Both the position numbers and the translations under genes were made by a program. Shown piece by piece: positions 1-64,000 of a stretch of DNA of 64,000 nucleotides. The notes below the pieces were generated by a model. That model was given only the letters and a program-made list of their open reading frames with translations. It made no database searches and was not told the origin of the DNA. The first letter of the stretch is position 1. The number at the start of each line of letters is the position of its first letter. The stretch comes from Colwellia demingiae (GTDB lineage: Bacteria > Pseudomonadota > Gammaproteobacteria > Enterobacterales > Alteromonadaceae), in contig NZ_VOLT01000004.1 in NCBI RefSeq assembly GCF_007954275.1, positions 62,001 to 126,000 of the forward strand. The letters are read 5' to 3'.

Positions 1-2
1 AT

Positions 3-2285
3 GCTACTGTAGGATTAAATGGAGATTCACAGCAAGTACGTACTAACTCTCAGGGACTATTCAATTTTACAGATGTTCATAAAGGGGTTTTTGAACTTCA
101 CATCAGTGCTAAAAACTACGGTCATAGTAATCAACACGTTACAATGAAAGAAGAAGATATTACTGACTTAAGTGTAGTATTGCCTAGATCGGTAATGGAG
201 GTCATTGATGTACATGCAACGCCACTACATACTTCGTCAATCGAGTCCGCATTGCCTATTAATGTGCTCAGTGAAGATGAGCTGAAAATGAAACAAGCAG
301 CAACGTTAGGTGAAACCTTAAAAAATGAAGTTGGGGTTCATTCTAGTTATTATGGTCCGGTTGCCAGCACTCCAATAATTAGGGGGTTGGATGGCCCTAG
401 AGTACTTATTACACAAAACGGCTTAGACGTTGGTGATGCATCACGTGTCGGGCCTGATCATGTTGTCGCTACAGAAACGAGTACAGCAACCCAAATAGAA
501 GTTTTACGGGGTCCAGCAACACTTTTTTATGGCAGTGGCGCTATTGGCGGTGTAGTTAACGTGGTCGATGAACGTGTGCCAACAAGTAGTGATGATCAAG
601 TCGATTACTTGTTACAGTATAACGATGTATCTAATGAGCAGCAGGCCTCAGTTAATATCCAAACGGGTACCGATAATATTGCTTTTCATGTAGATGCCTT
701 TTGGCGAGACTCTAAAGACTACAAACTGGCAGGTGAAGCCGACATACATGAAGAAGAACACGAAGATCATGGGGAAACTCGCCTAGTAAATAGCTCGAGT
801 ACTGCCAGTGGCGCAACACTGGGTTCAAGTTACTTGTTTGAAGATGGCTTTATTGGTTTTTCTTATGGCTTTATGGACAGGGAATACGGTATTCCTGGAC
901 ATAGCCATGAAGAAGAACATGCCGATGAACATTCAGCTGAGGAGCATGATGAAGAAGAAGGTGTTTATGCGAAAATGAAGCAAGATAGGTGGCAGGTTCT
1001 CGGGGAGTATAATTTTGAGCAACAATTTATTAGCAAGGTAGCGACAAAATTTGCTTATAGTGATTATCAACACCAAGAGATTGAGTCAGGCTTAGTTGGT
1101 ACAACTTTTACTAATAAAAGTACTGAAGCTCGTATTGATCTATTTCACCAGAATACCGCTGGATGGCAAGGTGCATGGACAGTTCATTATAAATCATCGG
1201 ATTTTAAAGCATTGGGTGAAGAAGCTTTTTCTCCACCAGCTAAATCAGAAATGTTTGCTGTTGCTTGGCTAGAAGAGAAACATTTTGGTCCGGTGTTATT
1301 GCAATTAGGTGCTAGGGTAGAGCAAGTTAATATAGACGCAGATGATAGCCTAATTGGTTTTGAAGATTCTCACCAAGATCAGCATGAATCACACAATGAA
1401 CATCATGAAACATTAGTCTCATTCGATCAGCAGTCATTTACGCCAATCAGTGCTTCAGTAGGCTTAGTGTGGAATTACCAACCAGGTTATAATTTAGGAT
1501 TCTCAACGGCATTATCACAACGTGCAGCCTCTTCTGGGGAGTTGTTTTCTTTCGGCCCACATATAGGTACAAATACTTTTGAAGTAGGCGCTATGTTTGA
1601 TGTTCATCAAGAAGGTGACGAACTGCATGTAGAGCTAGCTGAGCAAGCACCTAGTGTTGAAACATCACTTAATTTTGACGTAACGTTACGGAAATTTAAC
1701 GGAGACTTTGGTTACGTCATTAGTGCTTTTTATAATCGAATTGATGATTATTATTATCAACAAGATACAGGCCTATTTTTTGTAGAGAATCATGCCCATG
1801 CTGGTGAGCATGAAGATGAATCAGGTCTACCAATTTTAGTGTACCAACAAGATGATGTTGAAATGTACGGTGCTGAAGCTGAGTTTATTTATCAAGTATC
1901 ATCGTCATTTAAAACAAGCTTAATCGCTGATTATATTCGAGCACGCTTAGTCAATGAAGATGAAAATGATAATTTACCGCGGATCCCACCTATGCGGATT
2001 GGCGCTATTTTCAACTATCAAGCCGATAAGTTTGATAGTGAATTAAGCGTGAGCCATTACTTCGAACAGGATGATGTAGCGGAGCTAGAGACAAACACCG
2101 ATAGTTATACCATGGTTGATGCAAACTTTAATTATTACATTGATGGTGTCGGTGATGATTTAACCGTGTATTTAAAAGGACAAAACTTAACAGATGAACA
2201 TGCTCGAGTGCATTCATCATTTCTAAAAGAAGTTGCGCCATTGCCTGGACGTAATTTCAGCATTGGTATTCGAGGAAGTTTTTAA
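3..2285 (+). CDS. TonB-dependent receptor, histidine-rich (probable metal receptor), 5' truncated by window
   Basis: Outer-membrane TonB-dependent receptor, probably for a metal or metal complex. The frame stays open to the window edge, so the start lies outside. The first ~45 visible residues look like a CarboxypepD_reg-like domain (LFNFTDVHKGVFEL), followed by a plug with PIIRGLDGPRVLI and LRGPATLFYGSGAIGGVVNV. The beta-barrel runs to a C-terminal aromatic end (GIRGSF). Several extracellular-type loops are packed with His, Glu and Asp (HEEEHEDHGE, HSHEEEHADEHSAEEHDEEE, HQDQHESHNEHHE, HAHAGEHEDE). Such loops are typical of ZnuD-like zinc receptors; zinc as substrate is inference. The first ATG at 144 is internal, not a true start. 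Confidence 0.9.
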   Translation, partial: ATVGLNGDSQQVRTNSQGLFNFTDVHKGVFELHISAKNYGHSNQHVTMKEEDITDLSVVLPRSVMEVIDVHATPLHTSSIESALPINVLSEDELKMKQAATLGETLKNEVGVHSSYYGPVASTPIIRGLDGPRVLITQNGLDVGDASRVGPDHVVATETSTATQIEVLRGPATLFYGSGAIGGVVNVVDERVPTSSDDQVDYLLQYNDVSNEQQASVNIQTGTDNIAFHVDAFWRDSKDYKLAGEADIHEEEHEDHGETRLVNSSSTASGATLGSSYLFEDGFIGFSYGFMDREYGIPGHSHEEEHADEHSAEEHDEEEGVYAKMKQDRWQVLGEYNFEQQFISKVATKFAYSDYQHQEIESGLVGTTFTNKSTEARIDLFHQNTAGWQGAWTVHYKSSDFKALGEEAFSPPAKSEMFAVAWLEEKHFGPVLLQLGARVEQVNIDADDSLIGFEDSHQDQHESHNEHHETLVSFDQQSFTPISASVGLVWNYQPGYNLGFSTALSQRAASSGELFSFGPHIGTNTFEVGAMFDVHQEGDELHVELAEQAPSVETSLNFDVTLRKFNGDFGYVISAFYNRIDDYYYQQDTGLFFVENHAHAGEHEDESGLPILVYQQDDVEMYGAEAEFIYQVSSSFKTSLIADYIRARLVNEDENDNLPRIPPMRIGAIFNYQADKFDSELSVSHYFEQDDVAELETNTDSYTMVDANFNYYIDGVGDDLTVYLKGQNLTDEHARVHSSFLKEVAPLPGRNFSIGIRGSF

Positions 2286-2321
2286 ATAATTAATTGATAT
2301 TTATTGGCCAAAGTTAGTGTA

Positions 2322-2357
2322 AAAAAAAAGGTTATAACAATGTTATAGCCTTTTTTT
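2322..2357. terminator. bidirectional intrinsic terminator
   Basis: The stem GGTTATAAC / GTTATAGCC (one G-T pair) has a 3-nt loop. It is flanked by a run of A on the left and seven T on the right. It lies between the convergent TonB-receptor and cvfB-like genes, so it can terminate both. Confidence 0.85.
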
Positions 2358-2383
2358 ATCTGAACGGTATTAAGTTAGTTTAT

Positions 2384-3238
2384 TTAAACTAACTTAATAC
2401 CTTCTTTAACAATGGCGATTTTTCCATTTTTTAGTAAATTCCCCACCGTCGCTTTAAAAGTTTTTTTACTCACTCCTAAAGTCCTTTGAATTAATTCGGG
2501 GGCACTTTTATCATTTAATGGCGTTATACCACCTCTATCGGCAATATGTGCTAATAACTTTTCAGAAAAATCATTAACTTTATTTTTACTACCACGTGTT
2601 AAAAGAAGATCTAAACGACCATCTTCACGCACTTGTTTAATATAGCCAGGAATTTTTTTGCCAACTCTAAGATGTTGAAAAATCTCATTGTCATAAAGTA
2701 AGCCCCAATGCAGGTCATTAACAATAGCCTTGTAACCCAAATCAGTTTTTCCACCAATAATTAAGTTTACCTTATCGCCTTGTTGGTATTCTGCGGGCCA
2801 GATATCAAGAAATTTATCTATCTTACTTGAAGCGGCAATACGATTAGTAAGTTGATCAAGAAAAACTCTAACTAGATAGTACTTACCCACTTCCATTTCG
2901 GAGTGCTGTTGAGTGAAAGGTACTAATAAATCTTTAGGTAATCCCCAATCAAGGAAGGCACCAATTTTATTTACCTGTACAACTTTTAAAGAGACAAATT
3001 CACCTACTTGGGCTAAAGGCGTAGTTGTTGTAGCTATAAGCCTTTCAGCAGAATCAAGGTAAAGGAATACCTTGATTTTTTCACCAACTTGACAAGCCTC
3101 TGGCAGGTCGCGTTTAGGTAATAGAATCTCACCTAAGTCCCCACCATCTAGGTATGCGCCTTTGTCCAACATGGCAACAATGTTGAGCAGGTTGAATTTA
3201 CCAAGGGTTGCTGGTGTTGTATTTTGAGAATCTGTCAT
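2384..3238 (-). CDS. CvfB-family S1-like RNA-binding protein
   Basis: Predicted cytoplasmic RNA-binding protein of the CvfB/YitL family (284 aa, usual length). Tandem S1-like OB folds are visible: residues ~10-75 (VAMLDKGAYLDGGDLGEILLP), ~80-140 (VVQVNKIGAFLDWGLPKDLLVP) and a third near 150-215. A winged-helix-like C-terminus follows (ISxLxRxxGVSKKTFKATVGNLLKNG type). Family members affect virulence gene expression in Staphylococcus; the role in gammaproteobacteria is not defined. It is a single gene, convergent with the receptor gene on its left. The ATG at 3238 is the only sensible start. Confidence 0.85.
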   Translation of the reverse strand: MTDSQNTTPATLGKFNLLNIVAMLDKGAYLDGGDLGEILLPKRDLPEACQVGEKIKVFLYLDSAERLIATTTTPLAQVGEFVSLKVVQVNKIGAFLDWGLPKDLLVPFTQQHSEMEVGKYYLVRVFLDQLTNRIAASSKIDKFLDIWPAEYQQGDKVNLIIGGKTDLGYKAIVNDLHWGLLYDNEIFQHLRVGKKIPGYIKQVREDGRLDLLLTRGSKNKVNDFSEKLLAHIADRGGITPLNDKSAPELIQRTLGVSKKTFKATVGNLLKNGKIAIVKEGIKLV

Positions 3239-3658
3239 GGAAAAAGCCGTGGAGAAATTTTTCTCATTATAACGTATTCAAAAAGTTATACCCACTGATT
3301 TCAATTCGATATCACTTACTAATATGTGGCGATTTTAACAATGTTAATGAGAAACAGCTCAAGAAGTAGTTAAAAAGACTAATAATAAAAATTATAATTG
3401 TCACCAATCGCTTGTTTATAAAAATGAAGCAACAAAAATTAACTTTCAACTAATTGTAAAATATAGTTTTTATGTTTTTAATAGTACTGGAATATCTTTT
3501 TACTTTTTTTTGGCGTGCATCTTGTAATACTGAGTTACATCTTTGTTAATACATGTAATCAAGAATTGGTTATTCTAGCGCTATTAAAATAAAGATAAGT
3601 TTGCGATCAATAAAGCAAATATAAAATATAAAACTTTTAAAGAAATAAGGGATTAAAA
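3239..3658. other. 420-bp divergent intergenic region
   Basis: AT-rich spacer between the divergent cvfB-like gene and the RND efflux pair. It must carry both promoters. A short inverted repeat TGTAA-N7-TTACA near 3528-3544 could be a regulator site, but it is too short to call. No ORF or RNA gene is seen. Confidence 0.5.
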
Positions 3659-4891
3659 GTGGCCACTAAAAAACAAATTATTATACCTATCGTCATCTTA
3701 GCTGCAGGCATAGCTGCCATGGCTGTTTTTTCTAGTATGAAAAAACCGCCAGAAGAGAAAGCGGAAGTTGACAATACACCGATCGTTGCTGTGAGCGAAA
3801 TTACGGTCGCACCAATGACATTAGAGGTGAGTTCATACGGTATTGCTAAACCAAAATATGAAACTGAATTGATTGCTCAAGTTAACGGTGAAATCGTTGA
3901 GCTGAGTGATACTTTCCTTCGTGGTGGTTTTGTTAAAAAGAATCAGTTGTTAGCTCGTATTGACCCGAACGATTATCAAGCGGCTTTAATTGATGCACAA
4001 GCTTCTATGGCAACAGCCAGAGCTGCACTTGAAAAGGAAGTTGCTCAAGGTAAAGTTGCAGAGCGTGAATGGAAGCAAATAACAGATACGTCTCCAACGG
4101 AGCTGAGTTTACGTAAGCCACAACTTGCTCAGGAACTTGCGCGTGTTAAAGCGGCTCAAGCCTCAGTGTTGCGTGCTGAACGTAACTTAGAGCGCACTGA
4201 AATTAGAGCGCCTTATGATGCCATGATCAATAGTCGTAATATTGGTTTAGGATCTTATGTTGGTGTAGGCACTAAAATTGGTCATGTATTGGGTACAGCA
4301 ACGGCAGAAATTCGTTTACCAGTTGCAGATAATCAATTAGCATTTTTAGTTAAAACGGAGTCCACTAAACAAGGCGTTAATGCACCAGTTAAACTCATTG
4401 GTACTTATGCAGGACAAGATATCGAATGGCAAGCAATTATAACGCGCAGTGAAGGTGTTATTGATAGTAAAAGCCGAATGAGTTACTTAGTCGCTGAAAT
4501 TAATGACCCGTACCTATTAAATAGTTCAAGTGATAGCAGCGATGTACCGCTACGTTTTGGTAGTTATGTCAATGCTAAAATTATGGGTTATGACATCAGT
4601 CAAGCAACCTTAGTGCCTCGCTATTTAGTGGTAAAAAATAAAGTCGCTATCTTAGATAGTGAATCAAAATTACATTATGCTGTCATTGACATTGTTCGCC
4701 AGCAAGGCAGCAATGTTGTTGTCGCTAACGGTTTGCAAGATGGTGACCAACTCATTGTCTCCGCACTCGATTATCCTGTAGATGGCATGAAATTAGCCTT
4801 AGCAAATGATGAAAGCAAGCTGGAAGAAAAAGATGTAGAAACTGAGCAAGGTGACTCTCAAATGGCAAGTAATAAAAAGTCAGGAGAGTAA
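3659..4891 (+). CDS. RND efflux periplasmic adaptor (membrane fusion protein)
   Basis: The periplasmic adaptor subunit of a tripartite RND exporter links the inner-membrane pump to an outer-membrane channel. It is 410 aa. An N-terminal membrane anchor (residues ~7-24, IIIPIVILAAGIAAMAVF) is followed by a biotinyl-lipoyl half motif (YETELIAQVNGEIVEL), an alpha-helical hairpin (~100-175), the second half (TEIRAPYDAMINSRNIGLGSYV) and beta-barrel domains. It starts with GTG at 3659 behind an AAGGG Shine-Dalgarno. The pump gene follows after 2 nt, so the two form one transcript. No outer-membrane partner is adjacent. The substrate is unknown. Confidence 0.92.
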   Translation: MATKKQIIIPIVILAAGIAAMAVFSSMKKPPEEKAEVDNTPIVAVSEITVAPMTLEVSSYGIAKPKYETELIAQVNGEIVELSDTFLRGGFVKKNQLLARIDPNDYQAALIDAQASMATARAALEKEVAQGKVAEREWKQITDTSPTELSLRKPQLAQELARVKAAQASVLRAERNLERTEIRAPYDAMINSRNIGLGSYVGVGTKIGHVLGTATAEIRLPVADNQLAFLVKTESTKQGVNAPVKLIGTYAGQDIEWQAIITRSEGVIDSKSRMSYLVAEINDPYLLNSSSDSSDVPLRFGSYVNAKIMGYDISQATLVPRYLVVKNKVAILDSESKLHYAVIDIVRQQGSNVVVANGLQDGDQLIVSALDYPVDGMKLALANDESKLEEKDVETEQGDSQMASNKKSGE

Positions 4892-4893
4892 TA

Positions 4894-7800
4894 ATGAGTT
4901 CTAATAACCTGATAACTAATGAAAAAAATGACAGTGATAACTTAAATCGACCTCATGATGATATCGATACAAATAAGGGCATTATTGCTTGGTTTGCCCG
5001 TAATACTATCGCTGCCAACTTACTTATGGTTTTTATCTTAATTGGTGGTGGTTTAACGGCACTAACAATTAATAAACAAATGTTTCCCCAGCTAGAGTTT
5101 AACTGGATTTCATATGCCGCACCATATCCGGGGGCCGCACCACAAGAGGTTGAAGAAGGTATTACTATTAAGATCGAAGAGGCACTTAAATCAGTGCAAG
5201 GTCTTAAACGGGTAATAACCTATTCTAATCGAAATTATTCCAACGGCTGGTTTGAAGTTGAGCTTGATTATGATCCCCAAGTTGTACTGGAGGAAGTAAA
5301 GTCAGCCATTGACGCGATTCCAAGTTTTCCAGAAGGCATGGAACGCATTAAAGTTGAACGAGAGAAGTTTCGTCAAGAGGTAATGTATATTTCACTTTAT
5401 GGTGATTTAACTAATGGTGAATTGAAAGAACTCGGCCGTAAAATCCATAATGAAATACAGCAACTACCTGGGATCAGTATTTCTGAGTTATATAGCGGCT
5501 TAGCTTATGAAATATCAGTGGAAGTGAGTAAAGACAAATTACGTGAATACGGCTTAAGTTTCAGAGATGTCGCTAACTCAGTACGTAGTTTTTCTCGCAA
5601 TATGTCAGCGGGACAGATACGTGCTGCCAATGGGTATATTAACTTACGGGTAGAAAACCAAGCCTACCGTGGCCATGAGTTTGAACAACTCCCTGTTGTT
5701 ACTTTAGAGGATGGCACCAAAGTCATGTTAGGTGATGTTGCTACCATCAATGATGGTTTCCAGGAGGGACTGCAGTACTCTAAGTTTAATGGCGAAAATT
5801 CTATCACTATTTTTATCGGCGCTTCAGAGAATCAAAGTATTACTAAGATCGCTGATATTATGAATAAATATGTTGATGATAAATCGTTGGTTTTACCTCA
5901 AGGCGTGCAGTTGGAAACCTGGGTTGATATGACCTATTACCTCAATGGCCGTTTGAATATGATGCTAGACAACATGAAAAGTGGTGCGATATTAGTTTTT
6001 TTGATGTTGGCTCTATTTTTACGGGTGCGTTTAGCTTTCTGGGTAATGATGGGCTTACCAGTATGTTTCTTAGGCACTTTATTATTTATGCCAATGGAGT
6101 TTATTGGTGTCACCATCAATGTTATTAGCTTATTTGCCTTTATATTGGTCTTGGGTATTGTCGTTGATGATGCCATCGTTATGGGGGAAAGCGCCCATGA
6201 TGAAATAGAAGAGCACGGTCATACTACTGACAATGTTATTCGTGGTGTTAAGCGTGTTGCTATGCCAGCCACTTTTGGTGTATTAACCACGATTGCTGTG
6301 TTTTTACCCTTCCTTTTTGGTGAAGGTCCATCATCTGCCTTCGGGAAAGCCATTGGTGGGGTAGTGGTTTTATGTCTAATATTCTCACTAATCGAATCTA
6401 AACTTATTTTACCAGCGCATTTGGTTAAAATGAAGGTGAAAAAATTTAATCCAAAAAACCCTTTGGATAGACTTCGTGCATGGATTGATACTAAGTTAAA
6501 AAACTTTATCGAGAATGTGTATCGTCCATCTTTAATTATGTTTATCGAATATCGATATGCAGTGCTGATGTTTTTTATTAGCTTGATGTTGTTGAGTGCC
6601 GGTTTATTTGGTGGTGGTTTAGTACGATATGTTGGTCAACCTAAAATCCCTCATGATTTTCCTCGCATCAGTGTGGAAATGAACGTAGATGCTTCGGAAA
6701 AATCCACACTAAATGCCTTACTAAATATTGAAAGTGTAATTCATAAAATAGATCAGGATATTGAAAAGCAGTATGGCAGTTCAATGATCGAAGATATGCA
6801 AGTCGATTTACGTAGCAGAACTAATGGTCAAGTAATGGTCAAGTTAGTTATTCCAAAAGAAAGAGCTATCAACACTTTTGAACTTGCCGATTTATGGCGT
6901 AATGCTATTCCTAATTACCCAGGTGTTAAGTCGCTAACCATTAGTGATAATCTCTTTGGCGGTGGTGGTCGTGATGATGGTGATATAGCCTTCAGACTGG
7001 AAAGTCAGGATGATGCTCAGTTAATGGCGGCATCACAAGAGCTGAAACTTAAACTTAATTCCCTTAAAGGTGTCGGTGATGTTAATGATTCTCGCCAAAC
7101 CAGTGCTAAAGAAGTGCAGTTCTCATTAAAACCTTTAGCCTATAGCTTAGGTTTAACTTTGGAAGATATTGCTTCGCAAGTTAGTTATAGCTTTTATGGC
7201 TTAGAAGCGCAGCGTATTTTACGTGATAGCGAAGAGGTTAAGGTTATGGTGCGTTATCCGCTTGAGCAACGCAGCAGTATTGGTCATGTTGATGATGTTA
7301 TGATCCAAGCGCCTAATGGTGCAGAATTACCTTTATCTGAGTTAGCTGAAATTAATTTGACCGATGGTATTACTCGTATTCGTCGTGAAAATGGTAATCG
7401 TACTATTAATGTGTGGGCATCTGTTGATGCTGAGCAGGTTGAACCTTTTGAAGTAGCTAAAGATGTTCGTGATAATTTTATGCCGGAATTACTTAGAAAG
7501 TATCCGTTGGTGAAAAGTGAAGTGTCTGGTCGGATTCAGGAAGAAATGGATGGCGCAGCTAAACAGCTCCGTGATCTAATGATTTCGATTATGATTATAT
7601 TTTCACTCTTGGCTATACCGCTAAAGTCATACTCACAAGCACTTATGATCTTAACCGTAATCCCTTTTGGTGTCATTGGTGCTGTATTTGGTCACATGAT
7701 TTTAGGCTTAGATTTAAGTGTTTTATCCATGTTTGGTATTGCGGCTGCATCGGGCGTTGTGGTCAACGACTCCTTAGTAATGGTTGATTTTGTGAACAAG

Positions 7801-8121
7801 GCAAGAAAGCGCGGTGAGGGTTTAAAAGATGCGGTAATACATGCTGGAACAAAGCGTTTTCGCGCCATCATGTTAACCTCAATCACTACTTTTATTGGCC
7901 TAGTACCCATCATCTTCTTTGAAACCAGTGCGCAGGCACAAATAGTGATTCCTATGGCGGTATCGTTATCCTTTGGCGTGCTATTTGCCACAGTGGTAAC
8001 TTTAGTATTGATACCAAGTTTGTATTTAATTATCGAAGACATAAAAAAGGTATTTTCGCGTAACAAAAATAAAAAACTTGTTGAAGGGGCTGTAACCGTG
8101 AAAGAGTTAGCTTCAAATTAA
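4894..8121 (+). CDS. RND efflux transporter, inner-membrane pump
   Basis: This is a 1075-aa proton-driven AcrB/MMPL-type RND pump, the usual length for the family. There are twelve predicted membrane helices: one near the N-terminus (NTIAANLLMVFILIGGG), clusters at ~345-500 and ~880-1050, and two large periplasmic loops between. Family motifs include the porter region PYPGAAPQEVEEGIT and the helix-4 proton-relay region GIVVDDAIVMGE. It is translationally linked to the adaptor gene. The C-terminus is short and charged. Specificity cannot be read from sequence. Confidence 0.95.
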   Translation: MSSNNLITNEKNDSDNLNRPHDDIDTNKGIIAWFARNTIAANLLMVFILIGGGLTALTINKQMFPQLEFNWISYAAPYPGAAPQEVEEGITIKIEEALKSVQGLKRVITYSNRNYSNGWFEVELDYDPQVVLEEVKSAIDAIPSFPEGMERIKVEREKFRQEVMYISLYGDLTNGELKELGRKIHNEIQQLPGISISELYSGLAYEISVEVSKDKLREYGLSFRDVANSVRSFSRNMSAGQIRAANGYINLRVENQAYRGHEFEQLPVVTLEDGTKVMLGDVATINDGFQEGLQYSKFNGENSITIFIGASENQSITKIADIMNKYVDDKSLVLPQGVQLETWVDMTYYLNGRLNMMLDNMKSGAILVFLMLALFLRVRLAFWVMMGLPVCFLGTLLFMPMEFIGVTINVISLFAFILVLGIVVDDAIVMGESAHDEIEEHGHTTDNVIRGVKRVAMPATFGVLTTIAVFLPFLFGEGPSSAFGKAIGGVVVLCLIFSLIESKLILPAHLVKMKVKKFNPKNPLDRLRAWIDTKLKNFIENVYRPSLIMFIEYRYAVLMFFISLMLLSAGLFGGGLVRYVGQPKIPHDFPRISVEMNVDASEKSTLNALLNIESVIHKIDQDIEKQYGSSMIEDMQVDLRSRTNGQVMVKLVIPKERAINTFELADLWRNAIPNYPGVKSLTISDNLFGGGGRDDGDIAFRLESQDDAQLMAASQELKLKLNSLKGVGDVNDSRQTSAKEVQFSLKPLAYSLGLTLEDIASQVSYSFYGLEAQRILRDSEEVKVMVRYPLEQRSSIGHVDDVMIQAPNGAELPLSELAEINLTDGITRIRRENGNRTINVWASVDAEQVEPFEVAKDVRDNFMPELLRKYPLVKSEVSGRIQEEMDGAAKQLRDLMISIMIIFSLLAIPLKSYSQALMILTVIPFGVIGAVFGHMILGLDLSVLSMFGIAAASGVVVNDSLVMVDFVNKARKRGEGLKDAVIHAGTKRFRAIMLTSITTFIGLVPIIFFETSAQAQIVIPMAVSLSFGVLFATVVTLVLIPSLYLIIEDIKKVFSRNKNKKLVEGAVTVKELASN

Positions 8122-8159
8122 CCGATAGTGTTAAGCACTAACGTTAGAATAATAAAAGA

Positions 8160-8187
8160 GGCAATGTTACTAAGCATTGCCTTTTTT
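8160..8187 (+). terminator. intrinsic terminator after RND operon
   Basis: A perfect 7-bp stem GGCAATG / CATTGCC with an 8-nt loop is followed by six T. It lies 38 nt after the pump stop codon. Confidence 0.9.
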
Positions 8188-8224
8188 ATTGTGGTTTAAA
8201 TTGATTCGGTATTTACTGCTTAGT

Positions 8225-8386
8225 AATACCAATTGCATTAATTAAGGTTACAGAATTCAATGTGAATAAATGTTCAAGAACAAGACGCTTGATTGAGCAA
8301 TAGCTGGCTATTACGATTGAAAGCAACGATGTTATTGGATATTAAGGCTATTTGAAAATGATCACTTAGTTAGTGCAATCGGTATA
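8225..8386. repeat. MITE-like element with terminal inverted repeats
   Basis: A 162-bp non-coding element is bounded by imperfect 17-nt inverted repeats: AATACCAATTGCATTAA at 8225 and, as reverse complement at 8370-8386, TATACCGATTGCACTAA. The centre has its own hairpin (AATAGC-TG-GCTATT). There is no ORF. The shape suits a MITE mobilised by an IS transposase in trans. Dispersed copies in related genomes are likely but cannot be checked here. Confidence 0.6.
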
Positions 8387-8400
8387 ATAACCAATTGGCT

Positions 8401-9294
8401 TTATTTGGGTGCTATAAGTTTAATCAAAATAGTATCAGACAAATATGCCTCATCTACATCTTCTAATTTGTTATAACGGATCATCGATCGCAGGCCATCA
8501 ATATAAGCTTGTCCACGTTCAGAGTACTTATCCAACGTTCCTGCTAATTCTAACCCCGTAATAGCCTTATTTTCTTGGCGCAACTTAGCCCTTAAGACAC
8601 GTAGTTTTTTATAAGCACCAGTGATATTAATGTTAAGCATATAACCCTCAACAGAACCTAATGGACTATCAAAACGGGCTAAACCATAATTACCTAACTC
8701 TTTGCGTTGCTGTTTAGGTGTCATACCTGCGCCAGAAAAATCCCACTGACCAAAAAAAGCATTACCTTCTTCGGTAAAGCGTGAGGTAGCCCAACCACTT
8801 TCTTCTGCAGCTTGTGCTAATGCAAGTGACGGCGGCATAATATCGACTTGTTGCAACAATTGTTGGCGTTGTTTATTAGTTATACTTAAGGCTTCATTGT
8901 TAAGTAAACGATATTTCTTAGCTATTTTAAGCAATGCTTCCGATGACAGCGGTGCTGACTTTACAATATCTCGTTCTGCGAGAATATTTTCATTAGACAT
9001 TAAAACTAAAGGTGCCATTAAGCGAAAAAACACCTGTTTCTTTTGTTTGACGGGAATTTTACTTGATGTTTCTTTCCATTGTTCACTAACGCCTTCAAAC
9101 GTTAACCTTGGCACTTCTCTATCGCCATTTTTCCAATCGTTACTGGTGTAATGATGTTTTTTAAATAAGGACATTAAGCCATCTAAAGAGCGAATTTCGA
9201 CTTCGACAAATTGACTTTTTTCGTTATATGCAAAGGTAAGTAGGCTGGTCATACTCGTGAGTACAAGTATCAATGCGACAGATGTTTTAATCAT
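8401..9294 (-). CDS. Bax-like glucosaminidase-domain protein
   Basis: Exported peptidoglycan hydrolase of the Bax/LytG glucosaminidase family, 297 aa. A signal peptide covers residues 1-23 (MIKTSVALILVLTSMTSLLTFA). The glucosaminidase domain is at ~150-275. It holds the catalytic Glu in ALAQAAEESGWATSRF, then NAFFGQWDF and the conserved SPLGSVEGYMLNIN and YSERGQAYIDGLRSMI segments. It is predicted to cleave the glycan between GlcNAc and MurNAc. It is monocistronic, and the stop lies just after the MITE on the left. Confidence 0.85.
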   Translation of the reverse strand: MIKTSVALILVLTSMTSLLTFAYNEKSQFVEVEIRSLDGLMSLFKKHHYTSNDWKNGDREVPRLTFEGVSEQWKETSSKIPVKQKKQVFFRLMAPLVLMSNENILAERDIVKSAPLSSEALLKIAKKYRLLNNEALSITNKQRQQLLQQVDIMPPSLALAQAAEESGWATSRFTEEGNAFFGQWDFSGAGMTPKQQRKELGNYGLARFDSPLGSVEGYMLNINITGAYKKLRVLRAKLRQENKAITGLELAGTLDKYSERGQAYIDGLRSMIRYNKLEDVDEAYLSDTILIKLIAPK

Positions 9295-9589
9295 AGAGCT
9301 ATCCTTAAATGAGAAAACTGAAGTAAATAATATTGTGTCGGTGTAGATTTGGATTGTAGGTAATGCAAATCCTTATGTCAAAACGCAACCCACCGCTTTA
9401 AGTTATATAAAACCAATGGATTGTATCTTCATTTTCGATTTGATTTTTATAGTGAAATGATGAGTTTTACAAAGACGAGTTATTGATATGATGTTTTTTA
9501 ATAGCAATTAATGCTATAAATAATATCCCTTAATACTGCTCATTAGATTCAGTATCCCATGATAGCGAAAGTTGAGCTTTAAATACCTG
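9295..9589. other. divergent intergenic region, no gene seen
   Basis: AT-rich spacer between the minus-strand bax-like gene and the plus-strand histidine kinase. It should hold both promoters. No convincing operator, RNA or ORF is seen. Confidence 0.4.
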
Positions 9590-12499
9590 ATGATCGAACG
9601 CCTAACACAAATAATACTGCTATTTTGTTTACTAACTGTTGCAAGTCTAGCAATGGTTGATAAAACTTGGGCACAGGATAGCCAATTAAATAAAAAGCTT
9701 ACCGAGATTAACCAGAAAGCCGACAAAAAGGCCGTGTTGGAAGCGTTATTAAATCTCTATAAATCACCAGAACTCGATACTGGTGAGAAGGCAGAAGTAT
9801 TACTTAATCAAGGAAAGGTACTGTTTAGCTTACATCAATACGATCAAGGTATTGATGCAGTTAATAACGCCATCGAATTGGCCCAAAAATCTAATCATTT
9901 CAGCTTAAAAGCGCAAGCCCATAAGATGCTTGGCATACTCTTTTATTATCAAGGAGAATTGAAGCTTGCATTACAAGCTTATCAAGCATCATTAGTCTAT
10001 TATCAGAAGAATCAAGCTGAAGATATAAATAATTTTGCTATTGAACGAGCAAATTTATTTAACAATGTCGCCCTTGTTTATACTTATTTAGGTGAATCCA
10101 ATTTAGCTTTAGTAAATTATCAATTTGCGGAATCACTCTATACAAAATATGGCGATGAAGCTGACAAAATAGATGTGAGATACAACATAGCTTCACTTCT
10201 CATCAGCTTAAGACGTTTCGATAGCGCAATTGATATGTTGAAAGTGATTATTGATAAGCGTAAGCAATTGAATGATAGTTATGGCATTGCTTCAGCAAGA
10301 GCTGATATTGGTATTGCTTATAAACATTCAGGACAATTCAAGTTAGGTAAGGAAAATATATTTGCGGCTTTAACGTACTTTAAAAAACATGACTATAAAC
10401 ATGACATCGCTTCGCAATTACATAATATGTCAGAAATATACAATGATACCTTTGATGTTAAACAAGCCATTTTATATGCCCAGCAGGCGATAATTGTTAG
10501 TAAAGAAGTAGGTCATCAAAAAGCCTATGCAGGAAGTTTACAGAGTCTTGCTAAAGCTTATTTTTATTCAGGAGATTTAGTACAAGCAGAAGATTACATT
10601 GAACGTTCAATTGCTGTTGGTCAGAAAATTAATTATGAAACATTACTTACTGAAAATTTGGCAATTTCGTCTCTGATTAGTGCTAGTCAACAACAATTCA
10701 TTAAGGCACTTTCTGAACACCAACGTTATGAAAAAAGCTATCTCGTTACCTCGAACAATATGCTGAACGATAAGTTGGCAAAATTCGAATCAGAGCAGCT
10801 TAGTCAAAAAATAGTCGATTTAGAACAGCGCAGAAAACTGCAGATATTACAATCCGCCAAAATAGAACATCAACGTAATATTATTATTTTAACTCTTGTA
10901 TTAGTGCTCGTGGTGGCCTTTTTCATCTATCGCCGTTACCTTGAAAAGCGCTTAACAGAAGAGTTGGAGTTACGGGTAAAACAGCGTACTCATGAACTTG
11001 AAGATTTGACCATAGAATTAGAGAAAGCGAATCAAGTAAAAAGTCAATTTTTAGCGAATATGAGTCATGAGATTCGTACACCGCTAACCGCCATTGTCGG
11101 TCATGCGGAAGCGATTATTCATGACGATATTGATAAAGATAAAGTACAAGAAGATATTTAAGTAATCCATGGCAATAGTTTACATTTGCTTGAGCTAATT
11201 AATGATATTTTGGATCTAAGCCGTATTGAAGCAAATAAATTTGAATTAGAAATTCAACCACTTGATGTAGTTGAATTGATTCAAGATTTATCAAATACCT
11301 TTACCTCTCAAGCCCAACAAAAACAGTTGGTTTTTACTATTGAACATCAATTACCCACACCCTTTATTATTCATATTGACAGTTTACGGTTAAAACAAAT
11401 TTTACTTAACTTATGTGCTAACGCGATAAAATTCACTGAAAGCGGTCAGGTAATGCTAAGTATTACTCGGCAAAAAGAAGTACTCGTTTTCACTGTTACT
11501 GATACCGGCATAGGGTTAAGTGAAGAGCATTTAGCTCAAGTCTTTGAAATCTTTACTCAAGCGGATAATAGTATCAGCAGGCGTTTTGGCGGCTCAGGAC
11601 TTGGACTGACTTTATCAAACCAACTCGCAAAATTAATGTCAGGAAATATCAAAGTAACCAGTGAGTTAGGGAAAGGGAGTTGCTTTTGTTTAACACTCCC
11701 TTATCAGTATTATAGTGATGACAGTATAAAACCCTTAGTTGATTCGCCGCCTATAGAGACTAGTGAAATATTTTTTAGCGGAAAAATTTTATTGGCTGAG
11801 GATCATGATGATAACCGACGGTTGATCGCCCGATTACTAACAAGTTTAGGGTTGGAAGTCATTGTCGCCAGTAATGGTAAGGAAGCAGTGAAACTTTGCG
11901 TTGAGCATCAACCCGATTTAGTGCTCTTGGATATTCAAATGCCTGAAATGGATGGAGTTGAAGCTTTTAAAGCCTTACGAGCTTTAGGTTGTAATCAACC
12001 TATTTATGCCTTAACAGCGAATGCTATGTCTCATGAAGTTAGCCAGTACCTAGGGCTAGGTTTTACCGGGCATTTAAAAAAACCTATTGAAAGAAAACAC
12101 TTTATTGCCACCATTGCTAAGTATTTAACTACTGATGCTGATGGAAGATCACTCACTGACCAAGTTTTACATAGCAACGAACTTGTTAATAAAGTGGATA
12201 AAAGTTTATCCCAAGTTGATTTAAGCGATTTAGTCGCTGAATTTAAAGCCAACCTCAGTAACGATAAGCGAGACCTTATTCTCTATAGCGATAATGATGA
12301 TATAAAGAAAATTGCTTATCTGGCACACCGCTTAGCTGGTGCGGCACAAATGTTTGGCTTTGTGGAACTTAATCAGGCAGCAAAAGAGTTAGAGACTATA
12401 ATTAAGAGAGAATCAATGACTGATAAGCCAGAACACTTATTAATTGGTGAATTGACTCATTGTTTAATTGATGAAATTAATTTAATTGAGCAACAGTAG
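9590..12499 (+). pseudogene. TPR-sensor hybrid histidine kinase interrupted by an in-frame stop
   Basis: One reading frame codes a periplasmic-sensing hybrid kinase but is cut by TAA at 11159-11161 (codon 524). The frame is unchanged afterwards (VIHGNSLHLLELINDILDLSRIEA), so this is a nonsense change, perhaps CAA to TAA, not a frameshift. Order of parts: signal peptide (from ATG 9590), TPR array ~30-400, membrane helix ~435-455, HisKA with phospho-acceptor His493 (NMSHEIRTP), stop, rest of HisKA, HATPase_c (DTGIGLS, GGSGLGLTLS), REC (LVLLDIQMPEMDG) and Hpt (LAHRLAGAA). The stop separates the two dimerisation helices, so neither half should work alone. An upstream TTG at 9572 is possible but the ATG suits the signal peptide better. 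Confidence 0.85.
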
Positions 12500-12506
12500 T
12501 ATTCGT

Positions 12507-13427
12507 ATGGTGAAACAATTTTCTTATTCTCAGGCATTGCTAGCTTTAGCTATTGCTTTTTTAGCCTTGTCTTTATTCAAGTTCACAATGCATGTGCCTG
12601 CTATTATCAGTGTTATTGAAAAGACCACACAAACAGTCGATTTAGTTAGCCCTAAAGTTGATGATATTGTTAATGAAGTTGCCTTAGTTAGAATAGAAGT
12701 GGGTAAAGTGAGGGCATTAGTTTCTCAACAAACACCCGCTATCTTATCGCAAGTTGAGGCTTCTCTTCCTGTAGTACAACAAGTCATTGTTGAAAGCGAA
12801 CATTATTCAAGACAATTACCAACACTACTAAGTCAAATCGCGAGTATTGAGCAGCAAGTAGCAAAATTACAAGCGTCTATGCCAGCGATACTTAAGCGTG
12901 TTGATGCTGTTGTTAAAACTACCAATAATACCACTGAAGAGGTCGCTCGTTGGCGACCGCATTCCACTCGTTACCTTGAAGAAATAGAACTCTCCAGAGG
13001 TTATATTCCAGAGTACTTATCACGTATTGAAAATACTATTGTTGATGCTAAGACTGTTGGCTCAGAAGCTACTAGCGGTTTAGTGTCTGGTTTTTTTAAA
13101 GGCGTAATTAACCTGCCATTTGAAGTGGTGTCTGGTTTAACAGGTATTGTGGATGCAGACTCTCGCTCTGCTAAGTACTTAACCGCTCAAGATATTGCAC
13201 TGATGCAAGAAAAAGTTGTTACATTGCTCAATGATAGTAACCAAACAAAGTCGGTTTGGCAAAATGTTAAGAGTGGTAATCGTGGTACGATCATTAAGGG
13301 AAAAAAGACTACTCGTAATAAACAACAATGCATTAATCTTACTTTTAATAATCACTTTGGCGACGATAAAGAAACACTCAAAGAGTTAATGTGCATAAAT
13401 GATAAAGGACTATGGAAGGTGATCTAA
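12507..13427 (+). CDS. membrane-anchored coiled-coil protein, unknown function
   Basis: I do not recognise a named family. The protein is 306 aa from ATG 12507. One N-terminal membrane helix (ALLALAIAFLALSLFKF) is followed by a long heptad-rich region (~30-150) like laminin- or MCP-type coiled coils. Then comes a glycine-bearing hydrophobic stretch (GLVSGFFKGVINLPFEVVSGLTGIV), then a basic C-terminus with two Cys. It begins 8 nt after the kinase gene ends and may be cotranscribed. A TTG at 12486 would overlap that gene but lacks a better ribosome site. Confidence 0.7.
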   Translation: MVKQFSYSQALLALAIAFLALSLFKFTMHVPAIISVIEKTTQTVDLVSPKVDDIVNEVALVRIEVGKVRALVSQQTPAILSQVEASLPVVQQVIVESEHYSRQLPTLLSQIASIEQQVAKLQASMPAILKRVDAVVKTTNNTTEEVARWRPHSTRYLEEIELSRGYIPEYLSRIENTIVDAKTVGSEATSGLVSGFFKGVINLPFEVVSGLTGIVDADSRSAKYLTAQDIALMQEKVVTLLNDSNQTKSVWQNVKSGNRGTIIKGKKTTRNKQQCINLTFNNHFGDDKETLKELMCINDKGLWKVI

Positions 13428-13640
13428 GCGGTTAACGTTTGTAGCATGCTAAGAGTAATTTTATTAAATTAATGTGCGCTTATGCTGGTTAAAATTACCA
13501 AGTCTACGTATCACTCCAATTTATTTTCTTTACGTAAAACAAGATCATAAACTTAATGAAAGTAGTATAAAATAATATTTATTGTGTACAATACAAACAA
13601 TATAAGTTTGTCATATAAAATATGCTAATAGGAATGGAAA

Positions 13641-14570
13641 ATGGCTAGAGAACAATTTGGTATTTGCGCTGAACCAAACCTTCATGGAAATTATCTATTA
13701 TTTAACGCACTCGATGATAAAAATGCTTTTATTCGTGCGGCAATTTCTCGTTTACCCAAGCTTTTTGATAATTACTCTGATCAATTTTCGGAAGCAAATC
13801 TTATTGGCGTTGTGGCTATTGGTGACGCTTATTGGGATGAGTTTTATCCACAAGCACGTCCAGCAATGTTAACGCCATTTCCTGCAATGCATAGTGATGA
13901 CAGAGTTGCACCGACAAATAGCTATGATATTTATATTGAAATTCGCAGTGATCGTGCCGATGTTAATCATATTGTCAGTACTAAGGTGTGTCAGTTACTT
14001 GGTGATAGTGTTGAATTAATTGAACAAGTACAAGCTTTTAGATTTTTAGATGGTAGAGATTTAACAGGTTTTGTTGATGGTACTGAAAATCCTCAAGGTT
14101 TACATCGTCGAGAAGTAGCGCTGGTTAAAGGTGAAGATGATATTAACTTTGCTGGCGGTAGTTATTTGCACACTCAACGGTATCAACATAATTTGACACT
14201 GTGGGGATCTCTCGCTGAACATGAACAAGAAGATGTTTATGGTCGAACCAAACTAGACAACGTTGAATATGATAACGAAGATAAGGCACTAACTGCCCAT
14301 ACTAAACGTACCAGTCTTAAAGATGAACAAGGGAATAGTCTTGAAATTGTAAGGCAAAGCATGCCTTATGGTGACATGAAGCGTAAAGGCTTATTTTTTG
14401 TTTCGTATTGTCAGTCACCTAAGCCCTTTGAGATTATGCTTAAAAGCATGATTCATGGTGATGGGCATGGTAACTCGGACCACTTACTTAAATATACCCA
14501 AGCCGAAACGGGCAGTGCTTTTTTTGCGCCGAGTTTAACCTTTCTTGCTCATGTTGCAGATAGTGACTAA
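13641..14570 (+). CDS. Dyp-type heme peroxidase
   Basis: Dye-decolorising peroxidase (309 aa), a heme enzyme that oxidises substrates with hydrogen peroxide. The family signature GxxDG is present as GFVDGTENP (~residues 150-158), with its catalytic Asp. The proximal His region and DMKRKGLFFVSYCQSP with the distal Arg area follow later. There is no signal peptide, so it is cytoplasmic and YfeX-like. ATG 13641 is preceded by AGGAATGGAA. It stands alone between spacers. Confidence 0.92.
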   Translation: MAREQFGICAEPNLHGNYLLFNALDDKNAFIRAAISRLPKLFDNYSDQFSEANLIGVVAIGDAYWDEFYPQARPAMLTPFPAMHSDDRVAPTNSYDIYIEIRSDRADVNHIVSTKVCQLLGDSVELIEQVQAFRFLDGRDLTGFVDGTENPQGLHRREVALVKGEDDINFAGGSYLHTQRYQHNLTLWGSLAEHEQEDVYGRTKLDNVEYDNEDKALTAHTKRTSLKDEQGNSLEIVRQSMPYGDMKRKGLFFVSYCQSPKPFEIMLKSMIHGDGHGNSDHLLKYTQAETGSAFFAPSLTFLAHVADSD

Positions 14571-14641
14571 ATCCTAATTCCTTAAGGTTGCTGCTACGAA
14601 CAAGTAGCCTAGTCTACTTACTCAGCTTTAAGTTCAGTTTT

Positions 14642-15688
14642 CTACTCAGCTAAAACTTCATGATAATCTTGGGCAATATAGTGCCCTTGATTAATTGCTA
14701 ACTCGGACTCTGGAGCTATTGTGCCTAAAGGCAGTAACGCTGGTCCTGTAGGTTCAGCTAATAAATACTTTACTTTATTATGGGTAATAGTTACTTCTCC
14801 TGCTTCGCCCTCTATATTGATTCCAATAAAAGCATGGCCATCAATATAAATTAAAGCCATCTCAATACGCGGCATCAAAGCTCTTAATAACGCCGCAGTT
14901 AACGTCATTTTACTATCGCAATCGCCCTGATTTTCCCACAGTAATTGTAATGGTGGACTAAAACCCGCACCGGAAGAAGTTAGGCGAGACTCTAAGGTGT
15001 TATAAGGAATGCTCTGTACAAAACCTAATACGTAGTTGGTGACCTTTCGAATATTCTTAATTGATACATGATCTAAAATGAGTGGTTTTAATGGTTTTAA
15101 ATCAAGGACCGAATTATTAGCAATACTCACATGATCTACTTTAATACCATTTATCTGTTCATGATTGGTATACGTTTGATAATAAGTATCCTCAAGGTAC
15201 TGTTGCGTTACCTCTTGCTCAAGTCTAGCTAATGTTTGATAAGCTTTTGTTACCTTATCTCTATCTGAGCCCTTGGCTTCAATGACAAACCTATTTTGTT
15301 GTTGTCGATAAAATATTTGTACGCCCTGAATAGGATTTTGTTGCATTTTTTTCTTAATACGCTTGAGAATTGTCTTTTGTGCATAACTATCTTGGTAAGT
15401 TCTAAAACTCCTAAAACGCTCAAATAACCCTTCTTGATTTAAGGTAAAGCTTATTGCCTGTTTGGTCTTGGTGTGATCGAGCCATTGATATTGAAAGTTA
15501 TAACCTTGGTCGACTTGAGTTTTACTAAAGCTCAATTGCTGTGCTTGTGCTTTAGTAATAAAAAGTAATAGCAAGGTTATTATCGTCAGCGGAAGATGAC
15601 ACTTCTTAAAAAATGAATAGGGTAAATCGATGGTCACGTAATTTTTACTCGCTAGTACAGATGTTCGTAAAGTTATTATCACTATCAT
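14642..15688 (-). CDS. exported transglutaminase-like protein, unknown role
   Basis: The product is 348 aa from the first ATG. A GTG at 15637 would give a cleaner signal peptide (LPLTIITLLLLFITKAQAQ) and may be the real start. The C-terminal half has the layout of a transglutaminase-like cysteine-peptidase fold: Cys in ENQGDCDSKMTLTAALL, then His in DGHAFIGINI, and an acidic residue further on (LAEPTG). These could form a Cys-His-Asp triad. Substrate and pathway are unknown. It is convergent with the peroxidase gene. Confidence 0.6.
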   Translation of the reverse strand: MIVIITLRTSVLASKNYVTIDLPYSFFKKCHLPLTIITLLLLFITKAQAQQLSFSKTQVDQGYNFQYQWLDHTKTKQAISFTLNQEGLFERFRSFRTYQDSYAQKTILKRIKKKMQQNPIQGVQIFYRQQQNRFVIEAKGSDRDKVTKAYQTLARLEQEVTQQYLEDTYYQTYTNHEQINGIKVDHVSIANNSVLDLKPLKPLILDHVSIKNIRKVTNYVLGFVQSIPYNTLESRLTSSGAGFSPPLQLLWENQGDCDSKMTLTAALLRALMPRIEMALIYIDGHAFIGINIEGEAGEVTITHNKVKYLLAEPTGPALLPLGTIAPESELAINQGHYIAQDYHEVLAE

Positions 15689-15991
15689 TAATTTGCATAT
15701 TTACCCCTGCCATTGGAATCGCTCAAGCACTCTGAAACATGCATCTCAATTGATAACGGATATAAAGCCTAAATAACACATTAACTTAGTTTTAAAGATA
15801 ATAACAAATAGCGATCAAAGTTCTAACTAGAAAATGCCATTATTTATCTTAATAACCTTTCCATTAAGTAAAAAATACTGAGGTATTGTTCGATATAGCT
15901 TTACATTTTCATGATTTATATTATTATTCAAACAAGTGTTTTAATTGTGTGTTTACCGCACAGAAATCAAAATTTATTAAGGGAAGTCATC
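15689..15991. other. 303-bp divergent intergenic region
   Basis: AT-rich spacer before the acyl-CoA dehydrogenase gene. The frame of that gene is open back to 15911, but the added N-terminal residues are not family-like. No other feature is supported. Confidence 0.4.
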
Positions 15992-17800
15992 ATGGCTGAG
16001 TATAAAGTTCCGTTAAAAGAGATGAGTTTTTTGCTTTATGAAGTATTTAAAGCGGATGATATGTGGCAAAAACTACCTAAATTAGCGGAGCAAGTTGATA
16101 AAGAAACTGCTCAAGCTATTTTACAAGAATGTGCCAAAATTGCTGAACAAGAACTTGATCCTATTGCTCGTCAAGGTGATGAAATTGGTGTGAGTTTTAA
16201 AGATGGTGTAGTTACCACCGCTCCTGGTTATAAAGAAGCGTTTAATACTTATGCTGAGGGAGGCTGGACTGCACTTGGCGGTGATGTTAACTATGGCGGC
16301 ATGGGTATGCCAAAAATGTTAACTGCGATGCATGAAGAAATGTTGTGTAGCGCCGATATATCTTTTGCGCTTTATCCAGTACTTACCGCAGGTGCAGCGC
16401 TATCATTAGCAAAGCATGGTAGTGAAGAATTAAAAGAGCGCTACTTAACGCGTATGTATGCTGGTGATTGGTCTGCATCTATGTGTCTAACTGAATCACA
16501 TTCAGGCTCTGATTTGGGTATTATTCGTACAAAAGCTATTCCACAAGATGATGGTAGTTATAGCATTACCGGTAATAAAATATTTATCACCGGTGGCGAA
16601 CATGATCTTACTGAAAACATTGTTCATTTAGTATTAGCTAAATTACCAGATGCGCCAGCAGGTCCTCGTGGTATTTCTCTGTTTTTAGTGCCTAAGTTCA
16701 ATGTTAATGATGATGAAACACTTGGTGAATATAACAATGTTAGTTGTGGCTCTATAGAGCATAAAATGGGTATTCATGCCTCGGCAACTTGTGTAATGAA
16801 TTTTGATGATTCAAAAGGTTTCTTAATTGGTGAGTTAAATAAAGGCCTAGCCTGTATGTTCACTATGATGAACTTTGAACGTATTGGTGTAGGTATCCAA
16901 GGTTTGAGCGCTGCGGTACGTTCTTATCAAAATGCGCTAGAGTACGCGAAAGACAGATTACAAGGTCGAGCACTTGATAGTAAAACGAATGGTGTTAAAA
17001 ACCCTAATCAAGAAGCTGACTCTATCATGGTTCATGGTGATGTTCGTCGTATGCTTTTAAATATGAAAGCGCTGAATGAAGGATCACGTGCGCTTTCAAG
17101 TTATATTTCTATGCAACTCGATTATGCTACTTATGGTGAAGGCGAAGAGCAAGCTAAAGGTGAGACGTTAGCAGCATTGATGACGCCTATTGCCAAAGCA
17201 TTCTTTACTGATTTAGGCTTCGAAAATACGGTTACGGGTCAACAAGTTTTTGGTGGCCATGGTTACATTCGTGAATGGGGTCAAGAACAATTAGTACGTG
17301 ATGCTCGAATTACCCAAATATATGAAGGCACCAACGGTATTCAAGCTATGGATTTATTGATGCGCAAAGTAGCCGGTTCAAAAGGTGCTATGTTAAAAGT
17401 GTTTACTGATGAAGTGAATACTTTCATTGAAAGTAATAGCCATGATCAAGCCATGAGTGAATTTATTACGCCTCTAGCTGCAGCGGTAACTGATTTAACT
17501 GAATTAACGACTGATTTATTATCTAAGTCACAAGATGATATAAATGAGTTAGGCGCATCGGCAAATGACTATTTGCATGTATTTGGTTATACAGCGATGG
17601 CATTTGTTTGGGCGAAAATGGCACAGGTTTCTTTGTCACAGCAACAGAACAATGGTGAGAGCGGTGAAGATTTTTATCAAAGTAAAGTGCATACTGCTCG
17701 ATACTTCTTTACTCGATTATTGCCACGTCGACTTTCATTAATTGCATCAGCAAAATCAGGCAGTGAATGTTTGTTTGCTATCGATGATGAACTATTCTAA
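15992..17800 (+). CDS. acyl-CoA dehydrogenase, long DmdC/FadE type
   Basis: FAD-dependent acyl-CoA dehydrogenase of ~602 aa. It introduces the alpha-beta double bond in fatty acyl-CoA or related thioesters. The family N-terminus MAEYKVPLKEMSFLLYEV starts at ATG 15992 with TAAGGGAAG ahead of it. FAD and substrate motifs include SMCLTESHSGSDLG, GNKIFITGGEHD, the C-terminal flavin-binding VTGQQVFGGHGYIREWGQ and catalytic-region ITQIYEGTNGIQA. The length and C-terminal extra domain match the group that includes methylmercaptopropionyl-CoA dehydrogenase. Exact substrate is uncertain. Its 3' end borders the island. Confidence 0.92.
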   Translation: MAEYKVPLKEMSFLLYEVFKADDMWQKLPKLAEQVDKETAQAILQECAKIAEQELDPIARQGDEIGVSFKDGVVTTAPGYKEAFNTYAEGGWTALGGDVNYGGMGMPKMLTAMHEEMLCSADISFALYPVLTAGAALSLAKHGSEELKERYLTRMYAGDWSASMCLTESHSGSDLGIIRTKAIPQDDGSYSITGNKIFITGGEHDLTENIVHLVLAKLPDAPAGPRGISLFLVPKFNVNDDETLGEYNNVSCGSIEHKMGIHASATCVMNFDDSKGFLIGELNKGLACMFTMMNFERIGVGIQGLSAAVRSYQNALEYAKDRLQGRALDSKTNGVKNPNQEADSIMVHGDVRRMLLNMKALNEGSRALSSYISMQLDYATYGEGEEQAKGETLAALMTPIAKAFFTDLGFENTVTGQQVFGGHGYIREWGQEQLVRDARITQIYEGTNGIQAMDLLMRKVAGSKGAMLKVFTDEVNTFIESNSHDQAMSEFITPLAAAVTDLTELTTDLLSKSQDDINELGASANDYLHVFGYTAMAFVWAKMAQVSLSQQQNNGESGEDFYQSKVHTARYFFTRLLPRRLSLIASAKSGSECLFAIDDELF

Positions 17801-17812
17801 ACACCGATAATT

Positions 17813-17839
17813 GCCTCTGTTAGGGGGCGCTTTTTCTTT
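17813..17839 (+). terminator. intrinsic terminator of the acyl-CoA dehydrogenase gene
   Basis: The stem GCCTC / GGGGC (one G-T pair) has a 6-nt loop and is followed by a T-rich tail. An overlapping wider inverted repeat TGTTAGGGG / CCCCTAACA spans 17818-17861. The gene keeps its terminator, so the island begins beyond it. Confidence 0.65.
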
Positions 17840-17879
17840 TTGGGAAAAAAGTCCCCTAACACATCACCTTCATCACCCC

Positions 17880-18171
17880 TGTCGCTAAAATGCTGGTCTC
17901 GGTTGGGGATGAAACTCTAGCTAAGGCTGAAGCCCTTTAAAAATGAGGTTTTTGGTAAAAGTGCCCAGTTAAGCGGATTCTAAATGCCCTGCTAAGCGAC
18001 TTTTGAGACCTTAAATTTCCAGTTAACTTTGAAATTAACCGAATAGTCCTTAGTGTGCAATAGGTTGTTTGTATTATGTTTTATTTGTATTCTTATGGGG
18101 AAATAGTAGCAAGTTTTCTGATGGAGAGTAAGTGATTTAAAATATTTTAAGGCAGGAAGTTTGAGATGGGA
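17880..18171 (+). repeat. proposed left transposon end with TnsB-type repeats
   Basis: Non-coding stretch between the acyl-CoA dehydrogenase terminator and the tniQ stop. The terminal sequence begins TGTC at 17880. Two direct repeats 23 bp apart (TGCCCAGTTAAGCG at 17962, TGCCCTGCTAAGCG at 17985) and a weaker third (TTTCCAGTTAAC at 18017) resemble the multiple TnsB-binding sites of Tn7-like ends. Confidence 0.6.
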
Positions 18172-19899
18172 TTAAATGCAGATGTTGGCGAGAAAGTGAA
18201 CCTCGCCTTTATGATAAATTAAGTATCTTGTTAGCGAATCGAATAACTCATCAGACTTTTCATAGATATAAATGTCTTGATGCTCCAAAATTGAGTTTGA
18301 TGTAATATCAGGTTCGCATTTCAAAAATTGAATAACTGATCTCAATTTAACTCCTGCAATTTTTGCCCAGCGATTTATCAATATATGTTGCTCAAAAAAT
18401 GAAGATATTTGAACCGGATTTAACTTTGCTAAAGAAGCTACAGGTCCTGTTTCTTGTAAATTAAAAGTATTCTTTAACTCAATAAATTGATGAGGTTTTA
18501 GGATACATAACTGTTGAAGTTTATTTCTAGACAGATCGTATCTAATACTTTCAACAAAATATTGCTCTAAATGAAAAGCTATTTCTTCACGGTTAACAAA
18601 TAAATAAGGAATAGAGAAAGTATTCTTTTTATCAAGATAAGTTTGACATTTATTAGTGACAATAAGCATCACTAAACTAGACAAGTCACAATTAAAATAG
18701 GGCAGTCCTTTCATTAACTCTTTAAGAGAAATCAACTTATCTTCCTGATTATCGATATTAAGAGAATGCTCAATTATCATTGATATAAGTTTAGCAACAC
18801 TACTTCCTGAAACAATTCTTGCCCTTGATGCTACTGATCCTGAATATGCCGAGACTAAATCAAGCTCTACCAAGGCATTAATAGTTTTTTTATCTACACC
18901 TAGTAACTTTGCCGCTCTACCGAGGCTGATCTGATATTGATAATCTCGTACTGAATCACTATTTCGAATTCTTAAGCTAGAAACCATCACTCGTTGTCTT
19001 ATAGGAAGCATGCACTGTTCAGGTTTAGACTGTGCTTTATCTTTTAGAAATCCTGTTGAAACATTTGAACTAGGAAGCTGTGCTAAGACTTGTAATGAAT
19101 GATCATCTAAACTGTTCAAATTGGTGTCAGCTTTGAAATGGCTTAATCTCATTTCCTCCCAATCAGCTTTAGCTTCATCACTTATCGTTAGCTGAAAGGC
19201 AAGTTCAAACAAGTAAGGGATATTGATTAGATCTTTTGGTAGTTGTTTAAATTTATCAAAACTTAAGTCGAAAGGCCGTGATACAAAAATTAAGTTTTGA
19301 TAGAGGGCAGCTAAGTATTCCTTCAGTTCTAAATCTGTTAATTCATTGCATATTGTTTGATATATCGGCAATGACTGTGTAACAGTTTGATAGCTTTCCC
19401 ACCTGTAACCACAACATGAGCAACCCTGAAATATATCACCGTTCCAAGATAAAGGCTCTGTACAACGTGGGCATCGGTCTACTAATACAACGTTATGTTC
19501 TTCACAATGAGTGTGGTGAGCATATTCCCAAGGTTCTTTGATATAACGGCTATCATCATGAATCATGCAACTAGGGCAAACTTTAGGCGTTGGTAATCTG
19601 ATTTCATTAACTGCTCTCCTATTATCTTCAATGTCTATAGACATTGAGAAGCTAGAAACTAAATCATGACCTGATAAGCGTAATGCTCCTGATAGCGCCA
19701 GTAGAAATGACTCAACATCAGCACCACCTAGGACGAAGCTAGAAGGTTTATATTTATAATCAATTGCCTCAGCCAATTTAGATAGCTCATATCGGCCATT
19801 TGATACAGCTAATCTTAAAAGAAAGCCTTGCGCAGATTCGGCATGATTTGGGCGAGGGCGTACTGCAAACTCTAATTTCTCAACTGTATTATTTAGCAT
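18172..19899 (-). CDS. tniQ: TniQ/TnsD-family target-selection protein
   Basis: TniQ-domain protein of 575 aa, the size of TnsD-like site-specific target selectors rather than a minimal TniQ. The N-terminal TniQ region includes RPRPNHAESAQGFLLRLA. A zinc-binding cluster follows: C108/C111, C132 with H135, C143/C146, and C160/C162/C163. The long C-terminal half (~290-575) should carry DNA-binding helices (SLGRAAKLLGVDKKTINALV is HTH-like). It overlaps tnsC by 11 bp and ends the tns operon. By analogy with TnsD it should recognise a chromosomal attachment site and recruit TnsC. The site is not identified here. Confidence 0.9.
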   Translation of the reverse strand: MLNNTVEKLEFAVRPRPNHAESAQGFLLRLAVSNGRYELSKLAEAIDYKYKPSSFVLGGADVESFLLALSGALRLSGHDLVSSFSMSIDIEDNRRAVNEIRLPTPKVCPSCMIHDDSRYIKEPWEYAHHTHCEEHNVVLVDRCPRCTEPLSWNGDIFQGCSCCGYRWESYQTVTQSLPIYQTICNELTDLELKEYLAALYQNLIFVSRPFDLSFDKFKQLPKDLINIPYLFELAFQLTISDEAKADWEEMRLSHFKADTNLNSLDDHSLQVLAQLPSSNVSTGFLKDKAQSKPEQCMLPIRQRVMVSSLRIRNSDSVRDYQYQISLGRAAKLLGVDKKTINALVELDLVSAYSGSVASRARIVSGSSVAKLISMIIEHSLNIDNQEDKLISLKELMKGLPYFNCDLSSLVMLIVTNKCQTYLDKKNTFSIPYLFVNREEIAFHLEQYFVESIRYDLSRNKLQQLCILKPHQFIELKNTFNLQETGPVASLAKLNPVQISSFFEQHILINRWAKIAGVKLRSVIQFLKCEPDITSNSILEHQDIYIYEKSDELFDSLTRYLIYHKGEVHFLANICI

Positions 19900-20860
19900 T
19901 ATAAAGGCCCTCCTTGGCTAATCTAACTTTGACTCTGCTTAGTGTATTTGACATATCAAAAGGATTTATTGTGTGACTTCCATTGACTACATTGTCGTAA
20001 GCTACCTGTAATATATCGTTATCAACAATGTCTTCGGAATTTGTAAGCTCAATACATTCAGTGAACAGATTTACAATAACTCTCATCAAGCCTTTAGTAG
20101 CAAGATTTAAGCGATATAACATGTTGTGATTAGACTTCAATGTAATGACTTCTTTTCCATTATCATCAAAGTAACTTTCTGTAAAATCTAACCCTTCTGT
20201 CTTTCTAGGAAACTTTAAAAGTACGCTTTCAATAATTAACGCAAATCGAAGTTTTTCTGCATCTGACAAGCAACTGAAAGCAAACAACTCTTGAGTGGGC
20301 AAAAAACGCGTTCTAATTTGCTCGTCTACTTCAAGAAAACGTTCAGAATGTTCAGTACCTAGTAATAGAAATGGCACACCGCATTCATCTAAAAAACCTT
20401 TCAAAAAACGATAAATTTTGGATGTCGGTTGAATGCGGCTCTTTGGTAAAATATCTTGAAATTCGTCAATAATGACTAATTTCACGCCTTGTTCTTTAAA
20501 TAAGCGGATAATTGTTTTTACTTTTTGCGGCATTACCCCTTTATAAGGGTTAATGTCTCCTAATTGCTCAAGGATTGCTGATAGCAATTGACCTGGAGAG
20601 TTAAACAATGACACATTGATGTAGACAGTTGGTTTCATCGTTAATGCGTCAGTACTACTCTCTTGATGTAAAGTGTCCATAGCTGTAAGTGCTGACAACG
20701 TTTTTCCGGTGCCTGGTTTGCCTTTTAGTAGTCTAGCCTTCGGCTTTCTCCCTGTGTAGCTTAATAGCTTTTTAATGGCGTCTTGAGTATCTTGAAAATC
20801 ATCATGCCAGCAAATGCGTTTCTCGAATGTTGCGATTTCGTTTGGTTGAGTGTTATTCAT
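19889..20860 (-). CDS. tnsC: TnsC/TniB-like AAA+ transposition regulator
   Basis: AAA+ ATPase that couples target recognition to the transposase. Walker A is G47-T54 (GKPGTGKT) and Walker B is LVIIDEFQD (D132/E133). At 323 aa it is closer in length to TniB and to short TnsC proteins of CRISPR-associated elements than to the 555-aa TnsC of Tn7. It lies 17 nt after tnsB and overlaps tniQ, so the proteins are made from one message. The start ATG at 20860 has GGAAATTAA upstream. Confidence 0.9.
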   Translation of the reverse strand: MNNTQPNEIATFEKRICWHDDFQDTQDAIKKLLSYTGRKPKARLLKGKPGTGKTLSALTAMDTLHQESSTDALTMKPTVYINVSLFNSPGQLLSAILEQLGDINPYKGVMPQKVKTIIRLFKEQGVKLVIIDEFQDILPKSRIQPTSKIYRFLKGFLDECGVPFLLLGTEHSERFLEVDEQIRTRFLPTQELFAFSCLSDAEKLRFALIIESVLLKFPRKTEGLDFTESYFDDNGKEVITLKSNHNMLYRLNLATKGLMRVIVNLFTECIELTNSEDIVDNDILQVAYDNVVNGSHTINPFDMSNTLSRVKVRLAKEGLYNAK

Positions 20861-20877
20861 AATTTAATTTCCTATAG

Positions 20878-22872
20878 TTATTTAGTTACTGGGCGAGTTA
20901 CTGGGCGATTTGTAGGACGACCATCATTTTTCTGCACCGTTTTATCGGTATGATTTCTAGCATGTCGATTGGCTTCTTGCTGGACGTGTTCGGTCGCTCT
21001 CTCGGTTATGTCACTTGGTTGAGAAGCTTTGTTTTTAGCTTGTTTGTTCTTTTGTTCTTTCTTTTCTTCACGCATTTTCTTAGCCAATGCCGCTTTTTCC
21101 TTTTTCTTAAGCATGATTTCTTCCTGTTTGCGCTTAATTGCTTCAGATACGACCCAGTTAGATTTGGTGAATACGTTTGTGGTATTTGTTCTAGAGCCAG
21201 ATCGGTATTGGCGGTTAAATTCAGCTAAGCTCATTCCTGGCAAAACACGAGGGTCGCAACAAGGGACTTCAAACAATACCCCTGTGGTTTCATCAATGAC
21301 TGATATTTTGGAAACATCGTTTTTGTCGTATAAAAAAGGCACTTTTGGATTCTTTTTGTCGCCATGTAACGTAATAGCAAGGCGAAGGTCATTTAACTGA
21401 CGAGAATTGTAATACAAGGTATTTCGCTGAATGCCCTGGCACCCTTGGATCACACCTTCAAGTTCAACTCCTGAGAACACTTCTAACTTTTTCAAATCAG
21501 CCACTATTCTAGGGCTGCATTCCTTAAGTGCTTCTTCACATACATTTGCAGGCGTATCTAAGAACAATCCTTTGTGTGGATTTTGATGATAGTGGTCCAA
21601 AATGTAGATTTCTAACGTGCTAATAAATTCACCAAGGGTAAGCGTGGCAATCTCCTCTATAGTCTTATCTGTCTTATCTTCATCGTTGTTACGCGTGTAT
21701 CCTGGGAGGTTAGATGCGTACATACTACGGAATCCGCGATTATAGGCTTCTATCATACCCTTGCGCCAAGGAGACTTAGTTTCCGTGGTTATGTGAGTAC
21801 ATTTGAGTTGAGCCATTAAATTTGTAACTACGCGGCATTTGAATGCTTTCCCAGCATCACCAACAAAGGCGAATGGTATGCCAGTCAGGGGCCAATTGTT
21901 CTGTGCAAAGACAGATTTGATTTTAGGGGTCACGCAATGTTTTATAAGCTCGATAACAGCATCAGATATTTCACTGGGTTTATTACCTACAGACACGCTG
22001 TAGCCAACAATGCAACGTGTGTATGTATCAATGGCTAAATAAACAATCGCAGTGCCTAAAAACTCCCCAGTTTCATCATCGAGTAGACCAATCTTTAGGT
22101 GAACAGCATCGATCTCCACTCTTTGTAATGGAAAATCAAGCACATACATCCCTTCACTACATCTAGCGAATTTTCTAGCTTCATCTTTTCCATAACGAGC
22201 GTAAACAACATCGAGTTGATTTAGTTCATTAAGTAACTCGTAAAATCTAGATTCACTAATAGATCTCCCTTCGATCTCATTTGCAGCTATTAATTCGTCA
22301 TAATGTTCTTTGAACTTGAAATAAGTTTGACGTTTATTAAGCCCTTGAGGGATTAAGTAATACTCATCAATAATTGATTCAGCTAATTCAACTACAGCTT
22401 CAGAATGACGAGATGCACGTGTTTTTTTAGCGCGTTTTATAACAGAATATATTTCCATTTCGTTCTGTATCCACGAAACATACCAACGACGAAGAGTAGA
22501 TTCACTAGGGACATCTTTACCCGTATAACCGTGTCGTTTTTTGACTATGTCCTTTGCTTTTTTTCGCGTTTTTAGTGAGTGTGGATTAGCATGTTGGTGC
22601 AATTCAACAAGGTAATGTTCAACGCGAATTGCTTTTTCTTTATCTTCCTGGTTGGTTAACTGCTTATTGATAAGAAGAGCATTTTCTTTCTTTTTAATGA
22701 TGAGAAGCCCGCTTCGATAAGCCAACATAAGCTCACTTGGTAGTGGATACGCCATCTCTCCATTCGAATATTCAATTACGCAAAAGTTTTCACCGATTGC
22801 TTTAACTGTTGCTACTTCTCCACGTAAGTTGATTTTCATTCCTGCTTGTAAAATAAATTGTTGATTAGACAT
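20878..22872 (-). CDS. tnsB: TnsB-like DDE transposase (rve fold)
   Basis: Transposase that recognises the element ends and joins the 3' ends to target. It is 664 aa. N-terminal helical DNA-binding domains (~75-235) precede the retroviral-integrase catalytic core, with D255 (VEIDAVH), D339 (FVGDAG) and E375 (KGMIEAYNRG). The 35-residue D-E gap is as expected. A beta-barrel (~480-560) follows. The tail is very basic and repetitive with Lys/Glu-rich and RP(T/V) motifs; in Tn7 the TnsB C-terminus contacts TnsC. The gene starts within the end of the preceding 47-codon ORF. Confidence 0.93.
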   Translation of the reverse strand: MSNQQFILQAGMKINLRGEVATVKAIGENFCVIEYSNGEMAYPLPSELMLAYRSGLLIIKKKENALLINKQLTNQEDKEKAIRVEHYLVELHQHANPHSLKTRKKAKDIVKKRHGYTGKDVPSESTLRRWYVSWIQNEMEIYSVIKRAKKTRASRHSEAVVELAESIIDEYYLIPQGLNKRQTYFKFKEHYDELIAANEIEGRSISESRFYELLNELNQLDVVYARYGKDEARKFARCSEGMYVLDFPLQRVEIDAVHLKIGLLDDETGEFLGTAIVYLAIDTYTRCIVGYSVSVGNKPSEISDAVIELIKHCVTPKIKSVFAQNNWPLTGIPFAFVGDAGKAFKCRVVTNLMAQLKCTHITTETKSPWRKGMIEAYNRGFRSMYASNLPGYTRNNDEDKTDKTIEEIATLTLGEFISTLEIYILDHYHQNPHKGLFLDTPANVCEEALKECSPRIVADLKKLEVFSGVELEGVIQGCQGIQRNTLYYNSRQLNDLRLAITLHGDKKNPKVPFLYDKNDVSKISVIDETTGVLFEVPCCDPRVLPGMSLAEFNRQYRSGSRTNTTNVFTKSNWVVSEAIKRKQEEIMLKKKEKAALAKKMREEKKEQKNKQAKNKASQPSDITERATEHVQQEANRHARNHTDKTVQKNDGRPTNRPVTRPVTK

Positions 22873-23008
22873 TTTTTGTATCCTTTTTAGTTGATTTTTG
22901 ATTTACGTTATTTGTCTCTACTTTTTGGGCTATGTATTGTATTTGCATTCTTTTTGCTAACTTTTCACTTAGTGGTTTTATCCAATGTTTCATTTCTGAA
23001 GTCTTCAT
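22865..23008 (-). CDS. 47-aa basic peptide between tnsA and tnsB
   Basis: A small ORF sits exactly in the gap between tnsA and tnsB. ATG at 23008 has a good Shine-Dalgarno (AGGAGAA) 6-7 nt ahead, seven bases after the tnsA stop. Its TAA overlaps the tnsB start (ATGTCTAA). The peptide begins MKTSEMKHWIKPLSEKL and is Lys-rich. No family is recognised. It may be a real accessory peptide or a translational coupler that loads ribosomes onto tnsB. Confidence 0.5.
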   Translation of the reverse strand: MKTSEMKHWIKPLSEKLAKRMQIQYIAQKVETNNVNQKSTKKDTKNV

Positions 23009-23015
23009 TTTTCTC

Positions 23016-23705
23016 CTAATGGTTTGGGGTGATGTTGCTTTGCTTGGTTAATATTTTTTTGCAGTCATAGCTGAAATAATCTTGGGCAATTAACGCCCAA
23101 GCGTAAATATCTGTTTCGTTGTGTTTAATACATAGCTGCTCTAGTGCTGAGATGGTCAGGTTTGATGGCAATTCGGTTATTATTTTGTTAGTTATGTGGG
23201 AAGTGAGTTTTATGTCTAGGTATAAATACAACTGTTGAAGATTTTCGATGTACTTTCCTTCGTCAAAAGATGCTTCAGTTCTTAGCGTGTAAGCCACACC
23301 TAGTTCTTTTTTGAAGAATCTTACAATTTGATTAAAGCGTCTTAAATATTCTTTATCCTTAGCTTTTTTCTCAGTTTTTATTTGTATGAATTCGACAGTT
23401 CCATCATGGTAAATAACAACAACATCAGGAGTATGAGGAACCATTTTCCCATCAACTTCGATCGTGAATGTTGCTGGCTGGGTTAAAAAATATTTAATGC
23501 TTTTGTCAAATTCCAAAGTGAGTATGAATTTTGCTTCTGTATGACTTTCCGCATACGCCATCAATAAGTTCAGATGGGAGTAATGTAGAATTGATGGTTT
23601 TACTCTGCTGGTTTTATCAAGTTTTCGTTTAAGCTCAAACGGTTCAATATTGATAACTTTCGGTGAGCTTATCTCACTCACAAATGCGTTAAATTCAGTG
23701 TTCAT
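23016..23705 (-). CDS. tnsA: TnsA-like endonuclease
   Basis: PD-(D/E)XK endonuclease (229 aa) that in Tn7-like elements cuts the 5' ends so that transposition is cut-and-paste. The catalytic pattern is visible: E65 (LTLEFDKS), D94 (HTPDVVV) and Q108-I-K110 (EFIQIKTE). A helical C-terminal part follows, which in Tn7 contacts TnsC. It is upstream of tnsB in one operon. The ATG at 23705 has GGAAATATT before it. The presence of tnsA separates this element from Tn5053-type tni elements. Confidence 0.88.
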   Translation of the reverse strand: MNTEFNAFVSEISSPKVINIEPFELKRKLDKTSRVKPSILHYSHLNLLMAYAESHTEAKFILTLEFDKSIKYFLTQPATFTIEVDGKMVPHTPDVVVIYHDGTVEFIQIKTEKKAKDKEYLRRFNQIVRFFKKELGVAYTLRTEASFDEGKYIENLQQLYLYLDIKLTSHITNKIITELPSNLTISALEQLCIKHNETDIYAWALIAQDYFSYDCKKILTKQSNITPNH

Positions 23706-23824
23706 AATATTTCCTATTATTGTGTTTTGGTTTATTTAGGCAGTAATAGCCCGTACAGAATGTGTATCCACATTTAGCGTTGTTAAAACGATTAAGAGAT
23801 TATTTAGGCGCGAGTCAAAAGGTG

Positions 23825-23840
23825 TATGGCGAAAGCCATA
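23825..23840. other. GNRA-capped hairpin upstream of tnsA
   Basis: A perfect 6-bp stem TATGGC / GCCATA closes a GAAA tetraloop, about 120 bp before the tnsA start. There is no T-run, so it is not a classical terminator. It could be an RNA element in the tnsA leader. It is short enough that chance cannot be excluded. Confidence 0.35.
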
Positions 23841-23873
23841 GACAACGAGACATTAGCGAATAAATTTTAGGTA

Positions 23874-24194
23874 TTACGAGAGAATTGTCGGTGGCTCGGA
23901 GTTTTGTTCAAATAGGATGTCATCATGCCGAAAACGTTGGTTGCTTGATTCAAGTGGATGAACCAGTAAGGCATGTACTGATTTGGAGCATGGTAGGTAG
24001 CTAATACTGCACAAGAGAGAGAGCAAGTACTTGGGGTTACTACAATAAGGTTGGATGACTACCTGCTTTATTAAAGGATAATCAAATGTATAGACTCCAG
24101 CTAGCTCGTTAACGGCTAACAGTGATTTATTTATTCTAAAAGAACAATTTCTAAATGATTTCTCATCATTACATATATTTTTATTAACTTGCAC
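23874..24194 (-). CDS. possible 106-aa protein, unknown
   Basis: Open frame starting with GTG at 24194 behind a near-perfect Shine-Dalgarno (AAGGAGG, spacing 8 nt). It lies upstream of tnsA in the same direction and next to the operator palindromes. The product has no recognisable domain and its composition is not clearly coding. The strong ribosome site is the main argument for it. If real, it would be the first gene of the tns transcript; if not, the 680 bp upstream of tnsA are regulatory only. Confidence 0.35.
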   Translation of the reverse strand: MQVNKNICNDEKSFRNCSFRINKSLLAVNELAGVYTFDYPLIKQVVIQPYCSNPKYLLSLLCSISYLPCSKSVHALLVHPLESSNQRFRHDDILFEQNSEPPTILS

Positions 24195-24248
24195 ACAGCT
24201 ACCCTCCTTATATTCAGTCAGCTAACAAGTCTACTAATTAGACCTGAA

Positions 24249-24272
24249 GTACGGTATAAATTTATACTGTAC
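24249..24272. promoter_or_regulatory. 24-bp palindromic operator, copy 1
   Basis: Near-perfect palindrome: half-site GTACGGTATAAA, mirrored with one mismatch. It sits between the divergent GTG-started ORF/tns side and the half-HsdS operon. It looks like a binding site for a dimeric regulator. Confidence 0.6.
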
Positions 24273-24325
24273 TGTGAAGTTATTAATAGTGTAGATCCTT
24301 TTTATGCATAAACGCAAGTTTTTAT

Positions 24326-24345
24326 ACAATATAAATTTAAACTGT
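24326..24345. promoter_or_regulatory. palindromic operator, copy 2
   Basis: ACAATATAAATTTAAACTGT resembles the core of copy 1 and is centred 75 bp from it, about seven helical turns. That spacing would let two dimers bind the same face and loop or cooperate. It lies 40 bp ahead of the half-HsdS start. Confidence 0.5.
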
Positions 24346-24384
24346 GCCATTATTAGGGGCATAAATAATATGTAGAAATCTAAA

Positions 24385-24975
24385 ATGACCAATAATAAAG
24401 ACATCATGATCCGCTCAGGGTATACGTTTCGAGAGACTATTCAATTTGATCTGAATGGCAGTCATTATTTGATCCAAATTAAAAATATAATTAAAGACGG
24501 TTTAGGTAAAAAGGTAGATGTTTTAAATTTAGAGAAAATTAATTCACCAACTGATAACTCTAACTTCTATGTGAAAGATGGAGATATCTTGATTTTGAAA
24601 AAAGGAGATGACCATAACGCATATATGGTGAACAACGCTCCTGAAGCAACATTGGTTGGTCAAAACTTTCTAATTATCAGCACTTCAGATGAAGAAAAAC
24701 TGCCATCTGAGTTCTTAGTTTTTTTCATTAACCTACCTTCAACACAGTTATTTTTAAGCTCTCTGTCAGGAGGGGGTAAGCAAGCTAGTTTGGGAAAAGC
24801 AGCACTAGAAAAGCTTAAAATTCCGATTTTGTCTAAAGAAGAGCAAACGGAGTTAATGACATTGGCTAATGAGATCAGTAAAGAAAAAGTGATATTAGAA
24901 AAACTGATTTCTAATCGGGAAAGGCAATTACAGAAGTTGATTGAATTAAAAACTGAGGGGCAAGGTAGTGAATGA
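24385..24975 (+). CDS. half-length HsdS-like DNA specificity protein
   Basis: Type I restriction specificity-like protein of 196 aa, half the usual size. It has one target-recognition domain (~15-165; DGDILILKKGDD and SLSGGGKQASLGKAALEKLKIPIL match HsdS conserved ends) and one long terminal helix (LISNRERQLQKLIELK). Half-S proteins must dimerise to read a palindromic site. It overlaps the next gene by 8 bp. No HsdR nuclease is nearby, so this is not an ordinary restriction system. The start at 24385 has only a weak ribosome site; ATG 24406 is an alternative. Confidence 0.75.
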   Translation: MTNNKDIMIRSGYTFRETIQFDLNGSHYLIQIKNIIKDGLGKKVDVLNLEKINSPTDNSNFYVKDGDILILKKGDDHNAYMVNNAPEATLVGQNFLIISTSDEEKLPSEFLVFFINLPSTQLFLSSLSGGGKQASLGKAALEKLKIPILSKEEQTELMTLANEISKEKVILEKLISNRERQLQKLIELKTEGQGSE

Positions 24976-26362
24976 TTTTAAAAGCTCCATTATCGAGAGT
25001 TACAAACATTGTTATTTACCTTCTTTAATTGATAGTAATAACGCAAATTCACAAAGAGATTTCTTTCTCTTTATTGTTTTTTGCTATCTATATGACTCAA
25101 CAGAGCCAACGGTGAAATTTGAACTAGGTGAGCCTTTTCAAACGATAGATAATTTTAATCATATTCTGTTATCTGTTAAAAACAATAACTCAACTAATAG
25201 CGCTGTGTCTCAATGTATTGAACTAATCGAGGAGCAGATACGTGGTATCAACTCAATTGATTTAGTGGAAGATATAAATAGACTGGTAATCGAGCTTAGC
25301 GGCCTGGCAAATCAACAAGAAAAACTAACTAAAGTAGAAGCTATAGAGCGATATCGAGAAGTCTTGCTGCCCCTACAACAGATGAATGTTGAAAACATCC
25401 ATGATATTGAAGTTGAACCACTTCGCTTAAGCCCTGTTTATTTCAAACTTCTAAACGTCATGAAAAGTGGTATTACTAAAAAACGTATGTATCTCCCTTT
25501 TGACGTTGATACCGAAGCAAGTATTTCGATTTTAGATTCAGACCCAAAGCAAGCAGTCGATGTTGAATCGGTTGATCAGTCCCCATTGCATATATTGAGG
25601 TTGTTAGCACTACTTCATAGCGCTGATGTTGATGTCTTAAATTCCCATTGCCTGAAACCAGGTTATAATTTGCATCCCAACTCGACCAACCTCGCAGTGA
25701 AACTGACAAAACTACCAAAAGTAATTAATAAAGGTGAAATTAAAGATAAAGATTCGGCACTAAACACTGGAAATAATAAAGATAAGAATAAAGAACCCGA
25801 ACTTAATAAAGATGAAAATAAATTACCTCGATATCCAGAATTTGATGTAGCTAATGTTTTGACTTCTGCTTTAACTAAAAAGGGCACAGGCTATATTTTT
25901 CTAGTTCAGAATGCTTTAAGTAGGCAGAGTGATACTGAAAGTCGAACGCGACTGGTGAAAAGTGGATGTGTAAGTGCTGTGATCACATTGCCACAGAAGC
26001 TTTTCAGTCAGCAAACGTATGAACTTGTTCTAATAATATTGCAACGAAATAGTCATACTGTACGGTTTATAGATGCGGTAGATTTCTACACTGTATCTGA
26101 TAAAAAACACGTATTAGCTCGTTTAGATGAGCTAAAAAACCTAATTGATACAAAGGAAGAAGTAAAAGGTCGGAGTTTTCATGTACCTTTAAATATTATT
26201 ATAAATAATAACTCTTCTCTACATCCAGTGGCTTATAAAGACTTATATTGGCTCGAAGATGCTGGTATTGAAGAACTCAAGTCGCAAAGACTAAACCTTT
26301 TGGATGAATTGGGATCAACGCAACATAATATAGATAAGCTAGTGAACAAGTTTATTGGTTGA
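24968..26362 (+). CDS. catalytically dead HsdM-like (N6-adenine methylase fold) protein
   Basis: A 464-aa protein that keeps the plan of type I HsdM but not its catalytic sites. Where DPxxGxG should bind SAM it has YLPFDVDTEAS. The following VESVDQSPLHILRLLALLHS and VLNSHCLKPG match the motif II/III path. The NPPF catalytic loop is replaced by KLTKLPK plus a Lys/Asn-rich insert. The C-terminal region is clear HsdM: LVKSGCVSAVITLPQKLF, then VRFIDAVDF and a terminal helical tail. It probably binds DNA with the half-HsdS, or has a structural role, without methylating. GTG start at 24968 overlaps the hsdS-like end. Confidence 0.7.
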   Translation: MNDFKSSIIESYKHCYLPSLIDSNNANSQRDFFLFIVFCYLYDSTEPTVKFELGEPFQTIDNFNHILLSVKNNNSTNSAVSQCIELIEEQIRGINSIDLVEDINRLVIELSGLANQQEKLTKVEAIERYREVLLPLQQMNVENIHDIEVEPLRLSPVYFKLLNVMKSGITKKRMYLPFDVDTEASISILDSDPKQAVDVESVDQSPLHILRLLALLHSADVDVLNSHCLKPGYNLHPNSTNLAVKLTKLPKVINKGEIKDKDSALNTGNNKDKNKEPELNKDENKLPRYPEFDVANVLTSALTKKGTGYIFLVQNALSRQSDTESRTRLVKSGCVSAVITLPQKLFSQQTYELVLIILQRNSHTVRFIDAVDFYTVSDKKHVLARLDELKNLIDTKEEVKGRSFHVPLNIIINNNSSLHPVAYKDLYWLEDAGIEELKSQRLNLLDELGSTQHNIDKLVNKFIG

Positions 26363-26369
26363 GGAAATT

Positions 26370-26603
26370 ATGAATAAACAAACATTTATAGATTCTTGCT
26401 TTATGCAATTAGTCGAAATATTTGAAGACGCAAACAACCATAAGAAAGATGAAAAGAAAAAGCATAGATTAGAAGGATATATCCATGCAGGTAAAACCCT
26501 TGGTGTTTTTTCCAGTGAAGAAGCTCTTACTTTAATGGAAGAAGCTCATTATAAAATTTTTGATGAAACTATTGATTCGAGAAAATCTCGAAAGCCAATT
26601 TAA
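26370..26603 (+). CDS. 77-aa partner of the dead-methylase operon
   Basis: Small helical acidic/basic protein (MNKQTFIDSCFMQLVEIFED) starting at ATG 26370, which has a GAGGAAA ribosome site. It is 7 nt after the HsdM-like stop, so it belongs to the same transcript. No domain is recognised. Its constant-looking position suggests a third subunit. Confidence 0.65.
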   Translation: MNKQTFIDSCFMQLVEIFEDANNHKKDEKKKHRLEGYIHAGKTLGVFSSEEALTLMEEAHYKIFDETIDSRKSRKPI

Positions 26604-26780
26604 AAGAGGCTTTAGTTAGAGGAGATGATGATTATATCGACATCCCTGCCTATGAGAGAAATAGAACGTAGTTAGTAGCCGATTAAAAAAATCGCCTCAT
26701 TATATTCAAATAAATGAAACTCATATTAGAAAGGAAGTACTCCCTTCAAATATGAGGCAATCTATTAGTATGTAGGTAAG

Positions 26781-26939
26781 TCAATCATCATCGTCATAAT
26801 CTTCATCTTGACCCTCTTCCCAGCCTTTGTCCCAATCTTCTACCATCCACCAAGTTTCATTAGACCAATTATAGGGATTTGAGCCTTTAGGCTTTCCTTT
26901 CCAGTATGCGTCATAGCCCTCACTCTTTTCACAAGACAT
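26781..26939 (-). CDS. 52-aa RMF/CrpP-like small protein
   Basis: Short ORF with ATG at 26939 and GAGGAAAATAA before it. The pattern G-Y-x-A-Y-x-x-G, N-P-Y, then W-D-K-G-W-E-E-G resembles the Rmf/CrpP fold (ribosome modulation factor and relatives). It ends in an Asp-rich tail (QDEDYDDDD). CrpP relatives are often found on mobile elements; function here is unknown. It starts at the base next to the stop of the 32-aa gene, so translation is coupled. Confidence 0.6.
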   Translation of the reverse strand: MSCEKSEGYDAYWKGKPKGSNPYNWSNETWWMVEDWDKGWEEGQDEDYDDDD

Positions 26940-27038
26940 TTATTTTCCTCGTGGCGAGTTATTGCCTCGTCCGCCTCCTGATTTTTCACCTGTTTTACTT
27001 GGGCCATTAATTGGTGTAGGTTTATTAGATTTAGCCAT
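26940..27038 (-). CDS. 32-aa basic Gly/Pro-rich peptide
   Basis: Small ORF beginning MAKSNKPTPINGPSKTGEKS, ATG at 27038 with GGAG 8 nt before it, ending in a Gly/Asn/Arg-rich tail. It lies 34 nt after the XRE regulator and is coupled to the 52-aa gene. It is likely unstructured. Function unknown. Confidence 0.5.
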   Translation of the reverse strand: MAKSNKPTPINGPSKTGEKSGGGRGNNSPRGK

Positions 27039-27072
27039 GTTCATCTCCTTATTTTTAAATGCTTTAGCTTGG

Positions 27073-28092
27073 TTATTCGTTTTCGAACGTTAAATTAATT
27101 ACTGGTAATTCAGTTATTTCGTTGCAAACTATTTCAGGTGTCATCGATGGAATATTTTGTCCTTCCCATGCTTCACCAATGCCGATGGGGAGTGCCCATC
27201 TTCTTCGTCCATCTTTTAAATCGGTGATAGCTTTGATTACTCTATCTATGTTGGCACTAGGCCATGGCGCTCTGCGAGTTTTTCCTGAGTTATCGAGCCA
27301 CATGCGAGATATGGTTATGGATTTTGTTTTTTCTTTTGCAAAATCGTAAATCATGTTGAGGCTACCTTTTTGTGAACGGGTAGGCGGATTGGTATAGGTG
27401 AGACTATCCAACCACTCACTCAGTGATACTCTAAACTCAGCATCTGAATTAAATATTCGGTATCCTTTATAGTTAACTTTGTTGTCACCAACTTCATTAA
27501 ATTCGACCATAAATTGAGGCTTAATGTTTTTGGGGATTAAAGGCTCCCCGTCAATATCAACTTCATAAACGCAGGCATATAACAATTCATCTAATGAATC
27601 ATTCCATATATATTGTTGCCATTCTGTTAGTTCATCCCACAGCAATCCTATTTTTTCATCTAATCTAACAGGGCGTAAATTCCAGCAAAACTCATCATCG
27701 TTAATGAATAGAGTTATTTCTTTAGACTGCTTTTTATTTTTAATTGATAAACGCACGTTCATTTCGCTATGAAAACAGTTTGCTCTTTTGGTAATGTCAC
27801 CAATCGCCTTATAATGTCCTTGTTCAATATTTCCTGTTAAAAAATAAGGGTTAGTAACATACCAAAGTGAATCATCTACTTTTTTATCATTGATTAATTC
27901 GTCAGTAGATATATCGAAATGTTGTGCAATCGATTGGATGACCTTGGTAGTTGTCCTTCCAGAACTTTCAATATTTTGATATTGTCGATGACCTATATGG
28001 CAGGAAATTGCTGTTACTTCTTGTTTTTCAGCTTTTTGCTTTCGAAGGTGTTTTAGTAAGCTTTTATTAATAGATATTGATTCTTGTGCCAT
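27073..28092 (-). CDS. XRE-family regulator with unknown C-terminal domain
   Basis: The N-terminal ~65 residues form a Cro/CI-type helix-turn-helix (LLKHLRKQKAEKQEVTAISC, then FDISTDELIND). The remaining 270 residues have no family I can name. They are rich in aromatic residues and end with WALPIGIGEAWEGQNIP. The size suggests a regulator with a ligand- or protein-sensing domain. It heads a small minus-strand group with the 32- and 52-aa genes. It could act on the 24.25-kb palindromes, but that is untested. Confidence 0.65.
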   Translation of the reverse strand: MAQESISINKSLLKHLRKQKAEKQEVTAISCHIGHRQYQNIESSGRTTTKVIQSIAQHFDISTDELINDKKVDDSLWYVTNPYFLTGNIEQGHYKAIGDITKRANCFHSEMNVRLSIKNKKQSKEITLFINDDEFCWNLRPVRLDEKIGLLWDELTEWQQYIWNDSLDELLYACVYEVDIDGEPLIPKNIKPQFMVEFNEVGDNKVNYKGYRIFNSDAEFRVSLSEWLDSLTYTNPPTRSQKGSLNMIYDFAKEKTKSITISRMWLDNSGKTRRAPWPSANIDRVIKAITDLKDGRRRWALPIGIGEAWEGQNIPSMTPEIVCNEITELPVINLTFENE

Positions 28093-28246
28093 GTCGATAA
28101 TCCAATTAACTTTAATTGACTTAATTATAGAATATCATGACTGCGTTAAAACGAATTCATTACGAAATCATGTGATCTTTTGATTAAAGCTGTAAATAAA
28201 GCTAGAAACTTTAAAGCTGATTAGGTTGTAGACTTAAATGATTTAC

Positions 28247-28981
28247 TTAGTAATTTATAAGATATTGACTAAAAAATTTGGCTTCTCTATCGCCAAAAAA
28301 ATGAGTATTGCACTCTCTATCAAAAGTATCACTCATAATTATATCGTTCTCAGAAATCGATATTTTACTAATGTATATTTTACTTCTGATATATTTTGAC
28401 AAGTGATACAACATCGATGACTTTCCTAATATTGCACCGCCTAGATGAATTGCAGCGAACATATCTTCCTTTGTCGTCTGGTCTAATATTAAGACTTCAT
28501 CATTACTTGAATAATACTTAGCCCTTTGATGCATCTCTTTGGTAATCAGTTCAGCTAGCTCCCTGCCATGTAACTCAACATCTGAAAGATTATAATGTTT
28601 CCATTCTGATGTTTTTCTTAAGGTTTTAAATGAAACCGTTAGTGAGTTATCGAAATTTGAACTGTTCAATTTTAAGAATTGGTTACCTTCTAAGTGAGTG
28701 TCAGCATATTTTATATCAGCGCAGAGAGGTCTATTTGCGATAGATAATTCGAAAGAGTGGCCCAGTTCTATTAGGGTGATATAGATTTCACCGTAAAATG
28801 ATACTTTTATACTGCACTTATGTGCTTTGAAGGACTTAAACATATCTTTAAGTAACAGCAGTAGCGATTGGAAATCTTCATCACTAACATCAACACCACC
28901 TTTAGGCGAACAATGAAAATTGTTTATTAGTCTCCGTTTTTTCGCAGCACGAACTTGAGATATGAGTTTTTGAATATTCAT
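28247..28981 (-). CDS. unknown 244-aa protein
   Basis: No domain recognised. The protein is soluble, with a basic N-terminus (MNIQKLISQVRAAKKRRLIN) and a mixed alpha/beta pattern. Its ATG overlaps the end of the upstream 302-aa gene (4 bp), so the two are translationally coupled and probably act together. A 154-bp gap then separates it from the XRE gene. Confidence 0.6.
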   Translation of the reverse strand: MNIQKLISQVRAAKKRRLINNFHCSPKGGVDVSDEDFQSLLLLLKDMFKSFKAHKCSIKVSFYGEIYITLIELGHSFELSIANRPLCADIKYADTHLEGNQFLKLNSSNFDNSLTVSFKTLRKTSEWKHYNLSDVELHGRELAELITKEMHQRAKYYSSNDEVLILDQTTKEDMFAAIHLGGAILGKSSMLYHLSKYIRSKIYISKISISENDIIMSDTFDRECNTHFFGDREAKFFSQYLINY

Positions 28982-29886
28982 TCTTTGCTCATCAACTCAA
29001 TTGATATCATTTGTTCTCGTTTGCCTAATTCCCCTTTTTTTTTGATGCCTACCCCTCGTATAGTTAATATACGCTCGTGTATATCACAATGTTCATATTG
29101 AAGCTGTACAAGCGAAGTTGAGTTTACTGCTAAGTAACTTATCCAGTCGCCTTTGCTGATGCCAAAGACTTTGTGAAGTATCGCACGAGATAGTGACAAC
29201 ATCTCTTCTTCCAAATTTTTCATTTTTTTCAGTAGCTCATTACCTTGTCTATGGAGTAAGTCTAGTTGGGAGTCTAGATGTAGGTGTAAGTCCATGGCTG
29301 ATTTATCATCTAATTTTTGCAGTTCACTTAAGAGTGGCTCGATTCCATAATATAAGTCTTCTGCTTCGTTGTATTGCCTAGTTAGTTGCTCTATTCTGGT
29401 AATTAAACCTTTTGCGAGTGGCTCTTTTAGCTGACTAATTTGGATGGGCTTTATCGGAATTTGATTAAACTTAGCTTGGTTGATAGATATTTTTGGCGTG
29501 CAAAAGTGAACGTCATCGAATGGTCTCATTTGGCCTGAAAAATGAATGCTCTTTTCACCAATATGAATAAAGCTTTTGATGTCATGATGGTATCTATTTG
29601 TGAGCTTAAAAAACCAGTTAATGGAATTCAATTGAAAAGATAACTCATGAAACCCTTTTTCAAGTAGCAACTCCTTTGCCTCATCTATTGTTGCTTGTAG
29701 CTCTTGTGTTAACTCAAAAAAGCAGAAACTCGGTAAAGTAGTTTTATATTGATGAAATTGCTTATCGGTATAGAGTTCGTTTACTTCGAGGCAGATGATA
29801 TTGTTGGTAGTCATAATTTTGTCAAGTTGTGACAGGTAAATAAAGGATAGGCAATATTCTAGTTTTTTAGCGAATGACAGCATCAT
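28978..29886 (-). CDS. unknown 302-aa protein with central coiled coil
   Basis: No family recognised. A beta-rich N-terminal half (~25-150) is followed by a long helical section (~155-235; LHRQGNELLKKMKNLEEEML) that should form a coiled coil, then a small C-terminal domain (VFGISKGDWISYLAVNST). There is no signal or membrane segment. It is coupled to the 244-aa gene. Confidence 0.6.
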   Translation of the reverse strand: MMLSFAKKLEYCLSFIYLSQLDKIMTTNNIICLEVNELYTDKQFHQYKTTLPSFCFFELTQELQATIDEAKELLLEKGFHELSFQLNSINWFFKLTNRYHHDIKSFIHIGEKSIHFSGQMRPFDDVHFCTPKISINQAKFNQIPIKPIQISQLKEPLAKGLITRIEQLTRQYNEAEDLYYGIEPLLSELQKLDDKSAMDLHLHLDSQLDLLHRQGNELLKKMKNLEEEMLSLSRAILHKVFGISKGDWISYLAVNSTSLVQLQYEHCDIHERILTIRGVGIKKKGELGKREQMISIELMSKE

Positions 29887-29916
29887 GAAGCTGTCATTCG
29901 CTAAGCCTAACTCTTA

Positions 29917-30153
29917 TTATTCAGTTTGGTCTGGAATATGCTCACAAGGTACTTGGTAATTTTTATCCTTTTTTAGTTTTGAAAAACAGCTATCACACCA
30001 TGTTCCAAGTCCCTCTGCATAAATTGGGCTAACCATGCTTGGTGTTGAAATTTCCTCGTATGTATAAGTTAAACTGTGAACCTTTTCTCCTACGAGAATT
30101 CCTCGATCACAGCCAAAACAATTGCAAAATGTCTGTTCATTTGTGTTTGTCAT
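29917..30153 (-). CDS. 78-aa zinc-ribbon protein
   Basis: Small protein with two paired-cysteine knuckles (CNCFGCDRG near residue 9, WCDSCFSKL near residue 52), the arrangement of a treble-clef or zinc ribbon. Function unknown. It is in line with the neighbouring minus-strand genes (30-nt gap). Confidence 0.6.
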   Translation of the reverse strand: MTNTNEQTFCNCFGCDRGILVGEKVHSLTYTYEEISTPSMVSPIYAEGLGTWCDSCFSKLKKDKNYQVPCEHIPDQTE

Positions 30154-30172
30154 ATTGTACTCCGGTTAAAGT

Positions 30173-30499
30173 TTATGAAATTAGTTGTATTGATTGGTTT
30201 GCAATATATGACCGTGAAGGTATTGCGCATTTTCTTTTATTACAGCCCACCCCCTTTGTAGAAATTGTTAAATTAAACGTATGTCCTTCAGTGATATAGA
30301 AACTTCCTGACACTGTCTTGAATTCATTACTATTTGAACACGCTATGGGAGAAGTTATTACTGATTCCCCTTGAATGTAGCGTTTTGTTTCATCAGTGAT
30401 CACTTCTCCTAATAAAACATCTGCAAGTAACTCATTTCTACCTTCATCAAAATCTTTGATATGTAATATTGATGTGTTTTTCATGTATGTTTTAAGCAT
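30173..30499 (-). CDS. unknown 108-aa protein
   Basis: Start chosen at ATG 30499. It has GGAG 8 nt upstream and overlaps the stop of the previous gene (ATGCTTAA). The longer frame from 30553 would overlap by 60 bp without a ribosome site. Two Cys lie near the C-terminus (GVGCNKRKC) and one at mid-length (SPIACSNSNEF). No family recognised. Confidence 0.5.
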   Translation of the reverse strand: MLKTYMKNTSILHIKDFDEGRNELLADVLLGEVITDETKRYIQGESVITSPIACSNSNEFKTVSGSFYITEGHTFNLTISTKGVGCNKRKCAIPSRSYIANQSIQLIS

Positions 30500-31031
30500 G
30501 ATGAGACTCCATATAATTATTAACTTTTTTGATTGGTGCAAATTGTTTAGCAAAGCTCACCACGTCAGGTTTGCTTTCTTGGTATCGATATTCGTAAATT
30601 AGAAACACACCGCAAATATCACTCCAAAGCTCAGCATTCGTTTTAAGTAACCAGTCAACTTCTCCTATATCCTGGTTATGTTTGATCTGAGACATGGAAC
30701 CCACTAGGTAAAAGTAGGCAGCGCTATTACTTATCACTGGACTGCTATTACTATGCAGATCACTGAAAGAATAACCACATAGTGCGGTTGATATGATGCA
30801 CTGGTGATGCGACAGATATTGATAACATGCCTGTAGAATCAGATCTTTTTGAGGATCATCGCGTAAGTGGAAGTGGATCCCTTTGTTGAGTCGAGGCCAA
30901 AGCGTGAACCTTAGTTTCGAGTGGTATTGAATAACATAAGAAAACTGACTGTCGATTTCTTGTCTAAGCGCACTTGGGATGAGGTGTATCAGTGAAATAT
31001 GCATGTTATGAAGTCCGCTATGAATTATCAC
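30492..31031 (-). CDS. unknown 179-aa protein
   Basis: First gene of a five-gene minus-strand cassette (31031 to 28247). The start is uncertain; MHISLIHLIPSALR at codon 10 is an alternative. Cytoplasmic, His- and aromatic-rich, no domain recognised. The 180 bp before the divergent DUF262 gene must carry both promoters. Confidence 0.5.
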   Translation of the reverse strand: MIIHSGLHNMHISLIHLIPSALRQEIDSQFSYVIQYHSKLRFTLWPRLNKGIHFHLRDDPQKDLILQACYQYLSHHQCIISTALCGYSFSDLHSNSSPVISNSAAYFYLVGSMSQIKHNQDIGEVDWLLKTNAELWSDICGVFLIYEYRYQESKPDVVSFAKQFAPIKKVNNYMESHHA

Positions 31032-31214
31032 TAAAGCATAGGTCTTATACTTTGATTTACATAAGATTTTAAGGGAATAGGAACTGATGAAGCAATGACT
31101 AATTAGTATTTCACAAAAACTTGTGATATTGTCAGTGTTAACAAGTCAACATACTGATAATTATATATTTTATGGTTTATTAAATGATTGGTTTATTAAA
31201 TTTAAGGATAATAA

Positions 31215-33062
31215 ATGGCTAGTTTCGATATTGATGCGAGTAGATATGTGTTGGGTCCTAACTCAGACAAAATACCATACCTTTTGAATAATAAAATTGA
31301 TTACATAATTCCTATATACCAACGCCCTTATGCTTGGACCGAAAAGCAAATAACTCAATTCATTAATGATATTTTCAGTGCTTTTTCTGAACAAAGTAAT
31401 GTTGAAGATAAAGAGCCTATGTTTATAGGTACTATGCAACTAGCAAAAGCCAAAAATGGTCAACAAGAAATTATTGATGGTCAACAAAGGTTTACTACTT
31501 TTTTTCTTCTATTTAAAGTCCTTGAACAGCTATTCCCAAGCTCATCATGTTTTGATTCGTCAGCATTTTTGAGATTAAAAACAAAAGTTAATAATGGTGA
31601 GCAGCAGATTTTGCTTGAAGAATTTAGAGAAGACTTCTCTATAGATTCAACTGATGAAAGCAACAATATTTACTGTAATAATAGCGCACTTATTTTTCGT
31701 GCGATTAAATTGTGGCTGGATAAATCAGAGTTGTTTTCGCTAGATAATTTTCCATTTAATGATTTACATGACTATATCAACCGTAAAATTTACTTCGTTG
31801 TGATTGAAACACAGGCAGGACTTTCCAAAACCCTTAAAATTTTTGACACAATTAATACTGCGGGACTTCCTTTAGATACAAACGATCTTTTTAAGATCCG
31901 CATGTATGAATATTTACAGAAGGTTGCATCGAATGAATTTGAACATAGTGATGACATATTTTCAAAAATAAGCAGTCTATATGAAGACATAGATCATTTT
32001 AACAAAGCGCATAATTCAGGCGTGACCATGCAAGAGATACTTGGTATATATCAAGTGTTCTTAATTGCAAAATACAACTTACCAACGATATTATATTCAC
32101 TTGGCGTTGATACATTTTATGATCGATTATTCGAAACGCTTTTTAATATTAGTGAATGGCCCCATTTTAAAAAAGAGAAGGGCCAGGAAATTAAACTATG
32201 CCTGCATGAACTAAAGGGGATTGTTACAGAGCGCTTGGACTGGCATGTTCATTGGAAGGTTGAAAAAAAATATTCTTCAGTAATCGATTTTTCAACATAT
32301 ATCTTATGGAGTTGGACTCGTTATGCGAGGTACAGGAAGTTTATTTATATTTTTCTATTTCAATTTAAAGATGATCCTGATAAATATCAAAAACTGCAAA
32401 AGTTTATAAACGCCTTAACAAAACTATATATTGTTTACAGTGTTAACTATCAAAGAGTGATAAACAATGTTCGGTTTAAGTTTAATCATAAACTGCTAAG
32501 AACAATTCTAAGTTGCTCAAAAGATGAAAGTACTATCATTTCTTTAATCAATGACAAGCTAAATGGTAGTAAAAAATACGAGTACACCGATGAAAATTTT
32601 GAACTGTTTAATAACGCTCTAAAAGCTGATGTGTTCTCTATTACAACATCGAAAAACTTGCTTTGTAGAATGTCAGCAGTTTTTGCTGCTGAGCATGAAG
32701 AGGATGGATTACATGAAGTTACTAACTTTATCTTTAATGTGGACAACAGCTTTGATATCGAGCACATATTGTCTCAAACAGAAGAAGAAAATGAGCCTAA
32801 AAGAGATGATGAATGGAAGCAACATATCAATAAGCTTGGCAATATTGTTCTATTGGAGCGAAATTTAAACCGAGGCATCAATAATCATGCTAATAAGAAA
32901 GTTGATTATTATGAGAAAAGTCAGTTGTCTGTCATTAAAATAGATTTGTTAGAAAAAAGATTAAATGGTGACTTCAAAAATTGGAACATAGACTCATGTA
33001 ATGAACGTACTACAAATCAAGTAGAAGCTATAAGTACGTTTGTCTTTTCTAGTTTTAAATAG
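31215..33062 (+). CDS. GmrSD-like DUF262/DUF1524 nuclease (type IV restriction candidate)
   Basis: Single 615-aa protein fusing a DUF262 N-terminal domain (IPIYQRPYAWTEKQI at ~35-50; DGQQR in IIDGQQRFTTFF at ~90) with a C-terminal DUF1524 HNH-type domain (SFDIEHILSQ near 515, then KLGNIVLLERNLNRGINN). This is the arrangement of GmrSD, which cuts phage DNA carrying modified cytosine; DUF262 uses the DGQQR site for nucleotide hydrolysis. The catalytic His and Asn positions are present, so it should be active. ATG 31215 follows AAGGATAATAA. It stands alone before a 363-bp gap. Confidence 0.85.
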   Translation: MASFDIDASRYVLGPNSDKIPYLLNNKIDYIIPIYQRPYAWTEKQITQFINDIFSAFSEQSNVEDKEPMFIGTMQLAKAKNGQQEIIDGQQRFTTFFLLFKVLEQLFPSSSCFDSSAFLRLKTKVNNGEQQILLEEFREDFSIDSTDESNNIYCNNSALIFRAIKLWLDKSELFSLDNFPFNDLHDYINRKIYFVVIETQAGLSKTLKIFDTINTAGLPLDTNDLFKIRMYEYLQKVASNEFEHSDDIFSKISSLYEDIDHFNKAHNSGVTMQEILGIYQVFLIAKYNLPTILYSLGVDTFYDRLFETLFNISEWPHFKKEKGQEIKLCLHELKGIVTERLDWHVHWKVEKKYSSVIDFSTYILWSWTRYARYRKFIYIFLFQFKDDPDKYQKLQKFINALTKLYIVYSVNYQRVINNVRFKFNHKLLRTILSCSKDESTIISLINDKLNGSKKYEYTDENFELFNNALKADVFSITTSKNLLCRMSAVFAAEHEEDGLHEVTNFIFNVDNSFDIEHILSQTEEENEPKRDDEWKQHINKLGNIVLLERNLNRGINNHANKKVDYYEKSQLSVIKIDLLEKRLNGDFKNWNIDSCNERTTNQVEAISTFVFSSFK

Positions 33063-33425
33063 AGAGTTTTTATATTTTTAAAATCCCTACTTTAAAAAAT
33101 AAAATTAAACAGATGCTCTAACTTACCTTGTTATTACATGAAAAATAGGTCTACATTTACAATTTATTTCATATTACATTTTCGTTATTTGATATCGTTA
33201 ACTCTTAAGTTGCAATTAGTTTGATTTATATCCTTTATTTGTCACTAAGTCATTGTACATCCATTTTATTTTAATTATCTTGTCTGTATAAAACTGTTGG
33301 GAATTATCCTGTTTCAATATTCATGTATATGATTTCAAATAGGGACTAATGGATCCATGCTAAATAAGTTAACTTTATTCAAAAGTTAAAAGCTTGGTGG
33401 TTTTTCATAAAAGGTATAATCACGG
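33063..33425. other. 363-bp intergenic region before the DrmA-like operon
   Basis: Very AT-rich and without ORFs or clear repeats. It probably carries the promoter of the long plus-strand operon that follows. No specific site can be supported. Confidence 0.4.
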
Positions 33426-36400
33426 ATGAGTGAAGAGTTACTAAGAGTTCAAAGAAAGAAACTTATAGATTGGACCAAAGAACAACTTGTAGGCACCCAC
33501 ATACACGATGGAGAATCTCTATTTGGGGAAAAACCTTTAGATCGATTTTTTACTGGTTTTTTGTTCCCAATTGGTGGAGAAATTGTGGAAACTGAATCTT
33601 CTGATGATTATGATGGAGATGAAGAAAATACAAATACCCAACAAGTTAAAGAAAAAAAACGTTACCTTCCTCCTTCTTCTGCTGGATTTTCTTTTTTTAT
33701 TACTGGGGATAGCATTCATTTAAGAATTCACCACAATGCTGTCAATTTTTCCCTCCAGAATAAAAAGGATAAACAAAACCAAAAGTTTACAAAGGAAAAA
33801 GATCACAAATGGCTGTGTAGAACTTTATTCGATGATGATGGGCAAGAAATAGCCTTCTATTCACCTACTGAAATTAGTGATACGTACTTGGATAGTAAAA
33901 CAACATTTGATGGTTTAGCAAAAATTGATGCCTTATGGCGAAAGTATAAAAATGGATTTATCGTTACGATTACTTTAACAAATACTCAATCATTAACGTC
34001 TTCAAAAGAGCAATCAGCGAGAGACAAATTAGATGAGGAAAATGCACTTTCGTTATTTCAAGTAAAGTTTAGGTGTATTATTCAGAAAGGAAATATTGAG
34101 CGTTATCCTTCACAAGATAGAATATTACTTAACGAAGAAGAAAAAGAATTAGAGCTAAGGTACAAAGATTCACTTATTTATGGTGTTGGTCATGGTGTCT
34201 CAGTTGATTGGGGAGTAAATAGTCAAGATAAAATGGAGCTTTGGTCTGATTTTTTACCAAGTGTTGAAGTACCACAAGTCACTGCTGATACAGCAAGTGG
34301 TGACTCCAAAGTTCTAGAGTTTGAATTCCTAAGTCGATGTGAAATAGACTCTTCGGTCATTTCTGAATTGAATGATTTTATTGATAATTATGAGAACTGG
34401 ATCATTGAACAACAAACAAAGGTTTTGTTAGAAGAAAAGGATGATCAAGCAACGGCTCAAAATATAGTAAATAAAATGTGTATTGCCAAAGAAAGGATGA
34501 AAAAAAGCATAAAACTTCTTGAGCAAGACGAGAATGCAAAAGCAGCATTTTCAATTATGAATCAAGCCATGCTCCTACAGATGATTTCCAATGATAAAAA
34601 TAGTGGAAAGTTTAATGAGGATAAGGTTTATCAATGGAGACCTTTTCAAATTGCTTTTGTCCTTATGGTATTGGAGTCGTCTATAGATGAAAACAGTGAG
34701 TATAGAGAGGAAGTTGATCTAATTTGGTTTCCAACAGGTGGTGGTAAAACCGAAGCTTATTTAGGTGTTATGGCATTTTTGTTTATATATCGTAGATTAA
34801 TATACCCGGCTAGCTATGGCGGTACAGTAGCCATTATGCGTTATACGCTAAGGCTACTAACGACACAGCAATTTCTTCGAGCATGTAAGGTCATTTCAGC
34901 ATTAGAGATTATTAGACAAAAAAACAAAGATAAACTGGGGAACTCTCCCATAAGTGTAGGGCTTTGGTTAGGAGGAGCAAGCTCTCCAAATACTATTTAT
35001 CAAGCTAAAGAGTGCATAGAAAAGCAAGATTATAGTAAGTTTGTTTTATCAAGTTGCCCTTGGTGTGGCGATAAATTTTCTCATGAAAATTACAAAATAG
35101 TAGCTGAGGACTTTCACTTCACATGTACTAATAAAAAATGTGATTTAGGTAAGACAGATAATAACGTATTACCCTATAACGTTGTTGATGAATCACTCTA
35201 TAACAATCCTCCAAGCTTGCTAATAGCTACTGTTGATAAGTTTGCAAGGCTAGCTTGGGAAGAAAGAACAGCGAGTTTTTTCGGTAAGAATGGAAATAGA
35301 CCCCCTGAGTTAATAATTCAAGATGAACTACATCTCATCTCTAGTGCTTTAGGCTCTGTTGTTGGTATGTATGAAGCTGGAATTGATGCACTATTCATAG
35401 CAAAGGGAGTTCATGCTAAATATATTGCTTCAACAGCAACTATCAAAAGTGCTGCTAAGCAAGTCAAAAACTTATTCGCGAGAGATATGCAGTTGTTTCC
35501 GCCATCAGGGCTACGTTTTGATGATTCTTATTTTGCTAAAACTGTTTCTGTTAAAGAAAAATCAGGACGATTATATATAGGTTATCTAGCACCTAAACTT
35601 TCAAAAAATAGTTGTATGGAGCCATTAGCAGGAACACTGTTAGCAGCTCCTACCACATTATTTAATGATGATAGCTTTGAACAGTATCTGGACTCATGGT
35701 GGACTCAAATTATTTATCATGGCTCATTAAAAGGGGTCAATAATAGCCATACTGTCTTTCAAGGAGGAGCCAAGGCACATCTAATTAGTTTAACAAAAGA
35801 ATGTCTTATCCGTGAATTAGAAGAGGAATCTCCAAACTGGTACAAAAACTCTAACCACGTAGCACCTGCCATTCGCTTTGATAATTTGTTGGTGAAAAAT
35901 AAGGCAGAGATAGACAACGTTTTGATGCAAAACCAAGTTCCCCCTGAGCTACAGGAAATATTTAGAAAATATCTTCCTATTAGAGAAATAACATTGGGGT
36001 CTTTAACAAGTAAACGAACAGCAGATGAAACAGCACAAATATTTGAAGCATTATCAAAAAGTAAAAGTGACGAAGAGCATTTAGATGTAGCACTTGCAAC
36101 AAACATGATTTCTGTTGGGCTTGATGTTTCACGTTTGGCATTAATGATTATAAATGGCCAACCATTAACTACAGCAGAATATATTCAGGCAAGTAGTCGA
36201 GTAGGAAGAAGTGAAATTCCGGGGATAGTTTTTGTTAATTATTATAAAACCCAAGCGAGAAGTCTGTCCCACTACGAAAATTTTAGAGCTTATCATGACT
36301 CGTTTTACCGATTTGTTGAGCCTTCTAGCTTAACACCATTCACTTATCAGGTTTGTAGTCGAGCGCTGCATGCTGCGCTAATAATAGCCCTGAGATATTC

Positions 36401-36785
36401 TGACGTAGGGTTATTGGAAAATAATAAAGCAGGTGAACTAGATCCTGACGCACGTGATATTAAAAAAATAATTTCAATATTTAAGGGCCGGATTAAAAGA
36501 GCTATACAACAAAAAAATAAAGCGACTACAGAGGAGGTAAATAAAATTAATCAGGTAAATGGACATATTGATAGCTTGATTGACTCTTGGTATAACGAAA
36601 TTAAATTTAATGAAAATAGCACTTTAGTTTATAACTCCAAGGATAGAGGCACAAATAACTTGATTTGTAATTTTGGAGAAGAAGGTGGGAATACGATACC
36701 TTGGGGAACATTACAATCGATGAGGAATGTCGAGAACATTGCTCTAACTAAATTGATTAAAGGGGTTAAGCAAAAAAATGCATAA
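33426..36785 (+). CDS. DrmA-like SF2 helicase (DISARM-related)
   Basis: 1119-aa superfamily 2 helicase of the DISARM DrmA type. Walker A is in FPTGGGKTEAYLG (K441). The DExH box is DELH 633-636 within LIIQDELHLISSALGSVVG. Motif VI is QASSRVGR (921-928). A four-cysteine zinc knuckle is inserted between the motifs (C544/C547, C567/C572). The N-terminal ~400 residues are the usual DrmA extension. In DISARM, DrmA with DrmB restricts incoming phage DNA. The next gene overlaps by 8 bp. The neighbours differ from known DISARM, so only the homology is claimed. Confidence 0.82.
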   Translation: MSEELLRVQRKKLIDWTKEQLVGTHIHDGESLFGEKPLDRFFTGFLFPIGGEIVETESSDDYDGDEENTNTQQVKEKKRYLPPSSAGFSFFITGDSIHLRIHHNAVNFSLQNKKDKQNQKFTKEKDHKWLCRTLFDDDGQEIAFYSPTEISDTYLDSKTTFDGLAKIDALWRKYKNGFIVTITLTNTQSLTSSKEQSARDKLDEENALSLFQVKFRCIIQKGNIERYPSQDRILLNEEEKELELRYKDSLIYGVGHGVSVDWGVNSQDKMELWSDFLPSVEVPQVTADTASGDSKVLEFEFLSRCEIDSSVISELNDFIDNYENWIIEQQTKVLLEEKDDQATAQNIVNKMCIAKERMKKSIKLLEQDENAKAAFSIMNQAMLLQMISNDKNSGKFNEDKVYQWRPFQIAFVLMVLESSIDENSEYREEVDLIWFPTGGGKTEAYLGVMAFLFIYRRLIYPASYGGTVAIMRYTLRLLTTQQFLRACKVISALEIIRQKNKDKLGNSPISVGLWLGGASSPNTIYQAKECIEKQDYSKFVLSSCPWCGDKFSHENYKIVAEDFHFTCTNKKCDLGKTDNNVLPYNVVDESLYNNPPSLLIATVDKFARLAWEERTASFFGKNGNRPPELIIQDELHLISSALGSVVGMYEAGIDALFIAKGVHAKYIASTATIKSAAKQVKNLFARDMQLFPPSGLRFDDSYFAKTVSVKEKSGRLYIGYLAPKLSKNSCMEPLAGTLLAAPTTLFNDDSFEQYLDSWWTQIIYHGSLKGVNNSHTVFQGGAKAHLISLTKECLIRELEEESPNWYKNSNHVAPAIRFDNLLVKNKAEIDNVLMQNQVPPELQEIFRKYLPIREITLGSLTSKRTADETAQIFEALSKSKSDEEHLDVALATNMISVGLDVSRLALMIINGQPLTTAEYIQASSRVGRSEIPGIVFVNYYKTQARSLSHYENFRAYHDSFYRFVEPSSLTPFTYQVCSRALHAALIIALRYSDVGLLENNKAGELDPDARDIKKIISIFKGRIKRAIQQKNKATTEEVNKINQVNGHIDSLIDSWYNEIKFNENSTLVYNSKDRGTNNLICNFGEEGGNTIPWGTLQSMRNVENIALTKLIKGVKQKNA

Positions 36786-38637
36786 GCAAAAATGTACCCC
36801 TGTTAGATTTTCTCATTTAATGTCCTATTCAGGTGTTGGCTCTATAGCACGAGATAAAGATGATTTTTTAGTTACAGTAGTGGATACGCGCTATTGGACA
36901 GATGAACATGGATGTATTGCGGCAGAGAATATTCCCTATGTGGAAAGAGTAAAGTTAGCTTTGGGGCTTAGTCAGGACTTGAGAAAACCTCCAGAGGCTA
37001 AAGAATTAGAGAATGGAAAAATAGAAGGAACGTATATTCCAACGGTTCTCTTTCCTTCATTTTTCAGATGTAAAAAATGTCGAATGTTACATCAAAACCT
37101 TTGGAATAAGACCGATCAAAAGTCTGTAGAAAATGTAAAGTGTGAACATTGTAATTCAAGACTAGAGCAGTTGTCTTGGTGTGCAAGTAGCACCAAAGGT
37201 GAACTGGCCGAAGTGCCTTGGCATTATATTTGTCATCAAGAAAGTAACTTTAAATGTGAAGTTGATTATTCAAATAGTTACTTAAAATTAACAAATGTTG
37301 CAAACGGAAAATTGCAGATAGAATGCACTCGCTGTTTAAGCACAAATAGTGATGTTCGCAAGAGTAAACTGTCGAGATTAAATACTGTTCAACCTTGGAT
37401 TTATGAACAGGGTGAGCAGCTTACCCCACAAGATATCAGTATTTTGGAAGTGAATGATCCTAGGATTTATTCTCCATCATCCATGAACGCCTTAGTTATT
37501 CCTCCAGAGTCAAGAGTGGACAAATCTACGGTGATTAATCGACTTTTTAATAACTCAAAATTTCGTCATGCTTTTGATAACGCTCGAACTAGTTTGAAAA
37601 AGAAACGGGTATTAAAGCAAGCGTCCACGAAATATAGGTGTTCTGTTGAAGATATAAGTGCAGCGATGAGTCAAATAGAAGATGGGTATCCGTTTTTAAC
37701 TCATATTGAATCAGGTGATCTTTATAAAGATGAATATGATGCTTTCTTAACTGTTATGGATGATGTTAGTGATGAAGAAGATTTTGTCACCGAACATAAA
37801 ACCAAGGATTGGAAAGTCTTAGGTGAAACATTAACAGGTGAATTGTTAGCGATAAATAGCCTCATTGATAATTTGATCATTGTTAAAAGGTTACGAGAAA
37901 TTCAAGTGTTTAAAGGATTTTCTCGACTACCTAATCAAAGAGAAAATGCCAAGGCTGCAAATGGTTCTGAAAATGAAACGGATGAACAAGTTCTAACAGC
38001 ACCAGATATAGTTGGGGAAAGTGATTGGTTACCTGCAATTGAATTATTTGGAGAAGGGCTGTTTTTTACGTTAAATGAAAACTTACTTTCGAAGTGGGAA
38101 AGTATACCGAGTGTAAGAAAGCGAGCAAATGAAATTGAACATAGGTATGAAAACGCAGACATAATTTTTAACTTTGATTTAACAGTAACACCAAGGTTTT
38201 TGTTATTACATACGATTTCTCATCTATTAATTAGAGAATTAGAGTCTGTTGCTGGTTATCCTGCTGCTTCTCTTAAAGAAAGGATTTACCACAGTAAAGA
38301 CAATAAAATGGCTGGTATTTTAATTTATACAGCCGTTCCTGATATAGCAGGAACTTTAGGCGGCATTGTAGAAAATGGAGAACCTAGAGAGTTTTTGAAA
38401 TTGTTGTCAGGTACTTTTAAGCATGCACAGTGGTGTTCACACGATCCAGTTTGTACCGAACATTTAGGGCAAGGACCTAGTTGGCTTAATAGAGCTGCAT
38501 GTCATGCCTGCGCGTTATTGCCTGAAACAAGCTGTGAATTTGGTAATGTATTTTTGGATAGGGTCTTTATCAAAGGAAATGATGTTCTTGATATTCCCAA
38601 TATTATAAGTTTTATTAATGAGGTGTCTGATGAGTAA
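36778..38637 (+). CDS. DrmB-like DUF1998 protein
   Basis: 619-aa homologue of DISARM DrmB. The N-terminus PVRFSHLMSYSGVGSIARD matches the family opening. Several paired cysteines follow (CKKCRM, CEHCNS, CTRCLS). The C-terminal ~150 residues are DUF1998: HTISHLLIRELESVAGYPAA, GILIYTAVPDIAGTLGGI, and the Cys-rich end C-x4-C, C-x2-C (DPVCTEHLGQGP, CHACALLPETSC). DrmB partners DrmA in DNA binding. The start overlaps drmA by 8 bp (ATGCATAA), so the two are made at fixed ratio. Confidence 0.82.
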   Translation: MHKQKCTPVRFSHLMSYSGVGSIARDKDDFLVTVVDTRYWTDEHGCIAAENIPYVERVKLALGLSQDLRKPPEAKELENGKIEGTYIPTVLFPSFFRCKKCRMLHQNLWNKTDQKSVENVKCEHCNSRLEQLSWCASSTKGELAEVPWHYICHQESNFKCEVDYSNSYLKLTNVANGKLQIECTRCLSTNSDVRKSKLSRLNTVQPWIYEQGEQLTPQDISILEVNDPRIYSPSSMNALVIPPESRVDKSTVINRLFNNSKFRHAFDNARTSLKKKRVLKQASTKYRCSVEDISAAMSQIEDGYPFLTHIESGDLYKDEYDAFLTVMDDVSDEEDFVTEHKTKDWKVLGETLTGELLAINSLIDNLIIVKRLREIQVFKGFSRLPNQRENAKAANGSENETDEQVLTAPDIVGESDWLPAIELFGEGLFFTLNENLLSKWESIPSVRKRANEIEHRYENADIIFNFDLTVTPRFLLLHTISHLLIRELESVAGYPAASLKERIYHSKDNKMAGILIYTAVPDIAGTLGGIVENGEPREFLKLLSGTFKHAQWCSHDPVCTEHLGQGPSWLNRAACHACALLPETSCEFGNVFLDRVFIKGNDVLDIPNIISFINEVSDE

Positions 38638-39811
38638 AAGGAAATTTGACCTCCCTGGTATAGATGAACTCAATAAAGATCAAAAAGCAGTTCTTCGCCT
38701 TAAAGAATCGGGACAACATTTAGTGATTGGAGGCCCCGGAACAGGGAAATCAGTTGTAGCATTATTACGAGCTAGGAAGTTTCATCAAAAAGATAATTAT
38801 TTGTTCTTAACCTTTAATCATGTTTTAAACTCTTCAACGAAGCAAGTCTGTGGTATAGAATTAAAATCAGATACAGCACAAAGTTGGTTCTATTCACTTC
38901 AATTTAATTTGGCTCCAGGGAATGATTTTGAGTTAAAAAAAATGCCACATAGAACAGACTCAAACGGTATGGAAATTCAACATTCGCCTAATTACGATAA
39001 AGTAATAGAAAGATTTGATAGTTATGTAAATCAGAAAAATTCTAACTTACCTGCAAATGATACTCACTTTATTATTGATGAAGGACAAGATTTACCTATT
39101 GGTTTTTATGAGTCATTGCAGTCATTAGGTTTTGAAAACTTCTTTATTGTAGCTGATCAAAATCAACAAATAACAGAGGAAAACTCATCTAGACAAGAAT
39201 TAACCGATGTTTTGGCTCTAGAAAATGATGAGGTTGTTGAGCTTAATGAAAACTACCGAAATAGCTCAACTATTGCAAAATTTGCGAACCATTTTTATAC
39301 AGATAAAGCATCTCCTGCGCCTAATTTACCTGATCGACCATCATTAGATACACCTACTCTTTATGTTTATGAAATGCTTAATAGTTGTATATCAATGATT
39401 CACCGTGAAGCTATTAGAGATACTGAAAGATTAATTGGTGTTATTGTTGCTACAGAAGCTAAAAGGGATACTTATACAAAAATTTTAACTAAAGCTGTGA
39501 CTAATGAAAATATAAATGTTTCTTCGTATTCGAATGAATCCAAACAAAATGTAAATATTGATTTTTCAATGGGGGGAGTTGTCGTGTTGTGCGACAAATC
39601 CGTTAAAGGAATTGAATTTGATACTGTTTTTATTGTTCTTGATGATTTGAAAATTATTAATAATGATGCGGACGCAATTAAGAAACGCTTGTATGTAATG
39701 TCTTCTAGAGCTAAAGAAAAATTATTTTTATTCAGAAGTGCTGTAATGCCTAATGAAGTTGAAGGGTTATTGCCAATAGACGAAAACTTAATGATAAGAG
39801 ATAAAATTTAA
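38630..39811 (+). CDS. short SF1 (UvrD-like) helicase/ATPase
   Basis: About 393 aa from ATG 38630, chosen because it has GAGGTG upstream and overlaps drmB by 8 bp; an ATG at 38618 is less likely. Walker A is GGPGTGKS, motif II is FIIDEGQDLP, and motif III is VADQNQQI. ELNENYRNS follows, and motif V/VI is VKGIEFDTVF and YVMSSRAKEKL. All core motifs are present but the usual helicase inserts are missing, so it may act as a DNA-sensing ATPase. It is third in the DrmAB operon. Confidence 0.78.
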   Translation: MSKRKFDLPGIDELNKDQKAVLRLKESGQHLVIGGPGTGKSVVALLRARKFHQKDNYLFLTFNHVLNSSTKQVCGIELKSDTAQSWFYSLQFNLAPGNDFELKKMPHRTDSNGMEIQHSPNYDKVIERFDSYVNQKNSNLPANDTHFIIDEGQDLPIGFYESLQSLGFENFFIVADQNQQITEENSSRQELTDVLALENDEVVELNENYRNSSTIAKFANHFYTDKASPAPNLPDRPSLDTPTLYVYEMLNSCISMIHREAIRDTERLIGVIVATEAKRDTYTKILTKAVTNENINVSSYSNESKQNVNIDFSMGGVVVLCDKSVKGIEFDTVFIVLDDLKIINNDADAIKKRLYVMSSRAKEKLFLFRSAVMPNEVEGLLPIDENLMIRDKI

Positions 39812-39812
39812 T

Positions 39813-41324
39813 ATGGCGATTACAGCTAAAGCAACCTGGTTACTCCCGACTAATACTGAAAACTTACAGATGGTGCTTGCTCAAGGTTTAATTACCGATG
39901 CTAGTGGATTTTTGGGTAGTTACTACAAAGACGTTCTCAATGAATGCCCTGGATATATTTCACTGTTTAAGAGTGAGGTTCCTGGCTCGGCCCTTAAATT
40001 ATCTAAGAGTGAAGATGATGGTTTGATTAGCTGTATTATTAAGATAAATTTAAAAGATATAACCCTTGGTGATTGTATCCATACTAGGTGTGATATTGAC
40101 GATAGTTTTAACAGTGAAAATGTAAGTCCCAAAGAATCAAATAATGTTCCAATTCCTTCACTTCAAGGTAAAAAAACAGATGAGTTGGATTATGAAAGTA
40201 TATTAATTCAGGCTCCATTACCATTAACTTGTATAGAAGAAGTAATTTTTTCGTGCAAAGCTGATTTAGATGAATTCAAAGACTCGTCTTCAAATGTCGG
40301 TAACGTTTCAACTAAAATATTGAAGTGTAAGGTTGATAAGAAAGCGTTCCAAAACACCACAGCAGGTAGTCATTTATTTCATGATAGTTTCTCTAACCTT
40401 GGGCACAATCCAATTGAGTATAACAAGGCTTATTCGTTTGGTGGGTTAGCTTCACTTTCATTTTATTTTTCAAAAAATGGAGAAGAGTCGGCTAATTTAT
40501 TTAATTCTATTAGCAAATTTACAGAAGATGAAAGTCAGTCTTTAGAGTACAAATGGATTTACGAGTACTTTTTTTCAAACGAAAAAAGCAAGCTTGAAAA
40601 ATGGAATGCCATTCTTGAAATTTTGAATGATTATAAAAAAAGAAGTGACATTGAGTATAAAAATAAAATTATAGAGTTTTTAAATTCAACAGCAGACACT
40701 CAACCTATTGCTGAGTTTTTAACTGACTACCATCGTTCAAAAATAGAAAAGTCTGATACTCAAATTATTGATGAATACATAGAACAATATAAGAAAGAGC
40801 CAAAGGTATTCAAAATTCGGTTTTTCTTATTCATGTTGTTTTACAAAGACAGTATTGAAAAGCTTATAAAATATACACATGTTGGGTTTAGAGAAGAAGA
40901 CTATGTTTTATTAGGTATGTTATTTGGCATGAATAATAGCTTTATAGGCTTGCCAAAATGGTTAGTTGAATATGAGAATTTACATATTTATATTTCAACA
41001 CTTATGGCGAATTATGCTCATAAACAAGCCAATACAGGATTGCATTTTAAAGAACCACCTAAGCCATTATTGCTAACAGAAATGCTTTCGCCTAAAAAAC
41101 TTGGATTTATAGCGTGGTTTGGTAAGAATTTTGATGCGAACAATTGCTTTAAAACAGTAATGCCTAACAAGGTGTTTCAGTGTGATAAAGGGAAGAGTAC
41201 ATACGAAGGAATTGTTGTTCCTGAATGTCAGATTGTAAATATTCCGTTTTTTAAAACTATGTCGTCTGTTGTGTTAGACGATAAGGATTACAGCCGGATA
41301 TGTAAGGAATATAAGGGTAAGTAA
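39813..41324 (+). CDS. unknown 503-aa operon component
   Basis: No family recognised. It starts one base after the helicase stop and ends 4 nt before the NERD gene, so it is an integral member of this operon. The N-terminus (WLLPTNTENLQMVLAQGLIT) looks like a beta-rich domain. The middle (~200-330) is helical and charged, and the C-terminal part has conserved-looking aromatic segments (LGFIAWFGKNFDANNC). There are no nuclease or nucleotide motifs. It could be a recognition or scaffold subunit; that is speculation. Confidence 0.7.
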   Translation: MAITAKATWLLPTNTENLQMVLAQGLITDASGFLGSYYKDVLNECPGYISLFKSEVPGSALKLSKSEDDGLISCIIKINLKDITLGDCIHTRCDIDDSFNSENVSPKESNNVPIPSLQGKKTDELDYESILIQAPLPLTCIEEVIFSCKADLDEFKDSSSNVGNVSTKILKCKVDKKAFQNTTAGSHLFHDSFSNLGHNPIEYNKAYSFGGLASLSFYFSKNGEESANLFNSISKFTEDESQSLEYKWIYEYFFSNEKSKLEKWNAILEILNDYKKRSDIEYKNKIIEFLNSTADTQPIAEFLTDYHRSKIEKSDTQIIDEYIEQYKKEPKVFKIRFFLFMLFYKDSIEKLIKYTHVGFREEDYVLLGMLFGMNNSFIGLPKWLVEYENLHIYISTLMANYAHKQANTGLHFKEPPKPLLLTEMLSPKKLGFIAWFGKNFDANNCFKTVMPNKVFQCDKGKSTYEGIVVPECQIVNIPFFKTMSSVVLDDKDYSRICKEYKGK

Positions 41325-41328
41325 TCAG

Positions 41329-42915
41329 ATGGAAATAATCCCTAACTCCCCTTATGAAACTAACAGTAAAGCAGAGCTACGTGTCTTCAAAAAGCTCAAA
41401 GAAGCATATGTAAATGATTTTTCATATGCAGCCCTTCATTCACTCAATATAACAAACCATCAATTCAAAAAATTTGGTGAAGCAGATTTTGTTATTATTT
41501 CTAAATTTGGTGTTTTTGTCTTAGAAGTCAAAGGAGGGGGGATTGAATATGTTGATGGTCGGTGGTCAACTAGAAATAATCAAGGAAGTCATGTTATTCA
41601 AGATCCATTTAGACAAGCTGAAACAGCGATGCACGCCATTAAGGACGCTATTGTAAACTCTAATCAATTCCCACTCTCTTTAAATAAAAGCTTGCCCATT
41701 GGGTACGGTGTTATTTTTCCTGATACTGAATGGACACATAAAGGCTCTGAATGGGAACGGAAGATTATTTGTGACGGTAGAAATTTTCGTAATCTTGAAA
41801 ACTGGCTTAAAAACTTCTTTCATTACTGGCAGGGTAGACCTAGAAATAATACTTTGCTCTCAACAGACGATATTTCTAAATTAAAACAATTTTTGAGACC
41901 TAACTTTGAATTAGTTGAATCACTATATTCAAGACTTGAACGATCTGAAAGGTCAGTGGTTAAGCTAACAGAAGATCAATATAAGTATCTTGATATTGTT
42001 AGCGCTAATAAACAAGTCTTGTGTTCAGGTGGAGCTGGTACAGGAAAAACTTTTTTAGCAGCAGAGCTTGCTCGTAGATTTAGTAATGAAAATAGGTCGG
42101 TTGCAATTGTTTGTAAATCTAACTGGCTGCGAAGATATTTAGAGACCAGAATTGAAGATGAAAATGTGGTTATCTCCACTATTGAAAGCATTAAAGTAGA
42201 TAAAAAAAGAGCAGGTATAGATTCTTTCGATATTCTAATACTTGATGAGGGACAGGATTTTTTAAATTCTGAAGATATAGAGTTACTTGAAGATGTATTC
42301 GAAGGCGGCTTTGAGCATGGTGAGTGGTATATTTTTCATGATATAAATAATCAATCAGGTTTGTTCAGCCCAACTAAATACGAAGTATTAGCATACTTAG
42401 AGAGCTTTAAGCCTGCGAAAGTTCCTCTAACAACTAATTGCCGAAATACACTGAACATATTGTCATCAATTCAAATAAAACTTCAGGCCAATATGGGAAT
42501 TAAAGGTACAGGAATAGGGCCAGAAGTTGAAGAGTGTACTGTACATCATTCTGAATTATCATTAGCTTTAGAAAATAAAATCTCTGAATTACTAAGTAAA
42601 GGAGTAACGCCTGAGTCTATAACGATCTTATCTCCGCTTTCATACGAACGGTCGTCAATTTCATCTTTAACGAAAAAGTTACAAAATTCAATAATTAAAT
42701 TAGATGATTATTCTGTGAGAACTTTTCCTCCTAAAGGAATCAGCTTTGCTGAAATTAAAAACTTCAAAGGCTTAGAAAACGAAGTTATTATTGTTGTGGA
42801 TCTTATGAAACCAGAAGATTTAAAAGATAATGATAGTAAAACACTACATTATGTAGCGATGAGTAGAGCTAGAGGACTCTTGTCTCTCATATGGAATGAT
42901 AGTATTAGTCAGTAA
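41329..42915 (+). CDS. NERD nuclease fused to SF1 helicase
   Basis: 528 aa. An N-terminal NERD (nuclease-related) domain (~10-150) has the PD-(D/E)XK-like core: FGEADFVIISKFGVFVLEVK gives D, E and K. The helicase part has Walker A SGGAGTGKT near residue 240, motif II ILILDEGQDF, TTNCRNT, then FKGLENEVIIVVD and YVAMSRARG. It is predicted to unwind and cut DNA. It is the likely nuclease in place of DISARM's PLD protein DrmC. Confidence 0.82.
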   Translation: MEIIPNSPYETNSKAELRVFKKLKEAYVNDFSYAALHSLNITNHQFKKFGEADFVIISKFGVFVLEVKGGGIEYVDGRWSTRNNQGSHVIQDPFRQAETAMHAIKDAIVNSNQFPLSLNKSLPIGYGVIFPDTEWTHKGSEWERKIICDGRNFRNLENWLKNFFHYWQGRPRNNTLLSTDDISKLKQFLRPNFELVESLYSRLERSERSVVKLTEDQYKYLDIVSANKQVLCSGGAGTGKTFLAAELARRFSNENRSVAIVCKSNWLRRYLETRIEDENVVISTIESIKVDKKRAGIDSFDILILDEGQDFLNSEDIELLEDVFEGGFEHGEWYIFHDINNQSGLFSPTKYEVLAYLESFKPAKVPLTTNCRNTLNILSSIQIKLQANMGIKGTGIGPEVEECTVHHSELSLALENKISELLSKGVTPESITILSPLSYERSSISSLTKKLQNSIIKLDDYSVRTFPPKGISFAEIKNFKGLENEVIIVVDLMKPEDLKDNDSKTLHYVAMSRARGLLSLIWNDSISQ

Positions 42916-42962
42916 CTTGAGTACGTTTAGGTAAGATAAATCAGTACAGGGAATATTAATGA

Positions 42963-43943
42963 ATGGAAAGCTTAAAAGTACCTTATGGGTTAGACCATCA
43001 AGGTAAATTGGTTGTTGCTGATAACGCTTTGAAAAGTGATATATATAAATGCCCTTCATGTAATGCTGAGCTTGTTTTACGCTCAGGTGAAATAAGGACT
43101 AAGCATTTTTCTCATCCAACGTCTTCAAACTGTGGAACGGAGTCTATATTACATATTACAGCTAAAAAACTGATTGAGGATACAATAAATGCAAATGCAT
43201 TAGGTAAGTCATCAATTGCTTTGAAAAGTACGTGTGATAATTGCTGTAAAGAATTTAATCTAAACATACCCATGAAAACCTTTACAGGTTCCAGGCAAGA
43301 AGTAAGAGTTTCTGAATATATTTGTGATGTTGTTGGATTCAGAGGTGATGAGATCGCTATTGCTATAGAGATACTTAATACACATAAAGTCGATCAAAAG
43401 AAGGCTGAAAATCTCAATGTTTATTGGGTGGAGCTGAAAGCTGAGGATGTGTTAATCAACCCTAATGAATGGGCACCTGTTCAAAAACATCTGAAAGCGT
43501 CATTTTGCCGAAGTTGTAAAGACCGTTTTAAGCATATTAATACTTTGTGTGATAGCTGGGATATAGATCGGATCTTATATTCTGTCATTAAGAAATCTGA
43601 TTTGAGCATGTATGTTGCTGATACTGAAACTTGCTTTAAATGCAAAGAAGAAGTCCCTGTTTTTTGGTGGAAAGGGGTTCCTTTTTGTCAATCAGAGCCT
43701 CCGTATCCTCGACCATCTAGCGTCAAATATCGTAATTCGAAGCAATATGGTGGCTCTTACTGGGCGAATACTTGTGTGAATTGTAATGTGGTTCAAGGTG
43801 ATAACTTTTTGTATCTATTTGATAATGCTCCTTTCAAAGGCATGCCGATGGCTACTGTAATAAAAAAGAAAGAGATGGTAAAAATAGTAACGGGTAAATC
43901 TGCTACTTCTGAATTTATGAAAGTGATAAATAGAAATTTTTAG
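42963..43943 (+). CDS. CoiA-like nuclease with zinc fingers
   Basis: 326 aa. The N-terminus has the CoiA-like finger: CPSCNAEL, then IRTKHFSH, with LHITAKKLIED after it. The nuclease-like core follows at ~115-160 (EYICDVVGFRGDEIAIAIEI, then THKVDQKK), with Asp and Glu placed as in PD-(D/E)XK enzymes. More cysteine pairs lie at ~180 (CRSCKDRF), ~220 (CFKCKEE) and ~275. CoiA itself is a competence protein; here a DNA-cutting or DNA-sensing defence role is inferred from context. It is 47 nt after the NERD gene. Confidence 0.7.
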   Translation: MESLKVPYGLDHQGKLVVADNALKSDIYKCPSCNAELVLRSGEIRTKHFSHPTSSNCGTESILHITAKKLIEDTINANALGKSSIALKSTCDNCCKEFNLNIPMKTFTGSRQEVRVSEYICDVVGFRGDEIAIAIEILNTHKVDQKKAENLNVYWVELKAEDVLINPNEWAPVQKHLKASFCRSCKDRFKHINTLCDSWDIDRILYSVIKKSDLSMYVADTETCFKCKEEVPVFWWKGVPFCQSEPPYPRPSSVKYRNSKQYGGSYWANTCVNCNVVQGDNFLYLFDNAPFKGMPMATVIKKKEMVKIVTGKSATSEFMKVINRNF

Positions 43944-44000
43944 ATTAACCAAAGCCGAAGTCATGCAAATATTGTTGTAAGAAAGGAATCTTTAAAGATT

Positions 44001-46697
44001 ATGAAAGATAGAAAACTTATTGAGTATCTAGATAAAAAATTTGTTGCCGAAACAAGAAGAATAAATCCTCGTTATGTTGAATTCAATAACAAAGCAATTG
44101 AATTAACAGGTAAAGCTAAAAATGCAAAACAACTTGCTGAAGCTGAGAAGTGCTTCAAAAAAGCATTACAATTAACGGATAAAAACCTCTATATGAAAGC
44201 ATCTGCTCATCATGAGTTAGGGGTTTTTTATTTTACTCATTTTTCTCGTTTGCCTGGTGGACCTAAAAAAAATCTAAGGTTGGCGGAAACTTTTTTTAAT
44301 CGAGCTATTAATAGTAACGAACGTAAAAAATTCCGTGATAGTTACGCATCGAGTTTATCTCAATTAGCGGCCACTTACCGCAGAGCTGCACAAGAGCCTT
44401 TGTGGCACCAATCTCCAAAAGAATGTTTAGAGATAGCTGAAAAATTGCATAAAGAAGCGTTAGGTTTGTTGTCTGCATCATTACCTAATTTTATACGTTT
44501 AAACCAATCGGCAATTATTCATTTTAATTTGGCCAATGTACTATTTGATGTAGGGCGGATAGTTGATGCGTGTAATGCTCAATTTCAAGCTTTTGAATAC
44601 TATCTTGCTGCAATTAATGCTGCGCCAGATCAGATTTTTGTTTCGAAAATGAGACTAAAGCCAGTACAAATATTCCCTATTACTTTCGCTAAGCTTAAGC
44701 ATTTTTCAAATAAACCAGAGCATAAAAAGCTATGTGAATACATTATGGAAATATCGCCCAGTTTTGGAGTTTCTCCACATATACTGTTGAATACTAATCC
44801 AATAGCGGATATTAGTAACCCACTTGTCGAAATACGCCATCTAGTTAATCAAGCATCAAGTAAAAACTCTCTTGAAAGTGCAAGGGTATTGATGAAAAAA
44901 TTGTCTGAATTAATGGAATTGAGGCGTTCAACAAGTACAGATCAAGAAGCTGATAGAGTTGGAGTGCTCATACAGCAAGTGTGTTCTGGATTATCAAGGA
45001 TACTCTCAAGTAACCATGAGGGGTTAAGGGCATTTTCGGAGCTAGAAAATGTAAGTGCAATGAGGTTTTGTGAAAGTTCTAATAACCACTGGTTTTTACC
45101 TGAAAGCAAAGTTGTTAATGCTTTAAAAGAAACTCAGGGCCAAGTAGGATCATCTTATTATGGCTTAAATGAACTGGCATTAATTTTTAATGGCGGGAAG
45201 TTGGATAAAATTAAAAAACATCTTAAAGAATCCGCTATTTCATTAAAAAATCAAATAGAATTCAATGACTTTAAAGCTATTAATCTTGTATTTGACGATG
45301 AAAAATATGCCAGAATTATAGATGATTCAAGTAAAAGTAATAAACCAATAGATTTTTTGAATAAAGTTGCAGAGTTATGTTTGAAAGATTTTATAAAGAT
45401 TGGTTCTTATATCGATCAGTTAGACCCCATTTATTATCAACAACGGCTTAAAACATCTTTTATTAAAGAAAGTGATATTGAAGTTGCTCTAAGAAGTCAT
45501 CCAGGTTTGACCTTAGTTAAAATTGATATTGAAGACTATTATAATAACGTTCTCATATTAGTAGCATATATTGAGAATAATAAAGTAATCGTTAACTCAG
45601 TATTAATAGAGCTTCCAGACCAACTTGTTAATAACATAGCTGACATTGTAACTAATGGAAGCAAAACTATTGAGCAATGGCCATTAGATTTTATTGATTG
45701 GCGAAAAGTACTTCCTAAATGTTGTCATAAAGTTGGTTTATTACCTTCATTTTTTGCCTCTCATATTCCTTGGGTAGCTACAGGTGTTTCAGGTAGTCGA
45801 TTAGTTGACCTAGTAGAAGAGGTAAACTGGTTACCTTCAATTATGTACCTCAATATGGAAACTAAGTACTTTCAATCTAAAGGTGATGATTTTAATGTAA
45901 TGGGAGGGGGGACTTTATTTGATGATTTAGCTGATATAGAGCATCAAACTAATATCAATCTACTCAATAAAAATGAGATCGTTAATCTAATCAATAATGC
46001 TAATGTGTTTAGTTATTATGGTCATTGCGAACATCGTTATCCTGATAGACCAACCCTATTACTCCAAGACAATGCTATTAAAGATGTAGAATTGAGAACT
46101 GCTGTAAGAGGTGCAAATCGAATTGAGTTATGGGCATGCCAAAGCGGTAGCAACATACCACTTCATGTTTTAGCAAGTAATGTTAACGAAGCGTTTGGTA
46201 TGGATATGAGAATGCTTGAGTGGGGTGCTAAAACAGCTATCGGTACATTATGGGCCGTTCCTGAAATGGTTACTGCACATATTAAAAAATATTATCAAAC
46301 ATTGTTGAGTAATGGTATCTCTGCTTCAGTAGCTTTGCTTAGCTCTCAGCGCTGGTGGGTTAACCAAGGGGCTGATGAAGTAATTAATGCTATTAAGGTT
46401 AATGGAAAGATTCGCTATCTAAACTCTATTGGTTATAGCGGATTAAATCATGAATTCGCTGATACTATAATGGGACCTGTGTTGTCTTCTAAAGCCGAAT
46501 TGAAGTCTGATGAGCTAGTGGAGCTAGCTGCAACTTTTAAGCATCCTTTATCATGGGCAGGAATACGTTTTTGTGGAGTAAGCACTGTTAAAAGTACTTT
46601 TATAGAAAAAGATAAGATAGAGCTTAATGAAACTGAAAAAATAAAATTGAATCAGCTAATTAATGAAATGAATTTAGAATCAGGCTTTATTGTATGA
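44001..46697 (+). CDS. TPR-CHAT caspase-like protease
   Basis: 898 aa. The N-terminal ~300 residues form tetratricopeptide helices (AEAEKCFKKALQLTDKNLYM; ASAHHELGVFYF). The C-terminal CHAT domain, a caspase-fold peptidase, has the His-Cys dyad H675 (SYYGHCEHR) and C713 (LWACQSGSN), plus the family end GAKTAIGTLWAVPE. TPR-CHAT proteins are proteases activated by a sensor, as in the gRAMP/Craspase system. No gRAMP or CRISPR is present here. It overlaps the next gene by 4 bp, so the trio 44001-48210 is one unit. It follows the CoiA gene after 57 nt and may be part of that operon or separate. Confidence 0.85.
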   Translation: MKDRKLIEYLDKKFVAETRRINPRYVEFNNKAIELTGKAKNAKQLAEAEKCFKKALQLTDKNLYMKASAHHELGVFYFTHFSRLPGGPKKNLRLAETFFNRAINSNERKKFRDSYASSLSQLAATYRRAAQEPLWHQSPKECLEIAEKLHKEALGLLSASLPNFIRLNQSAIIHFNLANVLFDVGRIVDACNAQFQAFEYYLAAINAAPDQIFVSKMRLKPVQIFPITFAKLKHFSNKPEHKKLCEYIMEISPSFGVSPHILLNTNPIADISNPLVEIRHLVNQASSKNSLESARVLMKKLSELMELRRSTSTDQEADRVGVLIQQVCSGLSRILSSNHEGLRAFSELENVSAMRFCESSNNHWFLPESKVVNALKETQGQVGSSYYGLNELALIFNGGKLDKIKKHLKESAISLKNQIEFNDFKAINLVFDDEKYARIIDDSSKSNKPIDFLNKVAELCLKDFIKIGSYIDQLDPIYYQQRLKTSFIKESDIEVALRSHPGLTLVKIDIEDYYNNVLILVAYIENNKVIVNSVLIELPDQLVNNIADIVTNGSKTIEQWPLDFIDWRKVLPKCCHKVGLLPSFFASHIPWVATGVSGSRLVDLVEEVNWLPSIMYLNMETKYFQSKGDDFNVMGGGTLFDDLADIEHQTNINLLNKNEIVNLINNANVFSYYGHCEHRYPDRPTLLLQDNAIKDVELRTAVRGANRIELWACQSGSNIPLHVLASNVNEAFGMDMRMLEWGAKTAIGTLWAVPEMVTAHIKKYYQTLLSNGISASVALLSSQRWWVNQGADEVINAIKVNGKIRYLNSIGYSGLNHEFADTIMGPVLSSKAELKSDELVELAATFKHPLSWAGIRFCGVSTVKSTFIEKDKIELNETEKIKLNQLINEMNLESGFIV

Positions 46698-47623
46698 ATG
46701 TAAAAAACCTTCCAATAGAAGATTGGTCACAAGAAGGACGTGAAAAGTATATTAAAAAGAACAGAATAAGCGTAGAGCTTACGCTTGCTCAATCTTTGGA
46801 ATATTTTAAAGAAGATGTTATTACAGATGCTTTTGGAAGTCAGGAGAAAGCAGTTGTTAAAATAATAGAACTGTTCGTTTCATCAAGGTTCTCATTAGAG
46901 AAAGTAATGTATAAAGACTTAAAACTCTTCACACAATTAAAATTCTGGGTGAACTTTAAAACAGCAGGGAATGTTACAACTTCCTCTAAAATAGTAAGCA
47001 GTGAAGCTTGTAAGCATAATCAAGAAAAAGTGATGAATACAGACTTGTTATGTCTTGAGAAAATGTCAAATGTACTCCCTAAATTTAATCAGCGTGTTGC
47101 TGCGGATGTTATTACTTACTGGTTAAAAGCTAATAAAAAGTTATTAAATGAATTAGCATCAAAGGAAGCAATTGATTGGATGTCTGTGTTTTCTGAAATA
47201 GAAAATAGCGTCTCTAATACGCAAGAGACCCGTTATAAAGTAGATGCAGCATTTAGATTCTTATTTCTTTATTTAGGAGTGGATAAACAAAAGGATATAG
47301 CAATATTTTATGAAAAAAAATACCTGACTAAAGGCAATAATAAGCCGCAATATGTTTCAATGGATCGAGAAACTCATAAAAATAAGCATCTAGTACGATT
47401 AACCATAAAAAAAATTATTGATAGCTTTTCTCAAATTCATAAAACGAGTGACGATTCAGATATTTTAACACTCTCATTATTGAAAGTTATTGCTAAGAAA
47501 GCTGTTCTTGATGTTTATGAGGTTAACTCGAATAACCCTGATAAAAATGTTATTGAAGAGTATAGCCGGAAGCTAAAGAGCTTTAATAAGCATCCATCTT
47601 TTCTTAAAGAGGAGGCGTTATGA
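46694..47623 (+). CDS. unknown 309-aa CHAT partner
   Basis: Helical, basic cytoplasmic protein coupled to the CHAT gene (ATGA overlap) and to the next gene (ATGA overlap). It has two Cys near residue 105 and 120. The N-terminal half has a loose likeness to sigma-factor helices (YFKEDVITDAFGSQEKAVVK), too weak for a call. By position it is the candidate sensor, substrate or effector of the protease. Confidence 0.6.
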   Translation: MNVKNLPIEDWSQEGREKYIKKNRISVELTLAQSLEYFKEDVITDAFGSQEKAVVKIIELFVSSRFSLEKVMYKDLKLFTQLKFWVNFKTAGNVTTSSKIVSSEACKHNQEKVMNTDLLCLEKMSNVLPKFNQRVAADVITYWLKANKKLLNELASKEAIDWMSVFSEIENSVSNTQETRYKVDAAFRFLFLYLGVDKQKDIAIFYEKKYLTKGNNKPQYVSMDRETHKNKHLVRLTIKKIIDSFSQIHKTSDDSDILTLSLLKVIAKKAVLDVYEVNSNNPDKNVIEEYSRKLKSFNKHPSFLKEEAL

Positions 47624-48210
47624 TAATAAATAAACTGACTTTGGATGAATTAGTTCAAGGGCATGAGAGTGATTCTGATACTTGGCAGTTACTACTTAAA
47701 GATAGTGATAGAGAAGAAGTTTGGGATGAAGCTGTTAAAAAGCGTGAGCAACTCAACCTATTTTGTCTTTTTGCTGGTCAATGGCCAAATTTGGCTAGAA
47801 CATATAAAAAAATTCATTCATCCATCAGAAAGAGTAATGATTCACCTGAGATAAAATTATTTGAAGTTACTCATCCTAGTGAACCGTTCCAAGTTGCTTT
47901 AGGTAACACTGAGTCCTCTACAATGGATTCTGATATGTTATCGCTTGATATCCATTGGGGTGAACAACAAATAATTGAACTAGAAGAAGTGAAATCAATC
48001 AAATTTTCTGTTGATACGTGTATGTCCATTCATTACTCGTATGGTGAACATACCGGGTGGATCACGACAGACGACTCATGGGATTTTCATCCTTCGGAAG
48101 GAGCTGTGCTGTTAACATTTATCGATGGGATTCGAAATGAACATGAGGAATATTATTCTATAACCCAAAATGCTAAGTCTATTTCGACAATAGTTTTATT
48201 ACCTAAATAA
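47620..48210 (+). CDS. unknown 196-aa CHAT partner
   Basis: Third gene of the CHAT trio, overlapping its predecessor by 4 bp. The protein is acidic with a Trp-rich C-terminal half (SLDIHWGEQQIIELEE, HTGWITTDDSWDF) that looks like a beta-sandwich. No family is recognised. A helical N-terminus (EEVWDEAVKKREQLNLF) could contact the TPR protein. Confidence 0.6.
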   Translation: MIINKLTLDELVQGHESDSDTWQLLLKDSDREEVWDEAVKKREQLNLFCLFAGQWPNLARTYKKIHSSIRKSNDSPEIKLFEVTHPSEPFQVALGNTESSTMDSDMLSLDIHWGEQQIIELEEVKSIKFSVDTCMSIHYSYGEHTGWITTDDSWDFHPSEGAVLLTFIDGIRNEHEEYYSITQNAKSISTIVLLPK

Positions 48211-48273
48211 AAAAGCGAAAAAAAATAAGCTGAGCTGCGTATAGGAGTACCAATAACAAAAAGGTATTTCTAA

Positions 48274-48630
48274 ATGTTCAGTAAAAATAACAAATCACCT
48301 TCGAATTATACCCCTCATAATTCGATCAAGCTAAAACCTACCTTATGTAAATTTCAGCCGTCAACATGGTTGAGCCTACCTAAATATTATCAAAAAACAG
48401 TCAAAAGTTTAGTAAAACATATTGCCGAGGGTAAGCCATATTTGTGCCTTGGAGATATAAAGGTTAAATGCAATAGCTTACTTATTCGCTTTCGTTTGGG
48501 CCGAAATCATCGTCTATTTTACTTCGCAGAAATTGTCATCATGAATTTTTCTTATTTACCAGGGAAGATTACGAAAAGTACTTTCATCGAATCTATTAAT
48601 TATTTATCTGATTATCAATTTATGAAATAA
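48274..48630 (+). CDS. 118-aa protein, possible RelE/ParE-like fold
   Basis: Small basic protein 17 nt before the viperin gene. The end of the chain (LLIRFRLGRNHRLFYF followed by beta strands and LPGKI) resembles the RelE/ParE toxin core in outline, but no antitoxin gene is adjacent and the active residues are not clear. It may instead be a viperin-associated protein. AAGGTATTTCTAA gives a weak ribosome site. Confidence 0.5.
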   Translation: MFSKNNKSPSNYTPHNSIKLKPTLCKFQPSTWLSLPKYYQKTVKSLVKHIAEGKPYLCLGDIKVKCNSLLIRFRLGRNHRLFYFAEIVIMNFSYLPGKITKSTFIESINYLSDYQFMK

Positions 48631-48647
48631 AAATAAGGAAAGAAACG

Positions 48648-49595
48648 ATGAAAAATATAGAAAGAACAATTAATGAGACCTATACGCCTAGTGAGTTAGT
48701 CATTAACTGGCATATAACCGAAGCCTGTAATTATAACTGTACTTACTGTTTTGCTAAGTGGGGAAAACCTAATGAATTACATCGTTCATTAGAGGCCATT
48801 GAAAAGCTATTAGATAACTTAGCGGACTACTTCATTAAAGGAAACTCATCACTGAAGCAAAAGCTTGGCTATGAAAATGTTCGTCTTAATATTGCTGGCG
48901 GTGAGCCAATGATGTTGGGCAGTACTTTTTCAATTGTTTTGATGTTAGCGAAACAAAAAGGTTTTAAAACGTCAATTATCACTAACGGCCACTATCTGCT
49001 AAATAGTAAATTCGACCTTCCTAATAATGTATTGGATATGGTTGGGATTAGTTTTGATAGTCAACGTTATGATGTTAGGTGTGAGATAGGAAGAGTAGAT
49101 AGAAAAGGGAACTCATTAAGCTCTGATGATTTGAAATTTGCATTAAAAAAGTTATCAAGTACACAAAAAGGCATAAAAACTAAGATTAACACTGTTGTTA
49201 ATAAGCTTAACTGGCAGGAGAATTTCTCTAGTTTAATTTCAGAAATAAAGCCTTATAAATGGAAAATATTACATGTCATGCCATATGGAGAAGATGAGCT
49301 TCTTATTTCCAAGGAACAATTTAACTACTTCGTGAATATGCATAGTAACGCAGGATTACCTATTTTTGCTGAATCTAATTCTGCCATGACGGAGTCTTAC
49401 TTAATGATTGACCCTAAAGGGCGCTTTTATCAGAACTCATCAAGTGGCCCTGGTTATAAATATAGTGAATGTATAAATGATATAGGGGCCGAAGTAGCAT
49501 TAAAACAAATTAACTTTAACCATGCAGTTTTCATAGCTCGTTATTTTCCGATTGAATCAATAGCAATATTGGAAAATAAAGTGGTAGCTTCATGA
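48648..49595 (+). CDS. prokaryotic viperin (antiviral radical SAM enzyme)
   Basis: 315-aa radical SAM enzyme of the prokaryotic viperin family. The cluster motif C27-x3-C31-x2-C34 lies in NWHITEACNYNCTYCFAKW, and the SAM-binding GGE is in NIAGGEP. The length and the NWH lead-in to the cysteines are characteristic of pVips rather than of general radical SAM enzymes. Viperins convert nucleoside triphosphates to chain-terminating ddh-nucleotides that stop viral RNA synthesis; which nucleotide is used here cannot be told. No nucleotide-kinase partner is adjacent. GGAAAGAAACG precedes the ATG. Confidence 0.88.
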   Translation: MKNIERTINETYTPSELVINWHITEACNYNCTYCFAKWGKPNELHRSLEAIEKLLDNLADYFIKGNSSLKQKLGYENVRLNIAGGEPMMLGSTFSIVLMLAKQKGFKTSIITNGHYLLNSKFDLPNNVLDMVGISFDSQRYDVRCEIGRVDRKGNSLSSDDLKFALKKLSSTQKGIKTKINTVVNKLNWQENFSSLISEIKPYKWKILHVMPYGEDELLISKEQFNYFVNMHSNAGLPIFAESNSAMTESYLMIDPKGRFYQNSSSGPGYKYSECINDIGAEVALKQINFNHAVFIARYFPIESIAILENKVVAS

Positions 49596-49684
49596 AAACC
49601 ATTACGGTTAGAAAATCAGTTTCATTAAATTTATGTCGGATTAATAGCTGTGTCATTACAGTAACCAATGGAGAAGTAAAATGA
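49592..49684 (+). CDS. 30-aa coupled peptide after viperin
   Basis: Tiny ORF whose ATG overlaps the viperin stop (ATGA) and whose TGA overlaps the next gene's ATG. It starts MKTITVRKSV and is rich in Val, Thr and Ser with two Cys. The double overlap supports translation, at least as a coupler. Function unknown. Confidence 0.35.
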   Translation: MKTITVRKSVSLNLCRINSCVITVTNGEVK

Positions 49685-51096
49685 ATAAAGGAATGACAGA
49701 TTTAGAGCTGGTTTTAAATTTTGGTAACTTGGTATCGAAAACATATGGGACTGCGGTTAAGTTTATAGAGTTAAATCCTGATCATTCACTTGTTGAATTC
49801 AGAAGTTTAGCAACTTTACTTTGTAACCATATCTTAGATAAAGCAAATGAAGATTTTCAACATTGGACTCTAGAGGAGAAAATAGATCTATTATTCGACA
49901 GTCAGCTAATAACATCGTCTGCGAGGAGAAATTTACACCAAATCAGAAAACTTGGTAATTCATCTGCTCATAAACACGATCTTATTTCTGCGAAGGACGA
50001 GAAATCATTTATTAAACTATCAAGAGAAAACCAAATACAAGAATCCAATGAGGCAAGAAGCTTAATTATTGATGTGTTATCTGACTTATATGTGTTTTGG
50101 TTAAAAAAAGGATCTTTACCTAAAATAATTCAAATTGAAAATAAATCTGAAAGTTATAAAGAGCTTTTATTAGAAGGAGCAATATCGACTGATTATCAAG
50201 CAAAGTACTTAGCTGGAATAGTGTATAAATCTCTGGCTGAAGAATATGACCGGACTCTGCCATTAATGGCTGATGATGATTCTGAAACTAAATTAATACT
50301 GCTTTATGAGTGTGCGATGGCTCACTTTAAAGCAGCATATAAATTAAGTATAAATATAGGATTTAATTTATCCTCAGCCATAGAGAAAGAAGCTTTATAT
50401 TTCAAATACTGTGATCTGAACTATTTGTATGAGTATGGTTCAATTGTTTATTCTGGATATTTAGGTGAGGATAAAATTTCAATAGGTATTGAGTTGCTCA
50501 CCATCGCAGCTAAAAGAGGTTTTGGCAGAGCACAAGCAGACCTAGCTTGTTATATTTATGATAAAGGTGATGATTACCTATTAGCAAAAAAGTATGCTGA
50601 GGAAGCGGTAAAACAGGATGTTATAGAAGGTAATCGTTTATTATTTCATTATTTTTCTGAAGGGAAAGCGATTAAGACAAACATTAAACTTGCTCTAATG
50701 CACATAGACAAGGCTATTAAAACAGGGTGCCCACAGGCATCATGGGATCTTGGGAGAGCTTATTTCGATTCTGATCATATAGAGCAAGATTTCGAAAAAT
50801 CTAAAATTTATTTATTAAAAGCAATTGAGCAGGGGCATAAGCAAGCTTATCTTTTTTATGAATTTAATTTCAACAACTTGGCTGAAAAAATGGCATCAGG
50901 TCTAAAACGCTTTGGAGAGGAAATAATCTCTTCTCTTGAGTCACACATACCACAAAAACAAGTCCCTGTTAGAAGTAAAAAGATAAAGCCAAATGAAAAG
51001 TGTGAGTGTGGAAGTGAGAAAAAATACAAAAAATGTCATGGCTCTCCTGCTATGACATTGAAAGTTATAGAGGAAATACGAAAAGGTAACTATTAA
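49681..51096 (+). CDS. DUF4145-Sel1 repeat-SEC-C protein
   Basis: 471 aa with three recognisable parts. First is an N-terminal DUF4145-like helical domain (~15-140; LRNLAT-type region VEFRSLATLLCNHILD, LHQIRKLGNSSAHKH). Second are Sel1-type TPR repeats (~200-400; GIELLTIAAKRGFGRAQADLA, KIYLLKAIEQGHKQAYLFY). Third is a C-terminal SEC-C zinc motif (KCECGSEKKYKKCHG). DUF4145 is often found in defence loci and next to restriction enzymes. It is coupled through the 30-aa ORF to viperin, so it may belong to that system. No catalytic site is seen. Confidence 0.75.
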   Translation: MNKGMTDLELVLNFGNLVSKTYGTAVKFIELNPDHSLVEFRSLATLLCNHILDKANEDFQHWTLEEKIDLLFDSQLITSSARRNLHQIRKLGNSSAHKHDLISAKDEKSFIKLSRENQIQESNEARSLIIDVLSDLYVFWLKKGSLPKIIQIENKSESYKELLLEGAISTDYQAKYLAGIVYKSLAEEYDRTLPLMADDDSETKLILLYECAMAHFKAAYKLSINIGFNLSSAIEKEALYFKYCDLNYLYEYGSIVYSGYLGEDKISIGIELLTIAAKRGFGRAQADLACYIYDKGDDYLLAKKYAEEAVKQDVIEGNRLLFHYFSEGKAIKTNIKLALMHIDKAIKTGCPQASWDLGRAYFDSDHIEQDFEKSKIYLLKAIEQGHKQAYLFYEFNFNNLAEKMASGLKRFGEEIISSLESHIPQKQVPVRSKKIKPNEKCECGSEKKYKKCHGSPAMTLKVIEEIRKGNY

Positions 51097-51116
51097 AGTA
51101 GAATTCTTATTTATAG

Positions 51117-51508
51117 GTGATTTTAAAGAGGATTATAGCGTTAACTGAAAGTGAAGGATGGCATGAGTATTTATCAGAGCCAGCATGGGTTAATCCCCCT
51201 TACTCATTGAATATACATTGGAATTTTTATGCTCTGATGTTCATATCAATATTATTGGAATTAATTAAAGGAGAAAACTTAGCAATAAATATTACTACCT
51301 CCAAGAATTGTGTGAACAAAAACATGCTATGAGATCCGCTTTATCTAAAATGCCATCCGTATTATATTTTGAATTAGTTAAGCGAATTGACGTTGGTATA
51401 ATGGAAAAAAACAACAAAAATGAGCTGTTGTTATGTTTAGAAATCATCTTTGATTTAAGGACTATTTTAGACAAAGAAGAGGATGAATATAATGCTAGTT
51501 TTGATTAA
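51117..51508 (+). pseudogene. probable frameshifted small gene
   Basis: Two short frames look like the halves of one gene. Frame one (from 51117) runs sensibly to LLELIKGENLAINI near 51290. The sense then continues in another frame as SNKYYYLQELCEQKHAMR to the stop at 51508 (acidic end EEDEYNASFD). A one-base change around 51280-51290 would join them. An AAAGGAG at 51268 could instead start a short peptide. No family recognised. Confidence 0.4.
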
Positions 51509-51731
51509 AATCATTTAATCAGATATTTAGTTCATCTCATAAATATGAGGTGAACTGTATTAGCTGAAAATTAAGGGCTGCTTCTAAATATAAAGCTGCC
51601 CATTTTTAATGAATAGTCCAATATAATACGTATTAATCATTATTTGTTGTATTTTCTGATATAGTGATTTTTATTTAACCTTGTTTTTCTTCAATAAAAA
51701 CATTGCTATAAATTATTTAAAAGGAATTTTC

Positions 51732-52097
51732 ATGGATAGCGTTATTGTTTTTTTCTCAACTCCTGAAGGAGTTGCACTTTGTAGTCTCGTTACTATTGCC
51801 AGTTTGATTTTTGGATTTTTACAAAAATCTAAAGTCATAAAAATATCAAATAAAATCGACTCTAAAAATAATATTATTACAATATTAGAAGCTAAAAATA
51901 TTAAACTCACTCAAGATATTACATCGACTTCCGATTCTAATAATGAGTTAAAACTTATTAACTCTAGATTAACTGCAACAGTAAATAATTTAGAAAAGGG
52001 TGATTTAAGCCAAAATGAACAGTCAGTTAACCAACACGGTAAAAATAACATTAATAATGGAAATATTAGTGGTGATTTTAACCTTGAGTTATCTTGA
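51732..52097 (+). CDS. ABC-3C system: membrane-anchored small component
   Basis: 121 aa from ATG 51732, which has AAAAGGAA before it; a TTG at 51681 is less likely. One membrane helix (VALCSLVTIASLIFGFL, ~14-30) is followed by a coiled coil (~45-90) and an Asn/Gly-rich tail (NQHGKNNINNGNISGDF). This kind of tail is common in small proteins of ABC three-component loci. It overlaps the next gene by 4 bp. It is likely the membrane effector or an anchor. Confidence 0.6.
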   Translation: MDSVIVFFSTPEGVALCSLVTIASLIFGFLQKSKVIKISNKIDSKNNIITILEAKNIKLTQDITSTSDSNNELKLINSRLTATVNNLEKGDLSQNEQSVNQHGKNNINNGNISGDFNLELS

Positions 52098-52660
52098 GCA
52101 AATGTATGATTAAAAATCTAGTAAATGTTGGGACAGTTGGAAGGGATATTATTCTTACTGAATCAGCAGAACAGAAAGTTGATTCGGTAGTGAATTCTTT
52201 GCTTACAGAAATTTCATTAACTCCCATTAAAATTGATTTTAGAAAAAGAAGTGTGCCAGCAGATGTTGTTATTAAGGTCGATTATAATAATTTACAGTCT
52301 CAACGCTTTATTTTAAGTCAATATCAAGCATATTCAGCCTCCATTGAAACCTCTTACGAAAGTATTGATAAAAACATTATAAATGGGAAAGCAAAAGTTT
52401 TTATGATGTTAGATGATCTATATTTCAAAGCGTTATCTGATATAGGGCTTGATCCTGTTTTTGGTGATGTGGACATTGAGCTTATACGTGAACATGCTGA
52501 TAATATAATAGTAAAGATAATAAAAGGACTTAAAGACTTCTGCTACAAGTCTTCTAATACACCGAGCGATAAAGAATCTGTTGAAATTGGTGTTAATGTG
52601 ATTGTCGCACACGCATTTGTTGAGTGTCGAATCTTGGAGAATCCGAATGCTACCCTATAA
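52094..52660 (+). CDS. ABC-3C system: C-terminal-domain protein
   Basis: 188 aa. TTG at 52094 overlaps the upstream stop; ATG 52106 is an alternative. Its features agree with the CTD component of ABC three-component systems (SQYQAYSASIETSYESIDKN, then a helical C-terminus AHAFVECRILENP), but with no fused nuclease or other effector. The effector is therefore probably the membrane protein upstream. The gene overlaps the middle component by 14 bp. Confidence 0.6.
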   Translation: MSKCMIKNLVNVGTVGRDIILTESAEQKVDSVVNSLLTEISLTPIKIDFRKRSVPADVVIKVDYNNLQSQRFILSQYQAYSASIETSYESIDKNIINGKAKVFMMLDDLYFKALSDIGLDPVFGDVDIELIREHADNIIVKIIKGLKDFCYKSSNTPSDKESVEIGVNVIVAHAFVECRILENPNATL

Positions 52661-52877
52661 TGGCTGTCATCCCGAAATTAATGTGTTGTTCATTGGAGGC
52701 TACATATTAAAAACGCTTGAACAACAGCAAAGTATCAATATCGAGTTATTATTCAAAAAGGGAAGTAATGAGTTAAAAGTATCAACCGATCATTTGATAC
52801 TTGCTCTTGACTGGTTATACGTTATTTCAGCTATTAACTATAAAAAGAATGAGATTACACTTAATGAAGTTAAATAA
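52647..52877 (+). CDS. ABC-3C system: middle component
   Basis: 76 aa from ATG 52647 with TTGGAGAA upstream. The pattern INVLFIGGYILKTLEQQ then STDHLILALDWLYVISAINY is that of ABC-3C middle components, small helical proteins linking the CTD protein and the ATPase. Overlaps both neighbours by 14 bp. Confidence 0.65.
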   Translation: MLPYNGCHPEINVLFIGGYILKTLEQQQSINIELLFKKGSNELKVSTDHLILALDWLYVISAINYKKNEITLNEVK

Positions 52878-54558
52878 TTTTTTACTTGAAATTGATGGTA
52901 AAACAATTCGTGATATTAAATTTGAAGATAACCTTAATATCATAATTAATGATAAAAATTTATCTATGTCAGGAAATAGTGTTGGGAAATCCACTCTTGG
53001 TCGTGTACTAGATTACCTTTTTAATGGTTCAATCAAAGATATATATGTTGATCGAGATAATGATTCAACGAATAAGGAAATTGAAAACCTATTTAATAAA
53101 CAGAAGGTGTACGCTTCACTAACTTATAGTGGTTTAGATGGTTTACCTAGTACGATTAAAAGACAGTTAAGCATTGAAAAAAACTCCAAAAATTACTTTA
53201 TCAATGGAGTACCAAAATCATCGAAAGAATACATTTCACATATAATGAAGACCATTTTTAATATTGTTTCAAATAAACCTACTATTCGCAAAGTAGCTCC
53301 TAAATTTTTTAGGACAAACCAGTATCGTATGTTGCATAACACTAAACTACTTGATGAATATAGTAAAAGTAGTAAAAGTGATTTTAGTATAGTTATGTTG
53401 TATCTATTTGGTTTTGAAAAAACCTCATTATTAACAGAAAAGCATGAGTTGAATCTAAAAATAAAAAAGTACGAGAAACAAACGCAAGTGCTTGGTTCAA
53501 TAATAAAAGATGATAAAATTAAAGGTGCAATTACTGAAATTAAAAGAAAGATAGCAATACTTGAAAAAGAAGTCTTATCGACAGATAAAGGCGTTGATAA
53601 ACTTGTACTTGTGTCTGAAATTAATGAAATTGATGATAAAGAGAATAAGCATATTGATTCACTCATAAACCTTGATGTTAAAATCAAAAATGTGCAGCGT
53701 ACAAATAAAATTTTAAACAATGATGATAGAACTTATCTCGTGTCTGAATTACAACGTATATATGAATACGCCTCCGTCAGTATTGATTCAGTAATACGTG
53801 ATTATGATGATTCATTAGAATTTCATAAGCAATTAATCGAAACAAAAAAAGAATTTCTATCTTCGGGATTACCAGCTTTAGAGAAGATAAAGAGGGAAAC
53901 TGAACTAGAAGTGCAACAATTGCGAAGTAATAAAAGTTCTCTCTACTCACAAATTAGCTCAAAACAAAATATAAATGAACTATCTGCAACAGTTAAAGAA
54001 ATTGGTGTTTTGACTAAAGAACTTATCAATAATACAGCGATAATTGATAAACAAGAAGCTACTGATTTAAACCTTGGACAGACTACTGATTTATTAATAG
54101 AACTGTTAGTCAAACTAGCTAGCCAATTAAAATGTGTAAATGATTTTGAGTCAAAATTTATTGAGAACTTTAAGATATACACAAATGAATTTTATGGTGT
54201 GGAGTACAATTTCAGTCTCAATTTAGATGATGAAAAAGGTGAATGTGATCCTAGCGTAGACGAAACGGAATCAAACAATGAAGGGGGGTTAAAACGTTTA
54301 GAAATCATTTCTTTTGATTTGGCTTACATTAAAACTATTAGTGATATGGAAGCAAATAGACCTTCCTTTGTTGTTCACGACTCTATAGATGATATAGACA
54401 ATGAGCTAATCGTGAAAATGTTTGAAATATCTCAAAGCCTATCAGGTCAGCAAATAGTGTCGGTATTAGCAGATAAACTATCTGCTGAACAATATAAAAA
54501 ATACAAACCATTTATGATTCTAGAACTTAGCCAAAGTAATAAATTTTTTAAAATTTAA
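52864..54558 (+). CDS. ABC-3C system: DUF2326 SMC-like ATPase
   Basis: 564 aa from ATG 52864, chosen because the extra upstream residues are not family-like. It begins with a beta hairpin and Walker A (SGNSVGKSTLGRVLDYLF, ~residues 38-55), has long coiled-coil arms (~195-420), and ends with the DUF2326 C-terminal part: GLKRLEIISFDLAYIKT and Walker B-like PSFVVHDSIDD. It is the DNA- or damage-sensing ATPase of the system. It completes a four-gene set with overlapping ends. Confidence 0.82.
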   Translation: MKLNNFLLEIDGKTIRDIKFEDNLNIIINDKNLSMSGNSVGKSTLGRVLDYLFNGSIKDIYVDRDNDSTNKEIENLFNKQKVYASLTYSGLDGLPSTIKRQLSIEKNSKNYFINGVPKSSKEYISHIMKTIFNIVSNKPTIRKVAPKFFRTNQYRMLHNTKLLDEYSKSSKSDFSIVMLYLFGFEKTSLLTEKHELNLKIKKYEKQTQVLGSIIKDDKIKGAITEIKRKIAILEKEVLSTDKGVDKLVLVSEINEIDDKENKHIDSLINLDVKIKNVQRTNKILNNDDRTYLVSELQRIYEYASVSIDSVIRDYDDSLEFHKQLIETKKEFLSSGLPALEKIKRETELEVQQLRSNKSSLYSQISSKQNINELSATVKEIGVLTKELINNTAIIDKQEATDLNLGQTTDLLIELLVKLASQLKCVNDFESKFIENFKIYTNEFYGVEYNFSLNLDDEKGECDPSVDETESNNEGGLKRLEIISFDLAYIKTISDMEANRPSFVVHDSIDDIDNELIVKMFEISQSLSGQQIVSVLADKLSAEQYKKYKPFMILELSQSNKFFKI

Positions 54559-54716
54559 ACTATCAGATGAAATGTATTTAATTAACATATAATATCTAAG
54601 AATATAGCCACTTGCTATTGATAAAATTCCGCTTTAGCAATCTATTATGTTTGTATGGAAGGATTTTTATAATCAACTGGTTAAATACCATTTAAACTTT
54701 ATTTAAAGGAATATAT

Positions 54717-55253
54717 ATGAGTCTTGTTTATAGTCAAAAGTGTGTAATGAAGTTTAAGTCCGATTCTCGTGAAGAAATTAATGTGAGTATTACTGATTCA
54801 AGTTTTGTTGAGCAATCAGCTATTGATACTATTATGAAAAGGGTGGATACACTGGATTTTGTTCCACACGGTTATAAGTTACAAAAAGAACATAATTGGA
54901 GTGAAAGTAAGATAAATTATACAATTAATTTGTATAAAGAGTGGTTAGTTCTTCAAGTGCTGTACGAAGATCTATCATTTGCTCCTAGTGAGTTAGTTGA
55001 TGAGTTTTGGCATATTCATATTTTGGATACTCGCAAATATATGAATGATTGTAATTCAATAAAAGGTGAATTCATCCATCATTACCCCTATTTTGGTTTA
55101 ACAGATCAAGAGAATGAAACTGTTCTTGAATCAGGCTTTCAATTAACTAAAAAGCTTTATTTATATCATTTTGGGCATTGCGAACTTGGTTTTAAAGGTG
55201 AAATGTCTGCTTCATGTGGCTGTCGTTCAGGCAATGGCGGTAGTTGTCGTTAA
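54717..55253 (+). CDS. DUF1399/GRDP-like protein with Cys/Gly tail
   Basis: 178 aa. The central part (~75-155) matches the glycine-rich-domain-protein-like family: LVDEFWHIHILDTRKYMNDC, HHYPYFGLTDQENE, then KKLYLYHFG. The tail is short and unusual: SASCGCRSGNGGSCR with three Cys in 12 residues. It heads the five-gene cluster and its stop touches the next start (TAATG). It could be a substrate protein or peptide precursor carrying a modifiable tail, or a metal-binding protein. ATG 54717 follows AAAGGAATAT. Confidence 0.65.
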   Translation: MSLVYSQKCVMKFKSDSREEINVSITDSSFVEQSAIDTIMKRVDTLDFVPHGYKLQKEHNWSESKINYTINLYKEWLVLQVLYEDLSFAPSELVDEFWHIHILDTRKYMNDCNSIKGEFIHHYPYFGLTDQENETVLESGFQLTKKLYLYHFGHCELGFKGEMSASCGCRSGNGGSCR

Positions 55254-56083
55254 TGACAATTTTAAAATTATCAAAATTGTTTCAAGATAATCAACAAATT
55301 AACTTGAAGCAATTAGACACGAAAGATGAATATAGAGATTATATTAAAAACAATAAAAGTTTTACAAATCTAATTAGCTCTATCAAGACTATATTGAAAG
55401 AAGATAAATATATTATTGTAAGAGGGTTAGTAAGTGATTCAGATAAATTTTTTGAGGTCTTTGTTGAAGAGTTTGGACTTTTTTATGGGGCTGTAGAAAA
55501 AACAGGAATTAAAATTGACTGTGATTACACTGGCTGTAATCGAAAAGCCCTTGGCTTGCATAATGATGATGCCATTGATATTAAGAACCAACCAAAGTTT
55601 GGTTTTATACAAGTAACCAATCCCGATCCTGTCCTCCATGTAATGAACGGAATTGTTATAATCAGTGAATTAGTAAACAAACTTAAGTATGAAAATCCAG
55701 ACTTGTTAAAGTCGCTTCTTAATAACCCAGTCCCAATGCTTTCATATGGCGTTAATTATGTTGATAAGAATAATGACGAAATTGTAATTAACGAGCCTGT
55801 TCTATATAAAAAAAATAATGAATACCACGTTCGATTTGATGATAGTCGAATTGGACATTTTTATTACAAAAATAAATTAGCTCAAAGCTCTAATGAACTT
55901 GACATGATAGAGAAATTTATCAAAGTGTCTCATAGTATAAAACATGAGTTTCATCTAGAGTGTGGTGATATTCTGATTCATGATAATTTAACTACTTTAC
56001 ATGACCGTAGTGAGTGTTCTATCGAAATTAATTTTGATGGAAGTTTTAACACACGGGAAATCAGGGCATGTTTTGCTAGGTAA
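55253..56083 (+). CDS. TauD/TfdA-like Fe(II)/2-oxoglutarate oxygenase
   Basis: 276 aa from ATG 55253. The iron triad is visible: H103-x-D105 (LGLHNDDAID) and H250 (DNLTTLHDRSE). The 2-oxoglutarate-binding Arg is R268 or R271 (TREIRACFAR). The family hydroxylates or otherwise oxidises small molecules or amino-acid side chains. In this operon it may modify the product of the preceding gene or a metabolite. Substrate unknown. Confidence 0.78.
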   Translation: MTILKLSKLFQDNQQINLKQLDTKDEYRDYIKNNKSFTNLISSIKTILKEDKYIIVRGLVSDSDKFFEVFVEEFGLFYGAVEKTGIKIDCDYTGCNRKALGLHNDDAIDIKNQPKFGFIQVTNPDPVLHVMNGIVIISELVNKLKYENPDLLKSLLNNPVPMLSYGVNYVDKNNDEIVINEPVLYKKNNEYHVRFDDSRIGHFYYKNKLAQSSNELDMIEKFIKVSHSIKHEFHLECGDILIHDNLTTLHDRSECSIEINFDGSFNTREIRACFAR

Positions 56084-56085
56084 TT

Positions 56086-56754
56086 ATGAAAGTATATGAT
56101 GTTGATAGACAAATACAAAATGAAAGTAATTTTCCATTTTGGTTTTCCATACTAAAAGAAGCAGATGAAGTATTAGACATCAGTAAAGTGAAGTCTGTTA
56201 TGGATTTTGGTTGTGGGAATGGAATGTTTAGTCAATTAGTTAATTGTAAATATCCCCATTTGAATATCTATGGGGTGGAAATAGACCCTAGTTTGGTAGA
56301 ATTTTGTAACCAGAATAACCAAATTTCAACTATTAATTTCATACATTATAATGAGATGACATTAATAAAAAAAATAGATGTCGTCTTTTCTCAAGAAGTT
56401 GTTTATACGCAAAAATCAATTAATATGCATGCTAAAGAAATATTCAACGTGTTGAATGACGGAGGATATTATATTTTCACTATAGGGTGCCATATAGACA
56501 ATCCAACTTGGCCGAAAAGAAGAGATAAGATAAGGGCGAGTGAAAAATATTTCGCTTTTGATTATTCATTAAAAGATATTGCAGATGCTTTTTTTAATGT
56601 AGGTTTTAGAGTGACTATTAAAAGATTACCTCTTCATGTGCCAATAAAATATGTTCCAAATGATAATGGTGAATTCGATAATATAGTTGATATGCTAAAT
56701 TCATGCGAAGAACAAAAAACTTTATTTGTAATGTTAAAACCAAAATATAAATAG
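56086..56754 (+). CDS. class I SAM-dependent methyltransferase
   Basis: 222 aa. The SAM-binding motif I is VMDFGCGNGMFSQL (~38-51), with the acidic post-I end GVEIDPSLVEF and motif IV region DVVFSQEVV. It resembles small-molecule methyltransferases. It begins 2 nt after the oxygenase gene and ends 7 nt before the UvrA-like gene. Target unknown. Confidence 0.82.
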   Translation: MKVYDVDRQIQNESNFPFWFSILKEADEVLDISKVKSVMDFGCGNGMFSQLVNCKYPHLNIYGVEIDPSLVEFCNQNNQISTINFIHYNEMTLIKKIDVVFSQEVVYTQKSINMHAKEIFNVLNDGGYYIFTIGCHIDNPTWPKRRDKIRASEKYFAFDYSLKDIADAFFNVGFRVTIKRLPLHVPIKYVPNDNGEFDNIVDMLNSCEEQKTLFVMLKPKYK

Positions 56755-56761
56755 AGATATT

Positions 56762-59700
56762 ATGGCTAATAAAGATAACGACATTATTATATTGGGAGCA
56801 ACAGAAAATAATTTAAAAAATATAAATGTTCGAATTCCATTAAATAAAATAACTTGTATTACAGGGAAAAGTGGTTCAGGTAAATCCTCTTTAGTTGATG
56901 GAATTATTTCTAGGGAAGCTACTCGATTAAAAAAAATAACTAGTGGCATTGCTTCCGAGTATGATCTTTTAGTGAGACCAAGTTTTAAAGATATTCATAA
57001 TTTACCCAATTGTATTTCGGTCAAACAAGAATGTGTCATTAGAACTGAAAGTTCTAATGTAGCTACTTACTCTGGTTTAAATAATTATTTTAGAAAACTT
57101 TTCGTTGATAAAGGTCATATCATTTGTGCTTGTGGTGAAGAAGTTGATAACACCGTTTCAAGTAATCAAGTCGAGTCGATAGTTTATAAATTATTAGATG
57201 ACAGGGTTTATGATTTTTACTCTTTAATTATCAAAAATAAAAAAATTGAAATTGATAAAATTAAAAAATTTGCCATTTTACATAATGTAGAGTATTTCCA
57301 AGTAGATGGAAAAAATAAAAAAATAGATTTAAAATCTCTTGGTAAGTTAGACAAATTCAAAAATTTCACAGTCAAAGCTTATATTGGTTCTGTTGATAAA
57401 ACGAACCTATCAATGCTAAACCTCTATAAGTTCCCTATAAATACTATAGAAGTTTATAACTCTGCATCTTGTGTCCTTAACTTTTCATATCAGACCTTTT
57501 GTAGTGCTTGTTACCTAGAGTACCAAACTAAATCTATTTCCTTATTTACACGTAAGAACTTAAGTAAATTGTCGGGGTGTTGTCTCTATTGTGCAGGGAA
57601 AGGAGTGGGGAAATCATTCAACTTGGAAACATTAATCAATAAACGTGTATCAGTTGTTGATTTTAGTTTTTTAAATATACCTCATAACGGTAAATCATAT
57701 AAATATATAAATTTACAAAATACATATATTAAAAAATTCATTGTTGCTAATTCTATTGATAACGAAGTTGAATTTGAATTTTTATCTGAGAATAATAAAA
57801 TTCAATTTTTAGATTTTTTAAGTGAAAAATTAATAAAGTATATTGACCATCCAAAAGTTCAAGAATTTGTTATAGAGAACGAATGTAAAAAATGTAATGG
57901 TAGTGGATTTAATAGAAAAGCTACATCAGTATTCTATAGAAATACCAATATTTCCCAGCTTCTCAAGCTAACAATAATAGAAGCATTATCTTTTTTTAAT
58001 AATTATGGTATTGATTTAACAATAAAAGCATTACATAAGCTTTCTTTAGGTCATTTAAGTTTAGATCGAAAAACGACTACTTTAAGTGGTGGTGAATTAC
58101 AAAGATTAAAGTTAGTTGATGTATTAGCGAGAGAAGCTGATTCGTATTTGTTGATTATAGATGAACCCTCTATTGGGCTGCATAGGGATGATTTACAGAG
58201 TCTTCTGAAGGTATTTAAAGGCATTGTAAAAGAACAAAACACTTTGTTAATAATTGATCATAGCCCCTATGTTATAAGTCAATCTGATAATATTATTGAA
58301 ATTGGCCCCAGTTCTGGTGCTAAAGGTGGATATATTGTAAGTGGTGATAATAATAATGATCTTTTGGAAAAAATTGATTTGTGTAGGAATAAAGATAATG
58401 AGAACACCATATCTTTTGATAATATAAATTATAATAATATTATTGAACAGAGCATTACTTTACCTCTAAATAGGCTTACATGTTTAGTTGGTGTTTCGGG
58501 GAGTGGGAAGTCATCTTTAGCTTCATACATTAGCAAAAAAGGTAATGAAAGTTTCAATGAAGTAATAACATTGAACCAATTTGGAGTTAGTAAAAATAAG
58601 AGATCCACAATAGCCACCTATATTGGGCTATCGGATGAATTGAGGGAGCTTTATGCGCTCACTACCAAAGCAAAGCTTTTAGACTTATCTAAAAGTGAAT
58701 TTACTCCAAACAGTGCATTAGGGGCATGTGAAGTTTGTAATGGTGATGGAAAGCTCAATGACGTTGTTTGTTCTGGGTGCGATGGGAAAAAATTAAATCC
58801 TTACATTTTATCAATTCTGCTTGATGGTTTAAATATTTATGAGTTAAATAATATACCGATTAATGAATTAAAAGAGTTTGCACCTACAGTTTTTTCGAGT
58901 GTGAAAATTTGCCAATCCATTCAAATTCTTAATGACTTGGGGTTAAGTCATTTAACTTTTGGGACTGGAATACCAAATATTAGTGGTGGTGAAGCTCAAA
59001 GAATAAAATTGGCAAAGTACCTATTGGGAAATAGTCATTCTATTTTGAATGATGAACAGCATAATTTATTTATTTTAGATGAGCCGAGTCAAGGGTTAAA
59101 TCCTGAAGATTCGTTTAATGTTTTTAAAATAATAGATAATATATTAAGTTCGAACAATACAGTTTTAATAATAGAGCACAATGATGTATTAATAAAAAAT
59201 TCTGATTACATCATAGAACTAGGACCTAAAGCTGGAAATCTTGGTGGGGTTGTAAGCTTCTGTGGATCAACGAATGACTTTTTTCAACAAAATGAAAATC
59301 CAGATGAAAGCCTAGATGAAAGCCTAGATGAAGTCATTGATTCGGACGAGTTATATGCTTCTGCGGTGTTAAATAACACTGTTGACACATCATACTTTAC
59401 ACAATTAGATGAGTATTATTCTAAATTCAAAGTTATAAGTCCTGATGTTAATGTACTTAATTTTGATTTTAAAGTTGATTCTTATAATTACTATAAAGGT
59501 AATCACCCCAATAACGATTTGTTTTTTAACCCTTTTTGTTTTCAGTTTCAAAAATCTTCACTTGTATCATATGATGATATACAGAATGTTTTTTATCAGC
59601 TAAAAAAGTTTGGGATAACACATGTCGAGGTCGATGGTTTAAATATAGAAGTAGATAAGGCTCAATTTCATGTAGATAATACAAATTGTTGGAATGTAAT

Positions 59701-60340
59701 AGTTAAGTCACATACTTTTGAACAAGCGTTTGAGTTGGGGAATGGTTGGATAATTTTAAAAACACCATTAAATTTATTGCACTTAACAACTTCTTTATTA
59801 TCTATTGAGAATAAAGTAGTTGGTGTAAGGAAGATAACCAAGCAAAGCTTTAATTTATATTATAACAAATGTTCAACTTGTAATGGAAAGGGAAATATTA
59901 ATTTTTCAGATCTGCTTATAAGAAGCTCTAAAGAAAATGTTTTAGATGTTGCCTTCTATCACGAATTATTTGCTAAAGTAGTACAAGAAAAATTACTAAA
60001 AAAGTTAAAATTAATATTCTTAACTTTTAAGGAACAAAAATTATTCAACTTTAACAAACCTTTTGACCAATTCACAAGCTTAGAACTTAGTATTTTTCAT
60101 TACGGTTTACCTAGCCATAAGTTCTTGAAAAAAAATGGACGGAAATCAGCTAAAAGCGATTTTATTCAGTGGACTGGTATGACTGACTTTCTTATTAATA
60201 ATATGAAACATTTTACAAATGACATGAAAAAATCGTTTGAAAAGTCCTTACAAATTAAAAATTGTCCTGCTTGTTTAGGAAATAAATATAGTAATGAATT
60301 TAATTACTATTTAACTGAATTACATAATGATAAGTGCTGA
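56762..60340 (+). CDS. UvrA-like ABC ATPase, extended (1192 aa)
   Basis: Two ABC modules of UvrA type. Walker A 1 is GKSGSGKS (35-42) with signature LSGGELQ (441-447). Walker A 2 is GVSGSGKS (577-584) with ISGGEAQ (740-746). D-loops are IIDEPSIGLHRD and ILDEPSQGLNPE. Zinc modules lie in the first half (CSACYLEY, CLYCAGKG, CKKCNGSG) and second half (CEVCNGDG, CSGCDGKK). Housekeeping UvrA is ~940 aa. Here ~320 extra residues follow an Asp/Glu/Ser repeat linker and carry a third zinc module (C1037/C1040, C1168/C1171) without an ATPase. UvrA-like paralogues can give self-protection against DNA-binding compounds (DrrC), but some act in defence. Confidence 0.88.
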   Translation: MANKDNDIIILGATENNLKNINVRIPLNKITCITGKSGSGKSSLVDGIISREATRLKKITSGIASEYDLLVRPSFKDIHNLPNCISVKQECVIRTESSNVATYSGLNNYFRKLFVDKGHIICACGEEVDNTVSSNQVESIVYKLLDDRVYDFYSLIIKNKKIEIDKIKKFAILHNVEYFQVDGKNKKIDLKSLGKLDKFKNFTVKAYIGSVDKTNLSMLNLYKFPINTIEVYNSASCVLNFSYQTFCSACYLEYQTKSISLFTRKNLSKLSGCCLYCAGKGVGKSFNLETLINKRVSVVDFSFLNIPHNGKSYKYINLQNTYIKKFIVANSIDNEVEFEFLSENNKIQFLDFLSEKLIKYIDHPKVQEFVIENECKKCNGSGFNRKATSVFYRNTNISQLLKLTIIEALSFFNNYGIDLTIKALHKLSLGHLSLDRKTTTLSGGELQRLKLVDVLAREADSYLLIIDEPSIGLHRDDLQSLLKVFKGIVKEQNTLLIIDHSPYVISQSDNIIEIGPSSGAKGGYIVSGDNNNDLLEKIDLCRNKDNENTISFDNINYNNIIEQSITLPLNRLTCLVGVSGSGKSSLASYISKKGNESFNEVITLNQFGVSKNKRSTIATYIGLSDELRELYALTTKAKLLDLSKSEFTPNSALGACEVCNGDGKLNDVVCSGCDGKKLNPYILSILLDGLNIYELNNIPINELKEFAPTVFSSVKICQSIQILNDLGLSHLTFGTGIPNISGGEAQRIKLAKYLLGNSHSILNDEQHNLFILDEPSQGLNPEDSFNVFKIIDNILSSNNTVLIIEHNDVLIKNSDYIIELGPKAGNLGGVVSFCGSTNDFFQQNENPDESLDESLDEVIDSDELYASAVLNNTVDTSYFTQLDEYYSKFKVISPDVNVLNFDFKVDSYNYYKGNHPNNDLFFNPFCFQFQKSSLVSYDDIQNVFYQLKKFGITHVEVDGLNIEVDKAQFHVDNTNCWNVIVKSHTFEQAFELGNGWIILKTPLNLLHLTTSLLSIENKVVGVRKITKQSFNLYYNKCSTCNGKGNINFSDLLIRSSKENVLDVAFYHELFAKVVQEKLLKKLKLIFLTFKEQKLFNFNKPFDQFTSLELSIFHYGLPSHKFLKKNGRKSAKSDFIQWTGMTDFLINNMKHFTNDMKKSFEKSLQIKNCPACLGNKYSNEFNYYLTELHNDKC

Positions 60341-60971
60341 ATTAATTATGAGTGATAATTGTGAGTTTGACTTTTCAGATGTTGATTGTGATTTTCAAAC
60401 TAAATTTGCAAAGTTTTATAAAGTCCATAATAACGATGGAAATACATCAATTATCAAGGTTTTTAAAAAAGAGTATTGTGATTTTTTTTCTGAACATAAA
60501 TATAACCTATTAAAAAATATACGTTCAGAACTAATGATTTCTATTTTGAGTATAAATAACAAAATAAATAACCAGTATGTTGAATATGAGTATTTTGAAT
60601 CAATGACTTTAAAAGAGTGGCTCCATTCAGATTGCATTATAACGAAATCTTTATTGATTAATGTTATTAAGGATATGGCTGAGATTATTGATAAGTTTCA
60701 TCAAAACGATTTAGTTCATTTGGATATAGTAGGAAACTTTCTTATTAATACTGATGGTAAAATAAAACTTAATGACTATGATTATGTTGAGGAATTAGGT
60801 GGTTCAAAGAAAGGTAGAGTTGATTTACATTCATTTTTTGAACTTGTATATCGAATGATCCTTTTCGTTCATAAGAAAAAATCAACAAGAACAATAAATA
60901 TTAAATTTAATGATACGAATATTGATCACTCCTCATGTAAGAAATTTATAAGTAGTTTAGATCTTCAATAA
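60327..60971 (+). CDS. small kinase-like protein
   Basis: 214 aa from ATG 60327, overlapping the UvrA-like gene by 14 bp; ATG 60348 is an alternative. It has an ATP-lysine candidate K44 (SIIKVFK), a hinge-like MTLKEWL, the catalytic loop HLDIVGN (131-137) and DYD (150-152) instead of DFG. The glycine loop is not evident, and the activation segment is short. It looks like a minimal or degenerate member of the protein/LPS/aminoglycoside kinase fold. Last gene of the five-gene cluster. Confidence 0.6.
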   Translation: MISAELIMSDNCEFDFSDVDCDFQTKFAKFYKVHNNDGNTSIIKVFKKEYCDFFSEHKYNLLKNIRSELMISILSINNKINNQYVEYEYFESMTLKEWLHSDCIITKSLLINVIKDMAEIIDKFHQNDLVHLDIVGNFLINTDGKIKLNDYDYVEELGGSKKGRVDLHSFFELVYRMILFVHKKKSTRTINIKFNDTNIDHSSCKKFISSLDLQ

Positions 60972-61427
60972 ATGGAAAACCATTTAACATACCCGAAAGG
61001 CCCTATATCGTAGAGCATGGAAACTTTAGGAGATACATATAATAATATCACCTTGAACAAGTCATTCTGATTCGACTATTTTATAACCATTCCCCCAAAG
61101 CTTATATTAATTATACGATACTCTATCTGCTGCGCTATCATGATAGTTTTATTCGCAATATACTCACAGTCCAAGTTAATATGCTCGTATTTATTCAACG
61201 TTTTTGAAGTAAGATTCTGTTCAGGTAGCAGTTTCACGCTTCTGGGCATCCACCTTTGACACTAAAACCAGCAAAAAATAGACACCATTTAAGTAAAAAA
61301 ATTATTTTTTTGTCCTTTTCTGGGATTACTTGCCACAAAAGCCCACAATTTCATCTACTTCCTCACAAGCCTTAATTTTACTGGTGTTATAGCCAGTGTA
61401 TCCATATTCATTTTTCGTTTTCCTCAC
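60972..61427. other. non-coding boundary region holding the proposed right end
   Basis: About 450 bp without ORFs. The interior end motif CGCTTCTGGGCA is at 61237-61248 (inverse of the left-end repeat) and the proposed terminus ACCAGC...GACA is at 61267-61284. From 61285 the sequence is backbone upstream of mraZ, with no rnpB or other RNA gene recognised. Confidence 0.5.
61237..61284 (-). repeat. proposed right transposon end
   Basis: Read inward from 61284: TGTCTATTTTTTGCTGGT, then after 18 nt TGCCCAGAAGCG. These match the left end in order and orientation, apart from a 2-bp shorter internal motif and closer spacing. The outer five bases (CCATT) do not match those at the left (ACCCC). Confidence 0.55.
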
Positions 61428-61457
61428 TTGACAGATCGTTGCTTTTTTCACTAAACT
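61428..61457 (+). promoter_or_regulatory. mraZ operon promoter
   Basis: TTGACA at 61428 (perfect -35) and TAAACT at 61452 with an 18-bp spacer. It lies just ahead of the MraZ operator repeats and about 110 bp from the mraZ start. Confidence 0.7.
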
Positions 61458-61465
61458 GTAGCAAT

Positions 61466-61490
61466 GTGGAAAAAAGTGGAGAAATGTGGA
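61466..61490 (+). promoter_or_regulatory. MraZ operator, three direct repeats
   Basis: GTGGA occurs at 61466, 61476 and 61486, exactly 10 bp apart, directly downstream of the promoter. Known MraZ operators are GTGG-type direct repeats with this spacing, so this is the autoregulatory site of the division operon. Confidence 0.85.
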
Positions 61491-61565
61491 TCTTACCTTG
61501 TATTAGATATCACATTATCAATCACTTGTTTATTTATTGTTCAAAAAAGTGAAGTGACAACAGAT

Positions 61566-62024
61566 ATGTTTAGAGGCACTAGCGCAATTACGCTTGACAG
61601 CAAAAATAGGATCACGATACCTACTAAGTATCGTGAAGAGCTATTTGCTGATTGCCAAGGAAAAATGGTCTGTACGGTTGATATTCAACATCCGTGTTTA
61701 TTACTTTACCCTCTACCCGAATGGGAAGAAATTGAACTAAAACTGTGTAATTTATCAAGCATGAACCCGCAAGAGCGTTTATTGCAGCAAGTTATTTTAG
61801 GTAATGCTAGTGACTGCGAGATGGATAAAAACGGCAGGTTATTAATAAACGGTCCTTTAAGACAACATGCAAGTTTAGAAAAAAATGTCATGCTTGTTGG
61901 TCAATTGAAAAAATTTGAAATTTGGCATGACACAGCATGGCAATCGCAAATGCTTCAGGGCATTAGCAAAATACAATCGGGTGAAATTGAATTGACTGAA
62001 CGCCTACTAGATTTATCACTTTAG
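61566..62024 (+). CDS. mraZ: MraZ transcriptional regulator
   Basis: 152-aa DNA-binding protein that represses its own operon. The true start is ATG 61566, giving the family N-terminus [20 protein letters not shown]; the upstream 34 codons are in frame but do not belong to the family. Two AbrB-like halves are visible (~1-75 and ~77-145, with [18 protein letters not shown]). It is first in the dcw cluster, followed by rsmH after 71 bp. Confidence 0.95.
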
Positions 62025-62095
62025 TTTTACCAAAGTCACTTTTTAAAAATAAATGCGCTAACACTTTCGCGAACAAAGGTTATAAAAATAATAAC

Positions 62096-63046
62096 ATGGA
62101 ATTAGACACCTCTCATATCTCAGTGCTGCTCAACGAAGCCGTTGATGGCTTAGCAATAACCGGTGACGGTTGCTTTATCGATTGTACTTTCGGTCGAGGC
62201 GGGCACTCGTCATTAATTCTTTCTAAGTTATCTGCCAATGGACGCTTAATTGCCATTGATCGTGATCCAACAGCAATTGTTGCGGCTGAAAAATTCAAAG
62301 ATGACTCTCGTTTTTTGATTGAGCATGAAGGTTTTGCCGCTTTAGCTGAAATTGCAGAAAAGCACCAGTTAACTGGTAAAGTTGATGGCATATTACTTGA
62401 TCTTGGAGTCTCTTCTCCCCAGCTCGATGAAGCTGAACGTGGTTTTAGCTTTATGAAAGATGGTCCACTTGATATGCGTATGGACACCAGTAAGGGCCAA
62501 ACAGCAGCAGAATGGCTAGCGGTTGCGGATGTTGAAGACATCACATGGGTATTACGTACTTTTGGTGAGGAAAAGCATGCTTGGCGAATTGCCAATGCGA
62601 TTGTAGATACTCGAGAAGAATCACCGTTAACCCGAACAAGTCAATTAGCAAAACTCATCAAAACCACAGCTCCCCAAAGAGAAATAAAAAAACATCCAGC
62701 AACACGAAGCTTTCAAGCTATTCGTATGTATATCAATAGTGAATTGGACCAAATTGAAAAAGCCCTTGTTGCTTCTCTTGACGTGCTATCAGAAGGCGGA
62801 CGTCTTGTTGTTATTAGTTTTCACTCACTGGAAGATCGCTTAGTTAAACAGTTTATGAAAAAACATTCACAAGGTAAAAAAGTACCTCGTGGTTTGCCAA
62901 TTAGTGAAGAAGAATTAAATAAGGGCAAAAAATTCGCGTTAATTGGTCGCAGATTAAAGCCAAGTCCAACGGAAGTTGAAGAAAATGTTCGCTCTCGTAG
63001 TTCAGTATTACGTGTTGCAGAGCGTTTAGAAAGAAACACTGATTAG
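62096..63046 (+). CDS. rsmH: 16S rRNA (cytosine-1402-N4)-methyltransferase RsmH
   Basis: 316 aa, standard length. The N-terminus [16 protein letters not shown] motif [32 protein letters not shown] and the C-terminal [14 protein letters not shown] are all family hallmarks. It methylates N4 of C1402 in 16S rRNA. Its stop lies 2 nt before ftsL. Confidence 0.97.
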
Positions 63047-63048
63047 TT

Positions 63049-63357
63049 ATGGCTGCGCGTGCCTTAGTTTTTGATATTTGGCAAGATATTGTCCGTTATA
63101 GCGTTACTTATATTTTGTTGTTGTTTGTAGTGATGTCTTCGTTTTCTGTGATTTATTACAGTCATGTCAATCGACAGACAACCAGTGAACTTGAAATCTT
63201 ATTGTCACAAAAAGATGACTTAAATATTGAATGGCGCAATTTATTATTAGAACAAAGTAGTTTGGCTGAGCACAGCGCAATTGAGAGTAAAGCAAAAAAT
63301 CTATTGGATATGAAACGTCCTAATGGAAATTCGGAAGTGATTGTCACCTTGGAATAA
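63049..63357 (+). CDS. ftsL: cell division protein FtsL
   Basis: 102-aa single-pass inner-membrane protein. A short cytoplasmic N-terminus, membrane helix ~18-38 (VTYILLLFVVMSSFSVIYY) and periplasmic leucine-rich coiled coil (ELEILLSQKDDLNIEWRNLL) fit FtsL, which forms the FtsQLB complex at the septum. Position between rsmH and ftsI confirms it. Confidence 0.93.
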   Translation: MAARALVFDIWQDIVRYSVTYILLLFVVMSSFSVIYYSHVNRQTTSELEILLSQKDDLNIEWRNLLLEQSSLAEHSAIESKAKNLLDMKRPNGNSEVIVTLE

Positions 63358-63494
63358 AAACAGAACATAGGTGTAAGTTACTTGAGAGTACAAGTGCGTA
63401 GTTAAAAATATAGAAAAATTTAGTCGGGTTTAAGTCAGATATAAGCCGAGCCTAAGTTAGGCAATAGCAAAAGTAATAATATATATGGAGCGGT

Positions 63495-64000
63495 GTGAAT
63501 AAAAAAGCAGCCAAAAACAATAACCCACTAAATACCGCCCCATGGCGTTATTATTTAGTGCTGGCTGTTGTTGCTCTTATTTATATCAGTTTGATGGCGC
63601 GAACCGCCTATATCCAGATAATTGAACCTGAAATGCTGAAAAAACAAGGCGATTTACGCTCTTTGCGCGTTGCTGCTAATACTGTTCAACGCGGTTCAAT
63701 TGTTGATCGAAATGGCGCCGAGCTTGCCATCAGTGTACCCGTTGAAACGGTTTGGGCAGATCCTAAGATTATTATGGACAACAATGCCCTCGCTATGACC
63801 AAGCATTGGCAAGCCCTTGCAGACGTACTTGATCAAGATATAAACAAACTTATTGCTCGTGTGGTTAAAAATCCACGCAAACGTTTCATTTATTTAGAGC
63901 GTAAAATTTCGCCAGCGATGGCAAATTACATCAAAGAATTAAAAATCCCAGGAATACACTTACGTAAAGAGTCGAAGCGCTTTTATCCTACGGGTGAAAT
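63495..64000 (+). CDS. ftsI: peptidoglycan transpeptidase FtsI (PBP3), 3' truncated by window
   Basis: The first ~168 residues of FtsI are visible, starting with GTG at 63495 behind TGGAG. They hold a cytoplasmic basic tail, membrane helix (YYLVLAVVALIYISLMART), and the start of the PBP dimerisation domain with RGSIVDRNGAELAIS. It is essential for septal wall synthesis. The catalytic domain lies beyond the window. Confidence 0.93.
   Translation, partial: MNKKAAKNNNPLNTAPWRYYLVLAVVALIYISLMARTAYIQIIEPEMLKKQGDLRSLRVAANTVQRGSIVDRNGAELAISVPVETVWADPKIIMDNNALAMTKHWQALADVLDQDINKLIARVVKNPRKRFIYLERKISPAMANYIKELKIPGIHLRKESKRFYPTGE

What the first reader, a model, noticed from the sequence alone, without database searches (positions are those of the whole stretch)
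54717..60971. Five-gene cluster: Cys/Gly-tailed protein, dioxygenase, methyltransferase, UvrA-like ATPase, kinase-like protein
Seen: five plus-strand genes with 1-bp, 2-nt, 7-nt and overlapping junctions, so they are one unit. The set joins two tailoring-type enzymes (TauD-like, methyltransferase), a UvrA-like ATPase of the kind that protects producers of DNA-binding compounds, and a first gene with a short Cys/Gly tail. Inference: either a small biosynthetic system with self-immunity (possibly peptide-derived, the tail being the modified part) or a defence system that uses DNA sensing by the UvrA-like protein. I know of no named system with this composition.
Basis: partly seen in the sequence, partly recalled or inferred. 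Interest (0 to 1): 0.85.

Follow-up and report, generated by a model that had tools for sequence, protein, structure and literature searches.

The report
Cysteine-tailed protein cluster with UvrA-like ATPase
A conserved set of bacterial genes looks built to chemically modify the cysteine-containing tail of a small protein, probably making a bioactive peptide, together with a DNA-repair-like ATPase that may protect the maker; the window's copy sits among virus-defence genes.

Summary
The five genes are real and tightly packed. Four of them (A tailed protein, B TauD-like dioxygenase, C methyltransferase, D UvrA-like ATPase) are a conserved unit: same order in 7 of the 80 related loci kept from a genome scan (class I), reordered in 9 more plus an Azospirillum plasmid (class II), and in one further variant, L183. 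Kinase E is not fixed.

A is a folded helical body without a PDB match plus a disordered tail, ASCGCRSGNGGSCR. In seven class-I copies 13 of 14 tail residues are invariant although every codon varies, and A is the most conserved of the four proteins. Relatives have other Cys tails, tandem-repeat tails, or a separate small peptide. Class I/II tails have B, C and D nearby in 16 of 16 loci, other tails in 0 of 64; shared ancestry contributes.

D has two Walker A sites and an extra copy of UvrA's peripheral module. Several copies lie among defence genes.

Best reading: a RiPP-like pathway with A's tail as core and D as DNA protection. No chemistry or activity is shown.

The parts
54717..55253 (+). 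Gene A: 178-aa protein, helical body with conserved WHxHILDT and HHYPYFG motifs, C-terminal Cys/Gly tail
   Evidence: AlphaFold mean pLDDT 89.6; family alignment of 65; 7 class-I relatives in the scan
55209..55250 (+). Tail of A, residues 165-178 (ASCGCRSGNGGSCR), the proposed core peptide
   Evidence: 13 of 14 positions invariant in seven class-I sequences, each with 2-4 different codons; residues 168-177 pLDDT under 50
55253..56083 (+). Gene B: TauD/TfdA-like 2-oxoglutarate/Fe(II) dioxygenase; HxD (LHNDDA) and distal His (TLHDR) invariant in class I
   Evidence: Pfam PF02668 E 2.9e-7; class-I consensus; the role of the motif is recalled, from no call
56086..56754 (+). Gene C: class I SAM-dependent methyltransferase
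   Evidence: Pfam PF13847 E 2.7e-12
56762..60340 (+). Gene D: UvrA-like ATPase, 1192 aa, two ABC ATPase domains
   Evidence: PDB relatives are UvrA proteins; two Walker A motifs
59417..60337 (+). C-terminal extra module of D (about residues 886-1192), a further copy of UvrA's UvrB-binding/zinc/insertion region
   Evidence: hhalign against UvrA N-half: probability 98.0, E 2.8e-13 (class I) and 98.3, E 1.9e-14 (class II); control second half 52.7 and 28.1
60327..60971 (+). Gene E: small protein-kinase-fold protein; accessory
   Evidence: Pfam PF00069 E 2.4e-10; same place only in L062

Best explanation
A RiPP-like biosynthetic unit. A is the precursor: its conserved helical body is the recognition scaffold (or a self-acting enzyme) and its Cys-containing C-terminal tail is the core. 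B (dioxygenase) and C (methyltransferase) modify the tail. A protease outside the cluster would release the product. D, a UvrA-like ATPase with an extra DNA-facing module, protects the maker's DNA from the product or clears the product from DNA. A kinase, where present, is an auxiliary step. Shown by computation: the conserved gene set, tail conservation at the protein level, predicted disorder of the tail, tail-neighbour coupling, D's domain make-up, and location of several copies among defence genes. Inferred: that the tail is the substrate, the order of steps, release, D as immunity, and any antibacterial or antiphage effect.
For: A-B-C-D in the same order in the window and 7 scan loci; class II with a second gene order, 9 scan loci plus L049; independent variant L183 with a different tail. 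In seven class-I copies 13 of 14 tail residues are invariant while each codon varies. A is the best conserved protein in 20 of 21 pairs and ties with B in one after rounding. The tail is disordered on a well-folded body. Class I/II tails: B, C and D within 9 kb in 16 of 16; other tails 0 of 64. Relatives with tandem Cys repeats and two with a separate 42- or 44-aa peptide ending GGGHCQGGG[SG]W beside a tailless A. UvrA-like genes mark clusters for DNA-binding products (PMC10413001, passages). L183 has a pentapeptide-repeat gene between C and D.
Against: No product, modification or activity is known. Classes I and II are each monophyletic in the A-body tree, so 16 of 16 is not 16 independent events. 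No protease or exporter recurs beside class I or II in the clusters I could name. Class IV tails sit beside a CHASE-GGDEF-EAL gene and class III beside four genes; of these, three from L055 and one from L083 were put to Pfam and gave no hit; neither set looks like RiPP enzymes. D retains the region of UvrA's UvrB-binding domain, unlike DrrC and Ecm16 as described in PMC10413001. D varies far more between copies than A.
Confidence: 0.55

Rival explanations
1. A direct protein-based antiphage system. D senses foreign or damaged DNA and drives A, B and C, which act on nucleic acid or on a host protein; the tail is a metal- or thiol-based working part, not a product.
For: The window copy lies beside ABC-3C, pVip and DrmA/DrmB genes in a stretch with Tn7-like transposase genes. 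Traced PADLOC hits near class II: BREX (L098), pVip (L104), SIR2 (L074), type III MTase (L077), PDC-M48B (L089), DNA cytosine MTase (L049). Control: 74 neighbours of 7 class-IV loci matched 8 PADLOC families, against 133 for 102 neighbours of 16 class I/II loci.
Against: No match of the set to a PADLOC system beyond generic ABC, methyltransferase and kinase similarity. A dioxygenase plus one or two methyltransferases fit product tailoring better. I traced no defence gene beside the class-I copies other than the window. The control is small, comes from other hosts, and family counts are not protein counts.
Confidence: 0.2
2. A small-molecule cluster in which A is a carrier or metal-handling helper: its tail binds a metal or holds an intermediate, and B and C act on a separate small molecule.
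For: Conserved His and Cys in A's body could bind metal. Some class-II loci add further tailoring-type genes (CmcI-like methyltransferase, weak second TauD, adenosine-deaminase-like protein).
Against: No scaffold-building enzyme (NRPS, PKS, terpene) was seen beside class I or II among the neighbours listed or put to Pfam; not every neighbour was tested. Strict tail invariance within a class, tandem-repeat tails and split peptides fit a core peptide better.
Confidence: 0.18
3. An ordinary chance grouping of unrelated accessory genes in a variable island.
For: The set is sporadic: a close A in 2 of 246 genomes of the family, the window included; E varies.
Against: A-D stay together across distant hosts and two gene orders.
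Confidence: 0.03

Closest known systems
Borosins (RiPPs with the core fused to, or split from, the modifying enzyme)
   Same: Fused and split layouts: a large folded N-terminal part carrying a C-terminal core, or a separate precursor (PMC8429565, passages).
   Different: A is not a methyltransferase by any Pfam or NCBIfam hit; modifiers here are a TauD-like protein and a separate methyltransferase; whether A's body is an enzyme is unknown.
Clusters with UvrA-like self-resistance proteins (DrrC, Ecm16, MtrX)
   Same: A UvrA-like ATPase coded among tailoring genes (PMC10413001, passages).
   Different: Those proteins lack the UvrB-binding domain; D keeps that region and adds a third peripheral module. 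The products named there are not ribosomal peptides.
Canonical UvrA (TIGR00630)
   Same: Two ABC ATPase domains and zinc/insertion modules.
   Different: 460 bits against a cutoff of 730; extra C-terminal module; the genome has a separate UvrA on another contig.
Microcin B17 with its immunity protein McbG (recalled, from no call)
   Same: Gly/Cys-rich core and a pentapeptide-repeat protein, as in L183.
   Different: I saw no YcaO or other azole-forming enzyme among the class-I/II genes I examined; pentapeptide repeats are common; only one variant has one.
GRDP-like / DUF1399 (PF07173)
   Same: Weak similarity of one homologue; annotation of a Halomonas homologue.
   Different: Below the Pfam cutoff. 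Of the 13 papers listed for these names most are on plants, to judge from titles and abstract starts.

Membership tests
RiPP biosynthetic cluster | Gene-encoded precursor with a variable core | tested here: inconclusive
   Tail families, repeats and split peptides fit; the tail as substrate is not shown
RiPP biosynthetic cluster | Post-translational modification of the core by the cluster's enzymes | not testable with these tools
   Needs mass spectrometry
RiPP biosynthetic cluster | Candidate modifying enzymes coded beside the precursor | tested here: met
   B and C beside A in 16 of 16 class I/II scan loci
Borosin | N-methyltransferase domain fused to, or acting on, the core | tested here: not met
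   No methyltransferase hit in A; C is separate and its target unknown
UvrA-like self-resistance protein (DrrC/Ecm16 type) | UvrA-like ATPase lacking the UvrB-binding domain | tested here: not met
   Region present in D by profile alignment to UvrA (uvn vs cIn, probability 99.2); feature taken from PMC10413001
UvrA-like self-resistance protein (DrrC/Ecm16 type) | Confers resistance to the cluster's product | not testable with these tools
   Needs an assay
Canonical UvrA (TIGR00630) | Score above the curated cutoff | tested here: not met
   460.4 against 729.8 bits
TauD/TfdA dioxygenase (PF02668) | Pfam gathering score | tested here: met
   31.1 against 27 bits
TauD/TfdA dioxygenase (PF02668) | HxD...H iron-binding triad | tested here: met
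   LHNDDA and TLHDR invariant in seven class-I copies; role of the motif recalled
GRDP-like (PF07173) | Pfam gathering score | tested here: not met
   No hit for window A at E up to 1; 14.9 against 22.7 bits for L074 A
Named antiphage system in PADLOC 2.0 (for example MADS) | Full set of system genes | tested here: not met
   Only generic similarity: D to mad3 (1.6e-48) and mad8, C to mad2 (1e-12), E to PD-T4-6 (2.8e-11) and mad6; none for A or B

The most novel reading that the evidence does not exclude
A new class of ribosomal-peptide system built on a helical domain of unknown fold that carries its own interchangeable Cys core (single, tandem or split), made inside the cell as a chemical weapon against phage or competitor DNA, with a three-module UvrA-like ATPase as the antidote, and spread as cargo of defence islands.
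Probability: 0.25. Interest if true: 0.95.

Novelty: new variant of a known kind. Interest (0 to 1): 0.8.

Why it matters
If right, it opens a large family of unstudied peptide precursors: 471 stretches matching one A motif encode relatives in a collection of one genome for each of 84,980 species. It would link peptide natural products, a UvrA-like ATPase and bacterial defence islands. It also makes a direct test possible: the mass of A's tail with and without B and C.

Tried and rejected
Rejected: chance grouping; D as canonical UvrA; MADS or another PADLOC system; plain GRDP/DUF1399 membership; E as a core part.

Led nowhere: viral contigs with B and with the two-row A alignment (no relatives); with the A family, 8 distant loci, seven of which have Cys-rich tails in my read-out. 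Plasmids: no match for B, D only under 60% identity, A only distant, which led to Azospirillum; one distant hit in phages. Foldseek and VIA-align on the A model: best E 0.46 and best Z 3.6, no family listed as a match, which does not prove a new fold. PDB search with D's C-terminal part: one hit, E 1.3. Transposon ends between 17.7-18.2, 23.7-24.4 and 60.95-61.7 kb: no clear pair. Class-I tail DNA pattern in 369 genomes: 5 matches, one the window; of the other four I fetched one (L166), which has no hit to A-E; the matched letters of the other three encode a different peptide; the reversed control also gave 5. This gave no new member.

Literature (open-access library): useless, matched 'ripple'; 0 papers. 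Of most papers I saw only the search listing. I saw found passages of PMC8649781 (no hit for UvrA, dioxygenase or RiPP), PMC10413001 and PMC8429565. Absence from this library is not absence from print.

Limits of the counts: the scan kept the best 80 of 471. L066 and L067 have identical A and 1158 of 1187 identical D residues; L067 was left out of the identity and codon counts and of the trees. Tail classes come from my own text patterns. For the A alignment A6, 15 of the 80 scan loci were left out by choice, for near-identity, masked letters or a stop. One UvrA paralogue (Streptantibioticus) was read in a wrong frame and dropped from the second D tree. One search scanned 102 neighbours of 180 aa or more from 16 loci (L062 and the window left out) and shows 25 of 133 families; its QatC hit was not traced to a locus. 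The control, used 74 neighbours from 7 class-IV loci, in GC-rich genomes where some called ORFs are doubtful. Of the 10 genomes other than the window's own found I read regions of 6, one of which (L180) appears to repeat L093.
Full report
What is there. B is TauD/TfdA, C a class I methyltransferase, D UvrA-like but below the UvrA cutoff, E a protein-kinase fold; A has no significant hit.

Conserved unit, class I. Among 246 genomes of the family, the window's genome and one other (G044) have a close A (28 have some match at E up to 1e-3, most distant). In G044 A is 75%, B 50%, C 47% and D 33-36% identical, in the same order. A scan of one genome per species kept the best 80 of 471 relatives. 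Seven carry the class-I tail and all seven have A-B-C-D in order: Methyloprofundus (L062), Alteromonas (L063), Pseudomonas anguilliseptica (L064), Vibrio (L065), P. alliivorans and Pseudomonas sp. ANT_J12 (L066, L067, near-identical) and Acinetobacter (L068). E is in place only in the window and L062 (59% identical). In L063-L067 a gene of one protein cluster follows D, on the same strand in L063 and on the opposite strand in L064-L067; the two put to Pfam, from L031 and L067, are AAA_33 P-loop kinases. In L068 an E-like kinase lies upstream on the other strand.

Class II. Nine scan loci and an Azospirillum plasmid have A with a tail ending C-x-[PS]-Q-[NR]-C-P, then a methyltransferase, a TauD protein, a UvrA-like protein of about 1400 aa and a second methyltransferase. 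Some add a CmcI-like methyltransferase (Pfam tested in L076), a weak second TauD-like gene (L077 and L098, both below the cutoff), and an adenosine-deaminase-like protein (Pfam in L077 and L115; PADLOC RdrB similarity in L077, L082 and L115). By record title the hosts are alpha-, beta- and gammaproteobacterial, acidobacterial, vicinamibacterial and myxobacterial.

Independent sample. A profile search of 398 genomes of the phylum found A relatives at E up to 1e-15 in 11, the window's genome included. Of six regions read, L183 has B (44%), C (38%) and D (32.5%) with a new tail ending CAATRCR and a pentapeptide-repeat protein between C and D; the other five gave no B, C or D hit at E up to 1e-6. 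L183's A groups with class I (support 0.989).

The tail. In seven class-I copies 13 of the last 14 residues are invariant and the fourteenth is G or S, while every position uses 2 to 4 codons, so the peptide itself is under selection. A is the most conserved of the four proteins in 20 of 21 pairs and ties with B in one after rounding. The model has mean pLDDT 89.6; residues 168-177 fall under 50. By my text patterns the 80 loci hold 7 class I, 9 class II, 15 class III (HACH..S.CACR type), 28 with two or more aromatic- or Met-Cys motifs, many of them tandem repeats (AAAWCSLEAGKP in Variovorax, AYCARMAK in Cupriavidus), and 21 others. B, C and D all lie within 9 kb of A in 16 of 16 class I/II loci and 0 of 64 others; a D-like hit alone occurs in 1 of 64, L072 (Fisher p 3.7e-17). 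This overstates the evidence: class I and class II are each one clade in the body tree, so independent events are few. In Halomonas and Pseudomonas savastanoi plasmids a tailless A lies beside a 42- or 44-aa peptide ending GGGHCQGGG[SG]W and a 442-aa gene; the Halomonas one has a weak MatE hit, below the cutoff.

D. All 17 D proteins examined (7 class I, 10 class II) have two Walker A motifs. The window has canonical signature motifs at both sites; in most class-II proteins the first is LSEGE-, ISEGE- or LSDGE-like. Beyond the second ATPase domain come two CxxCxG motifs 117-139 residues apart (131 in the window; 16 of 17 proteins, the second was not found in L079), close to the 129-131 of the first zinc pair in the four UvrA references. 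Profile comparison aligns the region to UvrA's N-half UvrB-binding/zinc/insertion region (98.0 and 98.3% probability), against 52.7 and 28.1 for the control. The genome has a separate UvrA on another contig. In an unrooted tree class-I D and the UvrA relatives each group together (support 1.0 and 0.98) apart from the class-II proteins; whether class I and II D are sisters is open.

Surroundings. Upstream lie ABC-3C, pVip, DrmA/DrmB-like, helicase and CHAT genes and TnsA-, TniB/TnsC- and TniQ-like genes, with a weak integrase-core hit for the TnsB position. Downstream are mraZ- and mraW-like genes (read, recalled). Near class II: BREX, pVip, SIR2, type III MTase, PDC-M48B and DNA cytosine MTase, one locus each. 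A control of 74 neighbours of seven class-IV loci matched 8 PADLOC families (a phospholipase effector, PycC and LmuA types), against 133 families for 102 class I/II neighbours. The control is small and from other hosts. I traced no defence gene beside the class-I copies other than the window.

How it probably works. A's body presents the tail; B oxidises and C methylates it; the released product acts on DNA or a DNA process; D, using ATP, shields or clears DNA. Only the gene set, the tail's conservation and predicted disorder, and D's make-up are shown; chemistry and activity are inferred.

Comparison. Closest in logic are borosins, which exist fused and split (PMC8429565, passages), and clusters with UvrA-like self-resistance (PMC10413001, passages). 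It meets the membership tests of neither. I file it as a new variant of a known kind and keep a categorically new reading open at 0.25.

Noticed in passing
window 18172-23705 (-): Tn7-like transposase genes: TnsA-like, a weak integrase-core hit at the TnsB position, TniB/TnsC-like and TniQ/TnsD-like; ends of the element not found.
   Followed up: partly
window 48648-49595: Prokaryotic viperin, PADLOC pVip E 1.6e-110.
   Followed up: yes
window 33426-42915: DrmA- and DrmB-like genes followed by helicase-type genes; whether a complete DISARM is present was not checked.
   Followed up: partly
window 52094-54558: ABC-three-component set: CTD10, MC6 and an ATPase matching PDC-M68B.
   Followed up: partly
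L051, L054, L071, L073, L086, L087, L095, L105, L106, L110, L117, L133, L136: A relatives, mostly with tandem Cys-repeat tails, beside a large protein of one cluster (C3); the member put to Pfam (L051) is CHASE-GAF-GGDEF-EAL.
   Followed up: partly
L055, L058, L069, L070, L072, L081, L083, L084, L120: Class-III tails beside four small genes (clusters C4-C7, each found in 9 loci; C7 holds L059 in place of L058); members of three of them, tested from L055 and L083, had no Pfam hit.
   Followed up: no
L050 5842-5970; L052 5769-5903: Separate 42- and 44-aa peptides ending GGGHCQGGG[SG]W beside a tailless A; the L052 peptide occurs in 8 Pseudomonas plasmid records.
   Followed up: partly
L142-L148: Distant A relatives on viral contigs with Cys-rich, mostly Gly- or Ser-rich tails.
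   Followed up: no
L061 9153-10340: A TauD-like gene directly before an A relative with a Cys/His tail; no B-E homologue seen beside it by BLAST.
   Followed up: no
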